From Amycolatopsis benzoatilytica AK 16/65 (GTDB lineage Bacteria; Actinomycetota; Actinomycetes; Mycobacteriales; Pseudonocardiaceae): DNA of 64,000 bases. The DNA is taken from positions 5,638,564 to 5,702,563 of the forward strand of contig NZ_KB912942.1 of assembly GCF_000383915.1 (NCBI RefSeq). The letters are read 5' to 3'. Shown here piece after piece: positions 1-64,000 of this stretch; within the stretch, counting starts at the first letter, position 1, and each line of letters starts with the position of its first letter. The translations under genes were made by a program, and so were the position numbers. The notes beneath the pieces are model-generated. The model was not told the DNA's origin. It made no database searches and saw only the letters and a list, made by a program, of their open reading frames with translations.

Positions 1-3391
<3,391 letters not shown>

Positions 3392-3437
3392 TGCTGTAAA
3401 GTTCGATCGAGACTATTCTCAATCATCATTCTCAAAG

Positions 3438-3459
3438 GAAACCCCGACGAGGGGGTTTC
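3438..3459 (-). other. rRNA leader hairpin
   Basis: Perfect 8-bp inverted repeat GAAACCCC/GGGGTTTC with a 6-nt loop, 46 nt upstream of the 16S 5' end. Such GC stems in the rrn leader usually help RNase III-type processing or folding of pre-16S. The role here is inferred from position. Confidence 0.6.
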
Positions 3460-3499
3460 ATATAAAAGCTCTACTGGCTTAGTTCACTAGCACACTGTT

Positions 3500-3514
3500 G
3501 AGTTCTCAAGCAAC
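3500..3514 (-). promoter_or_regulatory. boxA-like antitermination element in rrn leader
   Basis: The minus strand reads TTGCTTGAGAACTC, followed by CAACAGTGTGC, the usual actinobacterial rrn leader motif thought to load Nus antitermination factors. A related copy lies in the 16S-23S spacer. Confidence 0.6.
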
Positions 3515-3642
3515 ACACCCCGAACAAGTCCCGGAAAAACCGGACCAAGCTCGATGCGTTATTTCAAGCTTTTTGGTCGAGCATGCCGCTACCTGCGAGG
3601 TTAGTCGTAGGGAGTCGGCGGCCGCTCGTGGGCCGACGCTGA

Positions 3643-3671
3643 ACGTTACCTGGTCCGATTCGCGGTGTCAA
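3643..3671 (-). promoter_or_regulatory. rrn operon promoter (sigma-A type)
   Basis: On the minus strand a consensus -35 TTGACA (3666-3671) and a -10 TAACGT (3643-3648) are separated by exactly 17 nt, about 250 nt upstream of 16S. This is the best promoter match in 3392-3899. Other weaker promoters may lie in the same stretch; I see no gene there. The remaining bases up to the amidase stop (3672-3899) show nothing else I can name. Confidence 0.7.
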
Positions 3672-3899
3672 CCCGCTCGGCCCGGGCTCCTGGTCCGGGA
3701 GGCTTGCGGCCCCGCCGGCCCGGTGTTCCTGGCGACGAAGAGAAGATTACATGCCTCTCAACCACCCGAAAACAGGGGGGTCACTTAACGACATCACCGC
3801 AGGTCAGTGAGCCTGTGCATGGGCGCCCAGCGCGACGACGGCCGCCGGCGGGCGCACCACGCGCCAGCCGACGGCCGCTGAAAAACCTGAACCAGGTGC

Positions 3900-5459
3900 C
3901 TACCGGGCAGGCAGCGCCGGGAGGAACTTCGGCGGCACCCGGACCGGCGCTACTCGTGTGTAGTCCGCGGCGATCGCGAGCATCTTGCCGTCGGCCCACT
4001 GCCCGCCCATGAACGAAATCCCCACCGGCAGCGGCCCGACCGATCCGGCCGGAACGGTGACTGCCGGGTAGCCGGCGACCGCGGCTGGTGTCGAGGACGG
4101 GATCACGTCGTTGTCGCCCTTGGCGCAGTCGGTCTTCCACGCCGGCGGGTTCGTCGGCGACGCGATCGCGTCCAGGCGGTACTTCGCGAGGGTTTCGTCC
4201 AGCGACCGCCTCGCCAGGTCGGTCAGCTCCGCGCGGTTCTTCCGATAGGCCGGATCGTCCGGGCCGGGGGCGGCCAGCGCCTGCTCGAACAGTTCCTGAC
4301 CGGCGAAGCAAGTCCGCTCGAGCGGGTCGGCACGGTTGTACGCGACGAGGTCCGCCAGCGTGCGCGGTCCTGTCGGGCGGGTCGCCAGGTAGGCGTCGAT
4401 GTCCCGGTGGAACTCGGTGAGCAGCGCCGGGAACTCCAGCTCGGACAGCCGGTCCTGGTACGGCAGGTTCACCTCGACGACGGTCGCCCCTGCTTTCTCC
4501 AGCGACGCCTTCACGTTGCTGACCACAGCGTCCGTGTCCGGGCCGAGCACCGGCAACCGCCACAAGCCGATCCGCGCGCCGCGCAGTACGCCGGGGCGGA
4601 GCAGCTTCGCGTAGTCGGCCGGCTGCGTCGACGGGTAGCGCAGCGTCGCCGGGTCCGCCGGGTCCCGGCCCTGCAGCACCGACAACGTGATCGCAGTGTC
4701 CACGACGTTGCGCGCGATGGGTCCCGCGGTGTCCTGCTCCGCGGAAATCGGCACGACCCCGTGTCGGCTGACCAGCCCCAGGCTGGGCTTGTGCCCTACC
4801 GTGCCGGTCATCCCGGCCGGGCACACGATCGACCCGTCTGTCTCGCTGCCGATCGCGACCTGCGCCAGCGAAGCGGCGACGCCAGCCGCGGACCCGGCGG
4901 ACGACCCGCACGGGTTGTGGTCAAGCACGTACGGGTTGTGGGTCTGGCCGCCGACGCCGGACCAGCCGGAAGTCGGTTTCGCGGCGCGGAAGTTCGCCCA
5001 TTCGGACAGGTTCGCCTTCCCGAGGATCACCGCGCCCGCGTCGCGCAGCCGGGTGATCAGCGTGGCGTCCGCGGCCGGCCGGCTGCGCAGCGCGCGCGAA
5101 CCGGCGGTGGTGTTCTGGTCCCGGGTGTCCACGTTGTCCTTGACCAGCACCGGAATCCCGTCAAGCGGACCACGGATGCGACCGGTCCGGTGCCGCAGGT
5201 CGCTGGCCGCGGCCTGGGCCAGCGCACTCGGGTTGAGCGCGAGAACGGCGTTGACTTTCGGGTCCAGCGCCCGGATACGCGCCAGGTAAGCGCTGGTCAG
5301 GGCGATGGCGGTGAGCTGGCCGGCCGCCATCCGGTGCTGCAGGGACGGGATGTCCGCCCGGTCCAGGTCGAAGTACGGGTCGGCGGACGCCGGCGGTGCC
5401 GTCACCAGCCCCGCGGCCGCGACGAGCGCGGCCAGGACGGCGGGCAGTCTTCTTCCCAT
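3900..5459 (-). CDS. Secreted amidase, amidase-signature family
   Basis: 519-residue amidase-signature hydrolase that cleaves an unidentified carboxamide outside the cell. An N-terminal signal peptide (about residues 1-26, hydrophobic core then PPASADP) precedes the catalytic domain. The Ser-cisSer-Lys triad is visible: Lys107 in LVKDN, Ser186 in CGSSAGS and nucleophile Ser210 in ETDGSIVCP, with the 24-residue Ser-Ser spacing seen in fatty acid amide hydrolase. The start at 5459 was chosen because GGGGGAGG lies about 10 nt upstream and the signal peptide begins there; the frame runs further upstream but overlaps glnA2. It lies 46 bp after the glnA2 stop, in the same direction, so they may be co-transcribed. 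The substrate cannot be told from sequence. Confidence 0.9.
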   Translation of the reverse strand: MGRRLPAVLAALVAAAGLVTAPPASADPYFDLDRADIPSLQHRMAAGQLTAIALTSAYLARIRALDPKVNAVLALNPSALAQAAASDLRHRTGRIRGPLDGIPVLVKDNVDTRDQNTTAGSRALRSRPAADATLITRLRDAGAVILGKANLSEWANFRAAKPTSGWSGVGGQTHNPYVLDHNPCGSSAGSAAGVAASLAQVAIGSETDGSIVCPAGMTGTVGHKPSLGLVSRHGVVPISAEQDTAGPIARNVVDTAITLSVLQGRDPADPATLRYPSTQPADYAKLLRPGVLRGARIGLWRLPVLGPDTDAVVSNVKASLEKAGATVVEVNLPYQDRLSELEFPALLTEFHRDIDAYLATRPTGPRTLADLVAYNRADPLERTCFAGQELFEQALAAPGPDDPAYRKNRAELTDLARRSLDETLAKYRLDAIASPTNPPAWKTDCAKGDNDVIPSSTPAAVAGYPAVTVPAGSVGPLPVGISFMGGQWADGKMLAIAADYTRVAPVRVPPKFLPALPAR

Positions 5460-5505
5460 GTACCGATGCCTCCCCCACGTCGGGACGCGGCCGGGGCCGC
5501 CCCGT

Positions 5506-6849
5506 TCAGAGCATCGGCAACAGCGTGCGGAGCTCGTAGGGCGTGACCGCGCTGCGGTAGTTGTCCCATTCGACCCGCTTGTTGCGCAAGAAGAAGTCGT
5601 AGACGTGCTCGCCCAGAGCTTCCGGCAGCAGCTCGGATTTCTCCATCTCGGCAAGCGCTTCGCCGAGGTTCTGCGGCAGCTGCGCGTAGCCCGCCGCGCG
5701 GCGTTCGGCATCGGACAGCTGCCAGATGTTGTCCTCGGCGGGCGGCGGCAGCTCGTAGCCCTTTTCGATGCCCTTCAGCCCGGCGGCCAGGATCACCGAA
5801 TAGGCCAGGTACGGGTTGCACGCCGAATCGAGCGTCCGGATCTCCACCCGGCGCGAGGACGCCTTGCCCGGCGAGTACATCGGCACCCGCACGAGCGCGG
5901 ACCGGTTCGCCCTGCCCCACGAGACCGTCGTCGGCGCTTCGCTGCCGCTGATCAGCCGCTTGTAAGAGTTGACCCACTGGTTGGTGACCGCGGAGATTTC
6001 CTTGGCGTAGTGCAGGACCCCGGCGACGAACGCCTTGCCGGTCTCAGAGAGTTCGTGCGGGTCCTCGGCGTCGTAGAACGCGTTGCGGTCGCCTTCGAAC
6101 AGGCTGACGTGGGTGTGCATCCCGGAGCCGGGCTGGCCGGTGAACGGCTTCGGCATGAAGGTCGCGTGCACGCCCTGGGTGAGCGCGACCTCCTTGACCA
6201 CGTAGCGGAAGGTCATCACGTTGTCGGCCATGGTGAGCGCGTCGGCGTAGCGCAGGTCGATCTCCTGCTGGCCCGGCGCGCCCTCGTGGTGGCTGAACTC
6301 GACCGAGATGCCCATCGCTTCGAGCGTTTCGATCGCGTGCCTGCGGAAATGCGTCGCGGTGGCGTGCGCGGCCTGGTCGAAGTAGCCGCCGTTGTCCGCC
6401 GGCTCCGGCTCGCGGCCGTCGTCGGGGAGGTTGGCGAGCAGGAAGAACTCGATCTCCGGGTGCACGTAGCAGGTGAACCCGGCCTCGCTGGCCTTCGACA
6501 GCTGACGGCGCAGCACGTGCCGCGGGTCGGCCCACGACGGCGAGCCGTCCGGCATCGCGATGTCGCAGAACATCCGCGCGGAGTACGGGCTGCCCTCCGG
6601 CGTCTCCCACGGCAGCACCTGGAAGGTGGACGGGTCGGGCTTGGCGACCATGTCCGACTCATAGACGCGCGCGAAGCCCTCGATGGCCGAGCCGTCGAAC
6701 CCGATGCCCTCGCTGAACGCGCCCTCCAGCTCGGCGGGCGCGACCGCGACGGACTTCAGGAACCCCAGCACGTCGGTGAACCACAGGCGAACGAAACGGA
6801 TGTCGCGCTCTTCCAAAGTGCGGAGCACGAATTCCTGCTGGCGATCCAT
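5506..6849 (-). CDS. glnA2: Glutamine synthetase-family enzyme, GlnA2 type
   Basis: 447-residue class I glutamine synthetase-fold ligase. The N-terminal segment (MDRQQEFVLRTLEERD) and GIGFDGSAIEGF are nearly those of mycobacterial GlnA2. Family active-site stretches follow, including NRSALVRVP and the C-terminal RRVEIRTLDSACNPYL. The family makes glutamine from glutamate, ammonia and ATP. In Streptomyces coelicolor GlnA2 has been reported to gamma-glutamylate polyamines instead, which is of interest given the polyamine island 20 kb away, but sequence alone does not decide. Start ATG at 6849, with a -10-like box directly ahead and no Shine-Dalgarno. Length matches the family. Cytoplasmic, expected dodecamer. 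Confidence 0.95.
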   Translation of the reverse strand: MDRQQEFVLRTLEERDIRFVRLWFTDVLGFLKSVAVAPAELEGAFSEGIGFDGSAIEGFARVYESDMVAKPDPSTFQVLPWETPEGSPYSARMFCDIAMPDGSPSWADPRHVLRRQLSKASEAGFTCYVHPEIEFFLLANLPDDGREPEPADNGGYFDQAAHATATHFRRHAIETLEAMGISVEFSHHEGAPGQQEIDLRYADALTMADNVMTFRYVVKEVALTQGVHATFMPKPFTGQPGSGMHTHVSLFEGDRNAFYDAEDPHELSETGKAFVAGVLHYAKEISAVTNQWVNSYKRLISGSEAPTTVSWGRANRSALVRVPMYSPGKASSRRVEIRTLDSACNPYLAYSVILAAGLKGIEKGYELPPPAEDNIWQLSDAERRAAGYAQLPQNLGEALAEMEKSELLPEALGEHVYDFFLRNKRVEWDNYRSAVTPYELRTLLPML

Positions 6850-6855
6850 GGCCGA

Positions 6856-6861
6856 ACCCTA
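6856..6861 (-). promoter_or_regulatory. Putative -10 box for leaderless glnA2 mRNA
   Basis: TAGGGT on the minus strand ends 6 nt before the glnA2 ATG, the spacing that puts transcription start at the start codon. No good -35 is seen. Confidence 0.4.
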
Positions 6862-6913
6862 ACCAGCACGTGTTAACGCCATGTTTCACGGGTCACCCAT
6901 CCCCGGATCGGGC

Positions 6914-8194
6914 TCAGCCGACCTGCGCGAGCTGGGGTTTCCCGGATCGGGTGATGGACAGCGACGCGACCGAGGCGATCACCGCGAGTCCGGCCGCGAC
7001 GTACCAGGCGACGGCGTAGTCGCCGAGCTGGTCGCGCACCGCGCCCGCGGCCGAGGCGGCGAACGCCGCGCCCAGCTGGTGGCAGGCGAAAACCCAGCCG
7101 AAAACGATCGGTCCGGCCTCCCCGAACGAGCGAATGCAGAGCGCGACCGTCGGCGGAACGGTCGCCACCCAGTCGAGGCCGTAGAAGAGAATGAACGCCC
7201 ACATGCTCGGCTGGACCGAGTTCGTGAACAGCTGCGGGAGGAGGGCGAGCGAGACGCCCCGCAGCGCGTAGTAGATGCCGAGCAAGATCCGCGGGTCGAC
7301 CCGGTCGGTGAGCCAGCCGGACGCGATGGTCCCGACAACGTCGAAGATGCCGACGAGGGCGAGCAGGCTCGCGGCCGTGGTCTGCGGCATCCCGTGGTCG
7401 TGCGCGGCCGGGACGAAGTGCGTGCTGACCAAGCCGTTCGTCGTCGCTCCGCAGATGGCGAAGCCGATCGCGAGGAGCCAGAAGGTTCGCGTACGTGCCG
7501 CCTGGAACAGCACGCTCAGGCCGCGGCGGACGGTGCCGGTCTTCGGCTCCGGGCGGGCTACTTCGGTGCCTTCGGGCGCTCCATACGCGACAGTGCCGAC
7601 GTCGGCCGGGTGGTCGCGTACGGCCAACAGCACGACCGGCACGACCGCGAGAGCGGCGATCGAGACCACCATCGACGCCGTACGCCAGCCGTCGCTGACG
7701 GCGAGTGACGCGATGATCGGCAGGAAGATCAGCTGTCCAGTCGCGCCTGCGGCGGTCAGTACGCCGGTTACGACGCCGCGGTGGCGTACGAACCAGCGCG
7801 TCGCGACCATCGCCGCGAAGCTCATCGCCATCGAGCCCGTGCCGAGGCCGACGAGCACGCCCCAGCAGAGGATCAGCTGCCAGCTGGCGCTCATGAAGAC
7901 CGTGCCGCCAGCACCGAGGGCGACAACGAAGAGCGCGGTCGCCGAAACGCGCCGGATGCCGAAGCGCTCCATCAGAGCGGCCGCGAAGGGCGCGAAGAGG
8001 CCGTACAGGACGAGGTTGACCGAAACAGCGGCACCAATCGTTGCGCGGGACCAGCCGAACTCTTGGTGCAACGGGTCGATCAGGACGCCCGGCGCGGCGC
8101 GGAAGCCGGCCGCGGCCAAGAGCGCTACGAACGCGGCTGCCGCGACGAACCAGGCACGGTGCAGCTTGCGGGCGGGGAGGGTCTCAACGGTCAC
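6914..8194 (-). CDS. Major facilitator superfamily transporter
   Basis: 426-residue integral membrane carrier with about twelve hydrophobic helices and a central charged loop (PEGTEVARPEPKTGTVRRG, roughly residues 205-225) splitting two six-helix halves. The first helices with EFGWSRATIGAAVSVN resemble the monocarboxylate/oxalate-formate antiporter branch of the MFS. The substrate is unknown. It begins with GTG at 8194, with no Shine-Dalgarno. It lies 64 bp upstream of glnA2 in the same direction and is divergent from the lipoprotein gene at 8287; the 92-bp gap must hold both promoters. Proton- or solute-coupled transport is inferred from the fold only. Confidence 0.9.
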   Translation of the reverse strand: MTVETLPARKLHRAWFVAAAAFVALLAAAGFRAAPGVLIDPLHQEFGWSRATIGAAVSVNLVLYGLFAPFAAALMERFGIRRVSATALFVVALGAGGTVFMSASWQLILCWGVLVGLGTGSMAMSFAAMVATRWFVRHRGVVTGVLTAAGATGQLIFLPIIASLAVSDGWRTASMVVSIAALAVVPVVLLAVRDHPADVGTVAYGAPEGTEVARPEPKTGTVRRGLSVLFQAARTRTFWLLAIGFAICGATTNGLVSTHFVPAAHDHGMPQTTAASLLALVGIFDVVGTIASGWLTDRVDPRILLGIYYALRGVSLALLPQLFTNSVQPSMWAFILFYGLDWVATVPPTVALCIRSFGEAGPIVFGWVFACHQLGAAFAASAAGAVRDQLGDYAVAWYVAAGLAVIASVASLSITRSGKPQLAQVG

Positions 8195-8273
8195 AGGTGG
8201 TCAGTCTGCTGGTCCGCGCGCGGCATCGACAGTGGCCGGAAGGACACCATCCGAAAGAATCGGGCCAACCGAG

Positions 8274-8279
8274 TAGGCT
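8274..8279 (+). promoter_or_regulatory. Putative -10 box for leaderless lipoprotein mRNA
   Basis: TAGGCT lies 7 nt ahead of the ATG at 8287, with no Shine-Dalgarno between. This fits a leaderless transcript. Confidence 0.45.
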
Positions 8280-8286
8280 CTCGGCC

Positions 8287-8922
8287 ATGCTCAGCCGACG
8301 TGCCCTGCCGGTGCTGCTGCTCTTCGGGTTGGCCGCCGGTTGCTCTGCGGCACCTCCGCTGCCCGCGGCAGGTGAGCTGCTCGCCGCCGCGAAGACGAAC
8401 TTCGCCGCGGTCCGGAGCTTGCGCTTCACCGTCGGTGTCAACGGGGTGTTGCCTGGACTGCCGATGACGAAACTCAGCGGTGACATGACGCTGCAGGGCA
8501 AGGGCGCGGTGTCCGGCCGCGCCGAGTTCGTCGATCGAGCGTTCACGTTCGCTGTCTCCGGCAGCACCGCGACCACGAAGGACGCGAAAGGGCACGAAAC
8601 GACCGGCTCCACGGCCTTCACCGCGAGCCGCTACCTCGGGCCGGGCGGGAGCCTCGTCGAACTGCTCGGCGCACTCCGGCAGCCGCAGACCGAGATTCGC
8701 GAGGTCATCCAGCAGATCGACGGTTATCGCGTCGGCGGGACACTGCCGCGGGCAGTCGCCGCGAAGCTGATCCCGCAGATCCACTCGGATGTGAACGTGA
8801 AGGTCTGGGTCACGGTCGCCGAGCCACGCCGCTTCGCGCGGATGTGGCTGCAAGTGCCGCCGGCGTCGGAGCGCGACAGTCCGGTGATGTACGAGGTCTT
8901 GCTGACCGATCAGCAGCCGTAA
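8287..8922 (+). CDS. LppX/LprAFG-like lipoprotein
   Basis: 211-residue lipoprotein. A signal sequence (residues 1-17) ends in the lipobox LAAGC, so Cys at about residue 19 should be lipidated and the protein anchored outside the membrane. The mature part shows the LppX/LprG pattern: short helix, SLRFTVGVNGVLPGL, GDMTLQGKG, AEFVDR. In mycobacteria the family folds into a beta half-barrel that carries lipids such as triacylated glycolipids or phthiocerol dimycocerosates towards the envelope. The cargo here is unknown. The upstream in-frame extension to 8041 is rejected because it would bury the signal peptide. Directly downstream is the left half of a split palindromic repeat. Confidence 0.85.
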   Translation: MLSRRALPVLLLFGLAAGCSAAPPLPAAGELLAAAKTNFAAVRSLRFTVGVNGVLPGLPMTKLSGDMTLQGKGAVSGRAEFVDRAFTFAVSGSTATTKDAKGHETTGSTAFTASRYLGPGGSLVELLGALRQPQTEIREVIQQIDGYRVGGTLPRAVAAKLIPQIHSDVNVKVWVTVAEPRRFARMWLQVPPASERDSPVMYEVLLTDQQP

Positions 8923-8923
8923 A

Positions 8924-8949
8924 TCCGTGAAGGGCCCCTTGCCGGAATC
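8924..8949 (+). repeat. Left arm of IS-split palindromic repeat
   Basis: Begins TCCGTGAAGGGCCCCTT, the left arm of the dispersed ~54-bp palindrome found intact at 27468, 34795 and 62241. Its partner arm lies at 10279-10304, beyond the IS30 element. It starts 2 bases after the lipoprotein stop. Confidence 0.8.
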
Positions 8950-8964
8950 TACTTGGGTTCTAGT

Positions 8965-10263
8965 GGTGGTTGCAACGCCTGAGTTGTTGAGGGGTTGCCG
9001 TGGCGGGGGTCCGGGAGGTTGCAGCGTCGCGGGGTCGGGGGAGGTTGGCGGCGGAACGCCGCCGGTATTTTGATCTTGTGGCGGAAGGCGTGGGAACGGT
9101 CGAGGCGTGCCGGGCTGTCGGGGTCGACCGGCGGACCGGGCACCGGTGGCGGCACGGGCGGCCGAGCCGGGCGGGGCGGACGGCCGTGCGGTCGCCGGCC
9201 CCGCCCTCGCGTCCGGCCCCCGTCGCCGATGCCCGCCCCGAGGCGCAGTCGCGGTTCCTGACGCAGCAGGAACGGCTGGCGATCGCCGACCTGCGCCGGG
9301 CAGGGGCCGGGGTCCGCGCGATCGCCCGGGAACTGGGCCGCGATCCCGCCACGATCAGCCGCGAACTGGCCCGCAACGCCCGTCCCGGCAGCCGCGGCTA
9401 CCGGCCCTACGCGGCCCAGGCCCGCGCCGACGCGCGCCGCAAACGGCCCAAGACCGGCAAGATCGCGGCCTGTCCCGAGCTGCGCGACCTCGTGCAGGGC
9501 ATGCTGCGCAAGAAGTTCAGCCCGGAGCAGATCAGCCAGCGGCTGCGCCGCGACCACCCCGACCGCCCGGAGCTGCACGTGACCCCCGAAACCGTCTACC
9601 AGGCCCTCTACGTCCAAGGCCGCGGCGAACTGCGCCGCGAACTGCACCGCGCGCTGCGCACCGGCCGCGCCGTGCGCAAACCCCGCCGCACCGGCGAAGC
9701 CCGCCGGCCCCGCTTCGCCGAACCCATGGTCATGATCAGCGAACGCCCCGCCGAAGCCGCCGACCGCGCCGTCCCCGGCCACTGGGAAGGCGACCTGATC
9801 ATCGGCAAGGACGGAGCCTCCGCCATCGCCACCCTGGTCGAACGCGCCACCCGCTACACGCTCCTGGTCCCCCTGCCCCACGGCCGCGGCGCCGACGCCG
9901 TCCGCGACGCCCTCGTCACCGCCATGCACACCCTGCCCGACCACCTGACACGGTCCCTGACCTGGGACCAAGGCTCGGAAATGGGCCGACACCGCGAATT
10001 CACCATCGCCACCGGCATCCCCGTCTACTTCTGCGACCCCCACAGCCCCTGGCAACGCGGCAGCAACGAAAACACCAACGGCCTGCTGCGCCAGTACTTC
10101 CCCAAAGGCACCGACCTCTCCCTCCACAGCCCCGAACACCTCGCCGCCGTCGCCGCAGAGCTCAACTGCCGCCCACGCAAAACGCTCGGCTGGGACACCC
10201 CAGCCGAACGCCTCGCTACACTCCTCACCGAAACCAGCTAATCCAGCCTGTGTTGCGACGACC
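8965..10263 (+). mobile_element. IS30-family insertion sequence
   Basis: About 1.3-kb element with one transposase gene. Imperfect terminal inverted repeats are visible: GGTGGTTGCAACGC (8965-8978) and, on the other strand at 10250-10263, GGTCGTCGCAACAC, matching at 11 of 14 positions. The true ends may lie up to about 15 bases further out on each side, and I could not settle the 2-3 bp target duplication. The element is inserted in the centre of a palindromic intergenic repeat, whose arms flank it at 8924-8949 and 10279-10304. Confidence 0.85.
9000..10241 (+). CDS. IS30-family transposase
   Basis: 413-residue DDE transposase, apparently intact. The N-terminal region has two helix-turn-helix stretches: about residues 25-50, and LTQQERLAIADLRRAGAG followed by IARELGRDPATISREL at about 86-122. 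The IS30 catalytic core follows: Asp265 in HWEGDLIIG, Asp323 in TWDQGSEM and Glu357 in SNENTNGLLRQYFPKG. The 33-residue Asp-Glu spacing is that of IS30. The start is GTG at 9000; a later start is possible. A long open frame on the opposite strand across the same DNA is a codon-bias shadow. No frameshift or stop is seen, so the element could be active. Confidence 0.95.
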   Translation: MAGVREVAASRGRGRLAAERRRYFDLVAEGVGTVEACRAVGVDRRTGHRWRHGRPSRAGRTAVRSPAPPSRPAPVADARPEAQSRFLTQQERLAIADLRRAGAGVRAIARELGRDPATISRELARNARPGSRGYRPYAAQARADARRKRPKTGKIAACPELRDLVQGMLRKKFSPEQISQRLRRDHPDRPELHVTPETVYQALYVQGRGELRRELHRALRTGRAVRKPRRTGEARRPRFAEPMVMISERPAEAADRAVPGHWEGDLIIGKDGASAIATLVERATRYTLLVPLPHGRGADAVRDALVTAMHTLPDHLTRSLTWDQGSEMGRHREFTIATGIPVYFCDPHSPWQRGSNENTNGLLRQYFPKGTDLSLHSPEHLAAVAAELNCRPRKTLGWDTPAERLATLLTETS

Positions 10264-10278
10264 CCTCGAATCCGCCCT

Positions 10279-10304
10279 AAGTCCCGGAAGGAGCCCTTCA
10301 CGGA
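10279..10304 (+). repeat. Right arm of IS-split palindromic repeat
   Basis: Reads AAGTCCCGGAAGGAGCCCTT then CACGGA, the complement of the left arm at 8924-8949 with one mismatch in the GGGCCC core. It ends 5 bases before the stop of the minus-strand peptidase gene, so the uninterrupted hairpin would have sat between two convergent genes. Confidence 0.8.
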
Positions 10305-10309
10305 CGGGC

Positions 10310-11932
10310 TCAGCTGGCCTTGCAGCGAGTGCCCGCCGGCGGCGTCGTGCCGTCGATCAGGTACGCCGTCCCGACCTTGTCGACACAGGAGTTCCCCTGC
10401 AGGAACACCGTGTGCTGCGTGCCTTCGAAGGTGAGCAGTGCGCCGTTCAGCGCCTTCGCGAGGTTGACACCGGCCTGGTACGGCGTCGCCGGGTCGTTAG
10501 TGGTCGAGATCGTCAGCGTCTTCGGCAGACCCGGCACGTTCGGTTCGTGCGGCTGCGACGTGTTCGGCACCGGCCAGAAGGCGCAGGCGTCCCTCGCGGA
10601 GCTGGCCTGGCGGCCGTCGTCCAGGAACGGCGCGACCTTCACGTACTTCTCCTGCGCGTCCAGGATCTGCTTCGGATCCGTGACGCGCGGGTCGTCGACA
10701 CAGCGGATCGCGGTGAAGGCGTCCTGCGTCGTGCCGTACCTGCCGTCCGGGCCGCGCTCGTTGTAGATGTCGGCAAGCTTCTCGAGCGTGGTGCCGCGCT
10801 GGAGCTTCAACTCGTTCAGCCCGGTGTTCAGGTACTGCCAGAGACTCTCCTGGTACAGCGCCTGGATCGCGCCTGTCGTCGCGTCTTCATAGGAAAGCTT
10901 GCGCCCGTCGCCGACAGGGACCGGGAAGTCGATCAGCCGGCGCGTAAGGTCCTGAAACTGCTTCGTCGCAGCAGCCGGGTCCTGGCCTAGCGCGCAGTCC
11001 TGACGCGCCGCGCACCACTTCGCGAACTCGTTGAACGCAGTGCCGAAGCCCTGCCCCTGCGCGATGAGCGAATCCTCCGGGCTCTGCGTCGGGTCGACAG
11101 CGCCGTCTAGGACCAGCGCGCGCACGTTCTTCGGGAAGGTCTCCGCATACGTGGAGCCGATGCGCGTGCCATACGAGTAGCCGAGGTATGTGAGCTTCTG
11201 GTCGCCGAGGACGCTGCGCAGCACATCCATGTCCTTCACGACGTCGCGCGTACCGACGTGCGAGAGCATGTCGTCGCCGTATTTCGTCCGCTGCGCACAC
11301 TTCGAGGCGAAGTCCTTTTGCTCCGCTTCCTGCTTCGCGACGCCAGCGGGCGAACCGTCCGTCTCGCTGTCGTCGGCACGTTCGGCGTCGCGCTCTGGCC
11401 CGGTCAGGCACTTGATCTGCGGTTCGCTCGCGCCGATCCCCCGCGGGTCGAAGCCGACCAGGTCGAACCGCTTGCCGAGGTCGGACTGGTTCACCCGGTC
11501 GAGCAGCCCCGCCGCGGCGACCATGCCCGAAGCGCCCGGTCCGCCCGGGTTCACCAGAAGCGAACCGATCCGGTCGCCCTGGTCGCTCGCGCGGTGCCGC
11601 AGCACGCCGATGGTGATGGCCTGCCCATCCGGTTTGTCATAGTTCAGCGGGACGGTCAACCGGCCGCACTCGATGCCCTGCGCTCGGAAGGCGGACTGGG
11701 CGTCGTCCGAGGTCGCGTAGGGTGCACAGGCGGACCAGGACATGCTCTGCCGATAGAACCGCTCGAGTCCGGCGGGCACCGGGCCGGACGGGGCGTGCGA
11801 TTCGACCGTGGGCGAGGGCAGGGCCTGTTCCGTGTTCGACGAGCACGCCACGAGCGTGGTCGCGAGCAGGCCGGAAGCCGCTAGCGCGAAGATTCGGCGG
11901 GCGTACGGGCTGGCGCTGGGATGACGGGACAC
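10310..11932 (-). CDS. Tap/Hip1-like alpha/beta-hydrolase lipoprotein peptidase
   Basis: 540-residue secreted serine peptidase or esterase of the tripeptidyl aminopeptidase (Tap) type, related to mycobacterial Hip1/CaeA. A signal peptide ends in the lipobox LVAC at about residue 31, so it should be membrane-anchored on the outside. Oxyanion-hole region NPGGPGASG, nucleophile Ser252 in GYSYGT, and later acid and base in TTNDPATPY (about 479) and GTQHTVF (about 507) are in the family order; the C-terminal Tap-like domain is complete. The GTG start at 11932 places the basic signal n-region (SRHPSASPYARR) correctly. It is transcribed away from secA2 across a 99-bp divergent gap. In M. tuberculosis the Hip1 gene also lies near glnA2 and panB. 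Confidence 0.9.
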   Translation of the reverse strand: MSRHPSASPYARRIFALAASGLLATTLVACSSNTEQALPSPTVESHAPSGPVPAGLERFYRQSMSWSACAPYATSDDAQSAFRAQGIECGRLTVPLNYDKPDGQAITIGVLRHRASDQGDRIGSLLVNPGGPGASGMVAAAGLLDRVNQSDLGKRFDLVGFDPRGIGASEPQIKCLTGPERDAERADDSETDGSPAGVAKQEAEQKDFASKCAQRTKYGDDMLSHVGTRDVVKDMDVLRSVLGDQKLTYLGYSYGTRIGSTYAETFPKNVRALVLDGAVDPTQSPEDSLIAQGQGFGTAFNEFAKWCAARQDCALGQDPAAATKQFQDLTRRLIDFPVPVGDGRKLSYEDATTGAIQALYQESLWQYLNTGLNELKLQRGTTLEKLADIYNERGPDGRYGTTQDAFTAIRCVDDPRVTDPKQILDAQEKYVKVAPFLDDGRQASSARDACAFWPVPNTSQPHEPNVPGLPKTLTISTTNDPATPYQAGVNLAKALNGALLTFEGTQHTVFLQGNSCVDKVGTAYLIDGTTPPAGTRCKAS

Positions 11933-12031
11933 GGTTTGATCGTGCCATCCGGGCGCGGAACTCCGACGCACCGTCGGCGCGTTGGGCAGTGCGGACGCGT
12001 CCGGAGACACATCGAGGCGAGGAGACCAGGG

Positions 12032-14371
12032 GTGGCATTGATCAGCCGGGTGGGCAAGCGGCTCCGCCGGATCATCCAGCGGCCGGGCAGCGTCGAGCTG
12101 ACCCGCTACGAAGCGCTGCTGCCCGCTGTCGAGAAGCTCGAACCGGAGCTGGAGAAGCTCGACGACGCCGAACTCACCGAGCGCGCGGGCAAGCTGCGAG
12201 ACGCGATCGGCGGTGCCGCCTCGTTCACCGACGACCAGCTGGTCGAGGTCTGCGCGCTCGGCCGCGAGGCGGCCCGGCGCAAGCTCGGCGAACGTGCCTT
12301 CGACGTCCAGCTGCTCGGCACGATGGGCCTGCTCACCGGCCACGTCGTGCAGATGGAGACCGGTGAAGGCAAGACGCTGGCCGGCGCGTTGGCCGCGGCC
12401 GGGTACGCGCTGCGCGGCCGCCGCGTGCACGTGGTGACCGTCAACGACTACCTCGCCCGCCGCGACGCGGAGTGGATGAAGCCGGTGTACGACCTGCTCG
12501 GCGTCACCGTCGGCTGGGTCGAGCCAGCGCACTCGAAGGAGGAGCGCAAGGAGGTCTACGGCCAGGAGGTCACCTACGGCGCGGTCGCCGAGATCGGCTT
12601 CGACGTGCTGCGCGACCGGCTGGTGACCCAGGCCGCCGACCTGGTGCAGCGCGCTCCCGAGGTGGCCATCGTCGACGAGGCCGACTCGGTGCTGGTCGAC
12701 GAGGCGCGGGTGCCGCTGGTGATGGCCGGCTCGATCGACCACAACGACGCCGACGAGGAGGTCGCCAAGATCGTCCGGCGGCTGCGGCTCGGCCTGCACT
12801 ACGAGACCGACTCCGAGGGCCGCAACGCGTGGCTGACCAGCGCCGGCGCCTCGGTGGTGGAGAAGTCGCTCGGCGGCATCGACCTGTACGACGAGTCCGG
12901 CTCGGACCGGCTCGCCGCGGTGAACGTCGCCCTGCACGCGCACGCTCTGCTCACGCGCGACGTCGACTACCTGGTCCGCGACGGCAAGGTGCAGCTGATC
13001 AACGCCGCCCGCGGCCGGGTCGCCGAACTGCAGCGCTGGCCGGACGGCCTGCAGGCGGCGGTCGAGGCGAAGGAGCAGGTCGCCGCCACCGACCGAGGCG
13101 AGATCCTGGACTCGATCACCGTGCAGGCACTGCTCGCCCGCTACCCGGAGGTGGCGGGCATGACCGGTACCGCGGTGGCGGTCGCCGAGCAGCTGCGCGA
13201 GTTCTACCGGCTCGAGGTCGCGGTGATCCCGCCGAACACCCCGAACGTCCGCGAGGACCAGCCGGACCGGGTCTTCGCCTCGCCGTCGCAGAAGCTGCGC
13301 GCGATCGAGGAAGAGATCCGCACGGTGCACGAGACCGGGCGGCCGATCCTCGTCGGCACCCAGGACGTGGCCGAGTCCGAGGAACTGGCCGAAAAGCTGG
13401 CGAAGGCCGACCTGCCGTGCGTCGTGCTGAACGCGCGCAACGACGCCGAAGAGGCCGCGATCATCGCCGAGGCGGGCACGAAGGGCGCGGTCACCGTGTC
13501 CACCCAGATGGCCGGCCGCGGCACCGACATCCGGCTCGGCGGCAGCGACGGCGCGAGCCGCGAGGAGGTCGCCGAACTGGGCGGTCTGCACGTGATCGGC
13601 ACCGCTCGGTACCCGTCCAGCCGGCTCGACGGGCAGCTGCGCGGCCGGTCCGGACGACAGGGCGACCCGGGCAGCGCGATCTTCTTCGCGAGCTTGAACG
13701 ACGACCTGGTGCTGTCGAACGCACCGGACCTGCCAGACGGCATCGACGCCGACAGCGAGACCGGCGAGATCACCGACCCTGCCGCGCACCGCCAGCTCAA
13801 CCACGCTCAGCGCGTCGCCGAGGGCGTCGATCTGGAGATCCACCGCAACACCTGGCGCTACACCCGGCTGATCGAACGGCAGCGCGCCGAGCTGCTGGAA
13901 CACCGCGACAAGGTGCTGCACACCGCGCTCGCCGCCGAGGAGCTGGAGAAGGCGCAGGAGGAGAAGTTCGGCGAGCTGAAGGAGAAGCTGGACGACGACG
14001 AGCGGGTCGAGCAGATCTGCCGCGAGGTCCGGCTGTTCCACCTCGACCAGCTGTGGTCGGATCACCTGGCGTATCTGACCGACGTGCGCGAAAGCATCCA
14101 CCTGCGCGCGCTGGCCCGCGAGACGCCGCTGGACGAGTTCCACCGCGCGGCGATCCCGGAATTCCACAAGATCATCGCCGAGTCCGCGGCCCGGGCGGCG
14201 AAGACGCTGGAAGAAGCCGAGATCACCGACGACGGCATCGACCTCGCCGACGCCGGGGTGCGGCGGGCCAACACCACCTGGACCTACCTGGTGCACGACA
14301 ACCCGTTCGACTCCGACTTCGAGCAGACGGTCAAGAAGGTCCGCAGCATGATGCGGATGAAGAAGTCCTGA
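12032..14371 (+). CDS. secA2: Accessory preprotein translocase ATPase SecA2
   Basis: 779-residue ATPase that drives export of a subset of proteins through the Sec channel. Walker A is METGEGKT (about residues 108-115) and Walker B is IVDEADSVLVDE. NDYLARRDAEWM, YGAVAEIGFDVLRDR and the helicase motif GRGTDIRLGG are all present. It is shorter than housekeeping SecA and ends in a basic VKKVRSMMRMKKS without the zinc-binding SEC-C tail, and its sequence follows mycobacterial SecA2. GTG at 12032 follows GAGGCGAGGAGACC; an in-frame extension to 11921 would overlap the divergent gene. It ends in a strong hairpin. Dedicated substrates are not encoded next to it. Confidence 0.93.
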   Translation: MALISRVGKRLRRIIQRPGSVELTRYEALLPAVEKLEPELEKLDDAELTERAGKLRDAIGGAASFTDDQLVEVCALGREAARRKLGERAFDVQLLGTMGLLTGHVVQMETGEGKTLAGALAAAGYALRGRRVHVVTVNDYLARRDAEWMKPVYDLLGVTVGWVEPAHSKEERKEVYGQEVTYGAVAEIGFDVLRDRLVTQAADLVQRAPEVAIVDEADSVLVDEARVPLVMAGSIDHNDADEEVAKIVRRLRLGLHYETDSEGRNAWLTSAGASVVEKSLGGIDLYDESGSDRLAAVNVALHAHALLTRDVDYLVRDGKVQLINAARGRVAELQRWPDGLQAAVEAKEQVAATDRGEILDSITVQALLARYPEVAGMTGTAVAVAEQLREFYRLEVAVIPPNTPNVREDQPDRVFASPSQKLRAIEEEIRTVHETGRPILVGTQDVAESEELAEKLAKADLPCVVLNARNDAEEAAIIAEAGTKGAVTVSTQMAGRGTDIRLGGSDGASREEVAELGGLHVIGTARYPSSRLDGQLRGRSGRQGDPGSAIFFASLNDDLVLSNAPDLPDGIDADSETGEITDPAAHRQLNHAQRVAEGVDLEIHRNTWRYTRLIERQRAELLEHRDKVLHTALAAEELEKAQEEKFGELKEKLDDDERVEQICREVRLFHLDQLWSDHLAYLTDVRESIHLRALARETPLDEFHRAAIPEFHKIIAESAARAAKTLEEAEITDDGIDLADAGVRRANTTWTYLVHDNPFDSDFEQTVKKVRSMMRMKKS

Positions 14372-14382
14372 TTTCTGTGCCC

Positions 14383-14415
14383 GGAGGGCCCCTCGCCGCG
14401 CGCGAGGGGCCCTCC
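14383..14415 (+). terminator. Strong hairpin terminator after secA2
   Basis: A perfect 14-bp stem (14383-14396 with 14402-14415; GGAGGGCCCCTCGC) and a 5-nt loop, starting 11 nt after the secA2 stop. It has no T-run, as is common in actinobacteria. Confidence 0.85.
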
Positions 14416-14474
14416 GCCGTTCTCTGGCTCACCTCCGCTTAGTTTCTGTCGGCGTGGTGGGACAGAATGACGGC

Positions 14475-16196
14475 ATGCCGCAACTGCGCATCGCACTCGC
14501 CCAGGTCAACACCACCGTCGGCGACATCGACGGGAACACCGCACTCACCGTCGAGTGGGCCCGCAAGGCCGCCGAGGCGGGAGCGCACGTCGTCGTGTTC
14601 CCGGAGATGTCCCAGACCGGCTACCCCGTCGAAGACCTCACTCTCCGCCGCACGTTCGCCGAGGCGTCCCGGCGGTCAGTGACCGAGCTGGCGCGCCGCC
14701 TCGACGAGGCTGGCTGCGGCGAGCTGCTCGCGTACGTCGGCTACCTGGATTACGACGAGGTCGGCCCGCGCGACGCGGCGGCCGCGCTGTACCGCGGCGA
14801 GGTCGTCGCCCGGCAGTTCAAGCACCACCTGCCGAACTACGGCGTGTTCGACGAGCACCGATACTTCAAGCCGGGCACCGAACTCGAGGTGCTGCGCCTG
14901 CACGGCGTCGACATCGGCATGGTGATCTGCGAGGACATCTGGCAGGACGGTGGCCCGATCTCGGCGCTGGGCAAGGCCGGGGTCGACCTGGTGGTCGCGC
15001 CGAACGCCTCGCCGTACGAACGCTCGAAGGACGAACAGCGGCTGCCGCTGATCGCGCGGCGGGCCGCCGAGGCGGGCGCGCCGCTGGTGTACACGAACCA
15101 GGTCGGCGGTCAGGACGACCTGGTCTTCGACGGCGACTCGCTGGTGGTCGGCGCGGACGGCGCGTTGCTGGCCCGGGCACCGCAGTTCGTGGAGCACCTG
15201 CTGGTGCTGGATCTGGACCTGCCGGCATCCGAGCCCGGGCCGTCGGGGTCGTTCGACGGTCTTGACGTGCACCGGCGAGTGCTGAGCGATGCGCCGCTGC
15301 CCGCTTACGAGCCGGTGGCCGCTCCTGCGATCGTCGAACCTCTGTCGGACGAGGCCGAAGTGTGGTCGGCGCTGGTCGTCGGGCTGCGCGACTACGTGCA
15401 CAAGAACGGTTTCTCGACGGTCACATTCGGCTTCTCCGGCGGGATCGACTCCGCGGTGTGCGCGGCGCTGGCGGCGGACGCACTGGGCGGGGACAAGGTG
15501 TACGGCGTTTCGATGCCGTCGAAGTACTCGTCGTCGCACTCGAAGGACGACGCCGAGGATTTGGCCGAGCGAATCGGCGCGCACTACCGCGTGGAGCCGG
15601 TGGCGGACATGGTCGACGTGTATGTCAACCAGCTGAAGCTGACCGGACTCGCGGAGGAGAACATCCAGGCGCGGGTGCGCGGCATGCTGCTGATGGCACT
15701 GTCCAATCTGGACGGTCACCTGGTGCTGGCGACCGGGAACAAGACCGAACTGGCGGTCGGGTACTCGACGATTTACGGGGACGCGGTCGGGGCGTTCGCG
15801 CCGATCAAGGACCTGTTCAAGACACATGTGTGGCAGCTGGCCCGGTGGCGCAACGAGGAAGCCGCCAAGCGCGGCGAGACGCCGCCGATCCCGGAGAACT
15901 CGATCACGAAACCGCCGTCGGCGGAGCTGCGGCCCGGGCAGAAGGATTCGGACTCGCTGCCGGATTACGAACTGCTGGACGACGTCCTGGACGGGTACGT
16001 CGAAAACGACCGGGGCTACGCGGACTTGATCGAGGCCGGATTCGACCCGGCGACGATCGACCGCGTCGTGCAACTGGTGGACCGGGCCGAGTACAAGCGG
16101 CGGCAGTACCCGCCGGGCACGAAGATCACGTTCAAGGCTTTCGGACGGGATCGGCGGCTGCCGATGACGAACCGGTGGCGGGAACGGAAGTCCTGA
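14475..16196 (+). CDS. nadE: Glutamine-dependent NAD+ synthetase
   Basis: 573-residue two-domain enzyme making NAD+ from deamido-NAD+, ATP and glutamine. The N-terminal nitrilase-type glutaminase has Glu44 (FPEMSQTGYP), Lys116 (FKHHLPNYG) and Cys152 (GMVICEDIW). The C-terminal synthetase carries the PP-loop SGGIDSA at 321-327 and the NKTELAVGYSTIYGD motif. ATG 14475 is preferred over GTG 14454 because homologues begin at this position and a CAGAAT box ends 6 nt ahead, suggesting a leaderless message. The length suits the shorter bacterial form rather than the ~680-residue mycobacterial one. Cytoplasmic, stand-alone gene followed by ogt 105 bp later. Confidence 0.95.
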   Translation: MPQLRIALAQVNTTVGDIDGNTALTVEWARKAAEAGAHVVVFPEMSQTGYPVEDLTLRRTFAEASRRSVTELARRLDEAGCGELLAYVGYLDYDEVGPRDAAAALYRGEVVARQFKHHLPNYGVFDEHRYFKPGTELEVLRLHGVDIGMVICEDIWQDGGPISALGKAGVDLVVAPNASPYERSKDEQRLPLIARRAAEAGAPLVYTNQVGGQDDLVFDGDSLVVGADGALLARAPQFVEHLLVLDLDLPASEPGPSGSFDGLDVHRRVLSDAPLPAYEPVAAPAIVEPLSDEAEVWSALVVGLRDYVHKNGFSTVTFGFSGGIDSAVCAALAADALGGDKVYGVSMPSKYSSSHSKDDAEDLAERIGAHYRVEPVADMVDVYVNQLKLTGLAEENIQARVRGMLLMALSNLDGHLVLATGNKTELAVGYSTIYGDAVGAFAPIKDLFKTHVWQLARWRNEEAAKRGETPPIPENSITKPPSAELRPGQKDSDSLPDYELLDDVLDGYVENDRGYADLIEAGFDPATIDRVVQLVDRAEYKRRQYPPGTKITFKAFGRDRRLPMTNRWRERKS

Positions 16197-16288
16197 CCGG
16201 CGTTTCCCCGATGCGGACGCCATCTTGCCCGGTCCGCGCGGCGCGGGGTCGTGTCGTTTTCCCGCCAGTTTCTGTCGGCGCCGGACCG

Positions 16289-16294
16289 TACGCT
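16289..16294 (+). promoter_or_regulatory. Putative -10 box for leaderless ogt mRNA
   Basis: TACGCT followed by 7 nt and the ATG at 16302; no Shine-Dalgarno. The box supports this start over the upstream in-frame GTG at 16251. Confidence 0.45.
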
Positions 16295-16301
16295 GGGCCG
16301 C

Positions 16302-16835
16302 ATGACGGTTGGGTTCACGGTGTTCGACACCCCGATCGGGGCGTGCGGCCTCGCCTGGCGCGACGGTGCGGTCATCGGCACCGCACTGCCGGGCAGCACG
16401 CCCGCACGCACGCGGGCGCACCTGGAGACTCGCTTCCCGGACGCGGTCGAATCACCGGTGCCGGAAGACCTGCGGCCGGTAGTGGAGGACGTGGTCGCGC
16501 TGCTGTCCGGCCAATCCCGCGATCTGCGTTCGGTTCCGCTGGACTACCGGGGAGTGCCGGAGTTCAACCGGCGCGCGTATGACGTCGCGCGTGCCATTCC
16601 GCCGGGAAAAGTGCTGACCTACGGGGACATCGCGCATCGGCTGGGCGCACCGGGTTCGGCGCAGGCGGTCGGGCAGGCGATGGGGAACAACCCGTTCCCC
16701 ATCATCGTGCCGTGCCACCGGGTGCTGGGCGCGGGCAAGAACACCGGAGGGTTCTCGGCACCGGGCGGAGTCGAGACGAAACGGCGGATGCTGGTGATCG
16801 AGGGGGCGTTTCCGGACGAGCCGACGCTGTTCTGA
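16302..16835 (+). CDS. ogt: Methylated-DNA-protein cysteine methyltransferase
   Basis: 177-residue suicide repair protein that moves the alkyl group from O6-alkylguanine to its own cysteine. Cys138 lies in the invariant IVPCHRV. The helix-turn-helix and Asn-hinge region (YGDIAHRLGAPGSAQAVGQAMGNNP in outline) and the C-terminal GGFSAPGGVETKRRML are present. The N-terminal domain is short and lacks the zinc/Ada transcription module, so this is an Ogt-type rather than an Ada-type protein. Length matches the family. The start at 16302 was chosen from the -10-like box and because MTVGFTVFDTPIG matches usual N-termini. Confidence 0.93.
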   Translation: MTVGFTVFDTPIGACGLAWRDGAVIGTALPGSTPARTRAHLETRFPDAVESPVPEDLRPVVEDVVALLSGQSRDLRSVPLDYRGVPEFNRRAYDVARAIPPGKVLTYGDIAHRLGAPGSAQAVGQAMGNNPFPIIVPCHRVLGAGKNTGGFSAPGGVETKRRMLVIEGAFPDEPTLF

Positions 16836-17443
16836 CCGGTCCGGGCCGGGGTTCTCGACGGAACCGGGTGGGTTCCCGCCGAAGTCTTCGCCGGATGGAG
16901 GCTGCGGGCGGCTCCTGGTCGGAGTCTTCGCCGGGCGGAGGACGCGGGCGGCTCCCGTCGGAGTCTTCGTACGAGCGAGCCGACTGGCGACCTGACCAGG
17001 TTTTCGAGCGAGCTGGCCAGAGTTCGGGGCGCGAGCTTGGCAGCTGACGACGCCAAACCCCCGTTCCGGTTCGACGACGAGCGCCCCGGGTTCCGGCCAC
17101 ACCCCCAGTGCAGCCGGACTCCGGGCAGCCCGCCGGAATCCGGGCGGAACGATGGTCAAGGCTTCCAGGATGCGCGGCGTTCGGGCACGTCCGCACGACA
17201 CCGGTCAGCCCGGAACGTGATCTCGGCGGAGTCGGCGGCCCCGGGCTCAGCGCTCTTCCCAGCGTCAGGTCAACCCCGCAGCGCTCGCGCATCCCGGGCA
17301 GCTCATCCGCAGGCAGCTCGTCCCGGCCGGTCTTCCCCTGCCCGGCCTGCTCCCGGCGGCCCGTTCAGCCCGGCCCCTCCTGTCCCCGCAGGCCGTGCCT
17401 AGCTTCGCGACCCAGGCCGCTCAGCGACCGCCGGACCTGCCGG
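16836..17443. other. 608-bp gap with short tandem repeat, no convincing gene
   Basis: Lies between the convergent ogt and DinB-like genes. The left third carries a ~40-bp tandem repeat. The rest is GC-rich with no recognisable protein, RNA or promoter; the open frame from TTG 17037 to 17402 has no ribosome site and no recognisable product. Confidence 0.5.
16881..16969. repeat. ~40-bp tandem repeat, about 2.2 copies
   Basis: Units start at 16881, 16921 and (partial) 16960, each beginning G[AG]AGTCTTCG and continuing with GCGGGCGGCTCC in the first two. Copies 1 and 2 differ at about five positions. Confidence 0.7.
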
Positions 17444-18025
17444 TCATTCCCCCGCTTGCCAAGGCTTCAGCCAATCCGTTGCCGGCCATCCCTCGACCGC
17501 GGCCAGCAGCGGCATCGCGGTTGCTCCGTCCAGCGATTCCCGGATGATGTCCGCGTGTCCGGCGTGCCGAGCCGTCTCCTCGATCAGGTGCAGCAGCACC
17601 CACCGCACCGACCAGGCGTCCACGTCCGGCGGGAACCACGGGACGTCCTTCGGCACCGGGACTTCCTGGTCCAGGTCGGCGATCCCGGCGATGACCTCTT
17701 CGGTCCGGGCGGCTACCCGGTCGTACCCGGCGAGCACCGAATCCATCGTCTCGTCCGGGCCCAGCCGGTAATTCTCCTGGTACCCCGCCATGCTCTCGGC
17801 GAACGGCTTCGGCTCGACGCGCAGCACCCGGTCTATCCACTCGCTCTCGGTGGACGACACATGTTTCACCAGGCCGCCGACGCTCAACTCGCTCGCGCTC
17901 GGCACCGCGCGGGCCTGCTCGTCGGTCAGTCCGTAGACCGCCGCCTTCATCGCCTGGCGTTGCTGGGCCAGGAAACCGAGCAGTCCGCTGCGCTCGTCGG
18001 GGGTCGGGGAGACTTTGCCAGCCAT
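17444..18025 (-). CDS. DinB/DUF664-family protein
   Basis: 193-residue cytoplasmic protein of the DinB-like four-helix-bundle superfamily. Metal-ligand histidines appear in the expected places: GLVKHVSSTES (about residue 47), VLLHLIEETARHAGHADIIRE (about 137-155). Members of this group are metal-dependent thiol S-transferases or of unknown function; the substrate is not predictable. ATG 18025 has AGTGAGG 6 nt ahead, so the longer frame from 18067 was rejected. It follows the membrane protein gene at 18033 by only 7 bp in the same direction, making a two-gene operon. Confidence 0.85.
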   Translation of the reverse strand: MAGKVSPTPDERSGLLGFLAQQRQAMKAAVYGLTDEQARAVPSASELSVGGLVKHVSSTESEWIDRVLRVEPKPFAESMAGYQENYRLGPDETMDSVLAGYDRVAARTEEVIAGIADLDQEVPVPKDVPWFPPDVDAWSVRWVLLHLIEETARHAGHADIIRESLDGATAMPLLAAVEGWPATDWLKPWQAGE

Positions 18026-18032
18026 GGTGGCC

Positions 18033-18641
18033 TCACTTCCGGTGTCGGTTGCTTCGCAGCGTCCCATCCGCCACCGACAATTTCCGGCCGTTCGGCGGGA
18101 CCGGCATCTGCACGACGTACGCGCCGCCGAGCACGATCTCCGCCGCCTGAACGACCAACTGCACTCTCGTGGACACTCCCTGCAGGTGCCCGGCCATCTC
18201 GGCGGCCACCACCAAGAGCCACGCGAGAAGGACGAACGACAGCCCGCCGACCGCCACGGCGCGCCAGCGCGGCGGCCACCACAGGACCAGGCTCACCGCG
18301 CCGAGCACGAAGATCAGGTTCAGCAGGATCGGCGTCACGACGGTCTCCGGCACGCCGGCGCACACCATCAGCACGATCCCGAACGCGCCCACCGAGACCG
18401 CGGTCAGCCGGCTCGTCCAGTGCACCGGCACCAAGCGCATCAGCGCCGGCCCGGCCAGGAAGAACGCCAACCCGCCCAGCCCGGTCGCGATCTGGAATTC
18501 CGGGCGTGCGCGCAAGAGGTCCCAGACCGGCTGCCGCACCGGCGAGACTCCGGTCGGCAGGAAAAACTCCAGCAGCCACGCGGAATACCCCGCCAAACCC
18601 AGTCCGATCAGGGCGATCGAAGCCACCCGAGCAGCGCGCAC
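18033..18641 (-). CDS. Six-helix membrane protein (DUF998-like)
   Basis: 202-residue integral membrane protein with about six hydrophobic helices. The pattern (short N-terminal helix, FFLPTGVSPVRQ loop, conserved GxxGLAFFLAGPAL, then paired helices) resembles DUF998-type proteins, but I do not recognise it firmly. GTG start at 18641. It forms a tight pair with the downstream DinB-like gene. No function should be assigned. Confidence 0.7.
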   Translation of the reverse strand: MRAARVASIALIGLGLAGYSAWLLEFFLPTGVSPVRQPVWDLLRARPEFQIATGLGGLAFFLAGPALMRLVPVHWTSRLTAVSVGAFGIVLMVCAGVPETVVTPILLNLIFVLGAVSLVLWWPPRWRAVAVGGLSFVLLAWLLVVAAEMAGHLQGVSTRVQLVVQAAEIVLGGAYVVQMPVPPNGRKLSVADGTLRSNRHRK

Positions 18642-18756
18642 TTGCCCACCCTAAGCGAATCCCTGCGACGGAGTGCCAGACGGTGTCACACCCGTGACTT
18701 ACCGGCCCGGGACCGGCACCATCCGCTACCGACTCCTCACACTGAGCCAGTGCCGG

Positions 18757-21700
18757 TCACACCTGGGGCCGGACGAACGGGAACAGCACGGTCTGCCGGA
18801 TCGACGTCCCGCTCAGCATCATCAGCAGCCGGTCCACGCCCATGCCCAGGCCGCCGGTCGGCGGCATGCCGTGCTCCAGCGCCAGCAGGAAGTCCTCGTC
18901 CAGTTCCATCGCCTCGACGTCGCCGCTCGCGGCGCGCAAAGACTGGGCTTCCAGGCGGCGGCGCTGTTCGAGCGGGTCGGTCAGCTCGGTGTAGGCGGTG
19001 CCCACCTCGGAGCCGAACGCGATCAGGTCCCAGCGTTCGGCCAGCCTCGGGTCGCGGCGGTGCTGGCGGGTCAGCGGCGAGACCTCGGTCGGGTAGTCGG
19101 TGTAGAAGGTCGGCAGCACCGTCTTTCCTTCGACCAGGTGCTCGTGCGCTTTCAACACCAAGTCGCCCGCGCCGGCGTCCTCAGGCACCGGTACACCGGC
19201 GGCGAGGCACACCTTTCGCAGGGTCGCGACCGAAGTGCTCGAGTCGATCTCCTCGCCGAGCGCCTCCGACACCGCGGTGTGCACCGGGATCACTGGCCAG
19301 TCACCGGAGATGTCGTGCTCGACGATTCGGCCGTCGGCGCCGTGGCGACGCACGATCTGTGCGCCGTAGGCGGCTTCGGCGGCGTACTGGATCAGCTCGC
19401 GCATCAGCTGCCGCATGGAGTTGTAGTCCGCGTACGCCTGGTACGCCTCCAGCATCGTGAACTCCGGGTTGTGCGTCGCGTCGACACCCTCGTTGCGGAA
19501 GTTCCGGTTCAGCTCGAAGACCCGCTCGACCCCCGCCACGCACAGCCGCTTCAGGTACAGCTCCGGCGCGATCCGGAGGTACATCCGCATGTCGTAGGCG
19601 TTGATGTGGGTGATGAACGGCCGTGCGTTCGCACCGCCGTGGATGGTCTGCAGCATCGGGGTTTCGACTTCCAGGAAGTCGCCCTGGTGCAAGCGCTCCC
19701 GCAACGAGCGGACCACGGTGGACCGCAGCCGCAGCAGGTGCGCGGAGTCCGGGTTGACCGCCAGGTCCAGATAGCGCTGCCGCACCCGCGTCTCCGGGTC
19801 GGTCAGGCCCTTTCGCTTGTCCGGCAACGGATGCAGGCACTTCGCGGTGACTGTCCACTCGTCCACCAGCACGGACAGCTCGCCCCGCTTCGACGTGATC
19901 ACCTCGCCGCTCACGCCGACGTGGTCGCCGAGGTCGACGCCGGTGCGCCAGCCGGTCAGGTCGAGCACCTCGGCGTCGAGCATCAGCTGCAGTTCGCCGG
20001 AGAAGTCCTTGATCCGCGCGAAACACAGCCCGCCGAGGGTGCGCAGCGCGAGCACTCGCCCGGCCACCCGCACCCGTTCGCCGGTCCGGGTGTCCGGGGC
20101 CAGCTCGCCGAACTTGCCGACCACGTCCCCGAGCAGGTCCTCGCGGGCGAAGCCGACCGGGTACGGGTCCACCCCCAGCTCGCGCAGCTTGTCCACTTTG
20201 GCCACTCGCACCCGCACCTGCTCCGGGCGGCGCTTGGCCGCCGGGACCACCTTCGCGGCCGCTTCGTCGATCTGGCGGACCTGATCGAAGAAGTCCTCGC
20301 TGACGTTCTCCAGTTTCAGCGTGCGGGCGCGGCCGGTGGGCACGAAGCCCTCCAGCGCGCCGGCGACGATGCCGACCCGCGGGAGTCGCCGGGCCGAGGT
20401 GTAGCAAAGGAACCGCGGTTCCCAGTCCGGGCCGTACTTCGCGTTCGACCGGTAAAGCGACTCCAGCTGGAAGAACCGCGACGCGACACCGAGCACCGAC
20501 CGCCAGGCGCGCAGCACCGGGCCAGCCCCGATCCGCTCGCCTTCGGAGAACACGGCCCGGAACATCGCGAAGTTCAGCGAGATCCGCTGCGTGCCGATGT
20601 GCTGCGCGGCCGCGACGACCTCCGCCACCATGAACTCGTTGAGCCCGTTCTCGGCGTCCCGGTCGCGCCGCATCAGGTCCAGCGAAAGACCGCGCCGGCC
20701 CCACGGCACGAAGGACAGCAGACCGCGGAGCTGGCCGCGCGCGTCGTACGCCTCCACCATCACGCTGCGGCCGTCGCTCGGGTCGCCGAGCCGGCCGAGG
20801 GCCATCGAAAAGCCGCGCTCGGACTCGTCGCCGCGCCACTGCTGCGCGCGGGCGAGCAACTGCGCCATCTCGTCTTCGGGGATTTCGCTGTGCCGTCGCA
20901 CCTGCGCGGTGTACCCGGCACGCTCGATCCGCTTCACCGCCTGCCGGACCGATTTGCGCTCGGGACCAGTGAGGGAGAACTCGCGAACGTCGAGGACCGC
21001 TTCGTCACCGATCTCCAGCGCGCGCATCCCGGCGGCCGCGTACGCCTTCGCGCCTTTCTCGCTGGCACCGAGAGCACCCGGGATCCAGCCGTACGTACGT
21101 GCCTCGTCGATCCATGCCTGCACCGCGTCCGGCCATGCGTCCGGGTCGCCGATCGGGTCCGCGCTCGCGACACTGGTGCCGCCCAGGACTCGGTACGTCA
21201 CCGCGGCGCGACCGTTGGGAGCGAACATGACGCTCTTGTCGCGACGCGTCGCGAAGTAGCCGAGCGAGTCGTCCTCGCCGTACTCCGCAAGCAGGCGGCG
21301 CACCCGCAACTCTTCCTCGTCGGTCCGGATGCGGCGGCTGCGTACGCCGCGGAAGAGCGTGTACAGCGCGGCTGTAGCCACGAAGGTCGCACCGATGTCG
21401 AGCACCCAGTCGACCCAAGCCGGCCCCTCGCCGATGCCGATCCGGCGCAGCTGCAGGTTCTCGCCGGTGGCGTGGTTGACGGTCCAGGCGAACCGCTCCC
21501 AGGTGTCGCCGAGCGTGCCCGGGAACACCTCGGTGAGCCCCCAGCCGAGCAGGATCACGCCGACGAAGCCCAGGAACAGCACGGACAGCCCGTTCCACCA
21601 GGCGCCAGGGGCGAGCCGGGCGGGGAACGCGGGCCGCAGCGTCAGCAGGAACCAGATCAGCAGGATCGAGATCGCGTCGGCGACGGCGAGCGCGCCGACC

Positions 21701-22080
21701 TGGGTCGGGATGTGCCGCATCTGCCGGGTGCTCAAGGTGAGCAACTCGGGCGAGAACAGCAGCAAGTACTGCAGGACCAAGGTGGTCACCAGGCCGGCGA
21801 CCTGGAACAGCACGAGCACGTACAGCGCGGCCTTCTTGCGCCGGCGCAACGCGGCGCCCAGCACGGTGAGCATCAGGATGATCACGAGGCTCGAACTGGT
21901 CGGCACGCTCACCGCGCCGAACACCATGTCGATGCCGTTCATCACGCGTCCGTGCCGCCCGCCGGCTAGCAGCAGCACCACCGAGAAAATCGCGGCGAGC
22001 TGCACGATCGTGGCGGCCAGACCACCGGCTCGGGCCTTCCAGCCGGGGATGCGCGGGCGGGCGCTCACTGCGGTTTTCAT
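18757..22080 (-). CDS. lysX: Bifunctional lysyl-phosphatidylglycerol synthase / lysyl-tRNA synthetase
   Basis: 1107-residue fusion that charges tRNA-Lys and transfers the lysine to phosphatidylglycerol, lowering membrane negative charge and giving resistance to cationic peptides. The N-terminal ~240 residues hold about six or seven membrane helices. An MprF-type DUF2156 transferase domain follows (about 245-570; [28 protein letters not shown]). The rest is an OB fold plus class II LysRS core with [16 protein letters not shown] (motif 2) and [13 protein letters not shown] (motif 3). ATG 22080 follows AGAAAGG. The layout matches mycobacterial LysX. A separate housekeeping LysS is expected elsewhere. 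Divergent from panB across 239 bp. Confidence 0.95.
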
Positions 22081-22319
22081 CGGTACCTTTCTGCGGGGCA
22101 CCGGGTCGCTGCGAAGGCCCGGCGTTTCCACCACCGGACACAAAACGGTCCGATGCCTGTCAAGACGTCACAGGAGGCAAATCGGTTGTCCGCACCCGCC
22201 CGTGTGAAGCTGGTCGCACGGTCTTGGGGCGGTTCGGCCCGCGTGTCACGCTGAGACCGGTACTGATTCCACGACCCGGGGACCTCTTCGAGGCCCCGAG
22301 GGAAGGACGGTCGACGACG

Positions 22320-23195
22320 ATGTCTGCCCAGCCTGCCGGTTCCTCCGGCGAAGTAGCCGCGCCGTACGGAACGGGTCCAGCCTCCCCGGCCGGAACGCCG
22401 CGGAAGGTTCGCATCCACCATCTGCGCGAGCTCAAGGAACGCGGCGAGCCGTGGCCGATGCTCACCGCGTACGACATGTACACCGCCGAGCTGTTCGACG
22501 AGGCAGGCATCCCGGTGCTGCTGGTCGGCGATTCCGCGGCCAACAACGTGTTCGGCTACGACACCTCGCTGCCGGTCACGGTGGACGAGCTGCTCCCCCT
22601 GGTCCGCTCGGTCACTCGGGCGGCGAAGCGCGCGCTGGTCGTGGCGGACCTGCCGTTCGGCTCCTACCAGCTGTCCCCAGAGCAGGCGCTGGCCACGTCC
22701 GTCCGGTTCATGAAGGAGGGCCGCGCGCACGCGGTGAAGCTGGAAGGCGGCCGTCGGTTCGCCGCGCACGTCGAAGCGCTCACCTCGGCCGGGATCCCGG
22801 TCATGGGCCACATCGGCTTCACCCCGCAGAGCGAGCACAACCTCGGCGGTTACCGGGTGCAGGGGCGCGGCGAAGCGGCGGAGGCGCTGCTCGCCGACGC
22901 GCGGGCCCTGCAGGAAGCCGGCGCCTTCGCGGTCGTGATGGAGATGGTGCCCGCCGAAGCGGCCAAGCGGGTCACGCACGAGCTGACGATCCCGACGGTC
23001 GGTATCGGCGCCGGTTCGGACTGCGACGCCCAGGTGCTGGTGTGGCAGGACATGGCCGGGCTGCGCCGGGGCAAGGCGCCTAGGTTCGTCAAGCGCTACG
23101 CCGACGTTGCCGGGGTGCTGCAGAACGCCGCCAAGGCGTTCGCCGAAGACGTCCGGCGCGGCGAATTCCCGGCGCCGGAGCACGAATTCCACTGA
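22320..23195 (+). CDS. panB: 3-methyl-2-oxobutanoate hydroxymethyltransferase
   Basis: 291-residue first enzyme of pantothenate synthesis: adds a hydroxymethyl group from methylenetetrahydrofolate to alpha-ketoisovalerate to give ketopantoate. Family signatures include [32 protein letters not shown] (magnesium aspartate), [14 protein letters not shown], and EMVPAE with the catalytic glutamate. [18 protein letters not shown] is likewise conserved in outline. The first ~25 residues are a variable extension, as in mycobacteria. ATG 22320 was chosen with GGAAGGA about 8-14 nt upstream. Stand-alone, ended by a hairpin; panC/panD are not next to it. Confidence 0.95.
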
Positions 23196-23203
23196 GCTGT
23201 CCG

Positions 23204-23234
23204 GGGAGCGCCGACGCCGGGCCACGGCGCTCCC
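23204..23234 (+). terminator. Hairpin terminator after panB
   Basis: 9-bp perfect stem GGGAGCGCC/GGCGCTCCC with a 13-nt loop, beginning 8 nt after the panB stop and ahead of the convergent ctaG-like gene. Confidence 0.65.
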
Positions 23235-23278
23235 TGCTTCAGCCGAGCGGCCTCGCGACCGCGCGGCGGGCCAGGCAC

Positions 23279-24223
23279 TCACGGCCGGCGGCGGAACCGC
23301 TGGGCGAGTTCCGGGTCGTTCTCCCACCACAGCCCCTTCGCCGGCGCCTCGCCTGATTCCGCTTCCTCGTCCAATTTCCGGTCTAACCGTTTCGCCCGCT
23401 TCTCGTCGTCACGCGCCCATCGGATGAACAACGCGCCGACGAACGGCAGCCCGGCGACGTCGCCGCCGATCCACAGCACACCGGCGCCGATGATCTGGTC
23501 GGTCCGCTGGTCCGGGCCCCATTCGCGATGCACCGCAGCGTAGTGCGCGGGCGCGAGCAGCGGTCCGAGCCACAGCACTAGGCCGAGCGCGCCGTCGAAG
23601 ACCACTTCGGTGAACGAGATCCACACCGACACCAGGTGCGAGCCCTCCCGCGGCGTCGGGTCGAGCTGCACACGGCTGTAGAAGTAGAGGAAGCCGGCCA
23701 GCACGAGCGCAGTGCGCACGAGGCCGCCGACCAGCGCCGAGTCGAGCGAAAGCTCGTACAGCGGCGTCAGGTAGATGATCAGGAACGGCGCGATCAGCAT
23801 CACCGTCACCGACAGCGGGAAGGTGATGAAGCGAGCGAAGCCGCTTCGCCCGTACTTGCGCAGCCAATTGGCGAGCCCAGGCGACGCGGTGCGCATCAGC
23901 AGCGTCACCGGCGCGCCGAGCGCGAGCAGAAGCGGCGTCACCATCAGCAGCACGGTGTTCTGCGTCGCCCGGACCCAGAAGAGCGTCGTGTCGTACTTGC
24001 CGAGGAACGAGCAGGTGACGAACACGAGCGTCGCCAGCCCGCAGAGGAACGCCGAGGTGCGTGCGCCCGCCCAGTTCTCCTGGCGGCGGGCGGCGAGGAC
24101 GTAGGCGACGCCGAGCGCGAGCGCGACAATGACGGCCGGGACGTCGAGCGTCCAGGCCGTCAGGTACGTCGCTCCGCTCAGCGGCGGCAGGTCAGGCACG
24201 ATTTCGATGTGCTCAGTGTGCAC
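23279..24223 (-). CDS. CtaG-type cytochrome c oxidase assembly membrane protein
   Basis: 314-residue polytopic protein of the caa3-CtaG family, thought to help copper delivery or assembly of cytochrome oxidase. About seven helices are visible, with the family's VTCSFLGKYD, NTVLLMVTPLLLALGAP, GPDQRTDQIIGAGVLWIGGD (in outline) and WWENDPELAQRFRRRP-like C-terminus. The family commonly has a histidine-rich N-terminus; here HTEHIE. GTG start at 24223. It begins 16 bp after the uppP stop, so the two are probably one transcript. Mechanism is known only loosely. Confidence 0.88.
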   Translation of the reverse strand: MHTEHIEIVPDLPPLSGATYLTAWTLDVPAVIVALALGVAYVLAARRQENWAGARTSAFLCGLATLVFVTCSFLGKYDTTLFWVRATQNTVLLMVTPLLLALGAPVTLLMRTASPGLANWLRKYGRSGFARFITFPLSVTVMLIAPFLIIYLTPLYELSLDSALVGGLVRTALVLAGFLYFYSRVQLDPTPREGSHLVSVWISFTEVVFDGALGLVLWLGPLLAPAHYAAVHREWGPDQRTDQIIGAGVLWIGGDVAGLPFVGALFIRWARDDEKRAKRLDRKLDEEAESGEAPAKGLWWENDPELAQRFRRRP

Positions 24224-24239
24224 CCGGCGGAATCGTCGG

Positions 24240-25190
24240 CTACGCCGCCCCTGACACCGAGAAGTAGATCAAGCTGCCGATTCCGGCGATACCGCAGTAG
24301 ATGGCGAAGGGGGTCAAGGTGCGCGTCTCGAAGTATTTCGTCAGGAAACGGACAGAAATATAGGACGCGATGAAGGCCACGACGCTGCCGACCAGTGCCG
24401 GGCCGAGCGACGAGCTGTTCTCCGGCTTGAACAGCGAGGGCATCTTGAGCACACCGGCAGCGAGGATCACCGGGGTGGCCAGCAACCAGGCGAACCGGGC
24501 GGCGTCCTCGTGGTCGAGGCCGCGGCGCAGCCCGGCCACCATGGTGATGCCGGAACGGCTGATCCCGGGCAGCAGCGCCAGAATCTGCGCCGAGCCGATC
24601 AGCACGGCCTCCTTGACGCTCAGCTTCGAGAGCCGGACGTCGGTGGCCTCCTCGACGGTGACCGCGCGCATCACCATCGTCTCCTCGGCACTGAAGTCGA
24701 TGGTGTCCTCGGACCGTCCACCGCGCGTTTCGACCGGTTTCCGGGCGAACTTCTCCGCCGCGTAGAGCACCCCGCCGTTGAGCGCGAGGAAGATCGCCGA
24801 CGGCACCGGCTTGCCGAGGAAGTCCCGCAGCAGGCTCTCCAGGAGCAGCCCGGCGATCCCGACCGGGATGGTGGCGAGGATGAGCAGCCAGGCGAGCCGC
24901 TGGTCGGCGGTGCGCACCTCGCGCCCGCGGATCGACGTCCACAGGCCGCCGACGATCCGCACCCAGTCGCGCCGGAAAAACAGCACCAGCGCGAGCGCGG
25001 TGGCCACGTGCATCGCGACCAGCACGGCCAGGTAGGGCGAATCCTTCCCGATGCTCAGGTCGTTCGCCCAGCTCCCGCCGACGAGCGCGGGCAGCAGCAC
25101 GCTGTGCCCGAGACTGGACACCGGAAACAATTCCGACACCCCTTGCAATGCGCCGACCACAATGGACTCGACGTAGCTGACCGCGGACAT
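24240..25190 (-). CDS. uppP: Undecaprenyl-diphosphatase (BacA type)
   Basis: 316-residue membrane phosphatase recycling the C55 lipid carrier for peptidoglycan and polysaccharide synthesis; overproduction gives bacitracin resistance in this family. Both signature loops are present: GALQGVSELFPVSSLGH (about residues 13-29) and PGISRSGITMVAG (about 195-207, with the essential Arg). About eight helices. ATG 25190 has GAAAGG 8 nt ahead; the in-frame upstream stretch to 25313 lacks a ribosome site and would prefix the first helix with a polar tail. An inserted charged loop with RGGRSEDTIDFSAEET after helix 4 is longer than in E. coli BacA, as in other actinobacteria. Confidence 0.93.
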   Translation of the reverse strand: MSAVSYVESIVVGALQGVSELFPVSSLGHSVLLPALVGGSWANDLSIGKDSPYLAVLVAMHVATALALVLFFRRDWVRIVGGLWTSIRGREVRTADQRLAWLLILATIPVGIAGLLLESLLRDFLGKPVPSAIFLALNGGVLYAAEKFARKPVETRGGRSEDTIDFSAEETMVMRAVTVEEATDVRLSKLSVKEAVLIGSAQILALLPGISRSGITMVAGLRRGLDHEDAARFAWLLATPVILAAGVLKMPSLFKPENSSSLGPALVGSVVAFIASYISVRFLTKYFETRTLTPFAIYCGIAGIGSLIYFSVSGAA

Positions 25191-25340
25191 TCGCGGGCCT
25201 TTCTCGAACCGGTTTCGGGATTTCCGCGCAAAAGCTACCGATGCCCCGGTTAACTCCGGGCAAGCCATCCCGGAAAGCGCCCGGAGTACCGCTCGCGGAC
25301 ACCTGTCGTTCATTCACATACTTGAACAACAATCATGTAC

Positions 25341-25370
25341 TTGACCAGTGTTCGCCTGATGTCTTAGCGT
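25341..25370 (+). promoter_or_regulatory. Promoter of beta-helix protein gene
   Basis: -35 TTGACC (25341-25346), 18-nt spacer, -10 TAGCGT (25365-25370). Transcription would start about 55 nt ahead of the ATG at 25430. A 9-bp tandem repeat GTGATCGAA lies in the leader at 25391-25408. Confidence 0.5.
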
Positions 25371-25429
25371 GAGCGCCACGCCGCATCGAAGTGATCGAAG
25401 TGATCGAAGCCTCGACGAGGAGGGTTGGA

Positions 25430-26404
25430 ATGCGTGTACGCGATCGAGTTCTGGCAGCCGCTGCCGGAGCCGTGGCACTGCTCGCGCTCGCCACACCCGC
25501 GGCGTCCGCCGGGACTGTTCCGGTCAAGACTTCCGCCGAACTGAAGGCCGCGCTGGCCGCCGCCACGCCCGGCACCACGATCCAACTGGCCGCGAACACC
25601 ACCTACACCGGCAACTTCAAGGCGACCGCCAACGGCACCAGCTCCAGCCGGATCACCCTGACCGGCCCGCGCAGCGCGGTAGTGCAGGCGTCCGGCGGCC
25701 GGACGATCGAGCTGACCGGCAGCTACTGGACGATCTCCGGCTTCACGGTCACCGGCGGCCAGAAGGGCCTGATGGCCCTCGGCGTGAACCACACGCTGGT
25801 CGACGGGCTCAAGGTCGCCGGCATCGGCAACGAGGGCATCCACTTCCAGCACGGCAGCAGCGACAACGTCGTGCAGAACTCGGAGATCTCCGACACCGGC
25901 AAGGAGAACGGCGGCTTCGGCGAAGGCATCTACTTCGGCTCGGCGAACAGCAACTGGCCGAACGGGCAGCCCGACCACAGCGACCGCAACAAGGCGATCG
26001 GCAACAAGATCGGCCCGAACGTGCGCGCGGAGTCCATCGACGTCAAGGAAGGCACCACCGGCGGCGAACTGCGCGACAACACCTTCGACGGCACCGGCCA
26101 GAGCGGCGAGAACTACGCCGACAGCTGGGTCGACGTGAAGGGCAACGACTACCTCGTCACCGGCAACAAGGGCAGCAAGGTCTTCGTGCACGACGCCACG
26201 TACGGCTCGTTCGAGGTCCACGTACAGGTCGACGGATGGGGCCAGAACAACACCTTCGCCAACAACACCGCGGACGTGCAGGCACCCTCGGCCTACGGGT
26301 TCTACGTGGTCAAAGCGGCCACCGGGAACAAGGTCTGCGCCAGCAACAAGGTGACCAACGCGGGGAAGGGTTTCGCGAACGTAGCCGCAACGCCCGGCTG
26401 CTGA
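25430..26404 (+). CDS. Secreted right-handed beta-helix protein
   Basis: 324-residue exported protein. A Sec signal peptide (MRVRDRVLAAAAGAVALLAL, cleavage after ASA near residue 27) is followed by repeated short strands rich in Asn, Gly and Thr (ITLTGPRS, IELTGSYWTISGF, HTLVDGLKVAGIGNEGI, NVVQNSEISDTG, LRDNTFDGTG) typical of a right-handed parallel beta-helix such as pectate lyases and other carbohydrate-active proteins. I see no pectate-lyase calcium or catalytic Arg motif that I can name, so the activity is left open. GAGGAGGG lies 7 nt before ATG 25430. Two hairpins follow. Confidence 0.85.
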   Translation: MRVRDRVLAAAAGAVALLALATPAASAGTVPVKTSAELKAALAAATPGTTIQLAANTTYTGNFKATANGTSSSRITLTGPRSAVVQASGGRTIELTGSYWTISGFTVTGGQKGLMALGVNHTLVDGLKVAGIGNEGIHFQHGSSDNVVQNSEISDTGKENGGFGEGIYFGSANSNWPNGQPDHSDRNKAIGNKIGPNVRAESIDVKEGTTGGELRDNTFDGTGQSGENYADSWVDVKGNDYLVTGNKGSKVFVHDATYGSFEVHVQVDGWGQNNTFANNTADVQAPSAYGFYVVKAATGNKVCASNKVTNAGKGFANVAATPGC

Positions 26405-26417
26405 CGCGATCACAGAC

Positions 26418-26454
26418 GGGGGCCCGCTCAGCCCGGCGGCGGGGGCGGGCCCCC
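26418..26454 (+). terminator. Hairpin after beta-helix gene
   Basis: 10-bp stem GGGGGCCCGC/GCGGGCCCCC with a 17-nt loop, 13 nt after the stop codon. Confidence 0.65.
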
Positions 26455-26462
26455 ACCTGCGT

Positions 26463-26494
26463 CCGGCGGCGCACCACCCCAGGTGCGCCGCCGG
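26463..26494 (+). terminator. Second hairpin before proline iminopeptidase
   Basis: 13-bp perfect stem CCGGCGGCGCACC/GGTGCGCCGCCGG with a 6-nt loop, ending 24 nt before the next ATG. It may be a second terminator or a leader structure of the downstream gene. Confidence 0.6.
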
Positions 26495-26518
26495 AGCGCG
26501 TTCGGGGAAAGTATCCGC

Positions 26519-27466
26519 ATGGACGAGCTCTACCCGCCGACTCCGGTGCGGGCCGACGGGATGCTGGACGTCGGCGACGGACACCGGATCTACTGCCAGG
26601 AAGCCGGGAACCCGGACGGGAAACCGGTCGCGGTGCTGCACGGCGGTCCGGGCAGCGGGATCTCGCCGATGATGCGCAGGCACTTCGACCCGGAGGCATA
26701 CCGGATCATCCTGTTCGACCAGCGCGGGTCCGGGCGCAGCACGCCAAAGGCGGGCGAGGACGACCTCTCGGCGAACACGTTGTGGCACTTGGTGTCCGAC
26801 ATGGAGCTGCTGCGCGAACGGCTGAACATCGCACGCTGGCAGCTGTTCGGCGGTTCGTGGGGCTCCACCCTCGCTCTGGCCTACGCGCAGACTTACCCGG
26901 CGCGCGTGTCGGAACTGGTACTGCGCGGCGTGTTCACAGTCCGGCAGCGCGAACTCGACTGGCTTTACCGCGGCGGCGCGGCGAATCTGTTCCCCGCTGA
27001 GTGGGAAGCGTTCGTTTCACCGCTGCCGGAGGCACAGCAGGCGGACCCGATTGCCGGGTACGCGGAACTGCTGCGCTCCCCCGACCGCGCGGTGCGCGAA
27101 CGGGCGGCGATCGCTTGGAGCGTCTGGGAAGGCGCGACGGTGGCCTTGCTGCCGCAAGAGTCCTTTGTGCACCAGTACTCCAACCAGGAATTCGCAGTGA
27201 CGTTCGCCCGCCTCGCCGTGCACTACTTCCGGCATGGGGCGTGGCTGGAGGAAGGGCAGCTGATCCGGGACGCGGGGAAGCTGGCCGGCATCCCCGGAGT
27301 GCTGGTGCAGGGACGCTACGACGCGGTGTGCCCGCCGATCACCGCCCATCAGCTGCACCGGGCGTGGCCGGGTTCGGAACTGAAACTGGTCGAGGGCGCC
27401 GGGCACGCGGTCAGCGATCCCGGCGTGATGGCCGCGCTTCGGGCCGCCGCCGACAGCTTCCGATGA
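26519..27466 (+). CDS. pip: Proline iminopeptidase
   Basis: 315-residue cytoplasmic alpha/beta hydrolase (peptidase family S33) that removes N-terminal proline from peptides. HGGPGSG (oxyanion region, about 41-47), FDQRGSGRS, nucleophile Ser113 in GGSWGS, and the lid motif WLYRGGAANLFPAEWEAF characteristic of Pip are present; the acid is in GRYDAVCPP and His in GAGHAVSD. Length is typical. ATG 26519 is preferred to the in-frame start at 26483 because homologues begin with the LYPP motif. A palindromic repeat starts 2 bases after the stop. Confidence 0.93.
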   Translation: MDELYPPTPVRADGMLDVGDGHRIYCQEAGNPDGKPVAVLHGGPGSGISPMMRRHFDPEAYRIILFDQRGSGRSTPKAGEDDLSANTLWHLVSDMELLRERLNIARWQLFGGSWGSTLALAYAQTYPARVSELVLRGVFTVRQRELDWLYRGGAANLFPAEWEAFVSPLPEAQQADPIAGYAELLRSPDRAVRERAAIAWSVWEGATVALLPQESFVHQYSNQEFAVTFARLAVHYFRHGAWLEEGQLIRDAGKLAGIPGVLVQGRYDAVCPPITAHQLHRAWPGSELKLVEGAGHAVSDPGVMAALRAAADSFR

Positions 27467-27467
27467 G

Positions 27468-27520
27468 TCCGTGAAGGGCCCCTTCCGGGAATCGGATTCT
27501 CGGAAGGGGCCCATCACGGA
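27468..27520. repeat. Dispersed palindromic element, copy 2 (likely bidirectional terminator)
   Basis: 53-bp near-perfect hairpin beginning TCCGTGAAGGGCCCCTT and ending in its complement GGGGCCCATCACGGA. It lies exactly between the convergent pip and potC stops. Confidence 0.85.
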
Positions 27521-27529
27521 CTTGCGGTT

Positions 27530-28339
27530 TCAGATCCGGCCGCCGCTGGAGCTGTCGCCGCCGGAGAGCCGCTGCGCCAGGTAGACCGGCACCGTCGACA
27601 CCACGATCAGCACCGCCGCGACCACGTTGACCACCGGGGCCTGGTTGGGCCGGAACAGGTTGTTGTAGATCCAGATCGGCAGCGTTTCCATGCCGGTGCC
27701 GAGGGTGAACGTGGTCACGATGATCTCGTCGAACGACAGCGCGAACGCGAGCAGCCCGCCGGCCAGCAGCGCCGAGCGCAGCATCGGGAAGGTCACCAGG
27801 CGGAAGGTCGTCATGCCGTCCGCGCCGAGGTCCATCGACGCCTCTTCGAGGTTGCCTCCCATCCGGCGCAGCCGGGCGACGACGTTGTTGAACACCACCA
27901 CGATGCAGAACGTGGCGTGCGCGACGATCGCCGTCATCAGGCCGAGGTCTAGGCCGAAAATCGTGCGGAACGCGTTGTTCAGCGCGATGCCGGTGACGAT
28001 GCCGGGCAGCGCGATCGGCAGGATCACCAGCAGCGACAACGAGTTCCGGCCGAAAAACCGGTACTTTTGCAGCGCGAAGGCGGCCATCGTGCCGAGAACC
28101 AGGGCGATCGCGGTGGCCGACAGTCCGGCGACGACGCTCGTCCACAGCGCGTGCAGCGCGCCTTCGTTCGTGACCGCCCGGCCCCACCACTCGAGCGTGA
28201 AGCTCTTGGGCGGCCAGCCGAACGTGGTGTCGGCGTTGACCGAGTTGAGCAGGACCACCAGCAGCGGGAAGTAGATCACCGCGAATCCGACGCCGAGCGC
28301 GGTCCACAGCAGCACCCGGGCGGGTTTCGACATCCGCAC
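27530..28339 (-). CDS. potC: Spermidine/putrescine ABC transporter permease PotC
   Basis: 269-residue inner-membrane permease with six predicted helices. The EAA loop that contacts the ATPase is seen as NLEEASMDLGADGMTTFRLVTFP (in outline, about residues 165-187). The C-terminus GGDSSSGGRI is hydrophilic. The GTG start at 28339 has AGGAGA 5 nt ahead; ATG 28333 is a near alternative. It follows potB by 9 bp and is the last gene of the polyamine operon, closed by the palindrome at 27468. With PotB it forms the translocation path. Confidence 0.92.
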   Translation of the reverse strand: MRMSKPARVLLWTALGVGFAVIYFPLLVVLLNSVNADTTFGWPPKSFTLEWWGRAVTNEGALHALWTSVVAGLSATAIALVLGTMAAFALQKYRFFGRNSLSLLVILPIALPGIVTGIALNNAFRTIFGLDLGLMTAIVAHATFCIVVVFNNVVARLRRMGGNLEEASMDLGADGMTTFRLVTFPMLRSALLAGGLLAFALSFDEIIVTTFTLGTGMETLPIWIYNNLFRPNQAPVVNVVAAVLIVVSTVPVYLAQRLSGGDSSSGGRI

Positions 28340-28348
28340 GGCGGTCTC

Positions 28349-29230
28349 CTAAAGGTTGTCCAGCGCGCCGGTGCGGCGCACCGCGGCCAAGTAGACGAGC
28401 ATGATCACGACCGGCACGGTGGCCACGGTCGCGGCGAACGGCAGGTTGTTGGCCGCGCCGATGTTGTCGTACACGACGTTGCCGAGCATCTGCGACGTGC
28501 CGCCGACGATCTTCACCGCGATGTAGTCGCCGAGCGACAGCGAGAAGGTGAAGATCGAACCCGCCACGATGGCCGGGAAGGTCAGCGGCAGGATCACCGA
28601 CCGGAACGTGCGGAAGGACTTCGCGCCCAGGTCGCCGGAAGCGTCCACCAGCGAGTCCGGCAGCCGCTCGAGACCCGCGTAGATCGGCAGGATCATGTAC
28701 GGCAGCCAGAGGTAGGACAGCGTGATCACGGTGGCCGTGACGCCGTAGCCCGGGCCGGACAGGCCGACCGGGCCCAGCAGCCAGTTCAGCACTCCGTTGC
28801 CGGACAACAGGGTCCGCCACGCGTACGCCTTCACCAGGTAGCTCGCCCACAGCGGCGTCATCACCAGGATGACCAGCAGGCGCTGCGTCTTCGGCGAAGC
28901 CAGCTTGGCCATCGCGAACGCCATCGGGAAGGCGATCACCGCGTCGATCACGGTCACCAGCAACGCGATGCCGACCGTGCGGAAGGTGATCGTGCGGTAG
29001 ACCGAATCACTGAAAAGAGTGACGAAGTTGTCGAACGACCAGTCGGTGACCACCTGTCCGGTGTAGACGTCGGTGGTCCAGAAGGCCGTGATGAACAGGG
29101 CGGCGAGCGCGCCGAGGTAGGCCAGTCCGAGCCAGAGCATCGGGGCCGACAGCAGGAGACCTAGGCGCAGCTTGGGTTTGCGGTGGAAGAAAGCCGAGAG
29201 GCGATGGCCCGGCGGGCTCACTGCGGTCAT
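28349..29230 (-). CDS. potB: Spermidine/putrescine ABC transporter permease PotB
   Basis: 293-residue permease with six or seven helices. After a basic cytoplasmic tail (FFHRKPKLRLG) come the first helix and a large periplasmic-side loop (TTDVYTGQVVTDWSFDNF), usual for PotB. The EAA-like loop is LVDASGDLGAKSFRTFRSVILP (about 211-232). ATG 29230. The 141-bp gap separating it from potD holds a set of palindromes that may attenuate permease expression relative to the binding protein. Confidence 0.92.
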   Translation of the reverse strand: MTAVSPPGHRLSAFFHRKPKLRLGLLLSAPMLWLGLAYLGALAALFITAFWTTDVYTGQVVTDWSFDNFVTLFSDSVYRTITFRTVGIALLVTVIDAVIAFPMAFAMAKLASPKTQRLLVILVMTPLWASYLVKAYAWRTLLSGNGVLNWLLGPVGLSGPGYGVTATVITLSYLWLPYMILPIYAGLERLPDSLVDASGDLGAKSFRTFRSVILPLTFPAIVAGSIFTFSLSLGDYIAVKIVGGTSQMLGNVVYDNIGAANNLPFAATVATVPVVIMLVYLAAVRRTGALDNL

Positions 29231-29272
29231 GGTTTAACACTTTCGGGTGAGGATGGGCGAAGCTGAGCAGCA

Positions 29273-29351
29273 CCCCAATGTGGCATTGGTTGCGTCGCAT
29301 GCACCGAATGCCACATTGGGTGCGTTGGATGCACCCAATGCCACATTGGGG
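29273..29351 (-). repeat. Three-unit palindromic repeat between potD and potB
   Basis: Three ~30-bp units carry the core CCAATGTGGCATTGG or its complement: 29273-29289 (one orientation), about 29305-29319 and 29335-29351 (opposite orientation). The first and third cores form a perfect 17-bp inverted repeat (CCCCAATGTGGCATTGG). The spacers also repeat (TGCGTCGCATGCAC / TGCGTTGGATGCAC). In the transcript this can fold as alternative hairpins. Confidence 0.85.
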
Positions 29352-29371
29352 CTCGCACAGCCCGCGGGAGA

Positions 29372-30580
29372 TCAGCCCTTGATCTCAGTCCAGGCGCGGG
29401 TCCAGTCGCCGTAGTCCTTGCACTTGACGTCTGTGCGGCCGTCGAGGCACTGCGGGATCGGCGTGGTCCAGTACTGGATCTTGGCGGCGTACGCGGCGTC
29501 GTTGGCGTGGTAGGTGTCGCACAGCGACTTGTCCTTGAACTCCGCGCATGCCTTGGAGTTCGCCGGCGCCTCGCCGAAGTACTCGGCGACCTGGGCGTTC
29601 ACCTTCGGGCTCACGATGTAGTCCATCCACTTGTACGCACACGTCTTGTGCTGCGACTTCGTGGCGACCATCCAGGTGTCCGACCAGCCGGTCGCGCCCT
29701 CGCTCGGCACCGTCGCGGCCACCGGCGCGCCCTCGCTCTTGGCGAGGTTCACGGTCACCTGCCAGGCGGTGCTGATCACGCCGTCGCCGTTCTTGAGCGA
29801 CTGCGTTTCCTTGAGGTAGTCCGACCAGTACTCGGAAACCAGCGGACGCTGCTTCTTCAGCAGGTCCACCGCGGCGGCGAACTGCTTGTCGTCCAACGCG
29901 TACGGGTTCTTGATGCCCAGGTCCGGCCGGTGCGCCATCAGGTACAGCGCGGCGTCGGCGATGTAGATCGGCGAGTCGTAGGCGATGACCTTGCCCTTGT
30001 ACGGCGACTTCTCGTCGAACATCGGCGACCACGACTTCGGCTCCGGCGTAACCTTGTCGGTCCGGTACGCGAGCACGTTCGCGCCCCAGCCGTGCGGAAT
30101 GCCGTAGGAGACGTTGTTGACGCTGTTCCACGACTTGTTCTTGAGGAACGGGTAGATGTCGTTGTAGTTCGGCACGAGCGCGGTGTTCACCGGCTCGACG
30201 TCACCCGAAGCGACCAGCCGCAGCGACGCGTCGCCGGAGGCGGAAACCACGTCGTACTGGCCGGTCTTCATCAGCGTGACTGCCTCGTCCGAGGTACCGA
30301 ACGGCTTGACGTTGACCTTGCAGCCGGTCTGCTGTTCGAACGGCGTGACCCAGTTGACCTTTGGGTCGTTCGAGCCGTTCTCCGCGTAACCCGGCCAGGC
30401 GAGCACGTTGAGCTGGCCTTCCGGCTGGCCGAGCTGCGTCAGCGCGGCCAGCTTGGGCGGCGTGAAGCCCTGCGCGCCCGGCGCCGACCCCGTCTTGGAG
30501 TCGGAGCCCGAGGTGCCGCAGGCAGCGAGCAGGAGGCCTACGCCGCACAGCCCTGCGAGCAGCGTCTTCCTGTTCTTCAT
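29372..30580 (-). CDS. potD: Polyamine-binding lipoprotein PotD
   Basis: 402-residue extracellular solute-binding protein. A signal peptide ends in the lipobox LLLAAC (Cys at about 21), so it is tethered to the membrane and hands polyamine to PotBC. The PotD/PotF fold is recognisable from LNVLAWPGYAE, KVNVKPFGTSDEAVTLMKTGQYDVV (in outline), SGDASLRLVASGDVEPVN and PHGWGANVLAYR. Acidic and aromatic residues in these loops normally grip the amino groups; whether it prefers putrescine or spermidine cannot be told. ATG 30580 has GGGAAGG 12 nt upstream. 26 bp after potA. Confidence 0.93.
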   Translation of the reverse strand: MKNRKTLLAGLCGVGLLLAACGTSGSDSKTGSAPGAQGFTPPKLAALTQLGQPEGQLNVLAWPGYAENGSNDPKVNWVTPFEQQTGCKVNVKPFGTSDEAVTLMKTGQYDVVSASGDASLRLVASGDVEPVNTALVPNYNDIYPFLKNKSWNSVNNVSYGIPHGWGANVLAYRTDKVTPEPKSWSPMFDEKSPYKGKVIAYDSPIYIADAALYLMAHRPDLGIKNPYALDDKQFAAAVDLLKKQRPLVSEYWSDYLKETQSLKNGDGVISTAWQVTVNLAKSEGAPVAATVPSEGATGWSDTWMVATKSQHKTCAYKWMDYIVSPKVNAQVAEYFGEAPANSKACAEFKDKSLCDTYHANDAAYAAKIQYWTTPIPQCLDGRTDVKCKDYGDWTRAWTEIKG

Positions 30581-30606
30581 AGCGAGAGAAACCTTCCCGT
30601 GAGGAA

Positions 30607-31683
30607 CTAGCCGGCTTCGGGGACCCGGAAACTGTGTTCGCGGCGCCAGCGCAGGCGAACGCGACCGTCGGCGAACTCGGTCGGCTCGCTGGTGTTCTGG
30701 CGGACTACGGACAACTGACCCCCCGCATCGAGCGCGACAGCGTAGCGCACAGTCGATCCGGCATACACGACATCCGTCACCGAACCGGTCGCGGACGTTT
30801 CGCCGGGACCGGCCGGAGACGCGAGATCGCTGTCGATGCGGATCTTCTCCGGCCGGATGCTGTACACGCCCGGCTTTCCGATCACCGCTTCCGCGCTGCG
30901 CCCGCTCAGCAGGTTGGACGTGCCGACGAAACCGGCCACGAACGCCGTCGCCGGGCGTTCGTAAACCTCCACCGGAGTGCCGACCTGTTCGATGCGGCCC
31001 GCGTTGAACACCGCGATCCGGTCGCTCATGGTGAGCGCCTCGTCCTGGTCGTGGGTGACGAAGACGAAGGTGATGCCGACCTCGCGCTGGATCTGCTTGA
31101 GCTCGATCTGCATGGTCTGGCGGAGCTTGAGGTCGAGCGCACCAAGGGGTTCGTCCAGCAGCAACACTTTCGGGCGATTCACCAGAGCGCGCGCGAGTGC
31201 TACCCGCTGCCGCTGACCGCCGGACATCTGCGCAGGCTTGCGGTCGCCGTAGTCCTCCAGCCGCACCGTGCGCAGCGCTTCCTTCGCCCGGGACTGGCGT
31301 TCGGCTTTCGCGACCCGCTTGACCTTCAGCCCGTACTCCACGTTCTGCCGCACCGTCATGTGCGGGAACAGCGCGTAGTCCTGGAAAACCGTGTTCACAT
31401 CGCGGTCGAACGGCGCCAGCTGGCTGACGTCCTGGCCTTCCAGTTCGATCGTGCCCGCGGTGGGCAGTTCGAACCCGGCGATCATCCTCAGCACGGTGGT
31501 CTTGCCGGAGCCGGACGGGCCGAGCATCGAGAAGAACTCGCCGGGCGGGATGTCGAGGTCGACCCCGTCCACGGCGCGTACCTTGTCGAAATGCTTCTCC
31601 AGTCCGGTGAGCCGGATCGCCGGCTGGCCGGACGGCGCGCGCTTGCCGGGGCGCCGTGTTTCGGCGGGGGCTTGATGGGGCAT
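30607..31683 (-). CDS. potA: Spermidine/putrescine ABC transporter ATPase PotA
   Basis: 358-residue ATPase powering the importer. Walker A GPSGSGKT at 55-62, Q-loop [13 protein letters not shown], signature [15 protein letters not shown], Walker [13 protein letters not shown] and H-loop [10 protein letters not shown] are intact. The C-terminal TOBE domain ([20 protein letters not shown]) is typical of PotA and may sense substrate. ATG 31683 follows GGGAAGG by 6-8 nt and was chosen over GTG 31710 and ATG 31698. It follows the aldehyde dehydrogenase gene by 32 bp in the same operon. Confidence 0.94.
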
Positions 31684-31715
31684 GACGGGCCTTCCCATGG
31701 ATCTTGTCACGATGG

Positions 31716-33131
31716 CTACAGCGCGCTCATCACATGCTTGACGCGGGTGTAGTCCTCGAGGCCGTACAGAGAAAGGTCCTTGCCGTAGCCGGACCGCTTG
31801 AACCCGCCGTGCGGCATCTCGGCCACGAGCGGGATGTGCGTGTTGATCCACACGCAGCCGAAGTCGAGCTTCGCGGAGAACCGCATGGCGCGCTGGTGGT
31901 CCTTGGTCCACACCGACGACGCCAGGCCGTACGGGACGCCGTTGGCGAGCTTGAGCGCCTCGTCGTCCTCGGTGAACCGCTGCACGGTGATGACCGGGCC
32001 GAACACCTCGTTCTGGATGATCTCGTCGTCCTGGCGAGCGCCGGAAACCACGGTGGCCTCGTAGAAGTAGCCCTCGTCGCCGGCGCGTCGCCCTCCACAG
32101 TGGACGGTCGCGTGCCCGGGGAGCCGGTCGATGAAGCCGGAAACCTTCTCCAGCTGGGCGGCGTTGTTGAGCGGGCCGTAGGCGGCGTCTTCGCCGGTAC
32201 CGGTCTTGTTGGCCTCGGCCTGACGGGTGAGCGCGGTGACGAAGGTGTCGTGCACGTCTTCGTGCACGAGGACCCGGGTGGCGGCGGTGCAGTCCTGGCC
32301 GGCGTTGAAGTACCCGGCGACCGCGATGGCTTCCGCGGCGGCTTCCAGGTCGGCGTCCGAGAAGACGATCACCGGGGCCTTGCCGCCGAGTTCCAGGTGC
32401 ACCCGCTTGACGTCGTGCGCCGCCGAACCGGCGACCTCGATGCCGGCCCGCACCGAGCCGGTGATCGACACCATCGCGGGAATCTCGTGCTCTACCAGGG
32501 CGCGGCCGGTGTCGCGGTCGCCGCAGATCACGTTGAACACCCCGGCTGGCAGGTGCTCGCCGCAGATCTCGGCGAGCAGCAGCGTGGAGGCCGGGGTGGT
32601 GTCGGAGGGCTTGAGCACGATGGTGTTGCCGGCCGCGAGCGCGGGCGCGATCTTCCAGATCGCCATCATCAGCGGGTAGTTCCACGGCGTCACCTGGGCG
32701 CAGACGCCGACCGGTTCGCGCCGGATGAACGACGTGTGGCCCTCCAGGTACTCACCGGCCGCGCGGCCTTCGAGCACGCGGGCGGCACCGGCGAAGAAGC
32801 GCACTTGGTCGATGACCGCGGGCAGTTCCTCCTGCATGGTCAGCGCGAACGGCTTGCCGGTGTCCTGCGCTTCGACCCGGATGATCTCCTCGCCCCGCGC
32901 TTCGAGCGCGTCGGCGATCTTCAGCAGCGCCAGCTGCCGCTGCGCCGGGGTCGTCTCGCGCCAGCTTTCGAACGCCTCCGCGGCGACCTTGAGCGCGTTG
33001 TCGACGTCCTCGGCGCCAGCCACCGGCGCGGTGCAGTATGCACGTCCAGTAACCGGGTCGACGATCTCCGCGACCTTCCCGGACAGCGAATCGACATACT
33101 TGCCGCCGACGTAGTGCTTCAACTCCTGCAC
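31716..33131 (-). CDS. Gamma-aminobutyraldehyde dehydrogenase-like enzyme
   Basis: 471-residue NAD(P)-dependent aldehyde dehydrogenase. Catalytic Cys281 in [11 protein letters not shown] and general-base Glu247 in LELGGKAP are present with the usual 34-residue spacing, as are TPWNYPLMM and the oligomerisation C-terminus [13 protein letters not shown]. Closest in pattern to PatD/aminobutyraldehyde dehydrogenases, which turn 4-aminobutanal from putrescine into GABA. Being first in the potADBC transcript supports that substrate. The start GTG 33131 has a perfect AGGAGG 6 nt ahead; the longer frame to 33179 was rejected. A strong promoter with an overlapping dyad lies 30-60 nt upstream. Confidence 0.88.
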
Positions 33132-33162
33132 GCGTGCGCCTCCTGACTCTCCGTGGCAGGGT

Positions 33163-33193
33163 GAAACATATAACTCCATATTTCAAATGACAA
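33163..33193 (-). promoter_or_regulatory. Promoter and dyad operator of polyamine operon
   Basis: On the minus strand TTGTCA (33188-33193), 17 nt, TATGTT (33165-33170). An AT-rich interrupted dyad, GAAACATAT...ATATTTC on the plus strand (33163-33184), covers the -10 and spacer. It sits in the divergent gap with the FadR-type regulator gene, so it is the obvious candidate operator. Confidence 0.55.
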
Positions 33194-33244
33194 GACCCTG
33201 GGGCAGGATTAGCCCCATCGCAGGCCGAGACGGGTGGACCAACG

Positions 33245-33988
33245 ATGCGCAAGGAGATGTCGAACAGCGCACGACTGGCGATGTTCGCTCCGCTGGATCA
33301 GGTGGGGCGCGCGGAGGCGGTCGCGGCGCGGCTGTTCGACGCCATCACCCTGGGCCTGCTCGACGACGCCGAACAGCTGCCGAGCGAAGCCGAGCTCGCC
33401 GCGCAGTTCCGGGTTTCGACCGTCACTGTCCGCGAGGCGCTGGCCGTGCTGCGGCAGCAGGGCCTGGTGGAAACCCGCCGCGGCCGGGGCGGCGGGAGCT
33501 TCGTGCGCACGCCGGAGTGGCCGGCGCAGAGCTCCTGGGCCGAACGCCTGCGCCTGGTGTCGATGGCCGAGCTGCGCGACTTCGGCGACCACTACCTGGC
33601 CGTCGCCGGTTCCGCCGCGAAACTCGCCGCGGAACGCAGCACGCCCGAAGACCTCGAACGGCTGCGCCTCACCGCGGAAGACCTCCTCGGCGCGACCGGC
33701 CCGGACGCGACCCGCGCGGAACGGCACTTCCACCTCGAAGTCGCCGCCGCCGCCCAGTCCCCGCGGCTCACCAACCAGGAAGTTCAGCTGCAGGGCGAAC
33801 ACGGGGTGTTGCTCTGGGCGCCCCTCGGCGACGAGGAAGCCTGCCGCGGGTCCTACGCTGAGCACCAGGCGATCGTCACCGCGATCGCCGCCGCCGACGG
33901 CGATCGGGCGCGCGCGCTGACCGAGGACCACATTCTCAGTGCACTCGACCGTCTCGCCGATCTGCACTTAACGCTCGAAACGCCGTAA
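33245..33988 (+). CDS. FadR-type GntR transcriptional regulator
   Basis: 247-residue regulator. The winged helix (about residues 25-85) has ARLFDAITLGLLDDAEQLPSE, then FRVSTVTVREALAVLRQQGLVETRRGRGGG, a textbook GntR recognition helix. The all-helical FCD-type effector domain follows; its histidines (ERHFHLEV, AEHQAI, TEDHILSAL) probably hold a metal. It is transcribed divergently from the polyamine operon and directly ahead of a Cache-domain gene, so control of polyamine import and oxidation is likely. ATG 33245; a second ATG at 33257 with AAGGAG ahead is possible. Confidence 0.9.
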   Translation: MRKEMSNSARLAMFAPLDQVGRAEAVAARLFDAITLGLLDDAEQLPSEAELAAQFRVSTVTVREALAVLRQQGLVETRRGRGGGSFVRTPEWPAQSSWAERLRLVSMAELRDFGDHYLAVAGSAAKLAAERSTPEDLERLRLTAEDLLGATGPDATRAERHFHLEVAAAAQSPRLTNQEVQLQGEHGVLLWAPLGDEEACRGSYAEHQAIVTAIAAADGDRARALTEDHILSALDRLADLHLTLETP

Positions 33989-34021
33989 GCTCCGATGACC
34001 CCGCATCACGAGGTGAGCATC

Positions 34022-34762
34022 GTGACCGACACTTCCGCGCTGCCCGGCGACGACGTCGTAACCCAGGTCTCGGCACTCGTCGAGGAGATTTTCGCGCGCC
34101 TGAAGCCGGTCCTGGCCGCCGCCGAGGCACTGCTCGCCGAACCCGGCGGCTCGACCGCGGACGCGCTGCCCGGTATCCGGCCGCAGGTCATCGATGCCCT
34201 CGGCGGCCTGGTGGTCGGCGCCGGCTTCGTCAGCGCGCCGAACGCCTTGGCCGACCAGGAATTCGGCTTCGAATGGTGGACCTCCTGCGGAACCGAGGAC
34301 GAGAAGCCGGAGCAGCTGTTCATCAGCCTGGACCCGGAGAGCCCGAATTTCCTCGACTACACGCGGCAATCGTGGTTCACCGTGCCGCGAGACAGCGGGC
34401 GGCGGCACATCAACGGTCCGTACGTGGACTATCTCTGCACCGACGAGTACACGCTTACCTTCACGGTGCCAGTCACCCGCGGTGAGGAATTCGTCGGAAT
34501 CGTTGGTGCGGATGTGTATGTGCGCGAGTTCGAGCGCACAGTGAGTCGCCGGCTGCGCGCGCTGGGCCGGGCCGCCGCGCTGCTCAACGCGCAGGGCCGG
34601 GTGATCGTGTCGAACAGCGTGCGGCAGGCGACCGGGTCGCTGGTGCGCGAGATCGACGTGCCCGCGTGGTGGGCGGCCGGCGCCGAGCCGCGGACGACGC
34701 CGGGCGGGACGATCCTGCGCCGGTGCGGGGATTCGCCGATCACGTTGCTGGTCACCGCCTGA
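34022..34762 (+). CDS. Soluble Cache-domain sensor protein
   Basis: 246-residue protein without signal peptide or membrane helix. The middle (about 65-165) has PDC/Cache features: FVSAPNALADQEFGFEWW, DPESPNFLDYTRQSWF, HINGPYVDYLCTDEYTLTFTVPV, then EFVGIVGADVYV, the fold used in extracellular chemoreceptors to bind amino acids and amines. A short C-terminal region (ALLNAQGRVIVSNS) also resembles Cache/PAS strands. No output domain is attached. GTG 34022 is preferred because GAGGTGA lies 5 nt ahead; ATG 33995 is an alternative. It follows the FadR-type gene by 6-33 bp in one operon, suggesting a ligand-binding partner for that regulator (inference). Confidence 0.75.
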   Translation: MTDTSALPGDDVVTQVSALVEEIFARLKPVLAAAEALLAEPGGSTADALPGIRPQVIDALGGLVVGAGFVSAPNALADQEFGFEWWTSCGTEDEKPEQLFISLDPESPNFLDYTRQSWFTVPRDSGRRHINGPYVDYLCTDEYTLTFTVPVTRGEEFVGIVGADVYVREFERTVSRRLRALGRAAALLNAQGRVIVSNSVRQATGSLVREIDVPAWWAAGAEPRTTPGGTILRRCGDSPITLLVTA

Positions 34763-34794
34763 GCCTGCGCCTTGCTCCCGGCGGCGGCGAGCAA

Positions 34795-34849
34795 GTCCGT
34801 GAAGGGCCCCTTACCGGACTTGGATTCCCGCATGGGGCCCTTCACGGAC
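34795..34849. repeat. Dispersed palindromic element, copy 3 (likely bidirectional terminator)
   Basis: 55-bp hairpin starting GTCCGTGAAGGGCCCCTT and ending in the complement GGGGCCCTTCACGGAC. Located between convergent cache and pucR genes. The 11 bp after it resemble spacer only. Confidence 0.85.
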
Positions 34850-34906
34850 GGTGCCGGTCGCTCGACCGGGATCGGCGCGCGTGCGAGGAGGTCTTGAACC
34901 GGCGGG

Positions 34907-36328
34907 TCAGGGCCGGAGCTGCAGGGCGAACCACAATTCGGCGCGGACGCCAGGCGCGTCCAGGTCGCGGCCCAACAGCTCAGTGGCCTTGGCAACCCGG
35001 TTGCGCAGGGTGTGCCGGTGCACGCCGAGTTTCGCCGCCGCCAGATCCCAGTGCCCGTGGTGTTCGAGCCAGCAGCGCACCGACGTTTCCAGATCGCCGC
35101 GGCCGGTCCGGTCGAACTCGCGGATCGGCGTGAGCAGCTGTTCGGAAAACGCTTGCGCGGCTTGTGGATCGACCAGGCCGAGCAGGCCGGCCCCGGCGTA
35201 GTCGGCGTAGCGCAGTAGCGGAACCCGTCGCGCCCGCGCCGCGGCTGCCGCTTCTTCTGCTTGCCGCAGCGCGGCCGGGAAATCCGCGGCACTCGAAAGC
35301 CCGCTGTGGAACTCTCCCGCTTCGGCGACCGTATTCGCCAGTTCGCCGTTCTCGGCCAGGATGATCAGGTTGTCCCCGCGATGCGCGACGAACACTTGGC
35401 CGGCAAGGGTTTCCAGCCGCTCGTACAGCAGGTTCCGGGCGGCCTTGGTGCCCTGCACGGCGAAGACGGTCCACGGTCGCGCCGGAAGATCCGGCAGGAC
35501 CTCCCGCGCCAGCTCGGCCTGCCCGGCGGCGAGCAGCTCCAGCACGCCGGTGTGCAGCTGGGAAAGCGAAACCCGTTGTGCACGGTCTTGTTCCAGGGCA
35601 AGGGAAAGCAGCGACACAGCCGTGTTGACGATGTGCCGCCCAGTGCTGTCCAACGGTTCCTCGGTGCCGACCGCCAGCGCGCCGCGCGTGTGCAGAGTCT
35701 GCAGCACGACCTCGTCGTCACCGACCGACAACACTCGCGTGCCAGCCCGAAGACCGCTGACGTCCAACTCGATCTCGCGCGCCCGGGCGGGCGCGGCTTC
35801 GCGTACCCGGCCGGCCGAGTCGTACAGCACCACCCAGCCGTCGATGAGCCGCGCGAGCCGTCGCACCACTCCCCCAGCCCCGGCTCGGCCGACCGCAGTG
35901 CGGGTCAGTTCCTGCTGCGCCCGGCCGATCCGGACCGTCGCGGCGTACTCGTCCGCGGCGACCGCGCGGGACACCGCACGGGTGATGGCGATGAACGGCG
36001 TCTCCCTCGGCACTTCCAAGACCGGCAAGCCGACCTCGTCCGCGGCCGCCACGAGCGCGTCCGGCACTTGCGCGTGACTCAGCCCGATGCCGAACCCGAG
36101 CCCGGCGACCTCCGCGTCGACCAGCCGCCGGACGTACCCCGCATAGGTCGCGCTGTACAGCGTCAGACCGGTGGTGAGCAGCAGCTCGCCGCCTTCGAGA
36201 AAGCTTTGCGGGTCGGTCAGCTCGGTCGGGTGCACCCAGCCGATCGGGCGGTCCAGCCCGGCCTCGCCGGCCACCACGCGCAGACCGAGTGCGGGTTCGG
36301 CGGCCAGCGCGCGCAGGGTTAATGCCAT
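34907..36328 (-). CDS. PucR-family transcriptional regulator
   Basis: 473-residue regulator. The N-terminal PucR domain (residues 1-130: DRPIGWVHPTELTDPQSFLEGGELLLTTG in outline) usually senses a small molecule. A GGDEF-like middle follows, and the C-terminal HTH_30 domain has WLEHHGHWDLAAAKLGVHRHTLRNRVAKATELLGRDLD. Homologues activate GABA or purine catabolism. It is divergent from the gabT-like gene across 154 bp that carries two dyads, so it most likely controls gabT-gabD (inference). ATG 36328 was chosen; a TTG three codons upstream would also be in frame. Confidence 0.9.
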   Translation of the reverse strand: MALTLRALAAEPALGLRVVAGEAGLDRPIGWVHPTELTDPQSFLEGGELLLTTGLTLYSATYAGYVRRLVDAEVAGLGFGIGLSHAQVPDALVAAADEVGLPVLEVPRETPFIAITRAVSRAVAADEYAATVRIGRAQQELTRTAVGRAGAGGVVRRLARLIDGWVVLYDSAGRVREAAPARAREIELDVSGLRAGTRVLSVGDDEVVLQTLHTRGALAVGTEEPLDSTGRHIVNTAVSLLSLALEQDRAQRVSLSQLHTGVLELLAAGQAELAREVLPDLPARPWTVFAVQGTKAARNLLYERLETLAGQVFVAHRGDNLIILAENGELANTVAEAGEFHSGLSSAADFPAALRQAEEAAAAARARRVPLLRYADYAGAGLLGLVDPQAAQAFSEQLLTPIREFDRTGRGDLETSVRCWLEHHGHWDLAAAKLGVHRHTLRNRVAKATELLGRDLDAPGVRAELWFALQLRP

Positions 36329-36333
36329 AACGG

Positions 36334-36355
36334 CCAATTGTAGCTACAGAATTGG
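36334..36355. promoter_or_regulatory. Dyad operator 1 in pucR-gabT intergenic region
   Basis: CCAATT, perfect palindrome GTAGCTAC, then AGAATTGG: a 22-bp dyad 6 bp from the pucR start codon, well placed for autorepression. Confidence 0.55.
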
Positions 36356-36367
36356 ACAGAATGTCCA
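36353..36367. promoter_or_regulatory. Dyad operator 2 in pucR-gabT intergenic region
   Basis: TGGACA GAA TGTCCA, a perfect 6-3-6 palindrome overlapping the end of dyad 1 by 3 bp, about 115 bp from the gabT start. Confidence 0.5.
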
Positions 36368-36482
36368 GCTGACGGCGGGCCGCGAAAGCCCCATCCTGAG
36401 GGGCGACCCCCCAGGTGTCGTGAGTGCTCGCGCCGGTCCTTTCCGGCCGCACCGCCCCACGACCGCGACGCAGGAGCGACCC

Positions 36483-37838
36483 GTGACTACCAGCATCGCC
36501 GCCGAGCCGCAGGCTCCGGCACCCCGGCAGCGCAGGCTGCAGACCGCAATCCCCGGGCCCGCTTCCCGTGCGCTGCAGGAGCGCCGCGCCAACGCGGTCG
36601 CCGCGGGCGTCGCGTCGACGCTGCCCGCCTACATCACCTCGGCCAGCGGCGGGCTGCTCACCGACGCCGACGGCAACGTGCTGATCGACTTCGGCTCGGG
36701 CATCGCGGTGACCAGCGTCGGGCACTCCGCGCCCGAGGTGGTCGACCGAGTGCGCGAGCAGGCGTCCTTGTTCACCCACACCTGTTTCATGGTGACCCCG
36801 TACGAGGGCTACGTGGAGGTGTGCGAGGCGCTGGGCGAACTGACGCCGGGCGACCACTCGAAGAAGTCGGTGCTGTTCAACTCCGGTGCCGAAGCGGTCG
36901 AGAACGCCGTGAAGATCGCGCGCACCGCCACCGGCCGCCAGGCCGTCGTGGTGTTCGACCACGCCTACCACGGCCGCACCAACCTCACCATGGGCATGAC
37001 CGCGAAGTCGGTGCCCTACAAGCACGGCTTCGGCCCGTTCGCGCCTGAGGTGTACCGGGTGCCGGGCTCCTACCCGTACCGCGACGGGCTGGCCGGCCCG
37101 GAAGCCGCGCGCCAGGCGATCGACCGGATCGAGAAGCAGATCGGCGGCGACCAGGTAGCGGCCGTCGTGCTCGAACCCATCCAGGGCGAGGGCGGCTTCA
37201 TCGAACCGGCTCCCGGTTTCCTGCCGGCGATCTCGGCGTGGTGCCAGGCGAACGGCGTCGTGTTCGTCGCCGACGAGGTGCAGACCGGCTTCTGCCGCAC
37301 CGGCAACTGGTTCGCTTCAGAGCACGAAGAGGTCGTCCCGGACCTCGTCTGCACGGCCAAGGGCATCGCGGGCGGTCTGCCGCTGGCCGCGGTGACCGGG
37401 CGCGCGGAACTGCTCGACTCGGTCGGCCCGGGTGGCCTCGGCGGCACCTACGGCGGCAACCCGATCGCGTGCGCCGCGGCGCTGGGCGCGATCGAGACCA
37501 TGCGGGGCGAGGACCTGGCCGGCTCCGCCAAGCGCGTCGCGGAGCAGGTGCTGCCGCGGCTGCGAGCGCTGGCCGAGGAGACCGGCGTGATCGGCGACGT
37601 CCGCGGCCGCGGCGCGATGCTGGCCGCCGAGTTCGTCAAGCCGGGCACCACTGAGCCGGACGCCGACCTGACCAAGCGGATCGCCGCGGCCTGTCACGCG
37701 CAGGGCGTCGTGATCCTCACCTGCGGCACTTACGGCAACGTCGTCCGGCTGCTGCCCCCGTTGTCCCTGTCCACCGAGTTGCTCGACGAGGGCTTGGCGG
37801 TCCTCGAGTACGCGATCCGCACGGAGGCTGTGAAGTGA
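36483..37838 (+). CDS. gabT: 4-aminobutyrate aminotransferase
   Basis: 451-residue class III PLP aminotransferase. The Schiff-base Lys293 is in CTAKGIAGGLPLAAV. FNSGAEAVENAVKIAR, FDHAYHGRTNLTMGMT, EPIQGEGGF and FVADEVQTGFCRTG are all in place. In this family it moves the amino group of GABA to 2-oxoglutarate, giving succinate semialdehyde; homologues also accept 5-aminovalerate or putrescine-derived amines. GTG 36483 follows CAGGAGCG by 4-5 nt. Its stop overlaps the start of the next dehydrogenase (GTGA), so the two are translationally coupled. Soluble, cytoplasmic. Confidence 0.92.
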   Translation: MTTSIAAEPQAPAPRQRRLQTAIPGPASRALQERRANAVAAGVASTLPAYITSASGGLLTDADGNVLIDFGSGIAVTSVGHSAPEVVDRVREQASLFTHTCFMVTPYEGYVEVCEALGELTPGDHSKKSVLFNSGAEAVENAVKIARTATGRQAVVVFDHAYHGRTNLTMGMTAKSVPYKHGFGPFAPEVYRVPGSYPYRDGLAGPEAARQAIDRIEKQIGGDQVAAVVLEPIQGEGGFIEPAPGFLPAISAWCQANGVVFVADEVQTGFCRTGNWFASEHEEVVPDLVCTAKGIAGGLPLAAVTGRAELLDSVGPGGLGGTYGGNPIACAAALGAIETMRGEDLAGSAKRVAEQVLPRLRALAEETGVIGDVRGRGAMLAAEFVKPGTTEPDADLTKRIAAACHAQGVVILTCGTYGNVVRLLPPLSLSTELLDEGLAVLEYAIRTEAVK

Positions 37839-39262
37839 CTTTTCCGTTCTGGGTAGCTGGAAAGCCGGTCACCGCCGGCGATACCGCCGTCGTCCGGCAT
37901 TCGTTCGACGGCTCCGACGCCGGTTCGCACTACCTGCCCGGACCGGGCGAGGTGGAGGCCGCGGTCCAGGCCGCGGCGGACGTCGCCGACGAGTACGCGA
38001 CGCTACCCGCGCACGTCCGTGCGGGCGCACTCGACCACGTCTCGCGCCGTCTTGCCGAGCGGGCCGACGAAATCGCGCAGCTGATCACCGCGGAATCGGG
38101 CAAACCGCTGAAGTGGGCGCGCGGCGAGGTCGGCCGGGCGGTGTCGACGTTCCGCTGGGCGTCCGAAGAGGCCCGCCGGTTCTCCGGCGACCTGCAGCGG
38201 CTCGACACCGACCCGGGCGGCACCGGACGGCTCGCGCTCGTCCGCCGCGTGCCGCGCGGCCCGGTGCTGGGCATCACGCCGTTCAACTTCCCGCTGAACC
38301 TGGTGGCGCACAAGGTCGCTCCGGCGATCGCGGTCGGTGCGCCGATCGTGCTCAAGCCGGCCCCGGCCACGCCGCTGACCGCTCTGCTGCTCGGCGAGAT
38401 CCTGGCCGAGACCGGCCTGCCGGCGGGCAGCTGGTCGATCCTGCCGCTGGGCAACGAGGCGACCGCCGAACTGGTCAAGGACCCGCGGCTGCCGGTCGTG
38501 TCGTTCACCGGTTCGGTGCCGGTCGGCTGGGCTATCCGCGACACGGTGCCGCGCAAGCATGTCGCGCTGGAGCTCGGCGGCAATGGCGCGGTGCTGGTCT
38601 GTCCGGACTGGACGGACCTGGACTTCGCCGCGCAGCGGATCGCGACCTTCGCGATGTACCAGGCCGGGCAGTCGTGCATCTCGGTGCAGCGCGTGTACGC
38701 GCACGCCGACGTTTACGACGAACTGCAGGCCAAGGTGCTGGCGCAGGTCGCCGCGCTGCGCACCGGAAACCCGCGCGAGGACGGCGTCGACGTCGGCCCG
38801 CTGGTGAACGAAGCCGCCGCGGCCCGGGTCGAATCCTGGGTCTCGGACGCGGTGGCCGCCGGCGCGAAGCTGCTCGCCGGCGGCGGCCGTTCGGGTGCGA
38901 CGGTGGAGCCGACCGTGCTCGCCGACGCCCCGGAAGACGCTTCGGTGATGGCGGACGAGGTGTTCGGCCCGGTCGTCTCACTAGTCCGGGTGTCCTCTGT
39001 GGACGACGGGGTGGCGCGCATCAACGCGTCCCGATTCGGCCTGCAGACTGGCGTTTTCACCCGCGATCTGCCGACCGCGTTCGACGTGTCCGCCCGGCTC
39101 AAAGTCGGCGGCGTGCTGGTCGGCGACGTGCCGAGCTTCCGCGCCGACCAGATGCCCTACGGCGGGGTGAAGGACTCCGGCGTCGGCCGGGAAGGCCCGG
39201 CCGCGGCGATGGCGGACTTCACCGAGGAGCGGGTGACCGTCCTTACCGGACTGACTCTCTGA
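37835..39262 (+). CDS. Succinate-semialdehyde dehydrogenase-like enzyme
   Basis: 475-residue aldehyde dehydrogenase with Glu246 in LELGGNGAVL and Cys281 in AGQSCISVQR. It belongs to the shorter branch with FRADQMPYGGVKDSGVGREG at the C-terminus, a pattern shared by lactaldehyde, phosphonoacetaldehyde and some succinate-semialdehyde dehydrogenases. Coupling to gabT by a 4-bp overlap argues for oxidation of succinate semialdehyde to succinate; the substrate is therefore inferred from context. The last 20 bp overlap the end of the convergent BtuF-like gene. Confidence 0.85.
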   Translation: MTFPFWVAGKPVTAGDTAVVRHSFDGSDAGSHYLPGPGEVEAAVQAAADVADEYATLPAHVRAGALDHVSRRLAERADEIAQLITAESGKPLKWARGEVGRAVSTFRWASEEARRFSGDLQRLDTDPGGTGRLALVRRVPRGPVLGITPFNFPLNLVAHKVAPAIAVGAPIVLKPAPATPLTALLLGEILAETGLPAGSWSILPLGNEATAELVKDPRLPVVSFTGSVPVGWAIRDTVPRKHVALELGGNGAVLVCPDWTDLDFAAQRIATFAMYQAGQSCISVQRVYAHADVYDELQAKVLAQVAALRTGNPREDGVDVGPLVNEAAAARVESWVSDAVAAGAKLLAGGGRSGATVEPTVLADAPEDASVMADEVFGPVVSLVRVSSVDDGVARINASRFGLQTGVFTRDLPTAFDVSARLKVGGVLVGDVPSFRADQMPYGGVKDSGVGREGPAAAMADFTEERVTVLTGLTL

Positions 39263-40007
39263 GCGCCGCGTATGCGTCCACTAAGGACGGTCCGTACCAC
39301 GTGAGGTAGCGCCCGGAGATCAGCACCGGACGCATCTTCGGGAAGAAGCCGGGGCCGTCGTCCTGGGTGAACTCGTACGGCTCGTCGGGCAGTACGACCA
39401 GGTCGGCCCCGGTCTCCCGGATTTCTTCCAGGGAAGGCCGGGGATAGCGCTCCGCGTGTCCGGAGTAGACATTCGCCACGCCGACGCGGCGCAGCACGTC
39501 CCCGGCGAAGGTGTCGCGGCCCAGCACCACCCATGGCTTGCGCCACACCGGGATGACCGCCCGGTGCCGTACCGGCGCGGTCTCCCGCCAGAGGTCCTCG
39601 GCGGTCACCAGCCAGTCCGGCTCGTCGATTTCGTACACCTGGGCGAGAATGCGTCGCAACGAACCCAGCGCGGCCGGCACCGATTCCGCGGCGGCCATCA
39701 CGAACACCGGAATCCCGTTGGCCCGCAGGGTTTCCACATCCTCCGGGCGGTTTTCCTCGGAGTTCGCCAGCACCAGGTCCGGTCCGAGCGCCAGCACCCG
39801 GTCCAGCTTCGGGTACTTCGACCCGCCGACCCGTGCCACGTCCAGCTCCGCCGGATGGGTGCAGTAATCCGTCGCCCCGACCAGCCTTCCCGGCGCACTG
39901 ACCTCGACCGCCTCGGTCAGCGACGGCACCAGCGACACCACCCGCCGCGGCGGTCCGGCCAGCGGCACCGGCTCGCCGAGATCGTCCACCAGTTCCGCGT
40001 TCCTCAT
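39243..40007 (-). CDS. BtuF-like helical-backbone metal receptor without signal peptide
   Basis: 254-residue protein of the periplasmic-binding class III fold (RRVVSLVPSLTEAV, DYCTHPAEL, KYPKLDRVLALGPDLVLANSEENRPEDVETL in outline, LRRVGVANVY, ETGADLVVLPDEPYEFT). Such proteins normally bind cobalamin, haem or siderophores outside the cell, but no signal peptide or lipobox is present and no permease or ATPase genes adjoin. The ATG at 40007 overlaps the stop of the RNB ribonuclease by ATGA, so translation is coupled. Likely a cytoplasmic or chaperone-like binding protein; ligand unknown. Confidence 0.82.
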   Translation of the reverse strand: MRNAELVDDLGEPVPLAGPPRRVVSLVPSLTEAVEVSAPGRLVGATDYCTHPAELDVARVGGSKYPKLDRVLALGPDLVLANSEENRPEDVETLRANGIPVFVMAAAESVPAALGSLRRILAQVYEIDEPDWLVTAEDLWRETAPVRHRAVIPVWRKPWVVLGRDTFAGDVLRRVGVANVYSGHAERYPRPSLEEIRETGADLVVLPDEPYEFTQDDGPGFFPKMRPVLISGRYLTWYGPSLVDAYAALRESVR

Positions 40008-41422
40008 ACTCGCTCGAACGACACCTTCCGCTGCTCGACGTCCACCTCGGTCAGCCGCACCGCGATCCGCGCGCCCTCCGGGAACCGCTCGCCGGAGCAC
40101 TTCGCCATCACCGGCGGATGCTCGACCAGGATCTCCGCCCGGGTCTCCTCCGCGCGCAGCACCACCGCGGTGAACTCGTGCCCGACATGCTCGGCCAGCA
40201 CCCACGCTTCGACCTGATCGATGCACGCGCGTTCCACCCGTGCCGCCAGACTGTCCGAAGCAGACATTTGGCCGGGCACCTCGGCCAGCGCTTCGCGCAC
40301 CCATTCCGGAACCTCGCGTCCCGCGGTCACCGCGAGGCACACCTCGGTGCCGAACCGGTCGACCAGCCGGCGAATCGGCGCGGTGACATGCGCATACGCC
40401 CCGCCGATCCCGGCGTGCGTGGTCACCGCGGGCAATTCGCCGTCGAACGCCGTGTATCCCGCGCCGCGCAACAGCCGCGTCGTGTCGGCGTACAGCGCCA
40501 TCGACTCCGGCCGTCCCGGGTCCAAAGCGGACAGAAACTCCGACACGGCGAGTTCGGCCGGCCACGCCAGCCCGACCGCCGCGGCCGAGCGCCGCAACCA
40601 CTGGACCGCGTCGGATTCGGGCGGCGGCAACGTCCGCAGCACGCCGACCCCCGCGTCGATCATGATCCGCGCCGCCGCCATCCCGGTGAGCAACGAGATC
40701 TCGGCGTTCCACGCGTCGACGACGGTACGCGGCCGGCGCGCGAGCACCCAGCCGCCGTCCACCCCGCCGCTGATCTCCTGCTCCGGCAACTGCAGTTCGA
40801 CCGCACCGCGCTGCACGGCCAGCCTCCGCCGCAACCGCCCGAGATCCGGCAGCGCTTCGACCGAGGGATGCGGCCGCCCGGTGACCAGCGCCGCCTGCAC
40901 CCCTTCGTAGTCGAGCTGCTCGGTGGACCGGATCAACGCCCGCCGCACCCGGGTCGCCTCGATCTCGCCGTCCTCGCCGACGTCGATCGTCCACAGGACA
41001 GCGGGCCGTACCTCGCCTGGCAGCAGGCTCGCCGCGCCCTCGGACAACACCGGCGGATGCAGCGGCACGTTCCCGTCCGGCAGGTACAGCGTCTGCCCGC
41101 GCCGCCGTGCCTCGTGATCGAGCGCCCCGCCCGGCGGCACGAACGCGGCGAGGTCGGCGATCGCGTACTGCACCCGGAACCCGCCCGCCCTGCGTTCGAT
41201 CACCATGGCCTGGTCCAGGTCTTTCGACCCGGGCGGATCGATCGTGACGAACGGCAGGCCGGTGGCGTCCTCGCGGCCGCCGGCCGAGGCGAGCGGATCG
41301 AGCACCGCCGCTTCGGCCTCCGCGAGCACCTCCGGCCCGAACGATTCCGGCAACGCGAACTCCGCCCGGAGACGACCGAAGTCCCCTCCCGACGCTGGCG
41401 TTCTCAGCACGAGTGGCGGCAC
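40004..41422 (-). CDS. RNB-domain (RNase II family) ribonuclease
   Basis: 472-residue exoribonuclease-like protein consisting mainly of the RNB catalytic domain. The aspartate cluster is in TIDPPGSKDLDQAM (about 60-73), followed by YAIADLAAFV, GNVPLHPPVLSEGAASLLPGE in outline, and a C-terminal segment with HAGIGGAYAHVTAPIRRLVDRF. Clear N-terminal cold-shock domains of RNase II/R are missing and the C-terminal S1-like part is short (VMAKCSGERFPEGARIAVRLTEVDVEQ). Degrades RNA 3' to 5' in the family. GTG start at 41422. It is divergent from the CooC-like gene. Confidence 0.9.
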   Translation of the reverse strand: MPPLVLRTPASGGDFGRLRAEFALPESFGPEVLAEAEAAVLDPLASAGGREDATGLPFVTIDPPGSKDLDQAMVIERRAGGFRVQYAIADLAAFVPPGGALDHEARRRGQTLYLPDGNVPLHPPVLSEGAASLLPGEVRPAVLWTIDVGEDGEIEATRVRRALIRSTEQLDYEGVQAALVTGRPHPSVEALPDLGRLRRRLAVQRGAVELQLPEQEISGGVDGGWVLARRPRTVVDAWNAEISLLTGMAAARIMIDAGVGVLRTLPPPESDAVQWLRRSAAAVGLAWPAELAVSEFLSALDPGRPESMALYADTTRLLRGAGYTAFDGELPAVTTHAGIGGAYAHVTAPIRRLVDRFGTEVCLAVTAGREVPEWVREALAEVPGQMSASDSLAARVERACIDQVEAWVLAEHVGHEFTAVVLRAEETRAEILVEHPPVMAKCSGERFPEGARIAVRLTEVDVEQRKVSFERV

Positions 41423-41500
41423 GCTCCAACAGTATCCCGCCGGACCGCCCGAGATCGCCCGTTCGGGCGCGGGCCGGTCGGGTGTAGCGTGCCATGCAAC

Positions 41501-41515
41501 TGATAACCGTCTTCA
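41501..41515 (+). promoter_or_regulatory. Possible Zur box upstream of CooC-like ATPase
   Basis: TGATAACCGTCTTCA, a 7-1-7 dyad (five of seven pairs match), followed by TTTTCA. It resembles actinobacterial Zur sites of the form TGAAAATGATTTTCA. It lies 21 bp before the GTG at 41536 and 11 bp after a TAGCGT box (41485-41490). Confidence 0.35.
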
Positions 41516-41535
41516 TTTTCAGAAGGGGCAGGCAC

Positions 41536-42498
41536 GTGAAGATCGCGTTCGTCGGCAAGGGCGGCAGCGGGAAGACGACTCTTTCGTCGCTGTTCGTGGC
41601 CCATCTGGCCGGTGCCGGCCACCCGGTGCTGGCCATCGACGCCGACATCAACCAGCACCTGGCGGTGGCGCTGGGCGCGAGCCCGCAGCAGGCGCTGACC
41701 TGGCCGACCCTGGGCGAGCACCTGCCCCTGATCAAGGACTACCTGCGCGGCGACAACCCGCGCATCGCCTCCGCCGACGCGATGATCAAAACCACCCCGC
41801 CCGGCCGCGGCTCGCGGCTGGTCCGCCCGTTCGAGGACAACCCGGTCTTCGACGCCTGCTTCCGCCAGCTGAACGGCGTCCGGCTGGGCATGACCGGCCA
41901 GTTCACCGAAGACGACCTGGGCGTCTCCTGCTACCACTCGAAGGTCGGCGCGGCGGAGCTGCTGCTGAACCACCTGGTCGACGGCCCGGACGAATACGTG
42001 GTGATGGACATGACGGCCGGCGCGGACGCGTTCGCCTCGGGCCTGTTCACCCGGTTCGACGTGACGTTCCTGGTATGCGAGCCGACACTGCGCAGCGTCG
42101 GCGTCTACCGGCAGTACGCCGACCATGCCCGGGATTTCGGCGTGCACCTGGTCGCGGTGGGCAACAAGGTGACCGACAGCGACGACGTGGAGTTCCTGAC
42201 CGCGCAGCTGGGCCCGGCGCTGCTGGGCTGGATCACGACGTCCGGCCACGTCCGAGCCGCCGAGCGCGGGGCGGCGCGGCCGATCGGCGAGCTGGAGCCG
42301 CAGAACCTGTCCACGCTCGCCGCGATGAAGTCCCAGGTGGACGAGACGCCCCGGGATTGGGTGCGGTATCAGCGGCAGGGGGTGGAGTTCCACCTGCGCA
42401 ACGCCCAGGCGTGGGGCAATGGCCGGGCGGGGATGGATCTGGCGGAGCAGGTGGACCCGGAGTTCGTGCTGGACCCGGCGGTGTCGGCGGGCCGCTGA
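41536..42498 (+). CDS. CooC/ParA-like P-loop ATPase
   Basis: 320-residue SIMIBI-class ATPase. The N-terminal deviant Walker A is FVGKGGSGKTT (residues 5-15), Walker A' aspartates are in AIDADINQH, and switch II is VVMDMTAGADAF. The pattern follows CooC-type maturation ATPases that load nickel or other metals into enzymes, and also MinD-like proteins; no CODH or hydrogenase genes are nearby. A conserved CYHSK and FLVCEPT give no further clue. GTG 41536 is preferred, with AAGGGGC upstream and the P-loop at the usual place. A possible zinc-responsive site in front would fit a metal role, but that is conjecture. Confidence 0.8.
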   Translation: MKIAFVGKGGSGKTTLSSLFVAHLAGAGHPVLAIDADINQHLAVALGASPQQALTWPTLGEHLPLIKDYLRGDNPRIASADAMIKTTPPGRGSRLVRPFEDNPVFDACFRQLNGVRLGMTGQFTEDDLGVSCYHSKVGAAELLLNHLVDGPDEYVVMDMTAGADAFASGLFTRFDVTFLVCEPTLRSVGVYRQYADHARDFGVHLVAVGNKVTDSDDVEFLTAQLGPALLGWITTSGHVRAAERGAARPIGELEPQNLSTLAAMKSQVDETPRDWVRYQRQGVEFHLRNAQAWGNGRAGMDLAEQVDPEFVLDPAVSAGR

Positions 42499-42509
42499 GG
42501 CCGCGTCAG

Positions 42510-42535
42510 CGCGCCAGGGCCCGCCCCCTGGCGCG
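42510..42535 (+). terminator. Hairpin terminator after CooC-like gene
   Basis: 10-bp perfect stem CGCGCCAGGG/CCCTGGCGCG with 6-nt loop, 11 nt past the stop. Confidence 0.75.
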
Positions 42536-42590
42536 GTAGCACGGCAGGGCGCTGAGGACAGCTGGACAGGTCCGTCCGCGGGGTTCGGCC

Positions 42591-42633
42591 GGACGAGCCC
42601 GGCCGACCGGAACGGATCCGTCCGGGCTCGTCC
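42591..42633 (-). terminator. Hairpin terminator of the T4SS-like operon
   Basis: 12-bp perfect stem GGACGAGCCCGG/CCGGGCTCGTCC with a 19-nt loop, about 110 nt beyond the stop of the 65-residue gene on the minus strand. The remaining bases between 42499 and 42745 hold nothing else recognisable. Confidence 0.6.
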
Positions 42634-42745
42634 GCACAGCTTCCCGTCGAGCGCGATTCCGGCAGACCGCTCTCGCCGTCCGCGGTGGGGAGCGCGGGCG
42701 CTGCTCGGCCGAGAAGCACCTCGCGCTCGGGTTTGCCCGGCGCGG

Positions 42746-42943
42746 TCAGTCGCCGTCCCATTTGCGGTCGGCCGCGTCGGCTTCTCGGGTGCGTTCGCGG
42801 GCGATCTCGAGCGCACGGCGGGCCGTGGCCTCGTCCGGGTACGGGCCGAGGAGGTCGACACCGCGGCTGCGCTCGAGGTGCTCGACTTCGCGAGTGCGAG
42901 TGTTGTAGTACCAGCCCTGGTCGGGGTTCGGATCGTCAGACAT
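42746..42943 (-). CDS. Small acidic conserved protein, 65 residues
   Basis: WYYNTRTREVEHLERSRG and LLGPYPDEATARRALEIARE form a compact alpha/beta pattern that I associate with a short protein widespread in actinobacteria, of unknown function. The WYYN...GPY...A layout is reminiscent of SPOR-like repeats. ATG 42943 lies 24 bp after the stop of the 831-residue gene, in the same direction, so it may be the last gene of the secretion operon or merely its neighbour. Soluble, no signal. Confidence 0.75.
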   Translation of the reverse strand: MSDDPNPDQGWYYNTRTREVEHLERSRGVDLLGPYPDEATARRALEIARERTREADAADRKWDGD

Positions 42944-42967
42944 AGGTTCAGCCTGGCACTTCGCCGC

Positions 42968-45463
42968 TCAGTTGCGCCAGCGGAACGGGATCTCGGTGGG
43001 CGCGCCGGTGGGACCGAACTCGGCTGGCGCGTCGGAGTCCTCGTGGTCCGGGTGCTCGTCGAACCACCCGCGGGAATCCGGCACCGCGATGCCGCGCGGC
43101 GGAGTCGCGGCGTCGTCCTCGGGCGCGCGGTGGCTCGGCTCCGGCACCGGCGGCACGGCCGGTTCCTTCCCCGGGAAAACCGGCAGCTCGGTCCGATGCA
43201 CCCGGCTCGCCGGCGGCGGCGCGGCCGGCCCGGTCTCCTGCCCGGGAAAGACCGGCAACGGCCGTCCGTCCGGCCCGGTCTCAGCCGGACGAACCCCGCC
43301 GCCGGGCTGCGGCAGGGGGAACTGCCCCGACGGCGTCGGCGGCTGCCCGTAGGCAGCGGGCGACGGGGCCGGCGGCGGACTGCCGAATCCCGCACCCTGC
43401 GGCGGATCGACCGGCGTAACCGGATGCTGCTCCCACGCGGGGGACGCCGGCTGCCCGTACTGCGGGACTCCCGCCGAACTCGGCGGCTGAACCGGCGCGG
43501 GAGGAGTCTGCTGCGGCCCGGCCATGGCCGGCGGCGGTCCGGCCGGAGGCTGCGGCGGGGCCAAAGGCGGTTGGTGAGGCACTGGCCCAGGCTGAGACTG
43601 CGGCGGCACCGCCGCGGATGGCGGCACTGGCTGATACGGCGGCACCGCGCCCGCGTGCGGCGGCTGTGGCATCGACTGCTGCGCGACGCCCCCAGCCGGA
43701 GTCCCCGGCGGCGCGCTGGGCATCGGCGGGCGCGGTTCGTATGCCGCCGTGCTCTCGATTGGCGGCCGAGGCTGCGTGACGCCCGGTGCATACGGACCCG
43801 GTTCAGGCCGACCCTGCTGGCCCACCCCACCCGCGGCATTCCCTTGCGGCGGAACAGCTTCCGCCGCAGGGCGGGCCGGTTGCCGCGGCTCGTGCACGTA
43901 GGGCTTCGGTTGCCACGCCTGCCGGGCACGGAGCTGCGCGTCGCTGGTCGCGTCGCGGCGTCCGGACGGGACCGGCGAATCCGGGACGGCCGGAGCACTC
44001 GCCGGATCGGCCACCGGACGCGCTGGAACACCCGGGACGACAGACTGGCCCGCCGCTGCGATCGGCGGCTCGGGCGTCGTCGGCTGCGCAGACACCTTCG
44101 CCGGTTCGGGCGTCCTCGGCGGCTCGACGGGAACTGGTTCCGTCGCCACCCGTTCAGCAACCGGCACAACCGGCTCCGCAGGCGCCACGGGTTCCGCTGC
44201 GGGTTCGGCGACCTCCACTGGTTCCGCGCTCGCCTCGCCGAGTTCCGCTATCTCCGAGTCGGGTGCCGGAACGGCGGGCACCGCGGCGTCGTCGCGAGAG
44301 GCAACCGGGACCGGCTCGGCGAGAGGCTCCTCGACCGCAGCCGGACCTGCCGCCGACACCTCGTCCACGCCAGATCGCGGGGCCTCGGCAGGAGGCTCGA
44401 CCGCAACCGAGGGCTCGTCCGCAGCCTCCGCGACCTCCTCCTCGACGGGCGGCGATGTCCCGTCAGCCGGAGCTTCCTGGACCGAAAAACCCGTCTGTTC
44501 CGGTTCTGCGGCGAGCGATGTCTCCGCAGTCTCCGGTCCGCCCGCGCTCTCGCCGACAAGTGGTGAAACCGGTTCGGGCGCAACCGATTCCCGGGCTTCC
44601 TCCACCGGAGGCGGACTGGGCACCACCGGACCGGGCGGTGCCGAAGACTGCTCCCGACCGCCAGCCGCCTCGGCCGCGCCCGGCGGCGGCCCGGCCGGCG
44701 CGGGCGGCTGCACCGGCGGCTGCGGGACTAGGCCGGCCGGCGGAGCCTGGCTGACATTCCTTGACGGCACCGCCCCCGGGACACCCGGTCCAGCACCGGA
44801 GCCCGAGTCCGCCGCTCCCGGACCACCACCGGAAACCGACCCGGGCATCCCCTCCTCAGGCCCGTGCGGCACCGACCGCCACACCGGTGCCGGGCCGATG
44901 TTCATCGGAACCGGCGCGGCCAACGGCCCCGGTGCCGCCGGCTCCCCGGGCACCGCCCCCGGCGGGCCCGCCGGACTGCCTGGCATCCGCTTCTGGATCG
45001 GGTCCAGCGACGACACCAGAACCGTCGTGCGCTCCGGGTCCTGGACTTTCCGGCCGCTGCGCTCGCGGTACACCATCTCGCCTTCGGCGTCCATCTCGAC
45101 GAGGTAGCCGGCTTCGGCCAGCTGCTCCTCGTCGAGATCGACCAAGCGCTCGTACCGGGACGGCACCACCCGGTAGACCGGCCAGGACAGCTGCCCGTGC
45201 TGTGCGTGGAACTGGGCCAGCAGCGCCGCCATCTGCTGCTGCCACGGCAGCGACATGCCCTCGGCCAGCGACCGCGGCAGGACGACGTACCCGGGGTCCA
45301 CGCCCGGCCAGCCCTGGTTCAGCAGGTCCGCCAGCGGAGTGCTCGACGCGGGGTGCGCGGACTGGCGCGGCGGCTGCGGCGCGCCGAACAGCGCCGCCGG
45401 GTCCTGGGGCTCGTTCTGGCCCGCTTTGCCGCGCTTGCCGAATTTCCGTGCCACGTGTGCCAT
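42968..45463 (-). CDS. 831-residue Pro/Glu-rich protein of T4SS-like operon
   Basis: Not recognised as a named family. The N-terminus is basic ([16 protein letters not shown]). A folded-looking region (about 40-150) includes [57 protein letters not shown] and [18 protein letters not shown]. The remaining ~650 residues are low-complexity: first Glu/Ala/Val/Pro-rich and acidic, then Pro/Gln/Gly-rich. Near the C-terminus the motif LPVFPG[QK]E occurs twice (about 736 and 760), ahead of an acidic [14 protein letters not shown] stretch and the end FRWRN. There is no signal peptide or membrane helix, so it is cytoplasmic unless it is itself a secreted substrate. Located 101 bp after the cell-wall hydrolase gene on the same strand. 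Confidence 0.85.
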
Positions 45464-45564
45464 CCTCTGCCAGCGCGCGGCCACGTGCTCGTGGACAGGC
45501 CGCGACTTCGGGTGAATCCGGACCCGTTGGACCGGGTCAAGAGCCGGTGCCTCCCGTACCCATG

Positions 45565-46560
45565 CTAGACGCCGGGGCGCACCGCCTGCGGCACGACTTC
45601 GCGCTCGTCGAACGAGAACGGCCGGACGTGCACCGGAACGCCGGTCTGCTGGGCCTCGACGATCTTGCCGCCGCCCAGGTACATCGCGACGTGGTGGATG
45701 GTCGAGGGATCGGCCGGGTCGGTCGCGAGGAACACCAGGTCGCCGGGCTGCGCCTCGCGTACCGGGAGCATCGCGCCCGCCTTGTACTGGTCCCGCGACA
45801 CGCGCGGCAGGATCACCCCCGCCGACTCGTAAGCGCGCAGCATCAGACCGGAGCAGTCGAACGAATCCGGGCCGGTCGCGCCCCACACGTAGGGCTTGCC
45901 CTGTTCGGCGAGCGCGAACTTGATCGCCTGCGCGGCTGCCTGGCTCGGCGGCAGCGCCGCGCCGACACCCTGCCCGCAGCCGACCACGTCGGCGATCTGT
46001 CCCAGGTTCTGCACCAGCGAAGCCGCCATGGCCTCCCACCGGTGGTACCGGTCCGGAAAACCGGAACGCTCGACCTGCTGCGCAGCGTCCCCGGGGCGCA
46101 TGTTCTGCCAGTCCTGGACGGCCAGCAGCACGTCGTAGAACTTGTTGATCGCGTAGTTCGGGTCGGTGACCTGGGCCGCACTGCCCCAGTTCATCGACGG
46201 GCGCATCTGGAAGATGCCGAGCGAGTCGCGGTCGCCGTAGTGCACGTTGTGCAGCCGCGATTCGGTCATCCCGGCCTGGATCGCGACCTGCCAGGCACGC
46301 GGCGCCAGACTGCGCTGTTTGCCGATCGAAATGATCAGCGACACGGTGTTGCGCGATTCCTGGTCGAGCTGGGAAGCGTCCGAGCCGCCCTGCGCCGGCT
46401 GCCCGGGCTGGGTGGGGCCGATCGCCGCGTCGCAGGCCGCCGGGGCGATCCCGCCCGCCGCCGCCTGCTGGTCGGTGACGACCTTCGTCACGACGTTGCT
46501 GGTGAGCACAGCGGCGAAAACCGCGGCGACCAGCACCGCGACGAGAACCGCGATCTTCAC
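45565..46560 (-). CDS. VirB1-like cell-wall hydrolase: lysozyme-like plus NlpC/P60
   Basis: 331-residue exported enzyme. An N-terminal membrane anchor ([18 protein letters not shown]) precedes a lysozyme-like glycosidase segment ([30 protein letters not shown], about 90-160). The NlpC/P60 endopeptidase follows, with nucleophile Cys about 234 in DSFDCSGLM and His in [11 protein letters not shown]. This two-domain layout equals Tn916 Orf14 and other Gram-positive conjugation hydrolases that open peptidoglycan for a secretion channel. GTG 46560 lies 2 bases past the upstream stop with AGGCGAG ahead; ATG 46596, overlapping that gene, would add 12 residues. Confidence 0.9.
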
Positions 46561-46562
46561 GG

Positions 46563-47159
46563 TCAGCTCGCCTGGTCGTAGTCCGATACTCGCCATCCCG
46601 CGTCAGTCTTGACCACGGTGATGCTGAGTTTCGGACCGTCGGTGGGGACCACGACCTTGACCGAGCTGACATACGACTCGACGACCGTCGGGTCGCCGGT
46701 CACCTTGGTTGCCGGGATGTTCCCCGGGTCCACAGTGGACATCACGGGCAGGTACTCGTCGGTGGTGAGCCCGCGCATCCCGTTCAGCCAGTCAGCGTTC
46801 GAGATGCCCGCCGGATGGCGCACCCAGGCGTTCGCCCACTGCCTGGCGACGTTGACCGCCTCCGGGCTCGGCGCCGCTGAGGTAGGCGTGACCAGCGGCT
46901 GGGTCAGCCGGGTCGGCAGGGTCTCAGTGCTCGGCACCGGGGCCGCGACGCCGGTGTGCGGCGCGGCTGACGACGACGCCGCGGCGCCGGTCTGCGCGGC
47001 CGCCGGTTTGCCGAGCACCTTCGGCAGGCCGATGCCCAGCGCGGTGACTACCAACGCGAGGAACACCAGCGTGCCGACGAGATGCCGGGGCGAGCGGAGC
47101 GGGAAACCCCACAGGCGGCGGTAGACCGCGGTCCGGCCGCGGTTGGTGCGGATCGGCAC
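46563..47159 (-). CDS. VirB8/TcpC-like conjugation-type membrane protein
   Basis: 198-residue bitopic protein: basic N-terminus ([15 protein letters not shown]), one helix ([19 protein letters not shown], about 27-45), a Ser/Ala/Pro linker, then an extracellular alpha/beta domain ([54 protein letters not shown]). This is the size and layout of one NTF2-like domain as in VirB8 and TcpC/Orf13 of Tn916, which connect inner channel parts. The sequence match is by pattern only. GTG 47159 sits 3 bp after the upstream stop. Fully within the operon. Confidence 0.78.
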
Positions 47160-47162
47160 GGG

Positions 47163-49238
47163 TCACCGCCCCATGACCTGGTCGGTGTCGCGCACTTCGA
47201 TGCCGCGCGACGGGCGATACAGCACGAACACCGGTTTCCCGGCGACCACCTCGGGGTCCACCCGGCGCGGCTGCGCCCGGATGCCCGGCGGCGTGTAGCC
47301 CGGCTGGTCCGGGGCGGGCGCGGAGTACCCGCGGTCCGGCGCGCTCATCCGGGACGGCACGACCACCGGCTCCGGCTCGTCGCTCCACCGCCGGTCCGCG
47401 ACCGGGGACGTGTCGACCTGCCTGCTCTCCCGGAGCGGACGGCCCGAACTGGACAGCACGTAGTCGCCGGGCGCGCCGGCCACCGGGTGGTACTGGCCGA
47501 ACACCGGCGCCGCGCCGCCGCGGCCCGCGGGCAGCGCGCCCGCGGCCGACTGGGCCGGACCGATCGCGCCCGGCCACGGAGCGCCGGACCACGCCGCGGC
47601 GGGACGAGCGGCCCGGGAGCCGTTGTCGAGCCGTTGCGCGCTGGCGAACACCGCCGCCTCGGGCCGGTAGCGGCCGCCGCCGACGGTCGCGCCGATCGGG
47701 CCGCGCACCTCGCCGTCGACCACGTCGTCGGTGTCGCGGACGTTCTGCCAGAACTCGTCCTGCGGCGTCGGCCCGTTGTTCCCGCGAAACCGGGAGAAAA
47801 TCCCGCCGCGCGGCGACGGCACCGCACCGCCGACCATGCTGACCGACATCTCGACCATCTGCCACAACCGCCGCACCGGACGCCCAACCAGGAACAGCAG
47901 CACGGTGATAAGCCCGGCCAGCACCATCTTGGTGAGCAGGTTGAGCGAATCGCCCGCGCCGAAGATCGCCTGCAGCAGCAGCGCGTGCACGCCGGCCAGG
48001 ACGGACAGCACGACCAGGTTGAACGCGATCGCGCCGGCCACCTTGAGCACCCGGCGCAGGATGTCCGGGTGCAGCAGCGCGACCAGGCCGATCAGCGGCG
48101 CGGTGAGCGCGAACAGCCGGATCAGCACCTGGGCGAGCAGAACGGACGCCTTGGCCAGCAGCTGGAAAAGCGAGTAGACGAGGCTCTGGCCGAGAGCGAG
48201 GAACCCGGACCCGGTGCGACCACCGGCTTCGCCGGTGAAGTAGCCGGTGGTGGGGCCGAGTTTGGTCGAGATGTCTTTGAAGGCAGCCTTCTTGCCGTCG
48301 ATGACGTCCTGCTTGGCGTCGTCCCCGTTGCGCAGCTGCGGCCAGGTGAACGCTTGCGCGTCGAGCAGCTTCTCCCCGTATTGCTTGGCCTGCGGCGAAT
48401 TCGGGTCGCCGAATTCCCCGCGCAGCCAGTTCTGGTAGACGACCTCGTTGTGCAGCTCCGTCGGCAGGATGTGCCGGACGACCTTGTTCTCCGAGTTGTC
48501 GACGAACCCGGATTGGATATTGGTCGTGGTCTGCACGATCGCGTTGTCGATCGGATCCAGATAGCGCAGCATCGCCAGCGACGAGGCCGCCAGCCACACC
48601 GCGGCCAGCCCGTACAACGCGCGTTTGCTGACCCCGGCCAGGTCACCGCGCCAGATCTTGCTGAACAGCATGATCGACATCAGCAGCGCCACCAGGCCGA
48701 ACAGCTGCGCGTAAACGTTGTTGTAGACCTTCTCCGCGCCGGACTTCACCGCGTTGTAGATCGGGTTCAGCAAGCCGCCCTCGAGCACCGTGTAGTGCAG
48801 CGAGTTGGTGGCCCCGACGATGTTCTTGCCGATGTTGAAGAGCTGGTTGCCCGCCCAGGTGTCGATCGTCGTGCTCGGCGACGCGATCGCCGACAGCGCG
48901 GTGCAGTTGGTCTGGTAGGTGTTCCAGACCAACCCGGCGTAGTTGTACTGCAGGTACGGGCTGCCCGCCTCGCCGTGGCCTTCGACCGGTGGGTCGAGCG
49001 CGCCGACCATGCCCGCCCCGGGACGCTCCGGATTGGGCGATTCCCCGCACGCCGCGGCGTTCGCCGCCGGGGCGAAAAGCACCGTTTGCACGCCGATCAC
49101 CGCCACCACGGCGAGCATCGCCGCGCGGCGGCTGGGGCGGCCGCGGCCGGGTTTCGGCCCTTCCTTGATCCGCTTGCGCAGCGCGTGCCAGCCGGCGGCG
49201 AACGCGAGGACGAACGCCAGCGTGAAGACGGTGTTCAC
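47163..49238 (-). CDS. VirB6/TrbL-like polytopic channel protein
   Basis: 691-residue membrane protein. A first helix (VFTLAFVLAFAAGW) and a second hydrophobic stretch ending in ANAAACGES start it. A ~100-residue extracellular loop and then roughly seven more helices between about 165 and 430 follow (LFGLVALLMSIMLFSKIW, LIRLFALTAPLIGLVALL, LLTKMVLAGLITVLLFLVG). The last ~240 residues are Pro/Gly-rich and hydrophilic, like the tail of the 831-residue protein. Size and helix pattern fit VirB6/TrbL/Orf15, the core channel of Gram-positive T4SS. GTG 49238 has GAGGAGG 5 nt ahead. Its start overlaps the stop of a 17-codon frame. Confidence 0.82.
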   Translation of the reverse strand: MNTVFTLAFVLAFAAGWHALRKRIKEGPKPGRGRPSRRAAMLAVVAVIGVQTVLFAPAANAAACGESPNPERPGAGMVGALDPPVEGHGEAGSPYLQYNYAGLVWNTYQTNCTALSAIASPSTTIDTWAGNQLFNIGKNIVGATNSLHYTVLEGGLLNPIYNAVKSGAEKVYNNVYAQLFGLVALLMSIMLFSKIWRGDLAGVSKRALYGLAAVWLAASSLAMLRYLDPIDNAIVQTTTNIQSGFVDNSENKVVRHILPTELHNEVVYQNWLRGEFGDPNSPQAKQYGEKLLDAQAFTWPQLRNGDDAKQDVIDGKKAAFKDISTKLGPTTGYFTGEAGGRTGSGFLALGQSLVYSLFQLLAKASVLLAQVLIRLFALTAPLIGLVALLHPDILRRVLKVAGAIAFNLVVLSVLAGVHALLLQAIFGAGDSLNLLTKMVLAGLITVLLFLVGRPVRRLWQMVEMSVSMVGGAVPSPRGGIFSRFRGNNGPTPQDEFWQNVRDTDDVVDGEVRGPIGATVGGGRYRPEAAVFASAQRLDNGSRAARPAAAWSGAPWPGAIGPAQSAAGALPAGRGGAAPVFGQYHPVAGAPGDYVLSSSGRPLRESRQVDTSPVADRRWSDEPEPVVVPSRMSAPDRGYSAPAPDQPGYTPPGIRAQPRRVDPEVVAGKPVFVLYRPSRGIEVRDTDQVMGR

Positions 49239-49288
49239 GCAGGCCTCCTCGAGGCCGTCGCCGGCCGGGTCGGATCAGCGGGTTTCAT
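49235..49288 (-). CDS. 17-codon coupling ORF between virB4- and virB6-like genes
   Basis: MKPADPTRPATASRRPA. Its ATG overlaps the VirB4-like stop (ATGA, 49285-49288) and its TGA overlaps the GTG of the VirB6-like gene (GTGA, 49235-49238). The two AGG codons within it are the Shine-Dalgarno of the next gene. It may simply hand ribosomes across the gap; no peptide function is claimed. Confidence 0.45.
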   Translation of the reverse strand: MKPADPTRPATASRRPA

Positions 49289-52242
49289 GCGGCATCCCTG
49301 CCGGTGCCGCCTTTGCCCGCGCGGGCGTGCCGGTCCTCGGCCGAACGTCCGTTGTGCACTGCACCCTCCACCTCGCCGGTTTCGGACGCGAGCGGGTCCG
49401 GCGAGCCCAGCAGCTGCTCGTCGGCGAGACCGACCTCGAGTTCCGCTTGGAGTTCGAAGTCGTGTTCCAGCTCGTCGTCCTCCGGTGGGGCGGGGACGTA
49501 CGGCTTGGCCTCGTCCTCGCGGGGTGCCACGAGTTCGCTGCCGGGTTTCTTCGTGCGTGCGTCGGGCGAACCGGGGGTGGTGTCCATGACCGCGCGCAAC
49601 GAGTCGAGATGCGGGCCGGAGAAGTCGACGCGGATCCGCTCCACGCCGCCGGCGCCGTCGCCGAAGATGAACTGCCGGGGCTCCATGTCGCGTTCCAGGC
49701 CGCGCTGCGCACCCGGGCGGCGGCCCAGCGCCGCGACGACCTGCTCGTAGCCGACGCCGACCGGCACCTTCAGCAGCCGCAGCGCGTCCGCCTGGGCGTC
49801 GTCGTCGTCCAGCCTGCCGACGAACACCGAGTCCAGCAGCGCCACGAAACCCTGGATCTTCAGGAAGTCCGCCGGGATCTGCGACGAAAGCAGCACCCGG
49901 ACGTTCCACTTCCGCGAGTCACGAGCGAACCGGTTCATCAGCACTCGCCCGGTCGGCACCTCGGACAGGAAGAACGCCTCGTCGATCCAGACGCCCTTGC
50001 GCAGTTCCTTCGGCTTCTCGTACACCGACCGCTGGGTCAGCCAGGCCGCCAGGTTCAGCATTTCCACGCCGAGCGATTCGGCGTCGGTCCAGTACTCGCG
50101 CGGCACGCCGTCCTTGGGCAGGGTCAGACCCGCCATGGTCAGCACGGTCATCCGGTCGTCGCGGGTCTCGGCGTACGGGTCCGCGCCGTCCTCCGGGATC
50201 AGCAGCGCCATCCGCTCGCGCATCTCGTCCAGGAAGTCGGCGACCACGACCGCGTGCTCGTGGTGCTCGCTGGAGTCGCGCCGCAGCGCGTCGATGACCT
50301 GGCCCGGGTCCGCGTCGAACCGGCCGCCGACCGCGCGGACCGCGCGCAGCAGCACGATCCGGGTCTGCGCCATCCGGGACACCTCGTACGGCAGCACGCC
50401 GGTGAGCACGTCCAGCACCAGCCGCCGCCGGGTCGCTCCGGCGAGCGCCTTTTCGCGCCGCCAGGAGCGTTCCGGGTCCTCCTCGTCCATGAAGTGCTCG
50501 ATCAGCGGATCGGCGACCACCCGGTACGGGTTGAGGATGCCGGGCTGGGCGTTGAGCAGGTTGATCGGCCGCGCGTAGGGGCGGATCTCCGGCAGGTCGC
50601 ACAGCCGCGACAGCGGGCCGGACGGGTCGAGGATCGTCCAGTGCGCGCCGGCTCGCAGCGTCTTGTAGACGATTCCGCCGCCGAGGAACGACTTGCCGCC
50701 GCCGAGGCCGGCCACCATCGCGGTGAGGCCGGATCCGTCGCGGATCTCCTGTGCCATCCACGGATCCCAGGCGACCGGCCGCCGGGTCGCGGTGACCGTT
50801 TCGCCGAGCAGGATGCCGCGCCGGTCGCCGACCTCCGCGGTCGCGGTGGGCACCGCGGACGCCGTCCACACCACCGAGCCGCGGCGCATGTACGCGGCCG
50901 AGGCGAGCGGCTCGCCCGGGATGAACTCGCGCGCCATCGCGTACTGCGCTTCCGGGTGCTCGATGGCGATCTTCGGCTTGTACAGGTCGAGCAGCTGCTG
51001 GGCGAGCCGCAGCGCGTCGCGCTCGGTCGGCCCGGAGACCGCCAGCCGCCACCACGACCGCACCCGGGTGGCGAGCGCGGTGAAGCCCGACGTCATCTCG
51101 TCGTCGATCTCCAGCACCCGCCCGGCCTGCCGCGACAGCGACTGCGGCGGTTCCAGCTCGTGCTCGTCGGTGTAGTGCTTGACCTGCGAGCGGACCTTGT
51201 TCATCTGCCGCTGCAGCTCGCCGGACACCTCTTCCGGGCGGCGCACGTAGATCCGCGCGGACACCTCGACCGCGGCCGGCAGCCGGTCCGCGTGCTGGAT
51301 CCACGGGTCGTCCACCTCGGGGATCTGCAGCCCGTGCATCTGGCCGACGGTGAGCACCGCGAGGTGCCGTGACACGCCGGCGTTGGACCCGGTGCGGCCG
51401 CGCACGGTGACCGTCGGCGCGTACGGGTCGGCGTGGAAGTCAGCCGCGTCGGTGAAACTGGCGAGGTCTTCCGGTTCCCAGGCGGCGCCGGGCACGGCGG
51501 GCATGTTGCGCGGCGCGGGCAGGCCCAGCGAGCAGGAGCGGTGCATCAGCCAGGACATCTCCTCGGCGTGCACCGGGCGGCCTTCCAGCCCGGCGCTGCC
51601 GATGACCTGGTCGAGGTGCTCGATCTCGGAGTCCAGCGCGGCGAGTTCGGCGTCGACCGCCTCGGGCAGGATCCGGCGCAGCACCGGCGCGGCACGCTCG
51701 ACCGCGCGGTCCACCATCCGCCGGGTCTGCACCTGAACGCCCAGGTAGACCTCTTTTTCCGCCATCGAGCGGCCCATCAGCTGCTGCTGCTCGCCGATCA
51801 GGTAGTCGTCGAACGACGGCGCGCCGGGGACGTCGTTCGGCCGGCCGACCGCGTTGTGCACGTGCGCCTCGGCCCACATCCGGATCGGGTACGGCCGGTT
51901 CGTGACGCGCAGGTGCAGCCAGCGGCCCTGCAGCTCGGAGTACTGGCCGGCGATGGCCGCGATCAGGTCCCGGCGCTGCGAATCGGACCGGAACGACCAG
52001 CGCTGCGGTGCGAGCCGGTACCAGGCGTACACCTCGTACCCCGTCCGCAGCAGGTGCCCGTCGATGCTGCGCGCGGCGATCGACGGCGTGTACGCCGGTA
52101 TCGCCTGCTCACCGGGCAGCCGGCGGCCCTTGCCGCCGGAGTTCTTGCCGCCGGACGGCGAACGGCCCTGCGACTGCGCGTTCCACGCGTCGGCAGGGGT
52201 GTCCCGATCCCGCTTCCCTCGGCTTCCGCCGCGACCGAACAA
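49285..52242 (-). CDS. VirB4/TraC-family T4SS ATPase
   Basis: 985-residue ATPase, the probable motor of the cluster. After a basic Gly-rich tail, an N-terminal domain of ~400 residues (TPSIAARSIDGHLLRTGYEVYAWY in outline) is followed by the RecA-like domain: Walker A GLGGGKS near residue 510, DPSGPLSRLCDLPE, Walker B VWIDEAFFL near 750, and the VLLSSQIPADF sensor motif. A C-terminal acidic tail follows. The length and order fit VirB4 proteins such as Tn916 Orf16. The start is TTG 52242, chosen for GGGAGG 6 nt ahead and a 3-bp gap from the previous stop. No membrane helix. Confidence 0.9.
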   Translation of the reverse strand: MFGRGGSRGKRDRDTPADAWNAQSQGRSPSGGKNSGGKGRRLPGEQAIPAYTPSIAARSIDGHLLRTGYEVYAWYRLAPQRWSFRSDSQRRDLIAAIAGQYSELQGRWLHLRVTNRPYPIRMWAEAHVHNAVGRPNDVPGAPSFDDYLIGEQQQLMGRSMAEKEVYLGVQVQTRRMVDRAVERAAPVLRRILPEAVDAELAALDSEIEHLDQVIGSAGLEGRPVHAEEMSWLMHRSCSLGLPAPRNMPAVPGAAWEPEDLASFTDAADFHADPYAPTVTVRGRTGSNAGVSRHLAVLTVGQMHGLQIPEVDDPWIQHADRLPAAVEVSARIYVRRPEEVSGELQRQMNKVRSQVKHYTDEHELEPPQSLSRQAGRVLEIDDEMTSGFTALATRVRSWWRLAVSGPTERDALRLAQQLLDLYKPKIAIEHPEAQYAMAREFIPGEPLASAAYMRRGSVVWTASAVPTATAEVGDRRGILLGETVTATRRPVAWDPWMAQEIRDGSGLTAMVAGLGGGKSFLGGGIVYKTLRAGAHWTILDPSGPLSRLCDLPEIRPYARPINLLNAQPGILNPYRVVADPLIEHFMDEEDPERSWRREKALAGATRRRLVLDVLTGVLPYEVSRMAQTRIVLLRAVRAVGGRFDADPGQVIDALRRDSSEHHEHAVVVADFLDEMRERMALLIPEDGADPYAETRDDRMTVLTMAGLTLPKDGVPREYWTDAESLGVEMLNLAAWLTQRSVYEKPKELRKGVWIDEAFFLSEVPTGRVLMNRFARDSRKWNVRVLLSSQIPADFLKIQGFVALLDSVFVGRLDDDDAQADALRLLKVPVGVGYEQVVAALGRRPGAQRGLERDMEPRQFIFGDGAGGVERIRVDFSGPHLDSLRAVMDTTPGSPDARTKKPGSELVAPREDEAKPYVPAPPEDDELEHDFELQAELEVGLADEQLLGSPDPLASETGEVEGAVHNGRSAEDRHARAGKGGTGRDAA

Positions 52243-52245
52243 CGA

Positions 52246-52734
52246 CTACCTCCCGGCCCGAGCCGCGGGGCGGCTCCGGCGCGCTCGTGGTGCTCCCTGA
52301 TTCCCGGCCCTGGTTCCCGCTCCGCGGCTGACGCCGTGGTGCTGGTATTGCCGCCTTCTTTTGTGCTTCGGCAGCGGGCGCTGCGCCCGCACCCGGACCC
52401 GGCTGGCGCTCGCCGCGCCGCCCTCGCCCGAAGTCTGTTCACGCGGCGCGCGCAGCTCCTGGCCCATCATCGCGATCACCGCGCCCAGCGGGCGCTCGTG
52501 GCTGATCTTGGCGGTGATCAGCCGGGTGATCACGATCGTGGCCACGAACGCCCACGCCGTGGAAAAGAACCCGAAACTCCAGCCGACCCACCGCTCCACG
52601 GTGAGCACGAGCAGGAAGATGGGAATGCCGACGAGCCACGCGACGTAGCGGGCACGCCAGGGAAAAGTCGCCTTCGGCGGGCCGAGCCAGACGGCATCGA
52701 CCCGGTATACCTCGTCATCGGTCCTGATCCGCAC
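52246..52734 (-). CDS. VirB3/PrgI-like membrane protein
   Basis: 162-residue protein with two adjacent helices (VAWLVGIPIFLLVLTVERWVG and FGFFSTAWAFVATIVITRLI in outline, about 30-70) after a short DDEVYRVDAVWLGPP head, then ISHERPLGAV and a long basic, disordered tail rich in Arg, Ala and Pro. VirB3/PrgI-type proteins have this head-two-helix form and always lie beside VirB4. GTG 52734 has GGAGCAGG upstream. 12 bp after the pilin-like gene. Confidence 0.78.
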   Translation of the reverse strand: MRIRTDDEVYRVDAVWLGPPKATFPWRARYVAWLVGIPIFLLVLTVERWVGWSFGFFSTAWAFVATIVITRLITAKISHERPLGAVIAMMGQELRAPREQTSGEGGAASASRVRVRAQRPLPKHKRRRQYQHHGVSRGAGTRAGNQGAPRARRSRPAARAGR

Positions 52735-52746
52735 GCCTGCTCCGCC

Positions 52747-53010
52747 TCAGCCGGTGAACAGGCCGGCGATCCACTGGCCCACGTTGACGCCCGCGCCGCT
52801 CACCGCCAGCCCGATGATCGCGAGCGCGATGACGACGCCGGCGAGCCGCCGCATGACCCCTGCGTTGTCTCCCTTGCCGCCGCCGAGCCACAGCAGCAGA
52901 AGCGCTACCGCGAGCAGCACGAGCGGGATGACGTTGTCGAGCAGCCAAGTGCGGACATTGGCGGTGCCGAGCCCGGCAGCCAGCGTCTCGAGGGTGGTCA
53001 TGCTGGTCAT
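52747..53010 (-). CDS. VirB2/pilin-like small membrane protein
   Basis: 87 residues with two hydrophobic helices (NVIPLVLLAVALLLLWLGGG and MRRLAGVVIALAIIGLAVSG, split by a short GDNAGV turn) and a hydrophobic C-terminus VNVGQWIAGLFTG. Size and topology match TrbC/VirB2-type subunits and TcpD-like small proteins, although the signal peptide typical of VirB2 pilins is not clear. ATG 53010, GGGAGT ahead. First gene of the operon. Confidence 0.75.
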   Translation of the reverse strand: MTSMTTLETLAAGLGTANVRTWLLDNVIPLVLLAVALLLLWLGGGKGDNAGVMRRLAGVVIALAIIGLAVSGAGVNVGQWIAGLFTG

Positions 53011-53073
53011 CGCGATACTCCCGGTGCACGGTTGGCGCCGCGCTGGTCTGGCTTCGGCGAAGCTGTGAACACC

Positions 53074-53102
53074 ATCATGGCGTTACTTGGCGTAATGGTC
53101 AA
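53074..53102 (-). promoter_or_regulatory. Promoter of the T4SS-like operon with dyad
   Basis: On the minus strand TTGACC (53097-53102), 17-nt spacer, CATGAT (53074-53079), about 65 nt ahead of the first ATG. Within the spacer is the dyad TTAC-N5-GTAA (53083-53095), a possible operator. Confidence 0.5.
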
Positions 53103-53477
53103 AGCGCGCTGGGTACATGTCGACTTGTGGTCAAGGTTGGGTGCTGCGGTCCGGTGCACAGGATTGCTCGCCCTCCATCATCGTGGCAAGGGTGCTCCGG
53201 ATTAACCCCAGCCACCCGGATTTCGCAGCGCACCGGCGAAGTGGCCCCGCAGGAGGTGCGGTGGTCACTCTCGGTGCGCTCCAGCCCGGCGTGTCGGGCG
53301 GGGACCAGTGTGACATGCCCCGATCGGCCCCTCGCCGCGAGTCCGGTGCGTGAGCGCGGCGCTTGGAAAACGATCTGGAATCGATCACTCTCCGATGCGA
53401 TTCCGGTCACTACCGCGCCCGAAGTGCGCACTTGTTCACTACAAAGCGTGATCTCGGGCAGCCCGGCCGCCGCGAGG
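53103..53477. other. 375-bp intergenic stretch with no recognisable gene
   Basis: Between the T4SS-like promoter and the stop of the SCO6745-like gene. Short open frames exist on both strands but lack ribosome sites and family resemblance. No clear hairpin seen. Confidence 0.5.
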
Positions 53478-54335
53478 TCAGCCGCGCGGCTTGAGGCTCG
53501 GGATCGCGCCCGCCTTGATCGCGGTACGGCCGAGCGGACGGCACAGCTCCGCCAACCGGGCGGTCTTCTCCGCGCCGAGGTGCTGCCACGGCCCCCGCGA
53601 CGCCGCGTTGGTCGCCGCTTCGACCCGCTCCCGCAAGTCCTGCCCGCGCTCGGTGAGCGTGCCGTCCGCGGCGAGGATCCCGTCGTCGGTCAACGCGGCG
53701 ACCTCGGCGTCCCACTGCTCGTCGCTCCACCCCCGGGTGCGCCTCACCGCGGCCGCGGCGGTCCCGTCGCCGGTCGCGGTGTGCGTGACCAGCGCGGCGA
53801 GCCCGGAAAGCCCGTGCACGGTCAACGCGGCGACGTGCGCGTCCCCGCGGTACTCCCGCAGCAACGTGAGCGCGTGCCACAACACGAGGTGCGGCTGTTC
53901 GGGCCAAGCCAAGTGTGCATGCCCGGCGTAAAGCGGACGCCCTTCCGGCGTAGCTCCCTCGGTCGCTTCTCGCGCCAGCTCCGCGGCTTCGGCGACCGCT
54001 GCGGACGCGAGCGTTTCTTCCCCGAGCAACCGCCGGTAAGCGTCGTCGACCGCCGCGAACCGAGCCGCCAGGATCGCTTCCGGCGTCGCGAGCTCCCAGG
54101 CACGCGGAACGGACCGGGCGACTGTCTCCGGGTTGAAGTTGTGGAACGTCGCCGTGACCACCGCCGGCCCGACCGGCCCCATCGCCGCCGACCGGCTGGC
54201 GAAGTACGCCATCGACCCGCCCTCGAGACCGACGGCGGAGAGCCGTTCCTGTGCCTCCGGCGCGAAGTAGATCAGAGCGTGCAGGACATCGAAATTCTTC
54301 TTGAACGCGACAGCTTCCGCGGCGGCTTCACCCAT
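53478..54335 (-). CDS. SCO6745-family protein, winged-helix-like
   Basis: 285-residue cytoplasmic protein. KNFDVLHALIYFAPEAQERLSAVGL, SRSAAMGPVGPAVVTATFHNFNP in outline, HLVLWHALTLLREYRGDAHVAALT and a C-terminal winged-helix-like part (EVAALTDDGILAADGTLTERG) match proteins annotated as the SCO6745 family, common in actinobacteria and of unknown role; many neighbours annotate it as a MarR-like regulator. ATG 54335 is supported by a TACTAT box 7 nt ahead and the lack of a Shine-Dalgarno. It follows the RNase P RNA gene in the same direction. Confidence 0.82.
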   Translation of the reverse strand: MGEAAAEAVAFKKNFDVLHALIYFAPEAQERLSAVGLEGGSMAYFASRSAAMGPVGPAVVTATFHNFNPETVARSVPRAWELATPEAILAARFAAVDDAYRRLLGEETLASAAVAEAAELAREATEGATPEGRPLYAGHAHLAWPEQPHLVLWHALTLLREYRGDAHVAALTVHGLSGLAALVTHTATGDGTAAAAVRRTRGWSDEQWDAEVAALTDDGILAADGTLTERGQDLRERVEAATNAASRGPWQHLGAEKTARLAELCRPLGRTAIKAGAIPSLKPRG

Positions 54336-54342
54336 GCGGCTG

Positions 54343-54348
54343 ATAGTA
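54343..54348 (-). promoter_or_regulatory. Putative -10 box for leaderless SCO6745-like mRNA
   Basis: TACTAT on the minus strand, 7 nt ahead of ATG 54335, just beyond the rnpB 3' end. Confidence 0.45.
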
Positions 54349-54356
54349 GTGATGCG

Positions 54357-54753
<397 letters not shown>

Positions 54754-54913
54754 GAAGCAGCCTACCCGGTGGCCGGGGCGGGGCGGCGAGGGCGGGTTGG
54801 GTTCGGCCCGGCCGGCCGGCCCGGTGTCCCGATCCGGAGCACGCCCCGGGGTAGCGATCCGGCTTCGGGGTGCCGCACCGCACAAGCCGTCCCAAGCTCG
54901 ACCGCGACCCGGC

Positions 54914-54919
54914 TACCGT
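54914..54919 (+). promoter_or_regulatory. Putative -10 box for leaderless permease mRNA
   Basis: TACCGT, 7 nt ahead of the GTG at 54927, no Shine-Dalgarno. Confidence 0.4.
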
Positions 54920-54926
54920 CCTCACC

Positions 54927-56168
54927 GTGCCCAGCCCCCTAGCCGCAGCAGCCTCCCTGCTCCTGCTGGCGATCACCCTTCTCTTCGCGATCACTCGTCC
55001 GCGGAACCTCCCCGAAGCAGCTGTCGCCCTCCCCGCCGCCGCTGTCGCGATCGGACTGGGTCTCACCACCCCCCAGGAAGCCGCCCAGAGGACCGTTCAG
55101 ATCCTCCCCACGCTCGGCTTCCTCGCCGCGATTCTCCTGGTCAGCCACCTGGCCGCGGCGGAAGGCGTCTTCACCTGGCTGGGCGGGAAACTCGCCGAAA
55201 CCTGCCGGGGCAGGCCCCGCCCTCTCCTGCTGCTCACCTTCGCCGCCGCCGCGCTGGTCACCGCAGTTCTCAGTCTCGACGCGACGGTCGTCCTGCTGAC
55301 CCCGGTGGTGCTGGCCACCGCCGCGCATCTGAAGCTCACCGCGCGCCCGCACGTCTACGCCTGCGCACACCTGGCCAACTCGGCCTCCACCCTGTTCCCC
55401 GTCTCCAATCTCACCAACCTGCTCGCTTTTTCCGCCTCCGGCCTCACCTTCGCCGGCTTCACCGCGCTCATGGCAGTGCCCTGGCTGGTCACCATCGCCA
55501 TCGAGCTGGCCGTCTTCGCCTGGTTCTTCCGCGGAGACCTCAGGCAACCGCCCAGCACCGAAAAACCCGAGCACCGCGAGCCCCCGGTGTTCACCCTCGG
55601 GGTCTTGGCCGTGATGCTCGCCGGCTTCGCGACCGGCCAGCTGGTCCACGTGGAACCGGTCTGGATCGCCGCGCTGGCCGCGCTGGTCCTGGCCGCGAAG
55701 GCGTTGGCAGAACGCAAAATCCGCCCCTGGCAAGTGATCACCGAGGCGTCGCCGCTGCTGGTCCTGTTCGTCGTCGCGCTGGCGGTAATCGTGGAAGCCG
55801 TCGACAAACACGTCCTGGGCGGCCTGCTGCAGAACCTCCTGCCGACCACCGCCGGCCTGCCCGAGCTTCTGACCGCCGCGGCGGTCGCCGCGATCCTGGC
55901 GAACCTGGTCAACAATCTGCCGGCGACCCTGATCCTGCTGTCCGTGCTGGGCCCGCACCCGAATCAAGGCGTCCTGCTCGCCGTCCTGCTCGGCGTGAAC
56001 ATCGGCCCGAACGCGACCTACCTCGGCTCGCTGGCGACGCTGCTCTGGCGGCGCGTCGTGCTGCGCCACGGCGAGCACCCGAGCGCACGCGAATTCCACG
56101 TCCTCGGAGCGCTCACCACGCCGGTTTCGCTGGCCGCCGCGACCTGCGCGCTGTGGCTGGTGCGGTGA
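54927..56168 (+). CDS. ArsB/NhaD-type anion permease
   Basis: 413-residue membrane carrier of the ion-transporter superfamily (ArsB/SLC13-like). About eleven or twelve helices are arranged as two repeats. The paired family motifs are SLDATVVLLTPVVLAT with ANSASTLFPVSNLTNLLAFS (about 105-170) and, in the second half, ANLVNNLPATLILLS with NIGPNATYLGSLATLLW (about 330-375). The family exports arsenite or moves other anions or sodium; no arsenic-resistance genes adjoin, so the substrate is open. GTG 54927 is preferred to GTG 54870 because the hydrophobic first helix begins there and a -10-like box precedes. Convergent with the GT-C gene 6 bp away. Confidence 0.85.
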   Translation: MPSPLAAAASLLLLAITLLFAITRPRNLPEAAVALPAAAVAIGLGLTTPQEAAQRTVQILPTLGFLAAILLVSHLAAAEGVFTWLGGKLAETCRGRPRPLLLLTFAAAALVTAVLSLDATVVLLTPVVLATAAHLKLTARPHVYACAHLANSASTLFPVSNLTNLLAFSASGLTFAGFTALMAVPWLVTIAIELAVFAWFFRGDLRQPPSTEKPEHREPPVFTLGVLAVMLAGFATGQLVHVEPVWIAALAALVLAAKALAERKIRPWQVITEASPLLVLFVVALAVIVEAVDKHVLGGLLQNLLPTTAGLPELLTAAAVAAILANLVNNLPATLILLSVLGPHPNQGVLLAVLLGVNIGPNATYLGSLATLLWRRVVLRHGEHPSAREFHVLGALTTPVSLAAATCALWLVR

Positions 56169-56174
56169 GCGGAC

Positions 56175-57914
56175 TCAGCCGCGCGGAGCGATCGTGCTGC
56201 CCCGAGCCAGGGTCGGCCCGCAATCGGCCAGGCCGTTCCCGAACCGCTGCGCCTCCACGTCCATCATGGTGACCTGCGCGTAGTGCTGCACCGCCGCGAG
56301 CTTCGCCGGATCGGTGACCGCGTCCTTGCGGACGAAGTCGCCCTGGCGCTTTCCTTCGCCGGGATACACCAGGATCGGGTAGTAGTCCCGGTCGATCCGC
56401 GGGTCGATGCTGATCTGGTTGCCGTCCGCCCACGGGCCCCACGAGTGGATGAAGGTCGGCTTCACGACGTCGAACACGTAGTCCCGCAGGCCCTTGATGT
56501 TCTCGTCGTGGGTGAGGTCCGCGATCGGCGCGTTCACCAGGCCGGCCATGTCGACCAGTTCGAGCCGGCTGGTCATCGACGAGCCGCCGAGGTCGGGCAG
56601 CAGCAGCGACGCTTTCTGAAGGCCGAGCATGTCCGCGTAGGTGTTGAAGCCGCGGCCGAACCGGTCCGCGATCAGGCAGGCCGGCACCGTCGGGCGCTTG
56701 ATGAACTCGTCGGAGTGCTGGACGAAACCGATCGCCGACGGGACTGTCGCGGCCACCAGCACCACCGACGCGATCGCGCGCCACCGCGGCTGCACCGTCC
56801 GCAGCAGCTCGGCGAACGCCATGACGCCGGACAACGTGCCGAGCACCCACACCGGCGTCGCGAAACGGTACTGCGCCATCCAGTCCGGCACCATCACGCC
56901 GTAGGCGATCACCCCGAGCGCGAACGGCACGACCAGCGCGAGCAGCGGACGCCGCCAGGAACCCTTGCGCAGCGCCCAGATCACCACCGCGCCGAGCACC
57001 ACCGTCAGCGCGACCCCGGCGTACACCGCCAGCTCGTGCGGCCGGACGATCGAGCTGAGCGTGGGCAGACCTTGCCGCTTCGCCACCGACGGGTTCGCCA
57101 GCAGCCGGTGGAATTCCAGGTAGCGCCACACCACGTAGGCGCCGAACAGCACTCCGAACGAAGCGATCGACACCAGCGCGGACCGGAAGCTGGGCCAGAA
57201 TCCCTCGCGCTTCACGCCGAACAGCAGGACGATCGGGTACGCGCTGGCGTAGATCAGGCCCTCCGGCCGGGTCAGCGCGGCGGCCGCGACGAGCGCGCCG
57301 GCCCCGATCGCGACCTTGAACGACAGCGGGTTTTCCTTGCGCAGCGCGGTGAACAGCAGCGCGGCGAGCGCGGTGACGAGGAACGCGAAGAGCGAGTTCT
57401 CCAGCCCGGAGACGACCCAGATCACGAACGACGGGATCGCCGCCAGGCCGAGACCGGTGGCGAGGGTGACCGCCCACGCGTGCCTGTGGAACACCTGCCG
57501 GGCCACCAGGTGGCAGAGCACCAGGATGCCCGCGGTGAAGAACAAGCCGAGCAGCTTGGGGAACAGCACGTAGTCCGGGACGCCGAACAGCAGTCCGTGG
57601 TCGAACAGCCCGGCGAGCTTGCCGAGCGCCAGCAGGACCATCCAGGTCGGGTCGGAGAACCCTTCGACCGGCGGGGCGCCGGGGGCCAGCACCGGGCCGA
57701 GTCCTTCGGCGACGCTGCGCGCGTAGGAGAACGTGATGGCCGCGTCGTCCACGATCCAGTGCGCGTAGCGGGTGGCGTGCCAGGCGACCGCCGCGACGCC
57801 GGCCAGCACCGCCAGCGTCGACGCCAGCCAGCTCAGCCGGAACCGCGCCGGCCGCTCGGCCGTCTCCTCGGGCAGGTCGGGCTCGGATACTGCGGTGAGT
57901 GCGCTAGCGGTCAT
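56175..57914 (-). CDS. GT-C glycosyltransferase, AftB-like
   Basis: 579-residue polytopic membrane enzyme. After a short polar head come about ten helices in the first 400 residues, then a ~180-residue extracytoplasmic C-terminal domain. The first outer loop has WIVDDAAITFSYARSVAEG followed by PVEGFSDPTW, the Asp-Asp plus VEG[YF][ST][ND]P pattern of AftB-type arabinofuranosyltransferases that use polyprenyl-phospho-arabinose for arabinogalactan ends. Organisms of this family have arabinogalactan, which fits, but other GT-C sugars are possible. ATG 57914 with GAGGAC ahead; the longer frame from 58088 lacks support. Confidence 0.78.
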   Translation of the reverse strand: MTASALTAVSEPDLPEETAERPARFRLSWLASTLAVLAGVAAVAWHATRYAHWIVDDAAITFSYARSVAEGLGPVLAPGAPPVEGFSDPTWMVLLALGKLAGLFDHGLLFGVPDYVLFPKLLGLFFTAGILVLCHLVARQVFHRHAWAVTLATGLGLAAIPSFVIWVVSGLENSLFAFLVTALAALLFTALRKENPLSFKVAIGAGALVAAAALTRPEGLIYASAYPIVLLFGVKREGFWPSFRSALVSIASFGVLFGAYVVWRYLEFHRLLANPSVAKRQGLPTLSSIVRPHELAVYAGVALTVVLGAVVIWALRKGSWRRPLLALVVPFALGVIAYGVMVPDWMAQYRFATPVWVLGTLSGVMAFAELLRTVQPRWRAIASVVLVAATVPSAIGFVQHSDEFIKRPTVPACLIADRFGRGFNTYADMLGLQKASLLLPDLGGSSMTSRLELVDMAGLVNAPIADLTHDENIKGLRDYVFDVVKPTFIHSWGPWADGNQISIDPRIDRDYYPILVYPGEGKRQGDFVRKDAVTDPAKLAAVQHYAQVTMMDVEAQRFGNGLADCGPTLARGSTIAPRG

Positions 57915-58098
57915 GTCCTCGTCACTGTTTCCGTTCGCGGATTCTGGCCGAAGAAACGCACGAGCCTGCGCCCCCCTTGAAGTCCCGGCCGGGACCTGCG
58001 CCGCGGCGCCGCGGTCGACACCGCACTCTAGCCAATACCTCATCCGGGCCAGTGGAGGCGTCATCCCCGAGCGTGATCCACGCCACATTTCATCCGGG

Positions 58099-59235
58099 TC
58101 AGGACAGGTGCGAGATGTCGTTGACGAGCCGGACCGAGGCGTTGCCGTCCGGGTAGAACTCGACGATCGACAGCGAGGCCAGGTCCAGGTGCAGCCGGAA
58201 CAGCAGCGACGGCCCGGCGTCCAGGCCGATCCGCAGCAGGGTCTTGATCGGCGTCACATGGCTGACCAGGACGACGGTCTGCCCGTCGTACTGTTCGACC
58301 AGGTCGCGGCGCGCCTGGCCGACCCGCTCGTAGACCGCGTCGAAGCTCTCGCCGCCGGGCGGCGGGCAGGACGAGTCGCCCAGCCAGTCGCGGTGCAGCT
58401 CCGGGTCGCGGCGCGCGGCTTCGGCGAAGGTGAGGCCCTCCCATTCGCCGAAGTCGGTTTCGATCAGGCCGGGGTGCGTTTCCACCCGGCCGCCGAGCGC
58501 GTCGGCGACCGCCTGGGCGGTCTGCTTGGCGCGCATCAGCGGCGACGCGACGATCGGCGCGGCTTCGCCGTTTTCGCTGAGCAGACCGGGCATGGCGGCG
58601 AGCCGCTTGGCCGCGGCGCCGGCCTGTGCCAGTCCCTGCTCGGTAAGCGGGACGTCGCCGCGACCGGAGTACCGGCGGTCGATCGACATCGCGGTCTGAC
58701 CGTGGCGCAGCAGCAGGAACCTGGTCGGCGTGCCGACCGCGCCGGTCCAGCCCGTCGGGGAAACCCGGTCCGGCTGGACGGCTTTCGCCTTCGGCCGTTC
58801 GGGGGCGGCCAGGCTGGCCGCCTTGCCGGTCCCGTCGTCCATCGCGATGTTCGCCAGCCGGTCGGCGTGCGAGTTCTCCGCGCGCGGAATCCAGGTGTAG
58901 CCGACGCGGGCGAACTGCCCGGCGATCTCGCGCGCCCGCGCGGCGAGCGGCTGCAGCGCGGCGTGCTTGATCTTCCACCGGCCGGACATCTGCTCCACCA
59001 CGAGCTTCGAGTCCATCCGGACCTCCACCGCGGACGCGCCGAGCTCGGCGGCCGCTTCGAGGCCGGCTACCAGGCCGGAGTACTCGGCGACGTTGTTCGT
59101 GACGACGCCGAGGTATTCGTGGCGTTCGGCGAGCACCTCGCCGGTCGCCGCGTCCTTCACCACCGCGCCGTAGCCAGCCGGACCGGGATTGCCCCGCGAT
59201 CCGCCGTCGGCCTCCACTACGACCCGGTCGGTCAC
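58099..59235 (-). CDS. Bifunctional RNase HI / histidine-phosphatase (alpha-ribazole phosphatase type)
   Basis: 378-residue fusion as in mycobacterial Rv2228c. Residues 1-140 are RNase HI: Asp in VVEADGGSRGNPGPAGYG, Glu in NNVAEYSGL, Asp in VRMDSKLVVEQM and Asp in NSHADRLAN, the full metal set for cutting RNA in RNA-DNA hybrids. A linker rich in Ala, Pro and Lys follows. The C-terminal phosphoglycerate-mutase-like domain has FLLLRHGQTAMS and VVLVSHVTPIK catalytic histidines; in this fusion it acts as CobC-type alpha-ribazole phosphatase in B12 synthesis. GTG 59235 overlaps the previous stop (GTGA). Confidence 0.93.
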   Translation of the reverse strand: MTDRVVVEADGGSRGNPGPAGYGAVVKDAATGEVLAERHEYLGVVTNNVAEYSGLVAGLEAAAELGASAVEVRMDSKLVVEQMSGRWKIKHAALQPLAARAREIAGQFARVGYTWIPRAENSHADRLANIAMDDGTGKAASLAAPERPKAKAVQPDRVSPTGWTGAVGTPTRFLLLRHGQTAMSIDRRYSGRGDVPLTEQGLAQAGAAAKRLAAMPGLLSENGEAAPIVASPLMRAKQTAQAVADALGGRVETHPGLIETDFGEWEGLTFAEAARRDPELHRDWLGDSSCPPPGGESFDAVYERVGQARRDLVEQYDGQTVVLVSHVTPIKTLLRIGLDAGPSLLFRLHLDLASLSIVEFYPDGNASVRLVNDISHLS

Positions 59236-59969
59236 AAGCCCGACTCCAGGGTGCGGACGAGGATCGCGCCGCAGTTCTCGCATTGGACCACGACGTCCTC
59301 GGCGGCCGCCTTGATCTCGGAGACGGTGGCGCGGTCGAGTTCGAGCTGGCACGCGCCGCACCGGCGGGCGCGCAGCAGCGCGGCGCCGATGCCCTTGTGC
59401 TCGTGCACCCGGGTGTAGAGCTTGAGCAGCGGCTCCGGGAACCGCGGCAGCAGCTTCGCGCGGTCCTCCTTGCGCCGGGCCTCGGTGGTGTCCAGGTCCT
59501 TGAACGCCTCGTCGCGACGGGCTATCGCTTCTTCGACCGCGTGTGCCGCCTGGTCGACCTCGGCACCGGTGCGCTGCGCGTCCAGGCCGAGTGCCTCGCG
59601 CTGTTCCATCAGTTCGATCAGGTCGTCCTCGAGCGCGCCTTTGCGGCGGCCGAGCGTCTGCAGCTCGTGCTCGACGTCGGTCATCTGCTTGGCGCTGACC
59701 GACCCGGATTCGAGCAGCTTGCGGTCGCGGTCCTCGCGCGCCCGCACCGATTCGACCTCTTTCTCCTGCCGGGCGATCTCCCGGTCGAGGTCGGACATGG
59801 CGGTCTCGACGGACACCCGCGCGTCGCGTTTGTCCCGGACGGTCTTCTCCCCGGCCTCGATCTCGGCGAGCTCGGGCAAGGTGCGGCGGCGGTGCGCGAC
59901 GCGCGAAAGCTCGGCGTCCACCTTCGCGAGTTCGAGCAGCTGACGCTGGACGGCGGGGTCGGCCTTCAC
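59232..59969 (-). CDS. Coiled-coil protein with C4 zinc ribbon
   Basis: 245 residues. Residues 5-180 are a long heptad-rich coiled coil (LDREIARQEKEVESVRARED, HELQTLGRRKGALEDDLIEL), followed by a zinc ribbon with CGACQLEL and CENCG (Cys pairs at about 205 and 232). Same family as Rv2229c, thought to bind nucleic acid or act as an adaptor. GTG 59969 has AGGGAG ahead. It lies between NIF3 and RNase H/CobC genes, 13 bp and -4 bp away, so all three are one operon. Confidence 0.9.
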   Translation of the reverse strand: MKADPAVQRQLLELAKVDAELSRVAHRRRTLPELAEIEAGEKTVRDKRDARVSVETAMSDLDREIARQEKEVESVRAREDRDRKLLESGSVSAKQMTDVEHELQTLGRRKGALEDDLIELMEQREALGLDAQRTGAEVDQAAHAVEEAIARRDEAFKDLDTTEARRKEDRAKLLPRFPEPLLKLYTRVHEHKGIGAALLRARRCGACQLELDRATVSEIKAAAEDVVVQCENCGAILVRTLESGL

Positions 59970-59982
59970 TGTGCTCCCTGAT

Positions 59983-60810
59983 TCACTGTGCAGCTGGGCG
60001 GGTGGCGCGCACGGTCCACGGGTCGGTGCACCGCGTGGAGACGTGAGCTTCGACGGTACCCGCAAAGGCCGCGCCGACCTGCGCCGAGGCCAGTCCGCAC
60101 CACGGCCACTCGCTGGCCCAGTGCGTGACGCCGACCAGCGCGGGGGCCTGCCCGGAGCCGGCGAGGTGCTCGCTGGCCGGGTGGTGGCGCAGATCCGCGG
60201 TCACGTACGCGTCGACGCCTGCGGCGGTCGCCTTCGCGAGATACGAGTCGCCGGCCCCTCCGGACACCGCGACCGTGCGGATCGGGCGGTCCGGGTCTCC
60301 GGCGCCGAGCACGCCGGGCACGGTGGCCGGCAGTGCGTCGGCGACTCGCTGCACGAACCGTGCGAACGGCTCGGCCGCGGGCAGCTGCCCGATGCGGCCG
60401 AGTCCGGTGCGGCTGCCCGGCTCGTGCGGGTCGAGCGGCCGCTCGACCTCGAGTCCGATGGCCGCGGCGAGCGCGTCGGACACACCGGGGTCGGCCGAGT
60501 CGGCGTTGGTGTGCGCGCAGTAGAGCGCGATGCCGCCGCGGATCATGCGGTGCACCAGCGAGCCCTTCGCGGTGTCCGCGGGAACGCCGTGCACGCCGCG
60601 CAGCAGCAGCGGGTGATGCGCGACGATCAGCTGCGCACCGAGCTCCTCGGCTTCGGCGATCGTCTCCTCGACCGGGTCGACGCAGAACAGGACGCGGTCG
60701 ACGTTCTCGGCCGGGTCTCCGCAGACCAGTCCGACGGCATCCCAGCTCTCCGCGAAGCGGGGCGGATAGCTGCGTTCGAGTACGGCGATGATCTCGGCTA
60801 AAGCGGGCAC
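59983..60810 (-). CDS. NIF3/YbgI-family metal-binding protein
   Basis: 275-residue Nif3-like protein. AESWDAVGLVCGDP, VAHHPLLLRG (paired histidines), CAHTNADS, AVSGGAGDSYL and the C-terminal THWASEWPW with His and Glu ligands form the di-metal site. Family members are GTP cyclohydrolase I type 2-like or of unknown activity; none can be assigned. The GTG start at 60810 gives the usual VPALAEIIAVLE beginning; the frame further upstream to 61023 overlaps ptpA and is rejected. Divergent from ptpA with a 40-bp gap. Confidence 0.9.
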   Translation of the reverse strand: MPALAEIIAVLERSYPPRFAESWDAVGLVCGDPAENVDRVLFCVDPVEETIAEAEELGAQLIVAHHPLLLRGVHGVPADTAKGSLVHRMIRGGIALYCAHTNADSADPGVSDALAAAIGLEVERPLDPHEPGSRTGLGRIGQLPAAEPFARFVQRVADALPATVPGVLGAGDPDRPIRTVAVSGGAGDSYLAKATAAGVDAYVTADLRHHPASEHLAGSGQAPALVGVTHWASEWPWCGLASAQVGAAFAGTVEAHVSTRCTDPWTVRATRPAAQ

Positions 60811-60850
60811 TGTGGGATCCTCGCACGATCGCTCTGGGAGACTGCCTGCC

Positions 60851-61312
60851 ATGCCTTCGCTGGTCTTCGTCTGCTCCGGGAACATCTGCCGCTCGCCGAT
60901 GGCCGCGCTGGTGTTCCGCGCGAAGCTGGCCGACGCGGGCCTCGCCGGCGCGGTGCGCGTGTCCAGCGCGGGCACCGGTCCCTGGCACGCCGGCGAGCCG
61001 GCCGACCGCCGGGCGCGTGCCACGCTGGCGGCGCACGGCTACCCGACCGAACACGTCGCGGCGCAGGTCAGCGACGAAGACCTCGAAGCCGACCTCCTGC
61101 TCGCCGCCGACGAAGACCACCTGGACTACCTGCGATCGCGGGTCGAGGACTCGTCGCGGGTGCGGTTGCTGCGGTCCTTCGACCCGGCGGCCCCGGAACG
61201 AGCCGAGGTGCCGGACCCGTATTACGGCGGCGACCAGGGCTTCGAGGACGTGCTCGCGATGATCGAGCGAGCCGTGCCAGGGCTGCTGGACTGGGTCCGC
61301 GAACAGCAGTGA
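60851..61312 (+). CDS. ptpA: Low-molecular-weight protein tyrosine phosphatase
   Basis: 153-residue phosphatase. P-loop CSGNICRS has nucleophile Cys8 and Arg14 (CX5R), and the general acid is in VPDPYYGG near residue 122. Same size and position in the neighbourhood as M. tuberculosis PtpA. It removes phosphate from tyrosine residues on proteins, or other aryl phosphates. A partner kinase gene (PtkA-like) that precedes ptpA in mycobacteria is not present here. ATG 60851; GGGAGA about 10 nt upstream. Confidence 0.93.
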   Translation: MPSLVFVCSGNICRSPMAALVFRAKLADAGLAGAVRVSSAGTGPWHAGEPADRRARATLAAHGYPTEHVAAQVSDEDLEADLLLAADEDHLDYLRSRVEDSSRVRLLRSFDPAAPERAEVPDPYYGGDQGFEDVLAMIERAVPGLLDWVREQQ

Positions 61313-61348
61313 CATCAGGTCCGGGTGTGCGCACCGAGCGCGACCGCC

Positions 61349-61354
61349 TACCGT
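61349..61354 (+). promoter_or_regulatory. Putative -10 box for leaderless SURF1 mRNA
   Basis: TACCGT ends 6 nt before GTG 61361. Confidence 0.45.
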
Positions 61355-61360
61355 AGGGGG

Positions 61361-62200
61361 GTGCGGTTGCGGTTCCTGCTCCGGCCCGGGTGGCTGGCGT
61401 TGACAGTGGTGGTGTTCACCTTCGCCATCTGCTGTTACACGCTGCTGGCCCCATGGCAGTTCCGGCGTGACAGCGAACAGGTCACCCAGAACAATGCGCT
61501 GACCACGTCGTTCACCGCGAAGCCGGCCCCGGTCGCGCAGCTGCTGCCGCCGGGCACCTCGCCGGGCAAGAACACCGAGTGGCACCTCGTGTCCATCACC
61601 GGCACGTACCTGCCTTCGGCGGAAGTTGTCGCGCGGCTGCGCACTGTGCAGGGCGAAGGCGCGTATGAAGTCCTCACGCCGCTTCGCGCCACCGACGGCA
61701 CCGTGTACCTCATCGACCGCGGCTATGTCGGGCTCAGCAGCAACTCCGGCGTTCTCCCGTACGCGGCAGCGCCCGGCGGTCCGGTCACTGTCATCGCGCG
61801 GGTGCGAAGCGACGAGACCGACCCGAAGCACCGGGACGCGTTCTCCGACGCGTCGACGAACGGGAAGCTGCAGAGCTACACCGTCGACTCACGAGTCGTC
61901 GCGAAGGCGTCCGGGCTGGACATCCGGCCGGGGTATTTCCAGCTCGACGCGAATCAGCCCGGTGTGATCAGCCCGCTGCCGTTGCCCCAGCTCGAGTCCG
62001 GGCCGTACTTCTCGTACGCGCTGCAGTGGCTGGCGTTCGGCACGATGGCGCTGCTGGGCTGGCTGTACTTCACGATCCGCGAGCTGCGTCCCGGCGGTGC
62101 GCTGACCATCGAACGGCCCGAGCGGGCGACGCGCAACCGGCGCAAGTCGGTCGCCGAGATGCTCGCCGAAGACGAGGACGAGTTCTCCCCGACCTCGTAA
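61361..62200 (+). CDS. SURF1-family cytochrome oxidase assembly protein
   Basis: 279 residues with the SURF1 two-helix form. N-terminal helix (WLALTVVVFTFAICCYTLLAPWQFRRD, about 9-35) carries the family's WQ.RR motif. An extracytoplasmic domain with TGTYLPSAEV, YEVLTPLRATDGTVYLIDRGYV and PQLESGPYFSYALQW follows, then a C-terminal helix (FGTMALLGWLYFTIREL). Helps build haem-copper oxidase, perhaps by haem a handling. The Gly-rich stretch upstream of GTG 61361 could be a ribosome site, but the -10 spacing argues for leaderless translation. The C-terminal RNRRKSVAEMLAEDEDE is cytoplasmic. Confidence 0.88.
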   Translation: MRLRFLLRPGWLALTVVVFTFAICCYTLLAPWQFRRDSEQVTQNNALTTSFTAKPAPVAQLLPPGTSPGKNTEWHLVSITGTYLPSAEVVARLRTVQGEGAYEVLTPLRATDGTVYLIDRGYVGLSSNSGVLPYAAAPGGPVTVIARVRSDETDPKHRDAFSDASTNGKLQSYTVDSRVVAKASGLDIRPGYFQLDANQPGVISPLPLPQLESGPYFSYALQWLAFGTMALLGWLYFTIRELRPGGALTIERPERATRNRRKSVAEMLAEDEDEFSPTS

Positions 62201-62240
62201 GGTGCAGTAGTGACGCCTGAGCGGCCGGACCAGTTTGCCG

Positions 62241-62295
62241 GTCCGTGAAGGACCCCTTGAGGGAATCAAAGTCCCGGAAGGGGCCCCTCACGGAC
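62241..62295. repeat. Dispersed palindromic element, copy 4 (likely terminator)
   Basis: 55-bp hairpin starting GTCCGTGAAGGACCCCTT and ending in GGGGCCCCTCACGGAC. It lies between two same-strand genes, 40 nt after the SURF1 stop. Confidence 0.85.
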
Positions 62296-62394
62296 AGACC
62301 AGCGGATGTTCGGCGCGCACCACCCGAAGACACGCTTTGAGTGGCCTGATTCTTTCCTGGAAAATTGGACCTTCAACCGGGCCACTGGCGGGAT

Positions 62395-62400
62395 GATACT
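62395..62400 (+). promoter_or_regulatory. Putative -10 box for leaderless paiB-like mRNA
   Basis: GATACT (preceded by GAT in GGGATGATACT), 6 nt ahead of ATG 62407. Confidence 0.4.
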
Positions 62401-62406
62401 GGCCGC

Positions 62407-63015
62407 ATGCTGATCCACCCCTGGGATGCCGCGGACGAGGACGAATGGCGGTCCTGGCTCGCCGGGCACGATTTCGGCGAGCTGGTCGCCGGCGGCCGCG
62501 GCCGGGATCTGCCGGTGGTCGTGCCGACGCATTTCGTTTTCGACGGCGCCGCGACGATCTGGCTGCATCTGGCGCGGCCGAACCCGGTGTGGCCGCTCTT
62601 GGAAGAACATCCGCGCGCCCTGCTGACGGTGACCGGCGACTACAGCTACATCCGCTCGGAGTGGAACACCGCCGACGACCCCGCGCTGGGCGTGCCGACG
62701 TCGTACTACGCGAGCGTGCAGCTGGCCTGCGACGTCCGGCTGATCGACGACCCGGAGGAGAAAGCCGGGCTGCTGAACCGCCAGCTGGCCCACTTCGAAC
62801 CGGACGGCAAGCGCACCCCGGTGTCCGCTGTGGACGCTCCGGACCGGCGGCTGCTGCCCGGGATCCGCGGAATCGAGCTGAGCGTCACCGAGGTGCGGGC
62901 GAAGTTCAAGTACGGCGGGAACAAGCGGCCGGAGGACCGGCGGCGGATCGGGGCGCTGCTGTCCGAACGAGACGGTCCGCTCGACGCGGAAGCCGCGGCA
63001 CACCTCAAACCTTGA
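62407..63015 (+). CDS. PaiB-like FMN-binding protein
   Basis: 202-residue protein of the FMN-binding split-barrel, PaiB type: VVPTHFVFDGAATIWLHLARPNP, ALLTVTGDYSYIRSEWN, VPTSYYASVQ, and the C-terminal KFKYGGNKRPEDR correspond to conserved blocks (Gly/Ser/Tyr loop normally PSWY.[ST]). The group was first named for a B. subtilis repressor of sporulation and protease genes, but most members are flavin-binding proteins of unknown role. The stop codon lies inside the first copy of a perfect 17-bp tandem duplication that runs into the end of cobD. ATG 62407 chosen from the -10 spacing. Confidence 0.82.
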   Translation: MLIHPWDAADEDEWRSWLAGHDFGELVAGGRGRDLPVVVPTHFVFDGAATIWLHLARPNPVWPLLEEHPRALLTVTGDYSYIRSEWNTADDPALGVPTSYYASVQLACDVRLIDDPEEKAGLLNRQLAHFEPDGKRTPVSAVDAPDRRLLPGIRGIELSVTEVRAKFKYGGNKRPEDRRRIGALLSERDGPLDAEAAAHLKP

Positions 63016-63040
63016 CGCTCACGAAACCTTGACGCTCACG
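63007..63040. repeat. Perfect 17-bp tandem duplication across two gene ends
   Basis: AAACCTTGACGCTCACG occurs twice back to back (63007-63023, 63024-63040). The first copy holds the paiB-like stop, the second the last codon and stop of the convergent cobD. Confidence 0.9.
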
Positions 63041-63935
63041 CGTTTCGGCGCCGCACCCCGCTGGCCACCGCCACCACGACCGACGTCGCGGCGGCCAGCC
63101 AGCCGACGACCCGGGACAGTTCGACCGCGCGCGTGACGTGACCGGCGTCCGGGTTGCGGCCGACGCCGAGCACCGGCAGTTCGACCACGCCGTGCGGGTA
63201 CTCGGTGCGGCCGCCGACGCGGATCTCCAGCGCACCGGCGAACGCCGCCTCGACGCGGCCGGCATTGGGGCTCGGGTGCGCGATCGTGTCGCGCCGCCAG
63301 GCCCGCCACGCGCCGCCCGCCGAGCCTCCGACGACCGGTGCGCCCAGCACGGTCAGTGCGGCGGCGACGCGGGTCGGCAGGAGGTGGACGAGTTCGTCCA
63401 GCCGGTCGATGACCCAGTGTCCGGGCAGCAGGCGGCGCAGCAGGCCGACGGTGCGGGTCGCGAGCAGCCCCGGCACTCCGGCGACCGCGCCCCACAGCAG
63501 CGGCGCGACGACTACCTCGGACGTGTTCTCGGCCAGAGTTTCCACTGCTGCCCGGGAAAGCCCGATCATGCTCAATCCCTCGGTGACCCGGGGGTCCAAA
63601 TCGGACAGTGTGCCGCGCGCCGGTTCGAGGTGGCCCTCTTCGAGATCGCGGGCCAGCTCGGTGCCCTGGGTGGCCAGCCCGGCCGCCCCGACGACCGCCC
63701 AGGTCGCGACCGCGGTGGTGGCCGCCTGCACCACCGGGCTGCGCCGGCCGGTGCGTTCCGCGACCACCCCGGCGAGGACGGTCGCGCCGGCGATGCCGAG
63801 GCCGGTCGAGCGCCGCGCGCCCGTCGCCGCGACGACCCTGCGGAAAGCCGTGACCGGTGGACGGTGCCGCGGATCGCCGAGGGCACCGTCGGCAGCCAGG
63901 CCGAGAATCAAGCCGATTGCGCGCGCCGCGCTCAC
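63036..63935 (-). CDS. cobD: Adenosylcobinamide-phosphate synthase (CobD/CbiB)
   Basis: 299-residue membrane enzyme joining adenosylcobyric acid to (R)-1-amino-2-propanol phosphate or aminopropanol late in B12 synthesis. ALGDPRHRPPVTAFRRVV opens it, followed by ARGTLSDLDPRVTEGLSMIGLSRAAVETLAENTSEVVVAPLLW in outline, the family's core block, then DRLDELVHLLPTRV and HPSPNAGRVEAAFAGAL with the conserved Asn-Ala-Gly. About four or five helices. GTG start at 63935. It ends 20 bp from the paiB-like stop. In M. tuberculosis cobD likewise follows the SURF1 gene. Confidence 0.93.
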   Translation of the reverse strand: MSAARAIGLILGLAADGALGDPRHRPPVTAFRRVVAATGARRSTGLGIAGATVLAGVVAERTGRRSPVVQAATTAVATWAVVGAAGLATQGTELARDLEEGHLEPARGTLSDLDPRVTEGLSMIGLSRAAVETLAENTSEVVVAPLLWGAVAGVPGLLATRTVGLLRRLLPGHWVIDRLDELVHLLPTRVAAALTVLGAPVVGGSAGGAWRAWRRDTIAHPSPNAGRVEAAFAGALEIRVGGRTEYPHGVVELPVLGVGRNPDAGHVTRAVELSRVVGWLAAATSVVVAVASGVRRRNA

Positions 63936-64000
63936 TGGTAGCCCCCCGGACGTGGACGATTCAGTCGCCGAGATTACTGGACACCGCAGCGGCGATTTCT
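63936..64000. other. Upstream end of cobD, window edge
   Basis: 65 bases with no recognisable signal; presumably the cobD 5' region. Confidence 0.4.

Follow-up and report, generated by a model that had tools for sequence, protein, structure and literature searches.

A chromosomal operon of type IV secretion-like genes conserved in Amycolatopsis benzoatilytica and its family

Gene content of the operon

The 64-kb stretch of Amycolatopsis benzoatilytica AK 16/65 DNA that was analysed (the window) includes an eight-gene operon on the minus strand at 42746-53010, and the type IV secretion system (T4SS)-like part list that a preliminary description had read from this operon was confirmed. From the upstream region to the last gene, its features are:

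53011..53340, minus strand: upstream region with conserved blocks in 40 aligned sequences, a likely promoter/regulatory region
52747..53010, minus strand: orf1 (87 aa), VirB2/pilin-like small membrane protein with two TM-like segments, first gene
52246..52734, minus strand: orf2 (162 aa), PrgI/TcpE (VirB3)-like, two N-terminal TM segments
49285..52242, minus strand: orf3 (985 aa), VirB4-type ATPase, AAA_10 match (E 1.7e-20)
47163..49238, minus strand: orf4 (691 aa), polytopic membrane protein, VirB6-like, Pro/Gly-rich tail, NF046089 match
46563..47159, minus strand: orf5 (198 aa), VirB8/TcpC-like, one TM segment and one NTF2-like domain
45565..46596, minus strand: orf6 (343 aa), TM-anchored muramidase-like and NlpC/P60 hydrolase (VirB1-like), NLPC_P60 match (E 1.3e-24)
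42968..45463, minus strand: orf7 (831 aa), N-terminal domain of about 130 aa conserved, tail Pro-rich and variable, no TM segment, start checked
42746..42943, minus strand: orf8 (65 aa), soluble product of the last gene, found in the same order in 63 of the best 80 of 270 loci

The VirB4-type ATPase (orf3), which also matches the TcpF model (E 6e-19, under the model's cut-off), has intact Walker A and Walker B motifs, as initially noted, and the Walker motifs are invariant in 16/16 sequences. The putative hydrolase (orf6) resembles muramidase 8b2e and Tn916-like hydrolases, and its catalytic residues E112, C248, H301 and H302 are invariant in 77/77 sequences. Structure prediction, which the preliminary description had proposed for the VirB8 candidate, gives orf5 a predicted VirB8-like fold with an NTF2-like domain; Foldseek alone returned no match at E <= 0.001. 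The putative VirB6 label of orf4, which has five TM-like segments, is taken from its match to NF046089 (presumably a VirB6-like model), which is significant (E 1.8e-8) yet under the model cut-off. The VirB2 label of orf1 and the PrgI label of orf2 are likewise putative, and derive from relatives and position: orf1, with TM-like segments at residues 27-45 and 57-75, has itself no TrbC/VirB2 match, which one of its 27 aligned relatives does have (E 2.2e-4), and orf2 has itself no Pfam match, the aligned relatives of which (31) include two that match TcpE (best E 1.4e-6) and one that matches PrgI (E 4.6e-6). The Pro-rich tail ascribed to orf7 is present, but its length varies with lineage: conserved domain plus tail, up to the stop, measure 159-160 residues in Lentzea loci and 1041 residues in one Amycolatopsis (L089).

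Conservation and selection

VirB4 is present in 200/200 sampled genomes of the Amycolatopsis family, covering 46/46 genera. Individual loci were compared among the best 80 of 270 matches, which are skewed to near relatives. In all 80 of these, gene order and strand are kept as far as the genes are present; orf1-orf6 are complete and in order in 76 (all eight genes in 61), and in the remaining four orf1-orf6 are interrupted by contig ends or scaffold gaps. Gene by gene, the same best 80 of 270 loci contain orf3 in 80, orf1, orf2 and orf4 in 79 each, orf5 and orf6 in 76 each, orf7 in 74 (N-terminal domain by tblastn; 76 profile matches), and orf8 in 63. Median dN/dS ranges from 0.10 to 0.47 across the genes (for orf7, computed on the N-terminal domain only), and is lowest in orf1 (0.10) and VirB4; that of orf8 is 0.14 (21 pairs). 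The VirB4 proteins of the family form one clade with support of 100/100 (17 rows) and short branches, in a tree that was midpoint-rooted and gave long-branch warnings. The GC content of the operon (72.0%, versus 71.05 and 70.4) shows no anomaly. By presence, loci and tree, the operon is chromosomal and fixed in the Amycolatopsis family.

The neighbouring genes scanned are mostly housekeeping genes, but the flanks, whose constancy was initially raised as a question, are not constant: among the best 80 of 270 loci the CooC-like gene was found in 36 and the SCO6745-like gene in 68, the latter not always adjacent. VirB4 also occurs in a second family, probably Micromonosporaceae (142/150 genomes and 41/44 sampled genera). 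The order-wide and phylum-wide searches scored two candidates per genome, and absences in them are therefore soft.

Mobile element or resident machine

Because VirB4 is present in every genome sampled from the family, gene order is kept and dN/dS is 0.10-0.47, the operon is not a mobile element. As described at the outset, the window yielded neither relaxase nor integrase among the 43 proteins scanned, and profile scans recognised no DNA-processing gene in the operon. No tRNA was found in the window; tRNAs occur in 7 of 49 related loci scanned (42 of the best-80 loci and 7 of 20 other regions), the nearest lying about 1.9 kb from the operon. A single transposase gene lies at 9000-10241 of the window. 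It is highly improbable that the operon belongs to an ordinary integrative and conjugative element (ICE), an integrated plasmid or a decaying remnant: homology of the module to plasmid genes and the transposase speak for this reading, but it is already contradicted by the presence of VirB4 in 200/200 genomes, and also has against it the order and strand kept among the best 80 of 270 loci, the lack of a tRNA in the window and the few tRNAs at related loci, the dN/dS below 0.5, the intact motifs and the native GC content. Patchy presence, which together with att repeats had been named as the mark of an ICE, was looked for, and presence is not patchy. The initial proposal of a resident secretion or envelope machine, or of a DNA transporter completed by genes elsewhere, is supported by the VirB4 distribution, the mostly housekeeping neighbours and the negative FtsK profiles in the window and the best 80 of 270 loci.

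Relation to actinobacterial plasmids

The nearest mobile relatives found are actinobacterial plasmids with the same module, among them linear plasmids of Streptomyces sp. 891-h (NZ_CP050694), Nonomuraea (NZ_CP107854) and Pseudonocardia (NZ_CP080522). In five plasmids, profiles identify a putative transfer-type module with counterparts of orf2-orf6 in the same order (orf4 profile, E 4.5e-54 to 1.9e-31), preceded by a small membrane protein. The orf1 profile matches this protein clearly in two plasmids and weakly in another two, but not in L152. The plasmid VirB4 is 39-42% identical to that of the window in the best eight, and one plasmid (L154) encodes an orf7 homolog (E 2.2e-10). An annotated FtsK/SpoIIIE gene is close to the module in 8/10 plasmids fetched, whereas none was found beside the chromosomal form of the Amycolatopsis family, which is present in every genome sampled. 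Despite their VirB4, 63 of the 101 matching plasmids were typed non-mobilizable, as were 9 of the 10 fetched; in actinobacteria a missing relaxase is thus weak evidence.

The channel module of Tn916/ICEBs1-type ICEs has the same functional parts as the operon, and the NlpC domain of orf6 matches Tn916-like hydrolases. In Tn916, however, the gene for the VirB8-like protein follows that for the hydrolase, whereas in the operon it comes first. A further difference from these ICEs is that neither a relaxase nor an integrase nor a coupling protein was found in the window. The Tn916-type module of the preliminary description stands as regards functional parts, but the closest match found is the actinobacterial plasmid module rather than Tn916 as such.

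The coupling ATPase

In agreement with the preliminary description, FtsK profiles detected no FtsK-type coupling ATPase in the window, and none in the best 80 of 270 loci (flanks of up to 10 kb). An FtsK-type gene adjoins the operon, downstream, in 3/5 loci fetched from the second family. A homolog of this FtsK, 28-33% identical, is encoded elsewhere in the AK 16/65 genome; it was found in 94/120 genomes of the Amycolatopsis family and not in 26/120 (E <= 1e-60, seven candidates scored per genome), and so might act as its motor in many species. At one locus (L133), blastp gave a weak match to the same FtsK (27% identity, E 6.9e-5) about 7 kb from the operon, which the FtsK profile did not see. 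Another candidate motor would be a generic FtsK or an ESX ATPase.

Comparison with known systems

Besides the Cmd cluster and a gene of Micromonospora lupini, no prior description of the operon was found in the literature outside subscription journals. The M. lupini gene was noted as an isolated virB4-like gene (PMC4182475, in part), and actinobacterial ICEs have been surveyed (PMC3218068, in part). According to the available text of its description (PMC2782261), Cmd (CmdABCDEF, SCO4126-4131) of Streptomyces coelicolor is chromosomal and includes a VirB4-like ATPase with a reported ATPase domain at 44-427; three of its genes resemble transfer genes of plasmid SLP2, similar clusters occur in several Streptomyces, and transfer of an SLP2-derived plasmid was unaffected. 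The chromosomal location and the VirB4-like ATPase are common to Cmd and the operon, Cmd being compared by description and not by sequence. At E <= 1e-3 the window VirB4 matched only 1/26 genomes sampled from a Streptomyces-like genus, and transfer of function from Cmd is for that reason analogy only.

The archaeal Ced/Ted systems, as far as the available part of the source describes them (PMC9905601), arose from conjugation machinery by domestication, comprise VirB4, VirB6 and a VirB2-like pilin, and have no apparent relaxase homologs in archaea. The operon has a similar, in part putative, set (again by description, not sequence), but Ced/Ted are archaeal systems with demonstrated DNA import; a wall hydrolase and VirB8, which have counterparts in the operon, are unmentioned in that part of the source. 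Chromosomal T4SS of the MOBless type, including those of Patescibacteria, have a monoderm VirB1/3/4/6/8 set, resembling the one here (in which the VirB3 member is putative), and most clusters are without a relaxase (PMC12102498, PMC3158045 and PMC12857230, each in part). This parallel is likewise drawn from descriptions; the Patescibacterial systems have VirD4-like proteins and pilin arrays, whereas no VirD4-like gene was found beside the window operon.

Proposed working and alternative functions

The best explanation, with somewhat better than even confidence, is that the channel core of a conjugation system was domesticated and now forms a resident machine that has no dedicated coupling ATPase and probably serves the cell's own needs. 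A conjugation-type T4SS core, related to the actinobacterial plasmid module, would have been fixed in the chromosome of an ancestor of the family. We infer from the part list that orf2, orf4 and orf5 would form a membrane platform powered by the VirB4 ATPase (orf3), which most likely would extract the two-TM orf1 protein and build from it, within the VirB6/VirB8 channel, a short pilus or pseudopilus. The orf6 hydrolase would open a passage for this structure through the thick wall by cleaving both glycan and peptide, and the conserved domain of orf7 is a candidate cytoplasmic adaptor. A role in the hyphal envelope or in development, as reported for Streptomyces Cmd, whose deletion reportedly shows in sporulation and segregation, is by analogy the first candidate function.

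What the machine would transport can be read in other ways. Secretion of effectors or envelope proteins, either in a single step through a putative orf7 adaptor or, like Ptl, in a second step that follows Sec/Tat export, is possible, if less than even in likelihood: MOBless chromosomal T4SS have been proposed to be mostly protein secretors (PMC3158045, in part), protein secretors without a T4CP exist (PMC12857230, in part), and no coupling ATPase was found beside the operon, but no cognate effector or signal was recognised, and the uniformity of the machine across 46 genera is, in our judgement, unlike a weapon-like effector system. Rather doubtful is a domesticated DNA-exchange machine that would pass the organism's own DNA between hyphae or import DNA as Ced/Ted do, perhaps with a general FtsK or FtsK-type motor. 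The plasmid modules as nearest mobile relatives found, the precedent of Ced/Ted as domesticated VirB4, VirB6 and VirB2 systems (PMC9905601, in part), DNA import without VirD4 by Helicobacter ComB (PMC12857230, in part) and the FtsK-type gene adjoining 3/5 second-family loci argue for such exchange; the negative FtsK profiles beside the operon in the best 80 of 270 loci, the 26/120 family genomes in which the FtsK homolog encoded elsewhere was not found (E <= 1e-60) and the lack of a recognised DNA-processing gene in the operon argue against it.

The domesticated channel core can be extended to a broader conjecture, speculative and on balance unlikely, that the core was captured before the radiation of at least one filamentous actinobacterial family and became a core apparatus building a pilus or channel that would cross the wall from hypha to hypha. 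Such a counterpart of Ced/Ted in bacteria would move the organism's own DNA or signals without a relaxase or dedicated coupling protein. One family has a T4SS core in each of its 46 sampled genera, and another has VirB4 in 41/44; in antibiotic producers the machine may matter for hyphal growth, for secretion and for gene exchange.

Conservation and setting of the operon

The operon is an intact channel module under selection, together with a wall hydrolase, in every sampled genome of the Pseudonocardiaceae. All 24 genomes searched in the genus, this one counted, carry its VirB4 gene (orf3), as do all 200 sampled family genomes (46 of 46 genera), a distribution that agrees with the resident machine proposed in the preliminary description and shows none of the patchiness of a strain-specific element. 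VirB4 identity within the family, the window itself aside, is 78 to 94% among the matches listed, and 63-64% in three further genomes. In Amycolatopsis and other Pseudonocardiaceae, gene order and strand are conserved at all 80 loci compared (the best 80 of 270 matches, leaning to near relatives), which include pilin-like orf1 (79 loci), PrgI/TcpE-like orf2 (79), VirB4 (80), VirB6-like orf4 (79), VirB8-like orf5 (76), the muramidase-like and NlpC/P60 hydrolase orf6 (76), the N-domain of orf7 (74) and the 65-aa orf8 (63). The set orf1-orf6 is complete in 76 loci and all eight genes are present in 61; among the incomplete sets, two loci (L125 and L130) run to a contig end and two (L110 and L121) have a 100-N scaffold gap where the operon breaks.

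A simple counting method, applied between the window and 30 Amycolatopsis loci (21 for orf8), gave median dN/dS values of 0.10 for orf1, 0.23 for orf2, 0.11 for VirB4, 0.27 for orf4, 0.47 for orf5, 0.28 for orf6, 0.28 for orf7 (N-domain only) and 0.14 for orf8. The Pro-rich tail of orf7 (window 42968-44850) ranges from nearly none to very long across genera, with the N-domain staying conserved. Upstream of the operon (window 53011-53340), 40 aligned sequences share conserved blocks, including ATGATGG twice, which are possible regulator sites.

The operon is not mobile. As first described, the window has no relaxase, FtsK-type ATPase or phage-type integrase among 43 proteins scanned with Pfam, a set omitting some smaller ORFs; these 64 kb belong to a single-contig genome of 8.70 Mb. 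The same proteins include a single transposase, ~33 kb from the operon, and the window has no tRNA genes. At 72.0%, the GC content of the operon differs little from that of its flanks (71.05 and 70.4%). The flanks did not prove constant: the CooC/ParA-like gene is found at 36 of 80 loci, the SCO6745-like gene at 68, with varying adjacency, and an RNB exoribonuclease neighbour at 56. Divergent family members have the same core, L187 and L188 among them with different neighbours. Elsewhere, the window encodes a class A RNase P RNA (54358-54747, minus strand) immediately upstream of the SCO6745-like gene, an 816-aa ATPase with SecA domains (11921-14371, plus strand), possibly an accessory SecA2, and a LysX-like protein in which phosphatidylglycerol lysyltransferase domains are fused to those of a lysyl-tRNA synthetase (18757-22143, minus strand).

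Relatives outside the family

VirB4 matches were found in 126 of 298 genomes sampled across the order, with two candidates scored per genome and absences therefore soft. Of 150 genomes from a second family (f15), probably the Micromonosporaceae, 142 have VirB4, covering 41 of 44 genera; most of these matches show 37-42% identity. At the loci examined in f15 (5) and in three other families (f7, 1; f11, 2; f13, 2), and in five plasmids, the profiles for orf2 to orf6 all matched, in order; the orf1 profile gave a clear or weak match in only part of these. The hydrolases scanned, from one f15 and one f13 locus, retain the lysozyme-like part, with M23 replacing NlpC.

Module hydrolases of the M23 type
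L181, 6152-7405, minus strand, M23-type module hydrolase
L182, 13251-14411, plus strand, M23-type module hydrolase

The VirB4 tree places the family in a single clade (100/100) and f11, f13 and f15 together in another (100/100), with plasmid copies elsewhere, mostly on longer branches; the tree, midpoint-rooted and carrying the program's long-branch warning, is compatible with one or several captures.

Coupling ATPase

VirB4 matches 101 plasmid records, every one below 60% identity. Eight of ten plasmids fetched have an annotated FtsK/SpoIIIE gene close to the module, the ninth plasmid encodes an unannotated protein with weak similarity to those eight, and the tenth has none annotated near the module. 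Profiles from the eight plasmid proteins and other FtsK proteins, searched against ORFs of at least 100 aa, gave no match in the 80 family loci or the window; at 20 other loci they matched a plasmid-like contig (L192), three f15 loci (L181, L189 and L190) and one VirB4 itself (E 1.8e-4). By blastp, L133 has a weak FtsK match (27%, E 6.9e-5) ~7 kb from the operon. Two other f15 loci, L186 and L200, showed no counterpart of the f15 FtsK gene. A homologue of the f15 gene, 28-33% identical, lies at 7.514 Mb in this genome; it was detected in 94 of the 120 family genomes searched, representing 35 of 46 genera (E <= 1e-60, 7 candidates per genome), and is therefore probably not an obligatory partner of the machine.

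At L201 (7756-11387, minus strand), a homologue of the FtsK gene adjoining the operon in three f15 loci is flanked on both sides by small proteins that look helical by eye. In the genome of the window, L202 (G000:C1:7525001-7535000) holds an element-like cluster, possibly an AICE, in which a 758-aa protein overlaps an FtsK_SpoIIIE stretch and the last open gene resembles an integrase by eye.

Possible function

S. coelicolor has a T4SS-like operon, Cmd, on its chromosome, and when it is lost both sporulation and the segregation of chromosomes are disturbed (PMC2782261). According to data mentioned as unshown in that paper, an SLP2-derived plasmid is still transferred as before; a later mutagenesis screen tied cmdBCDEF insertions to increased actinorhodin (PMC6585502). 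The window VirB4 matched just 1 of 26 genomes of a Streptomyces-like genus (E <= 1e-3), so the parallel with Cmd is one of analogy. Examples of domesticated conjugation machines come from archaea (PMC9905601), MOBless T4SS have been described in a study reporting few T4SS in actinobacteria (PMC3158045), and systems lacking a T4CP are reviewed as serving protein secretion, possible pilus building or DNA import (PMC12857230).

In the Pseudonocardiaceae machine, VirB4 would act on orf1, with which it shares the lowest dN/dS, and this action would yield a wall-crossing (pseudo)pilus or channel, which orf7 may feed or anchor from the cytoplasmic side. By our estimate, a protein or pilus function is somewhat ahead of DNA as the substrate.
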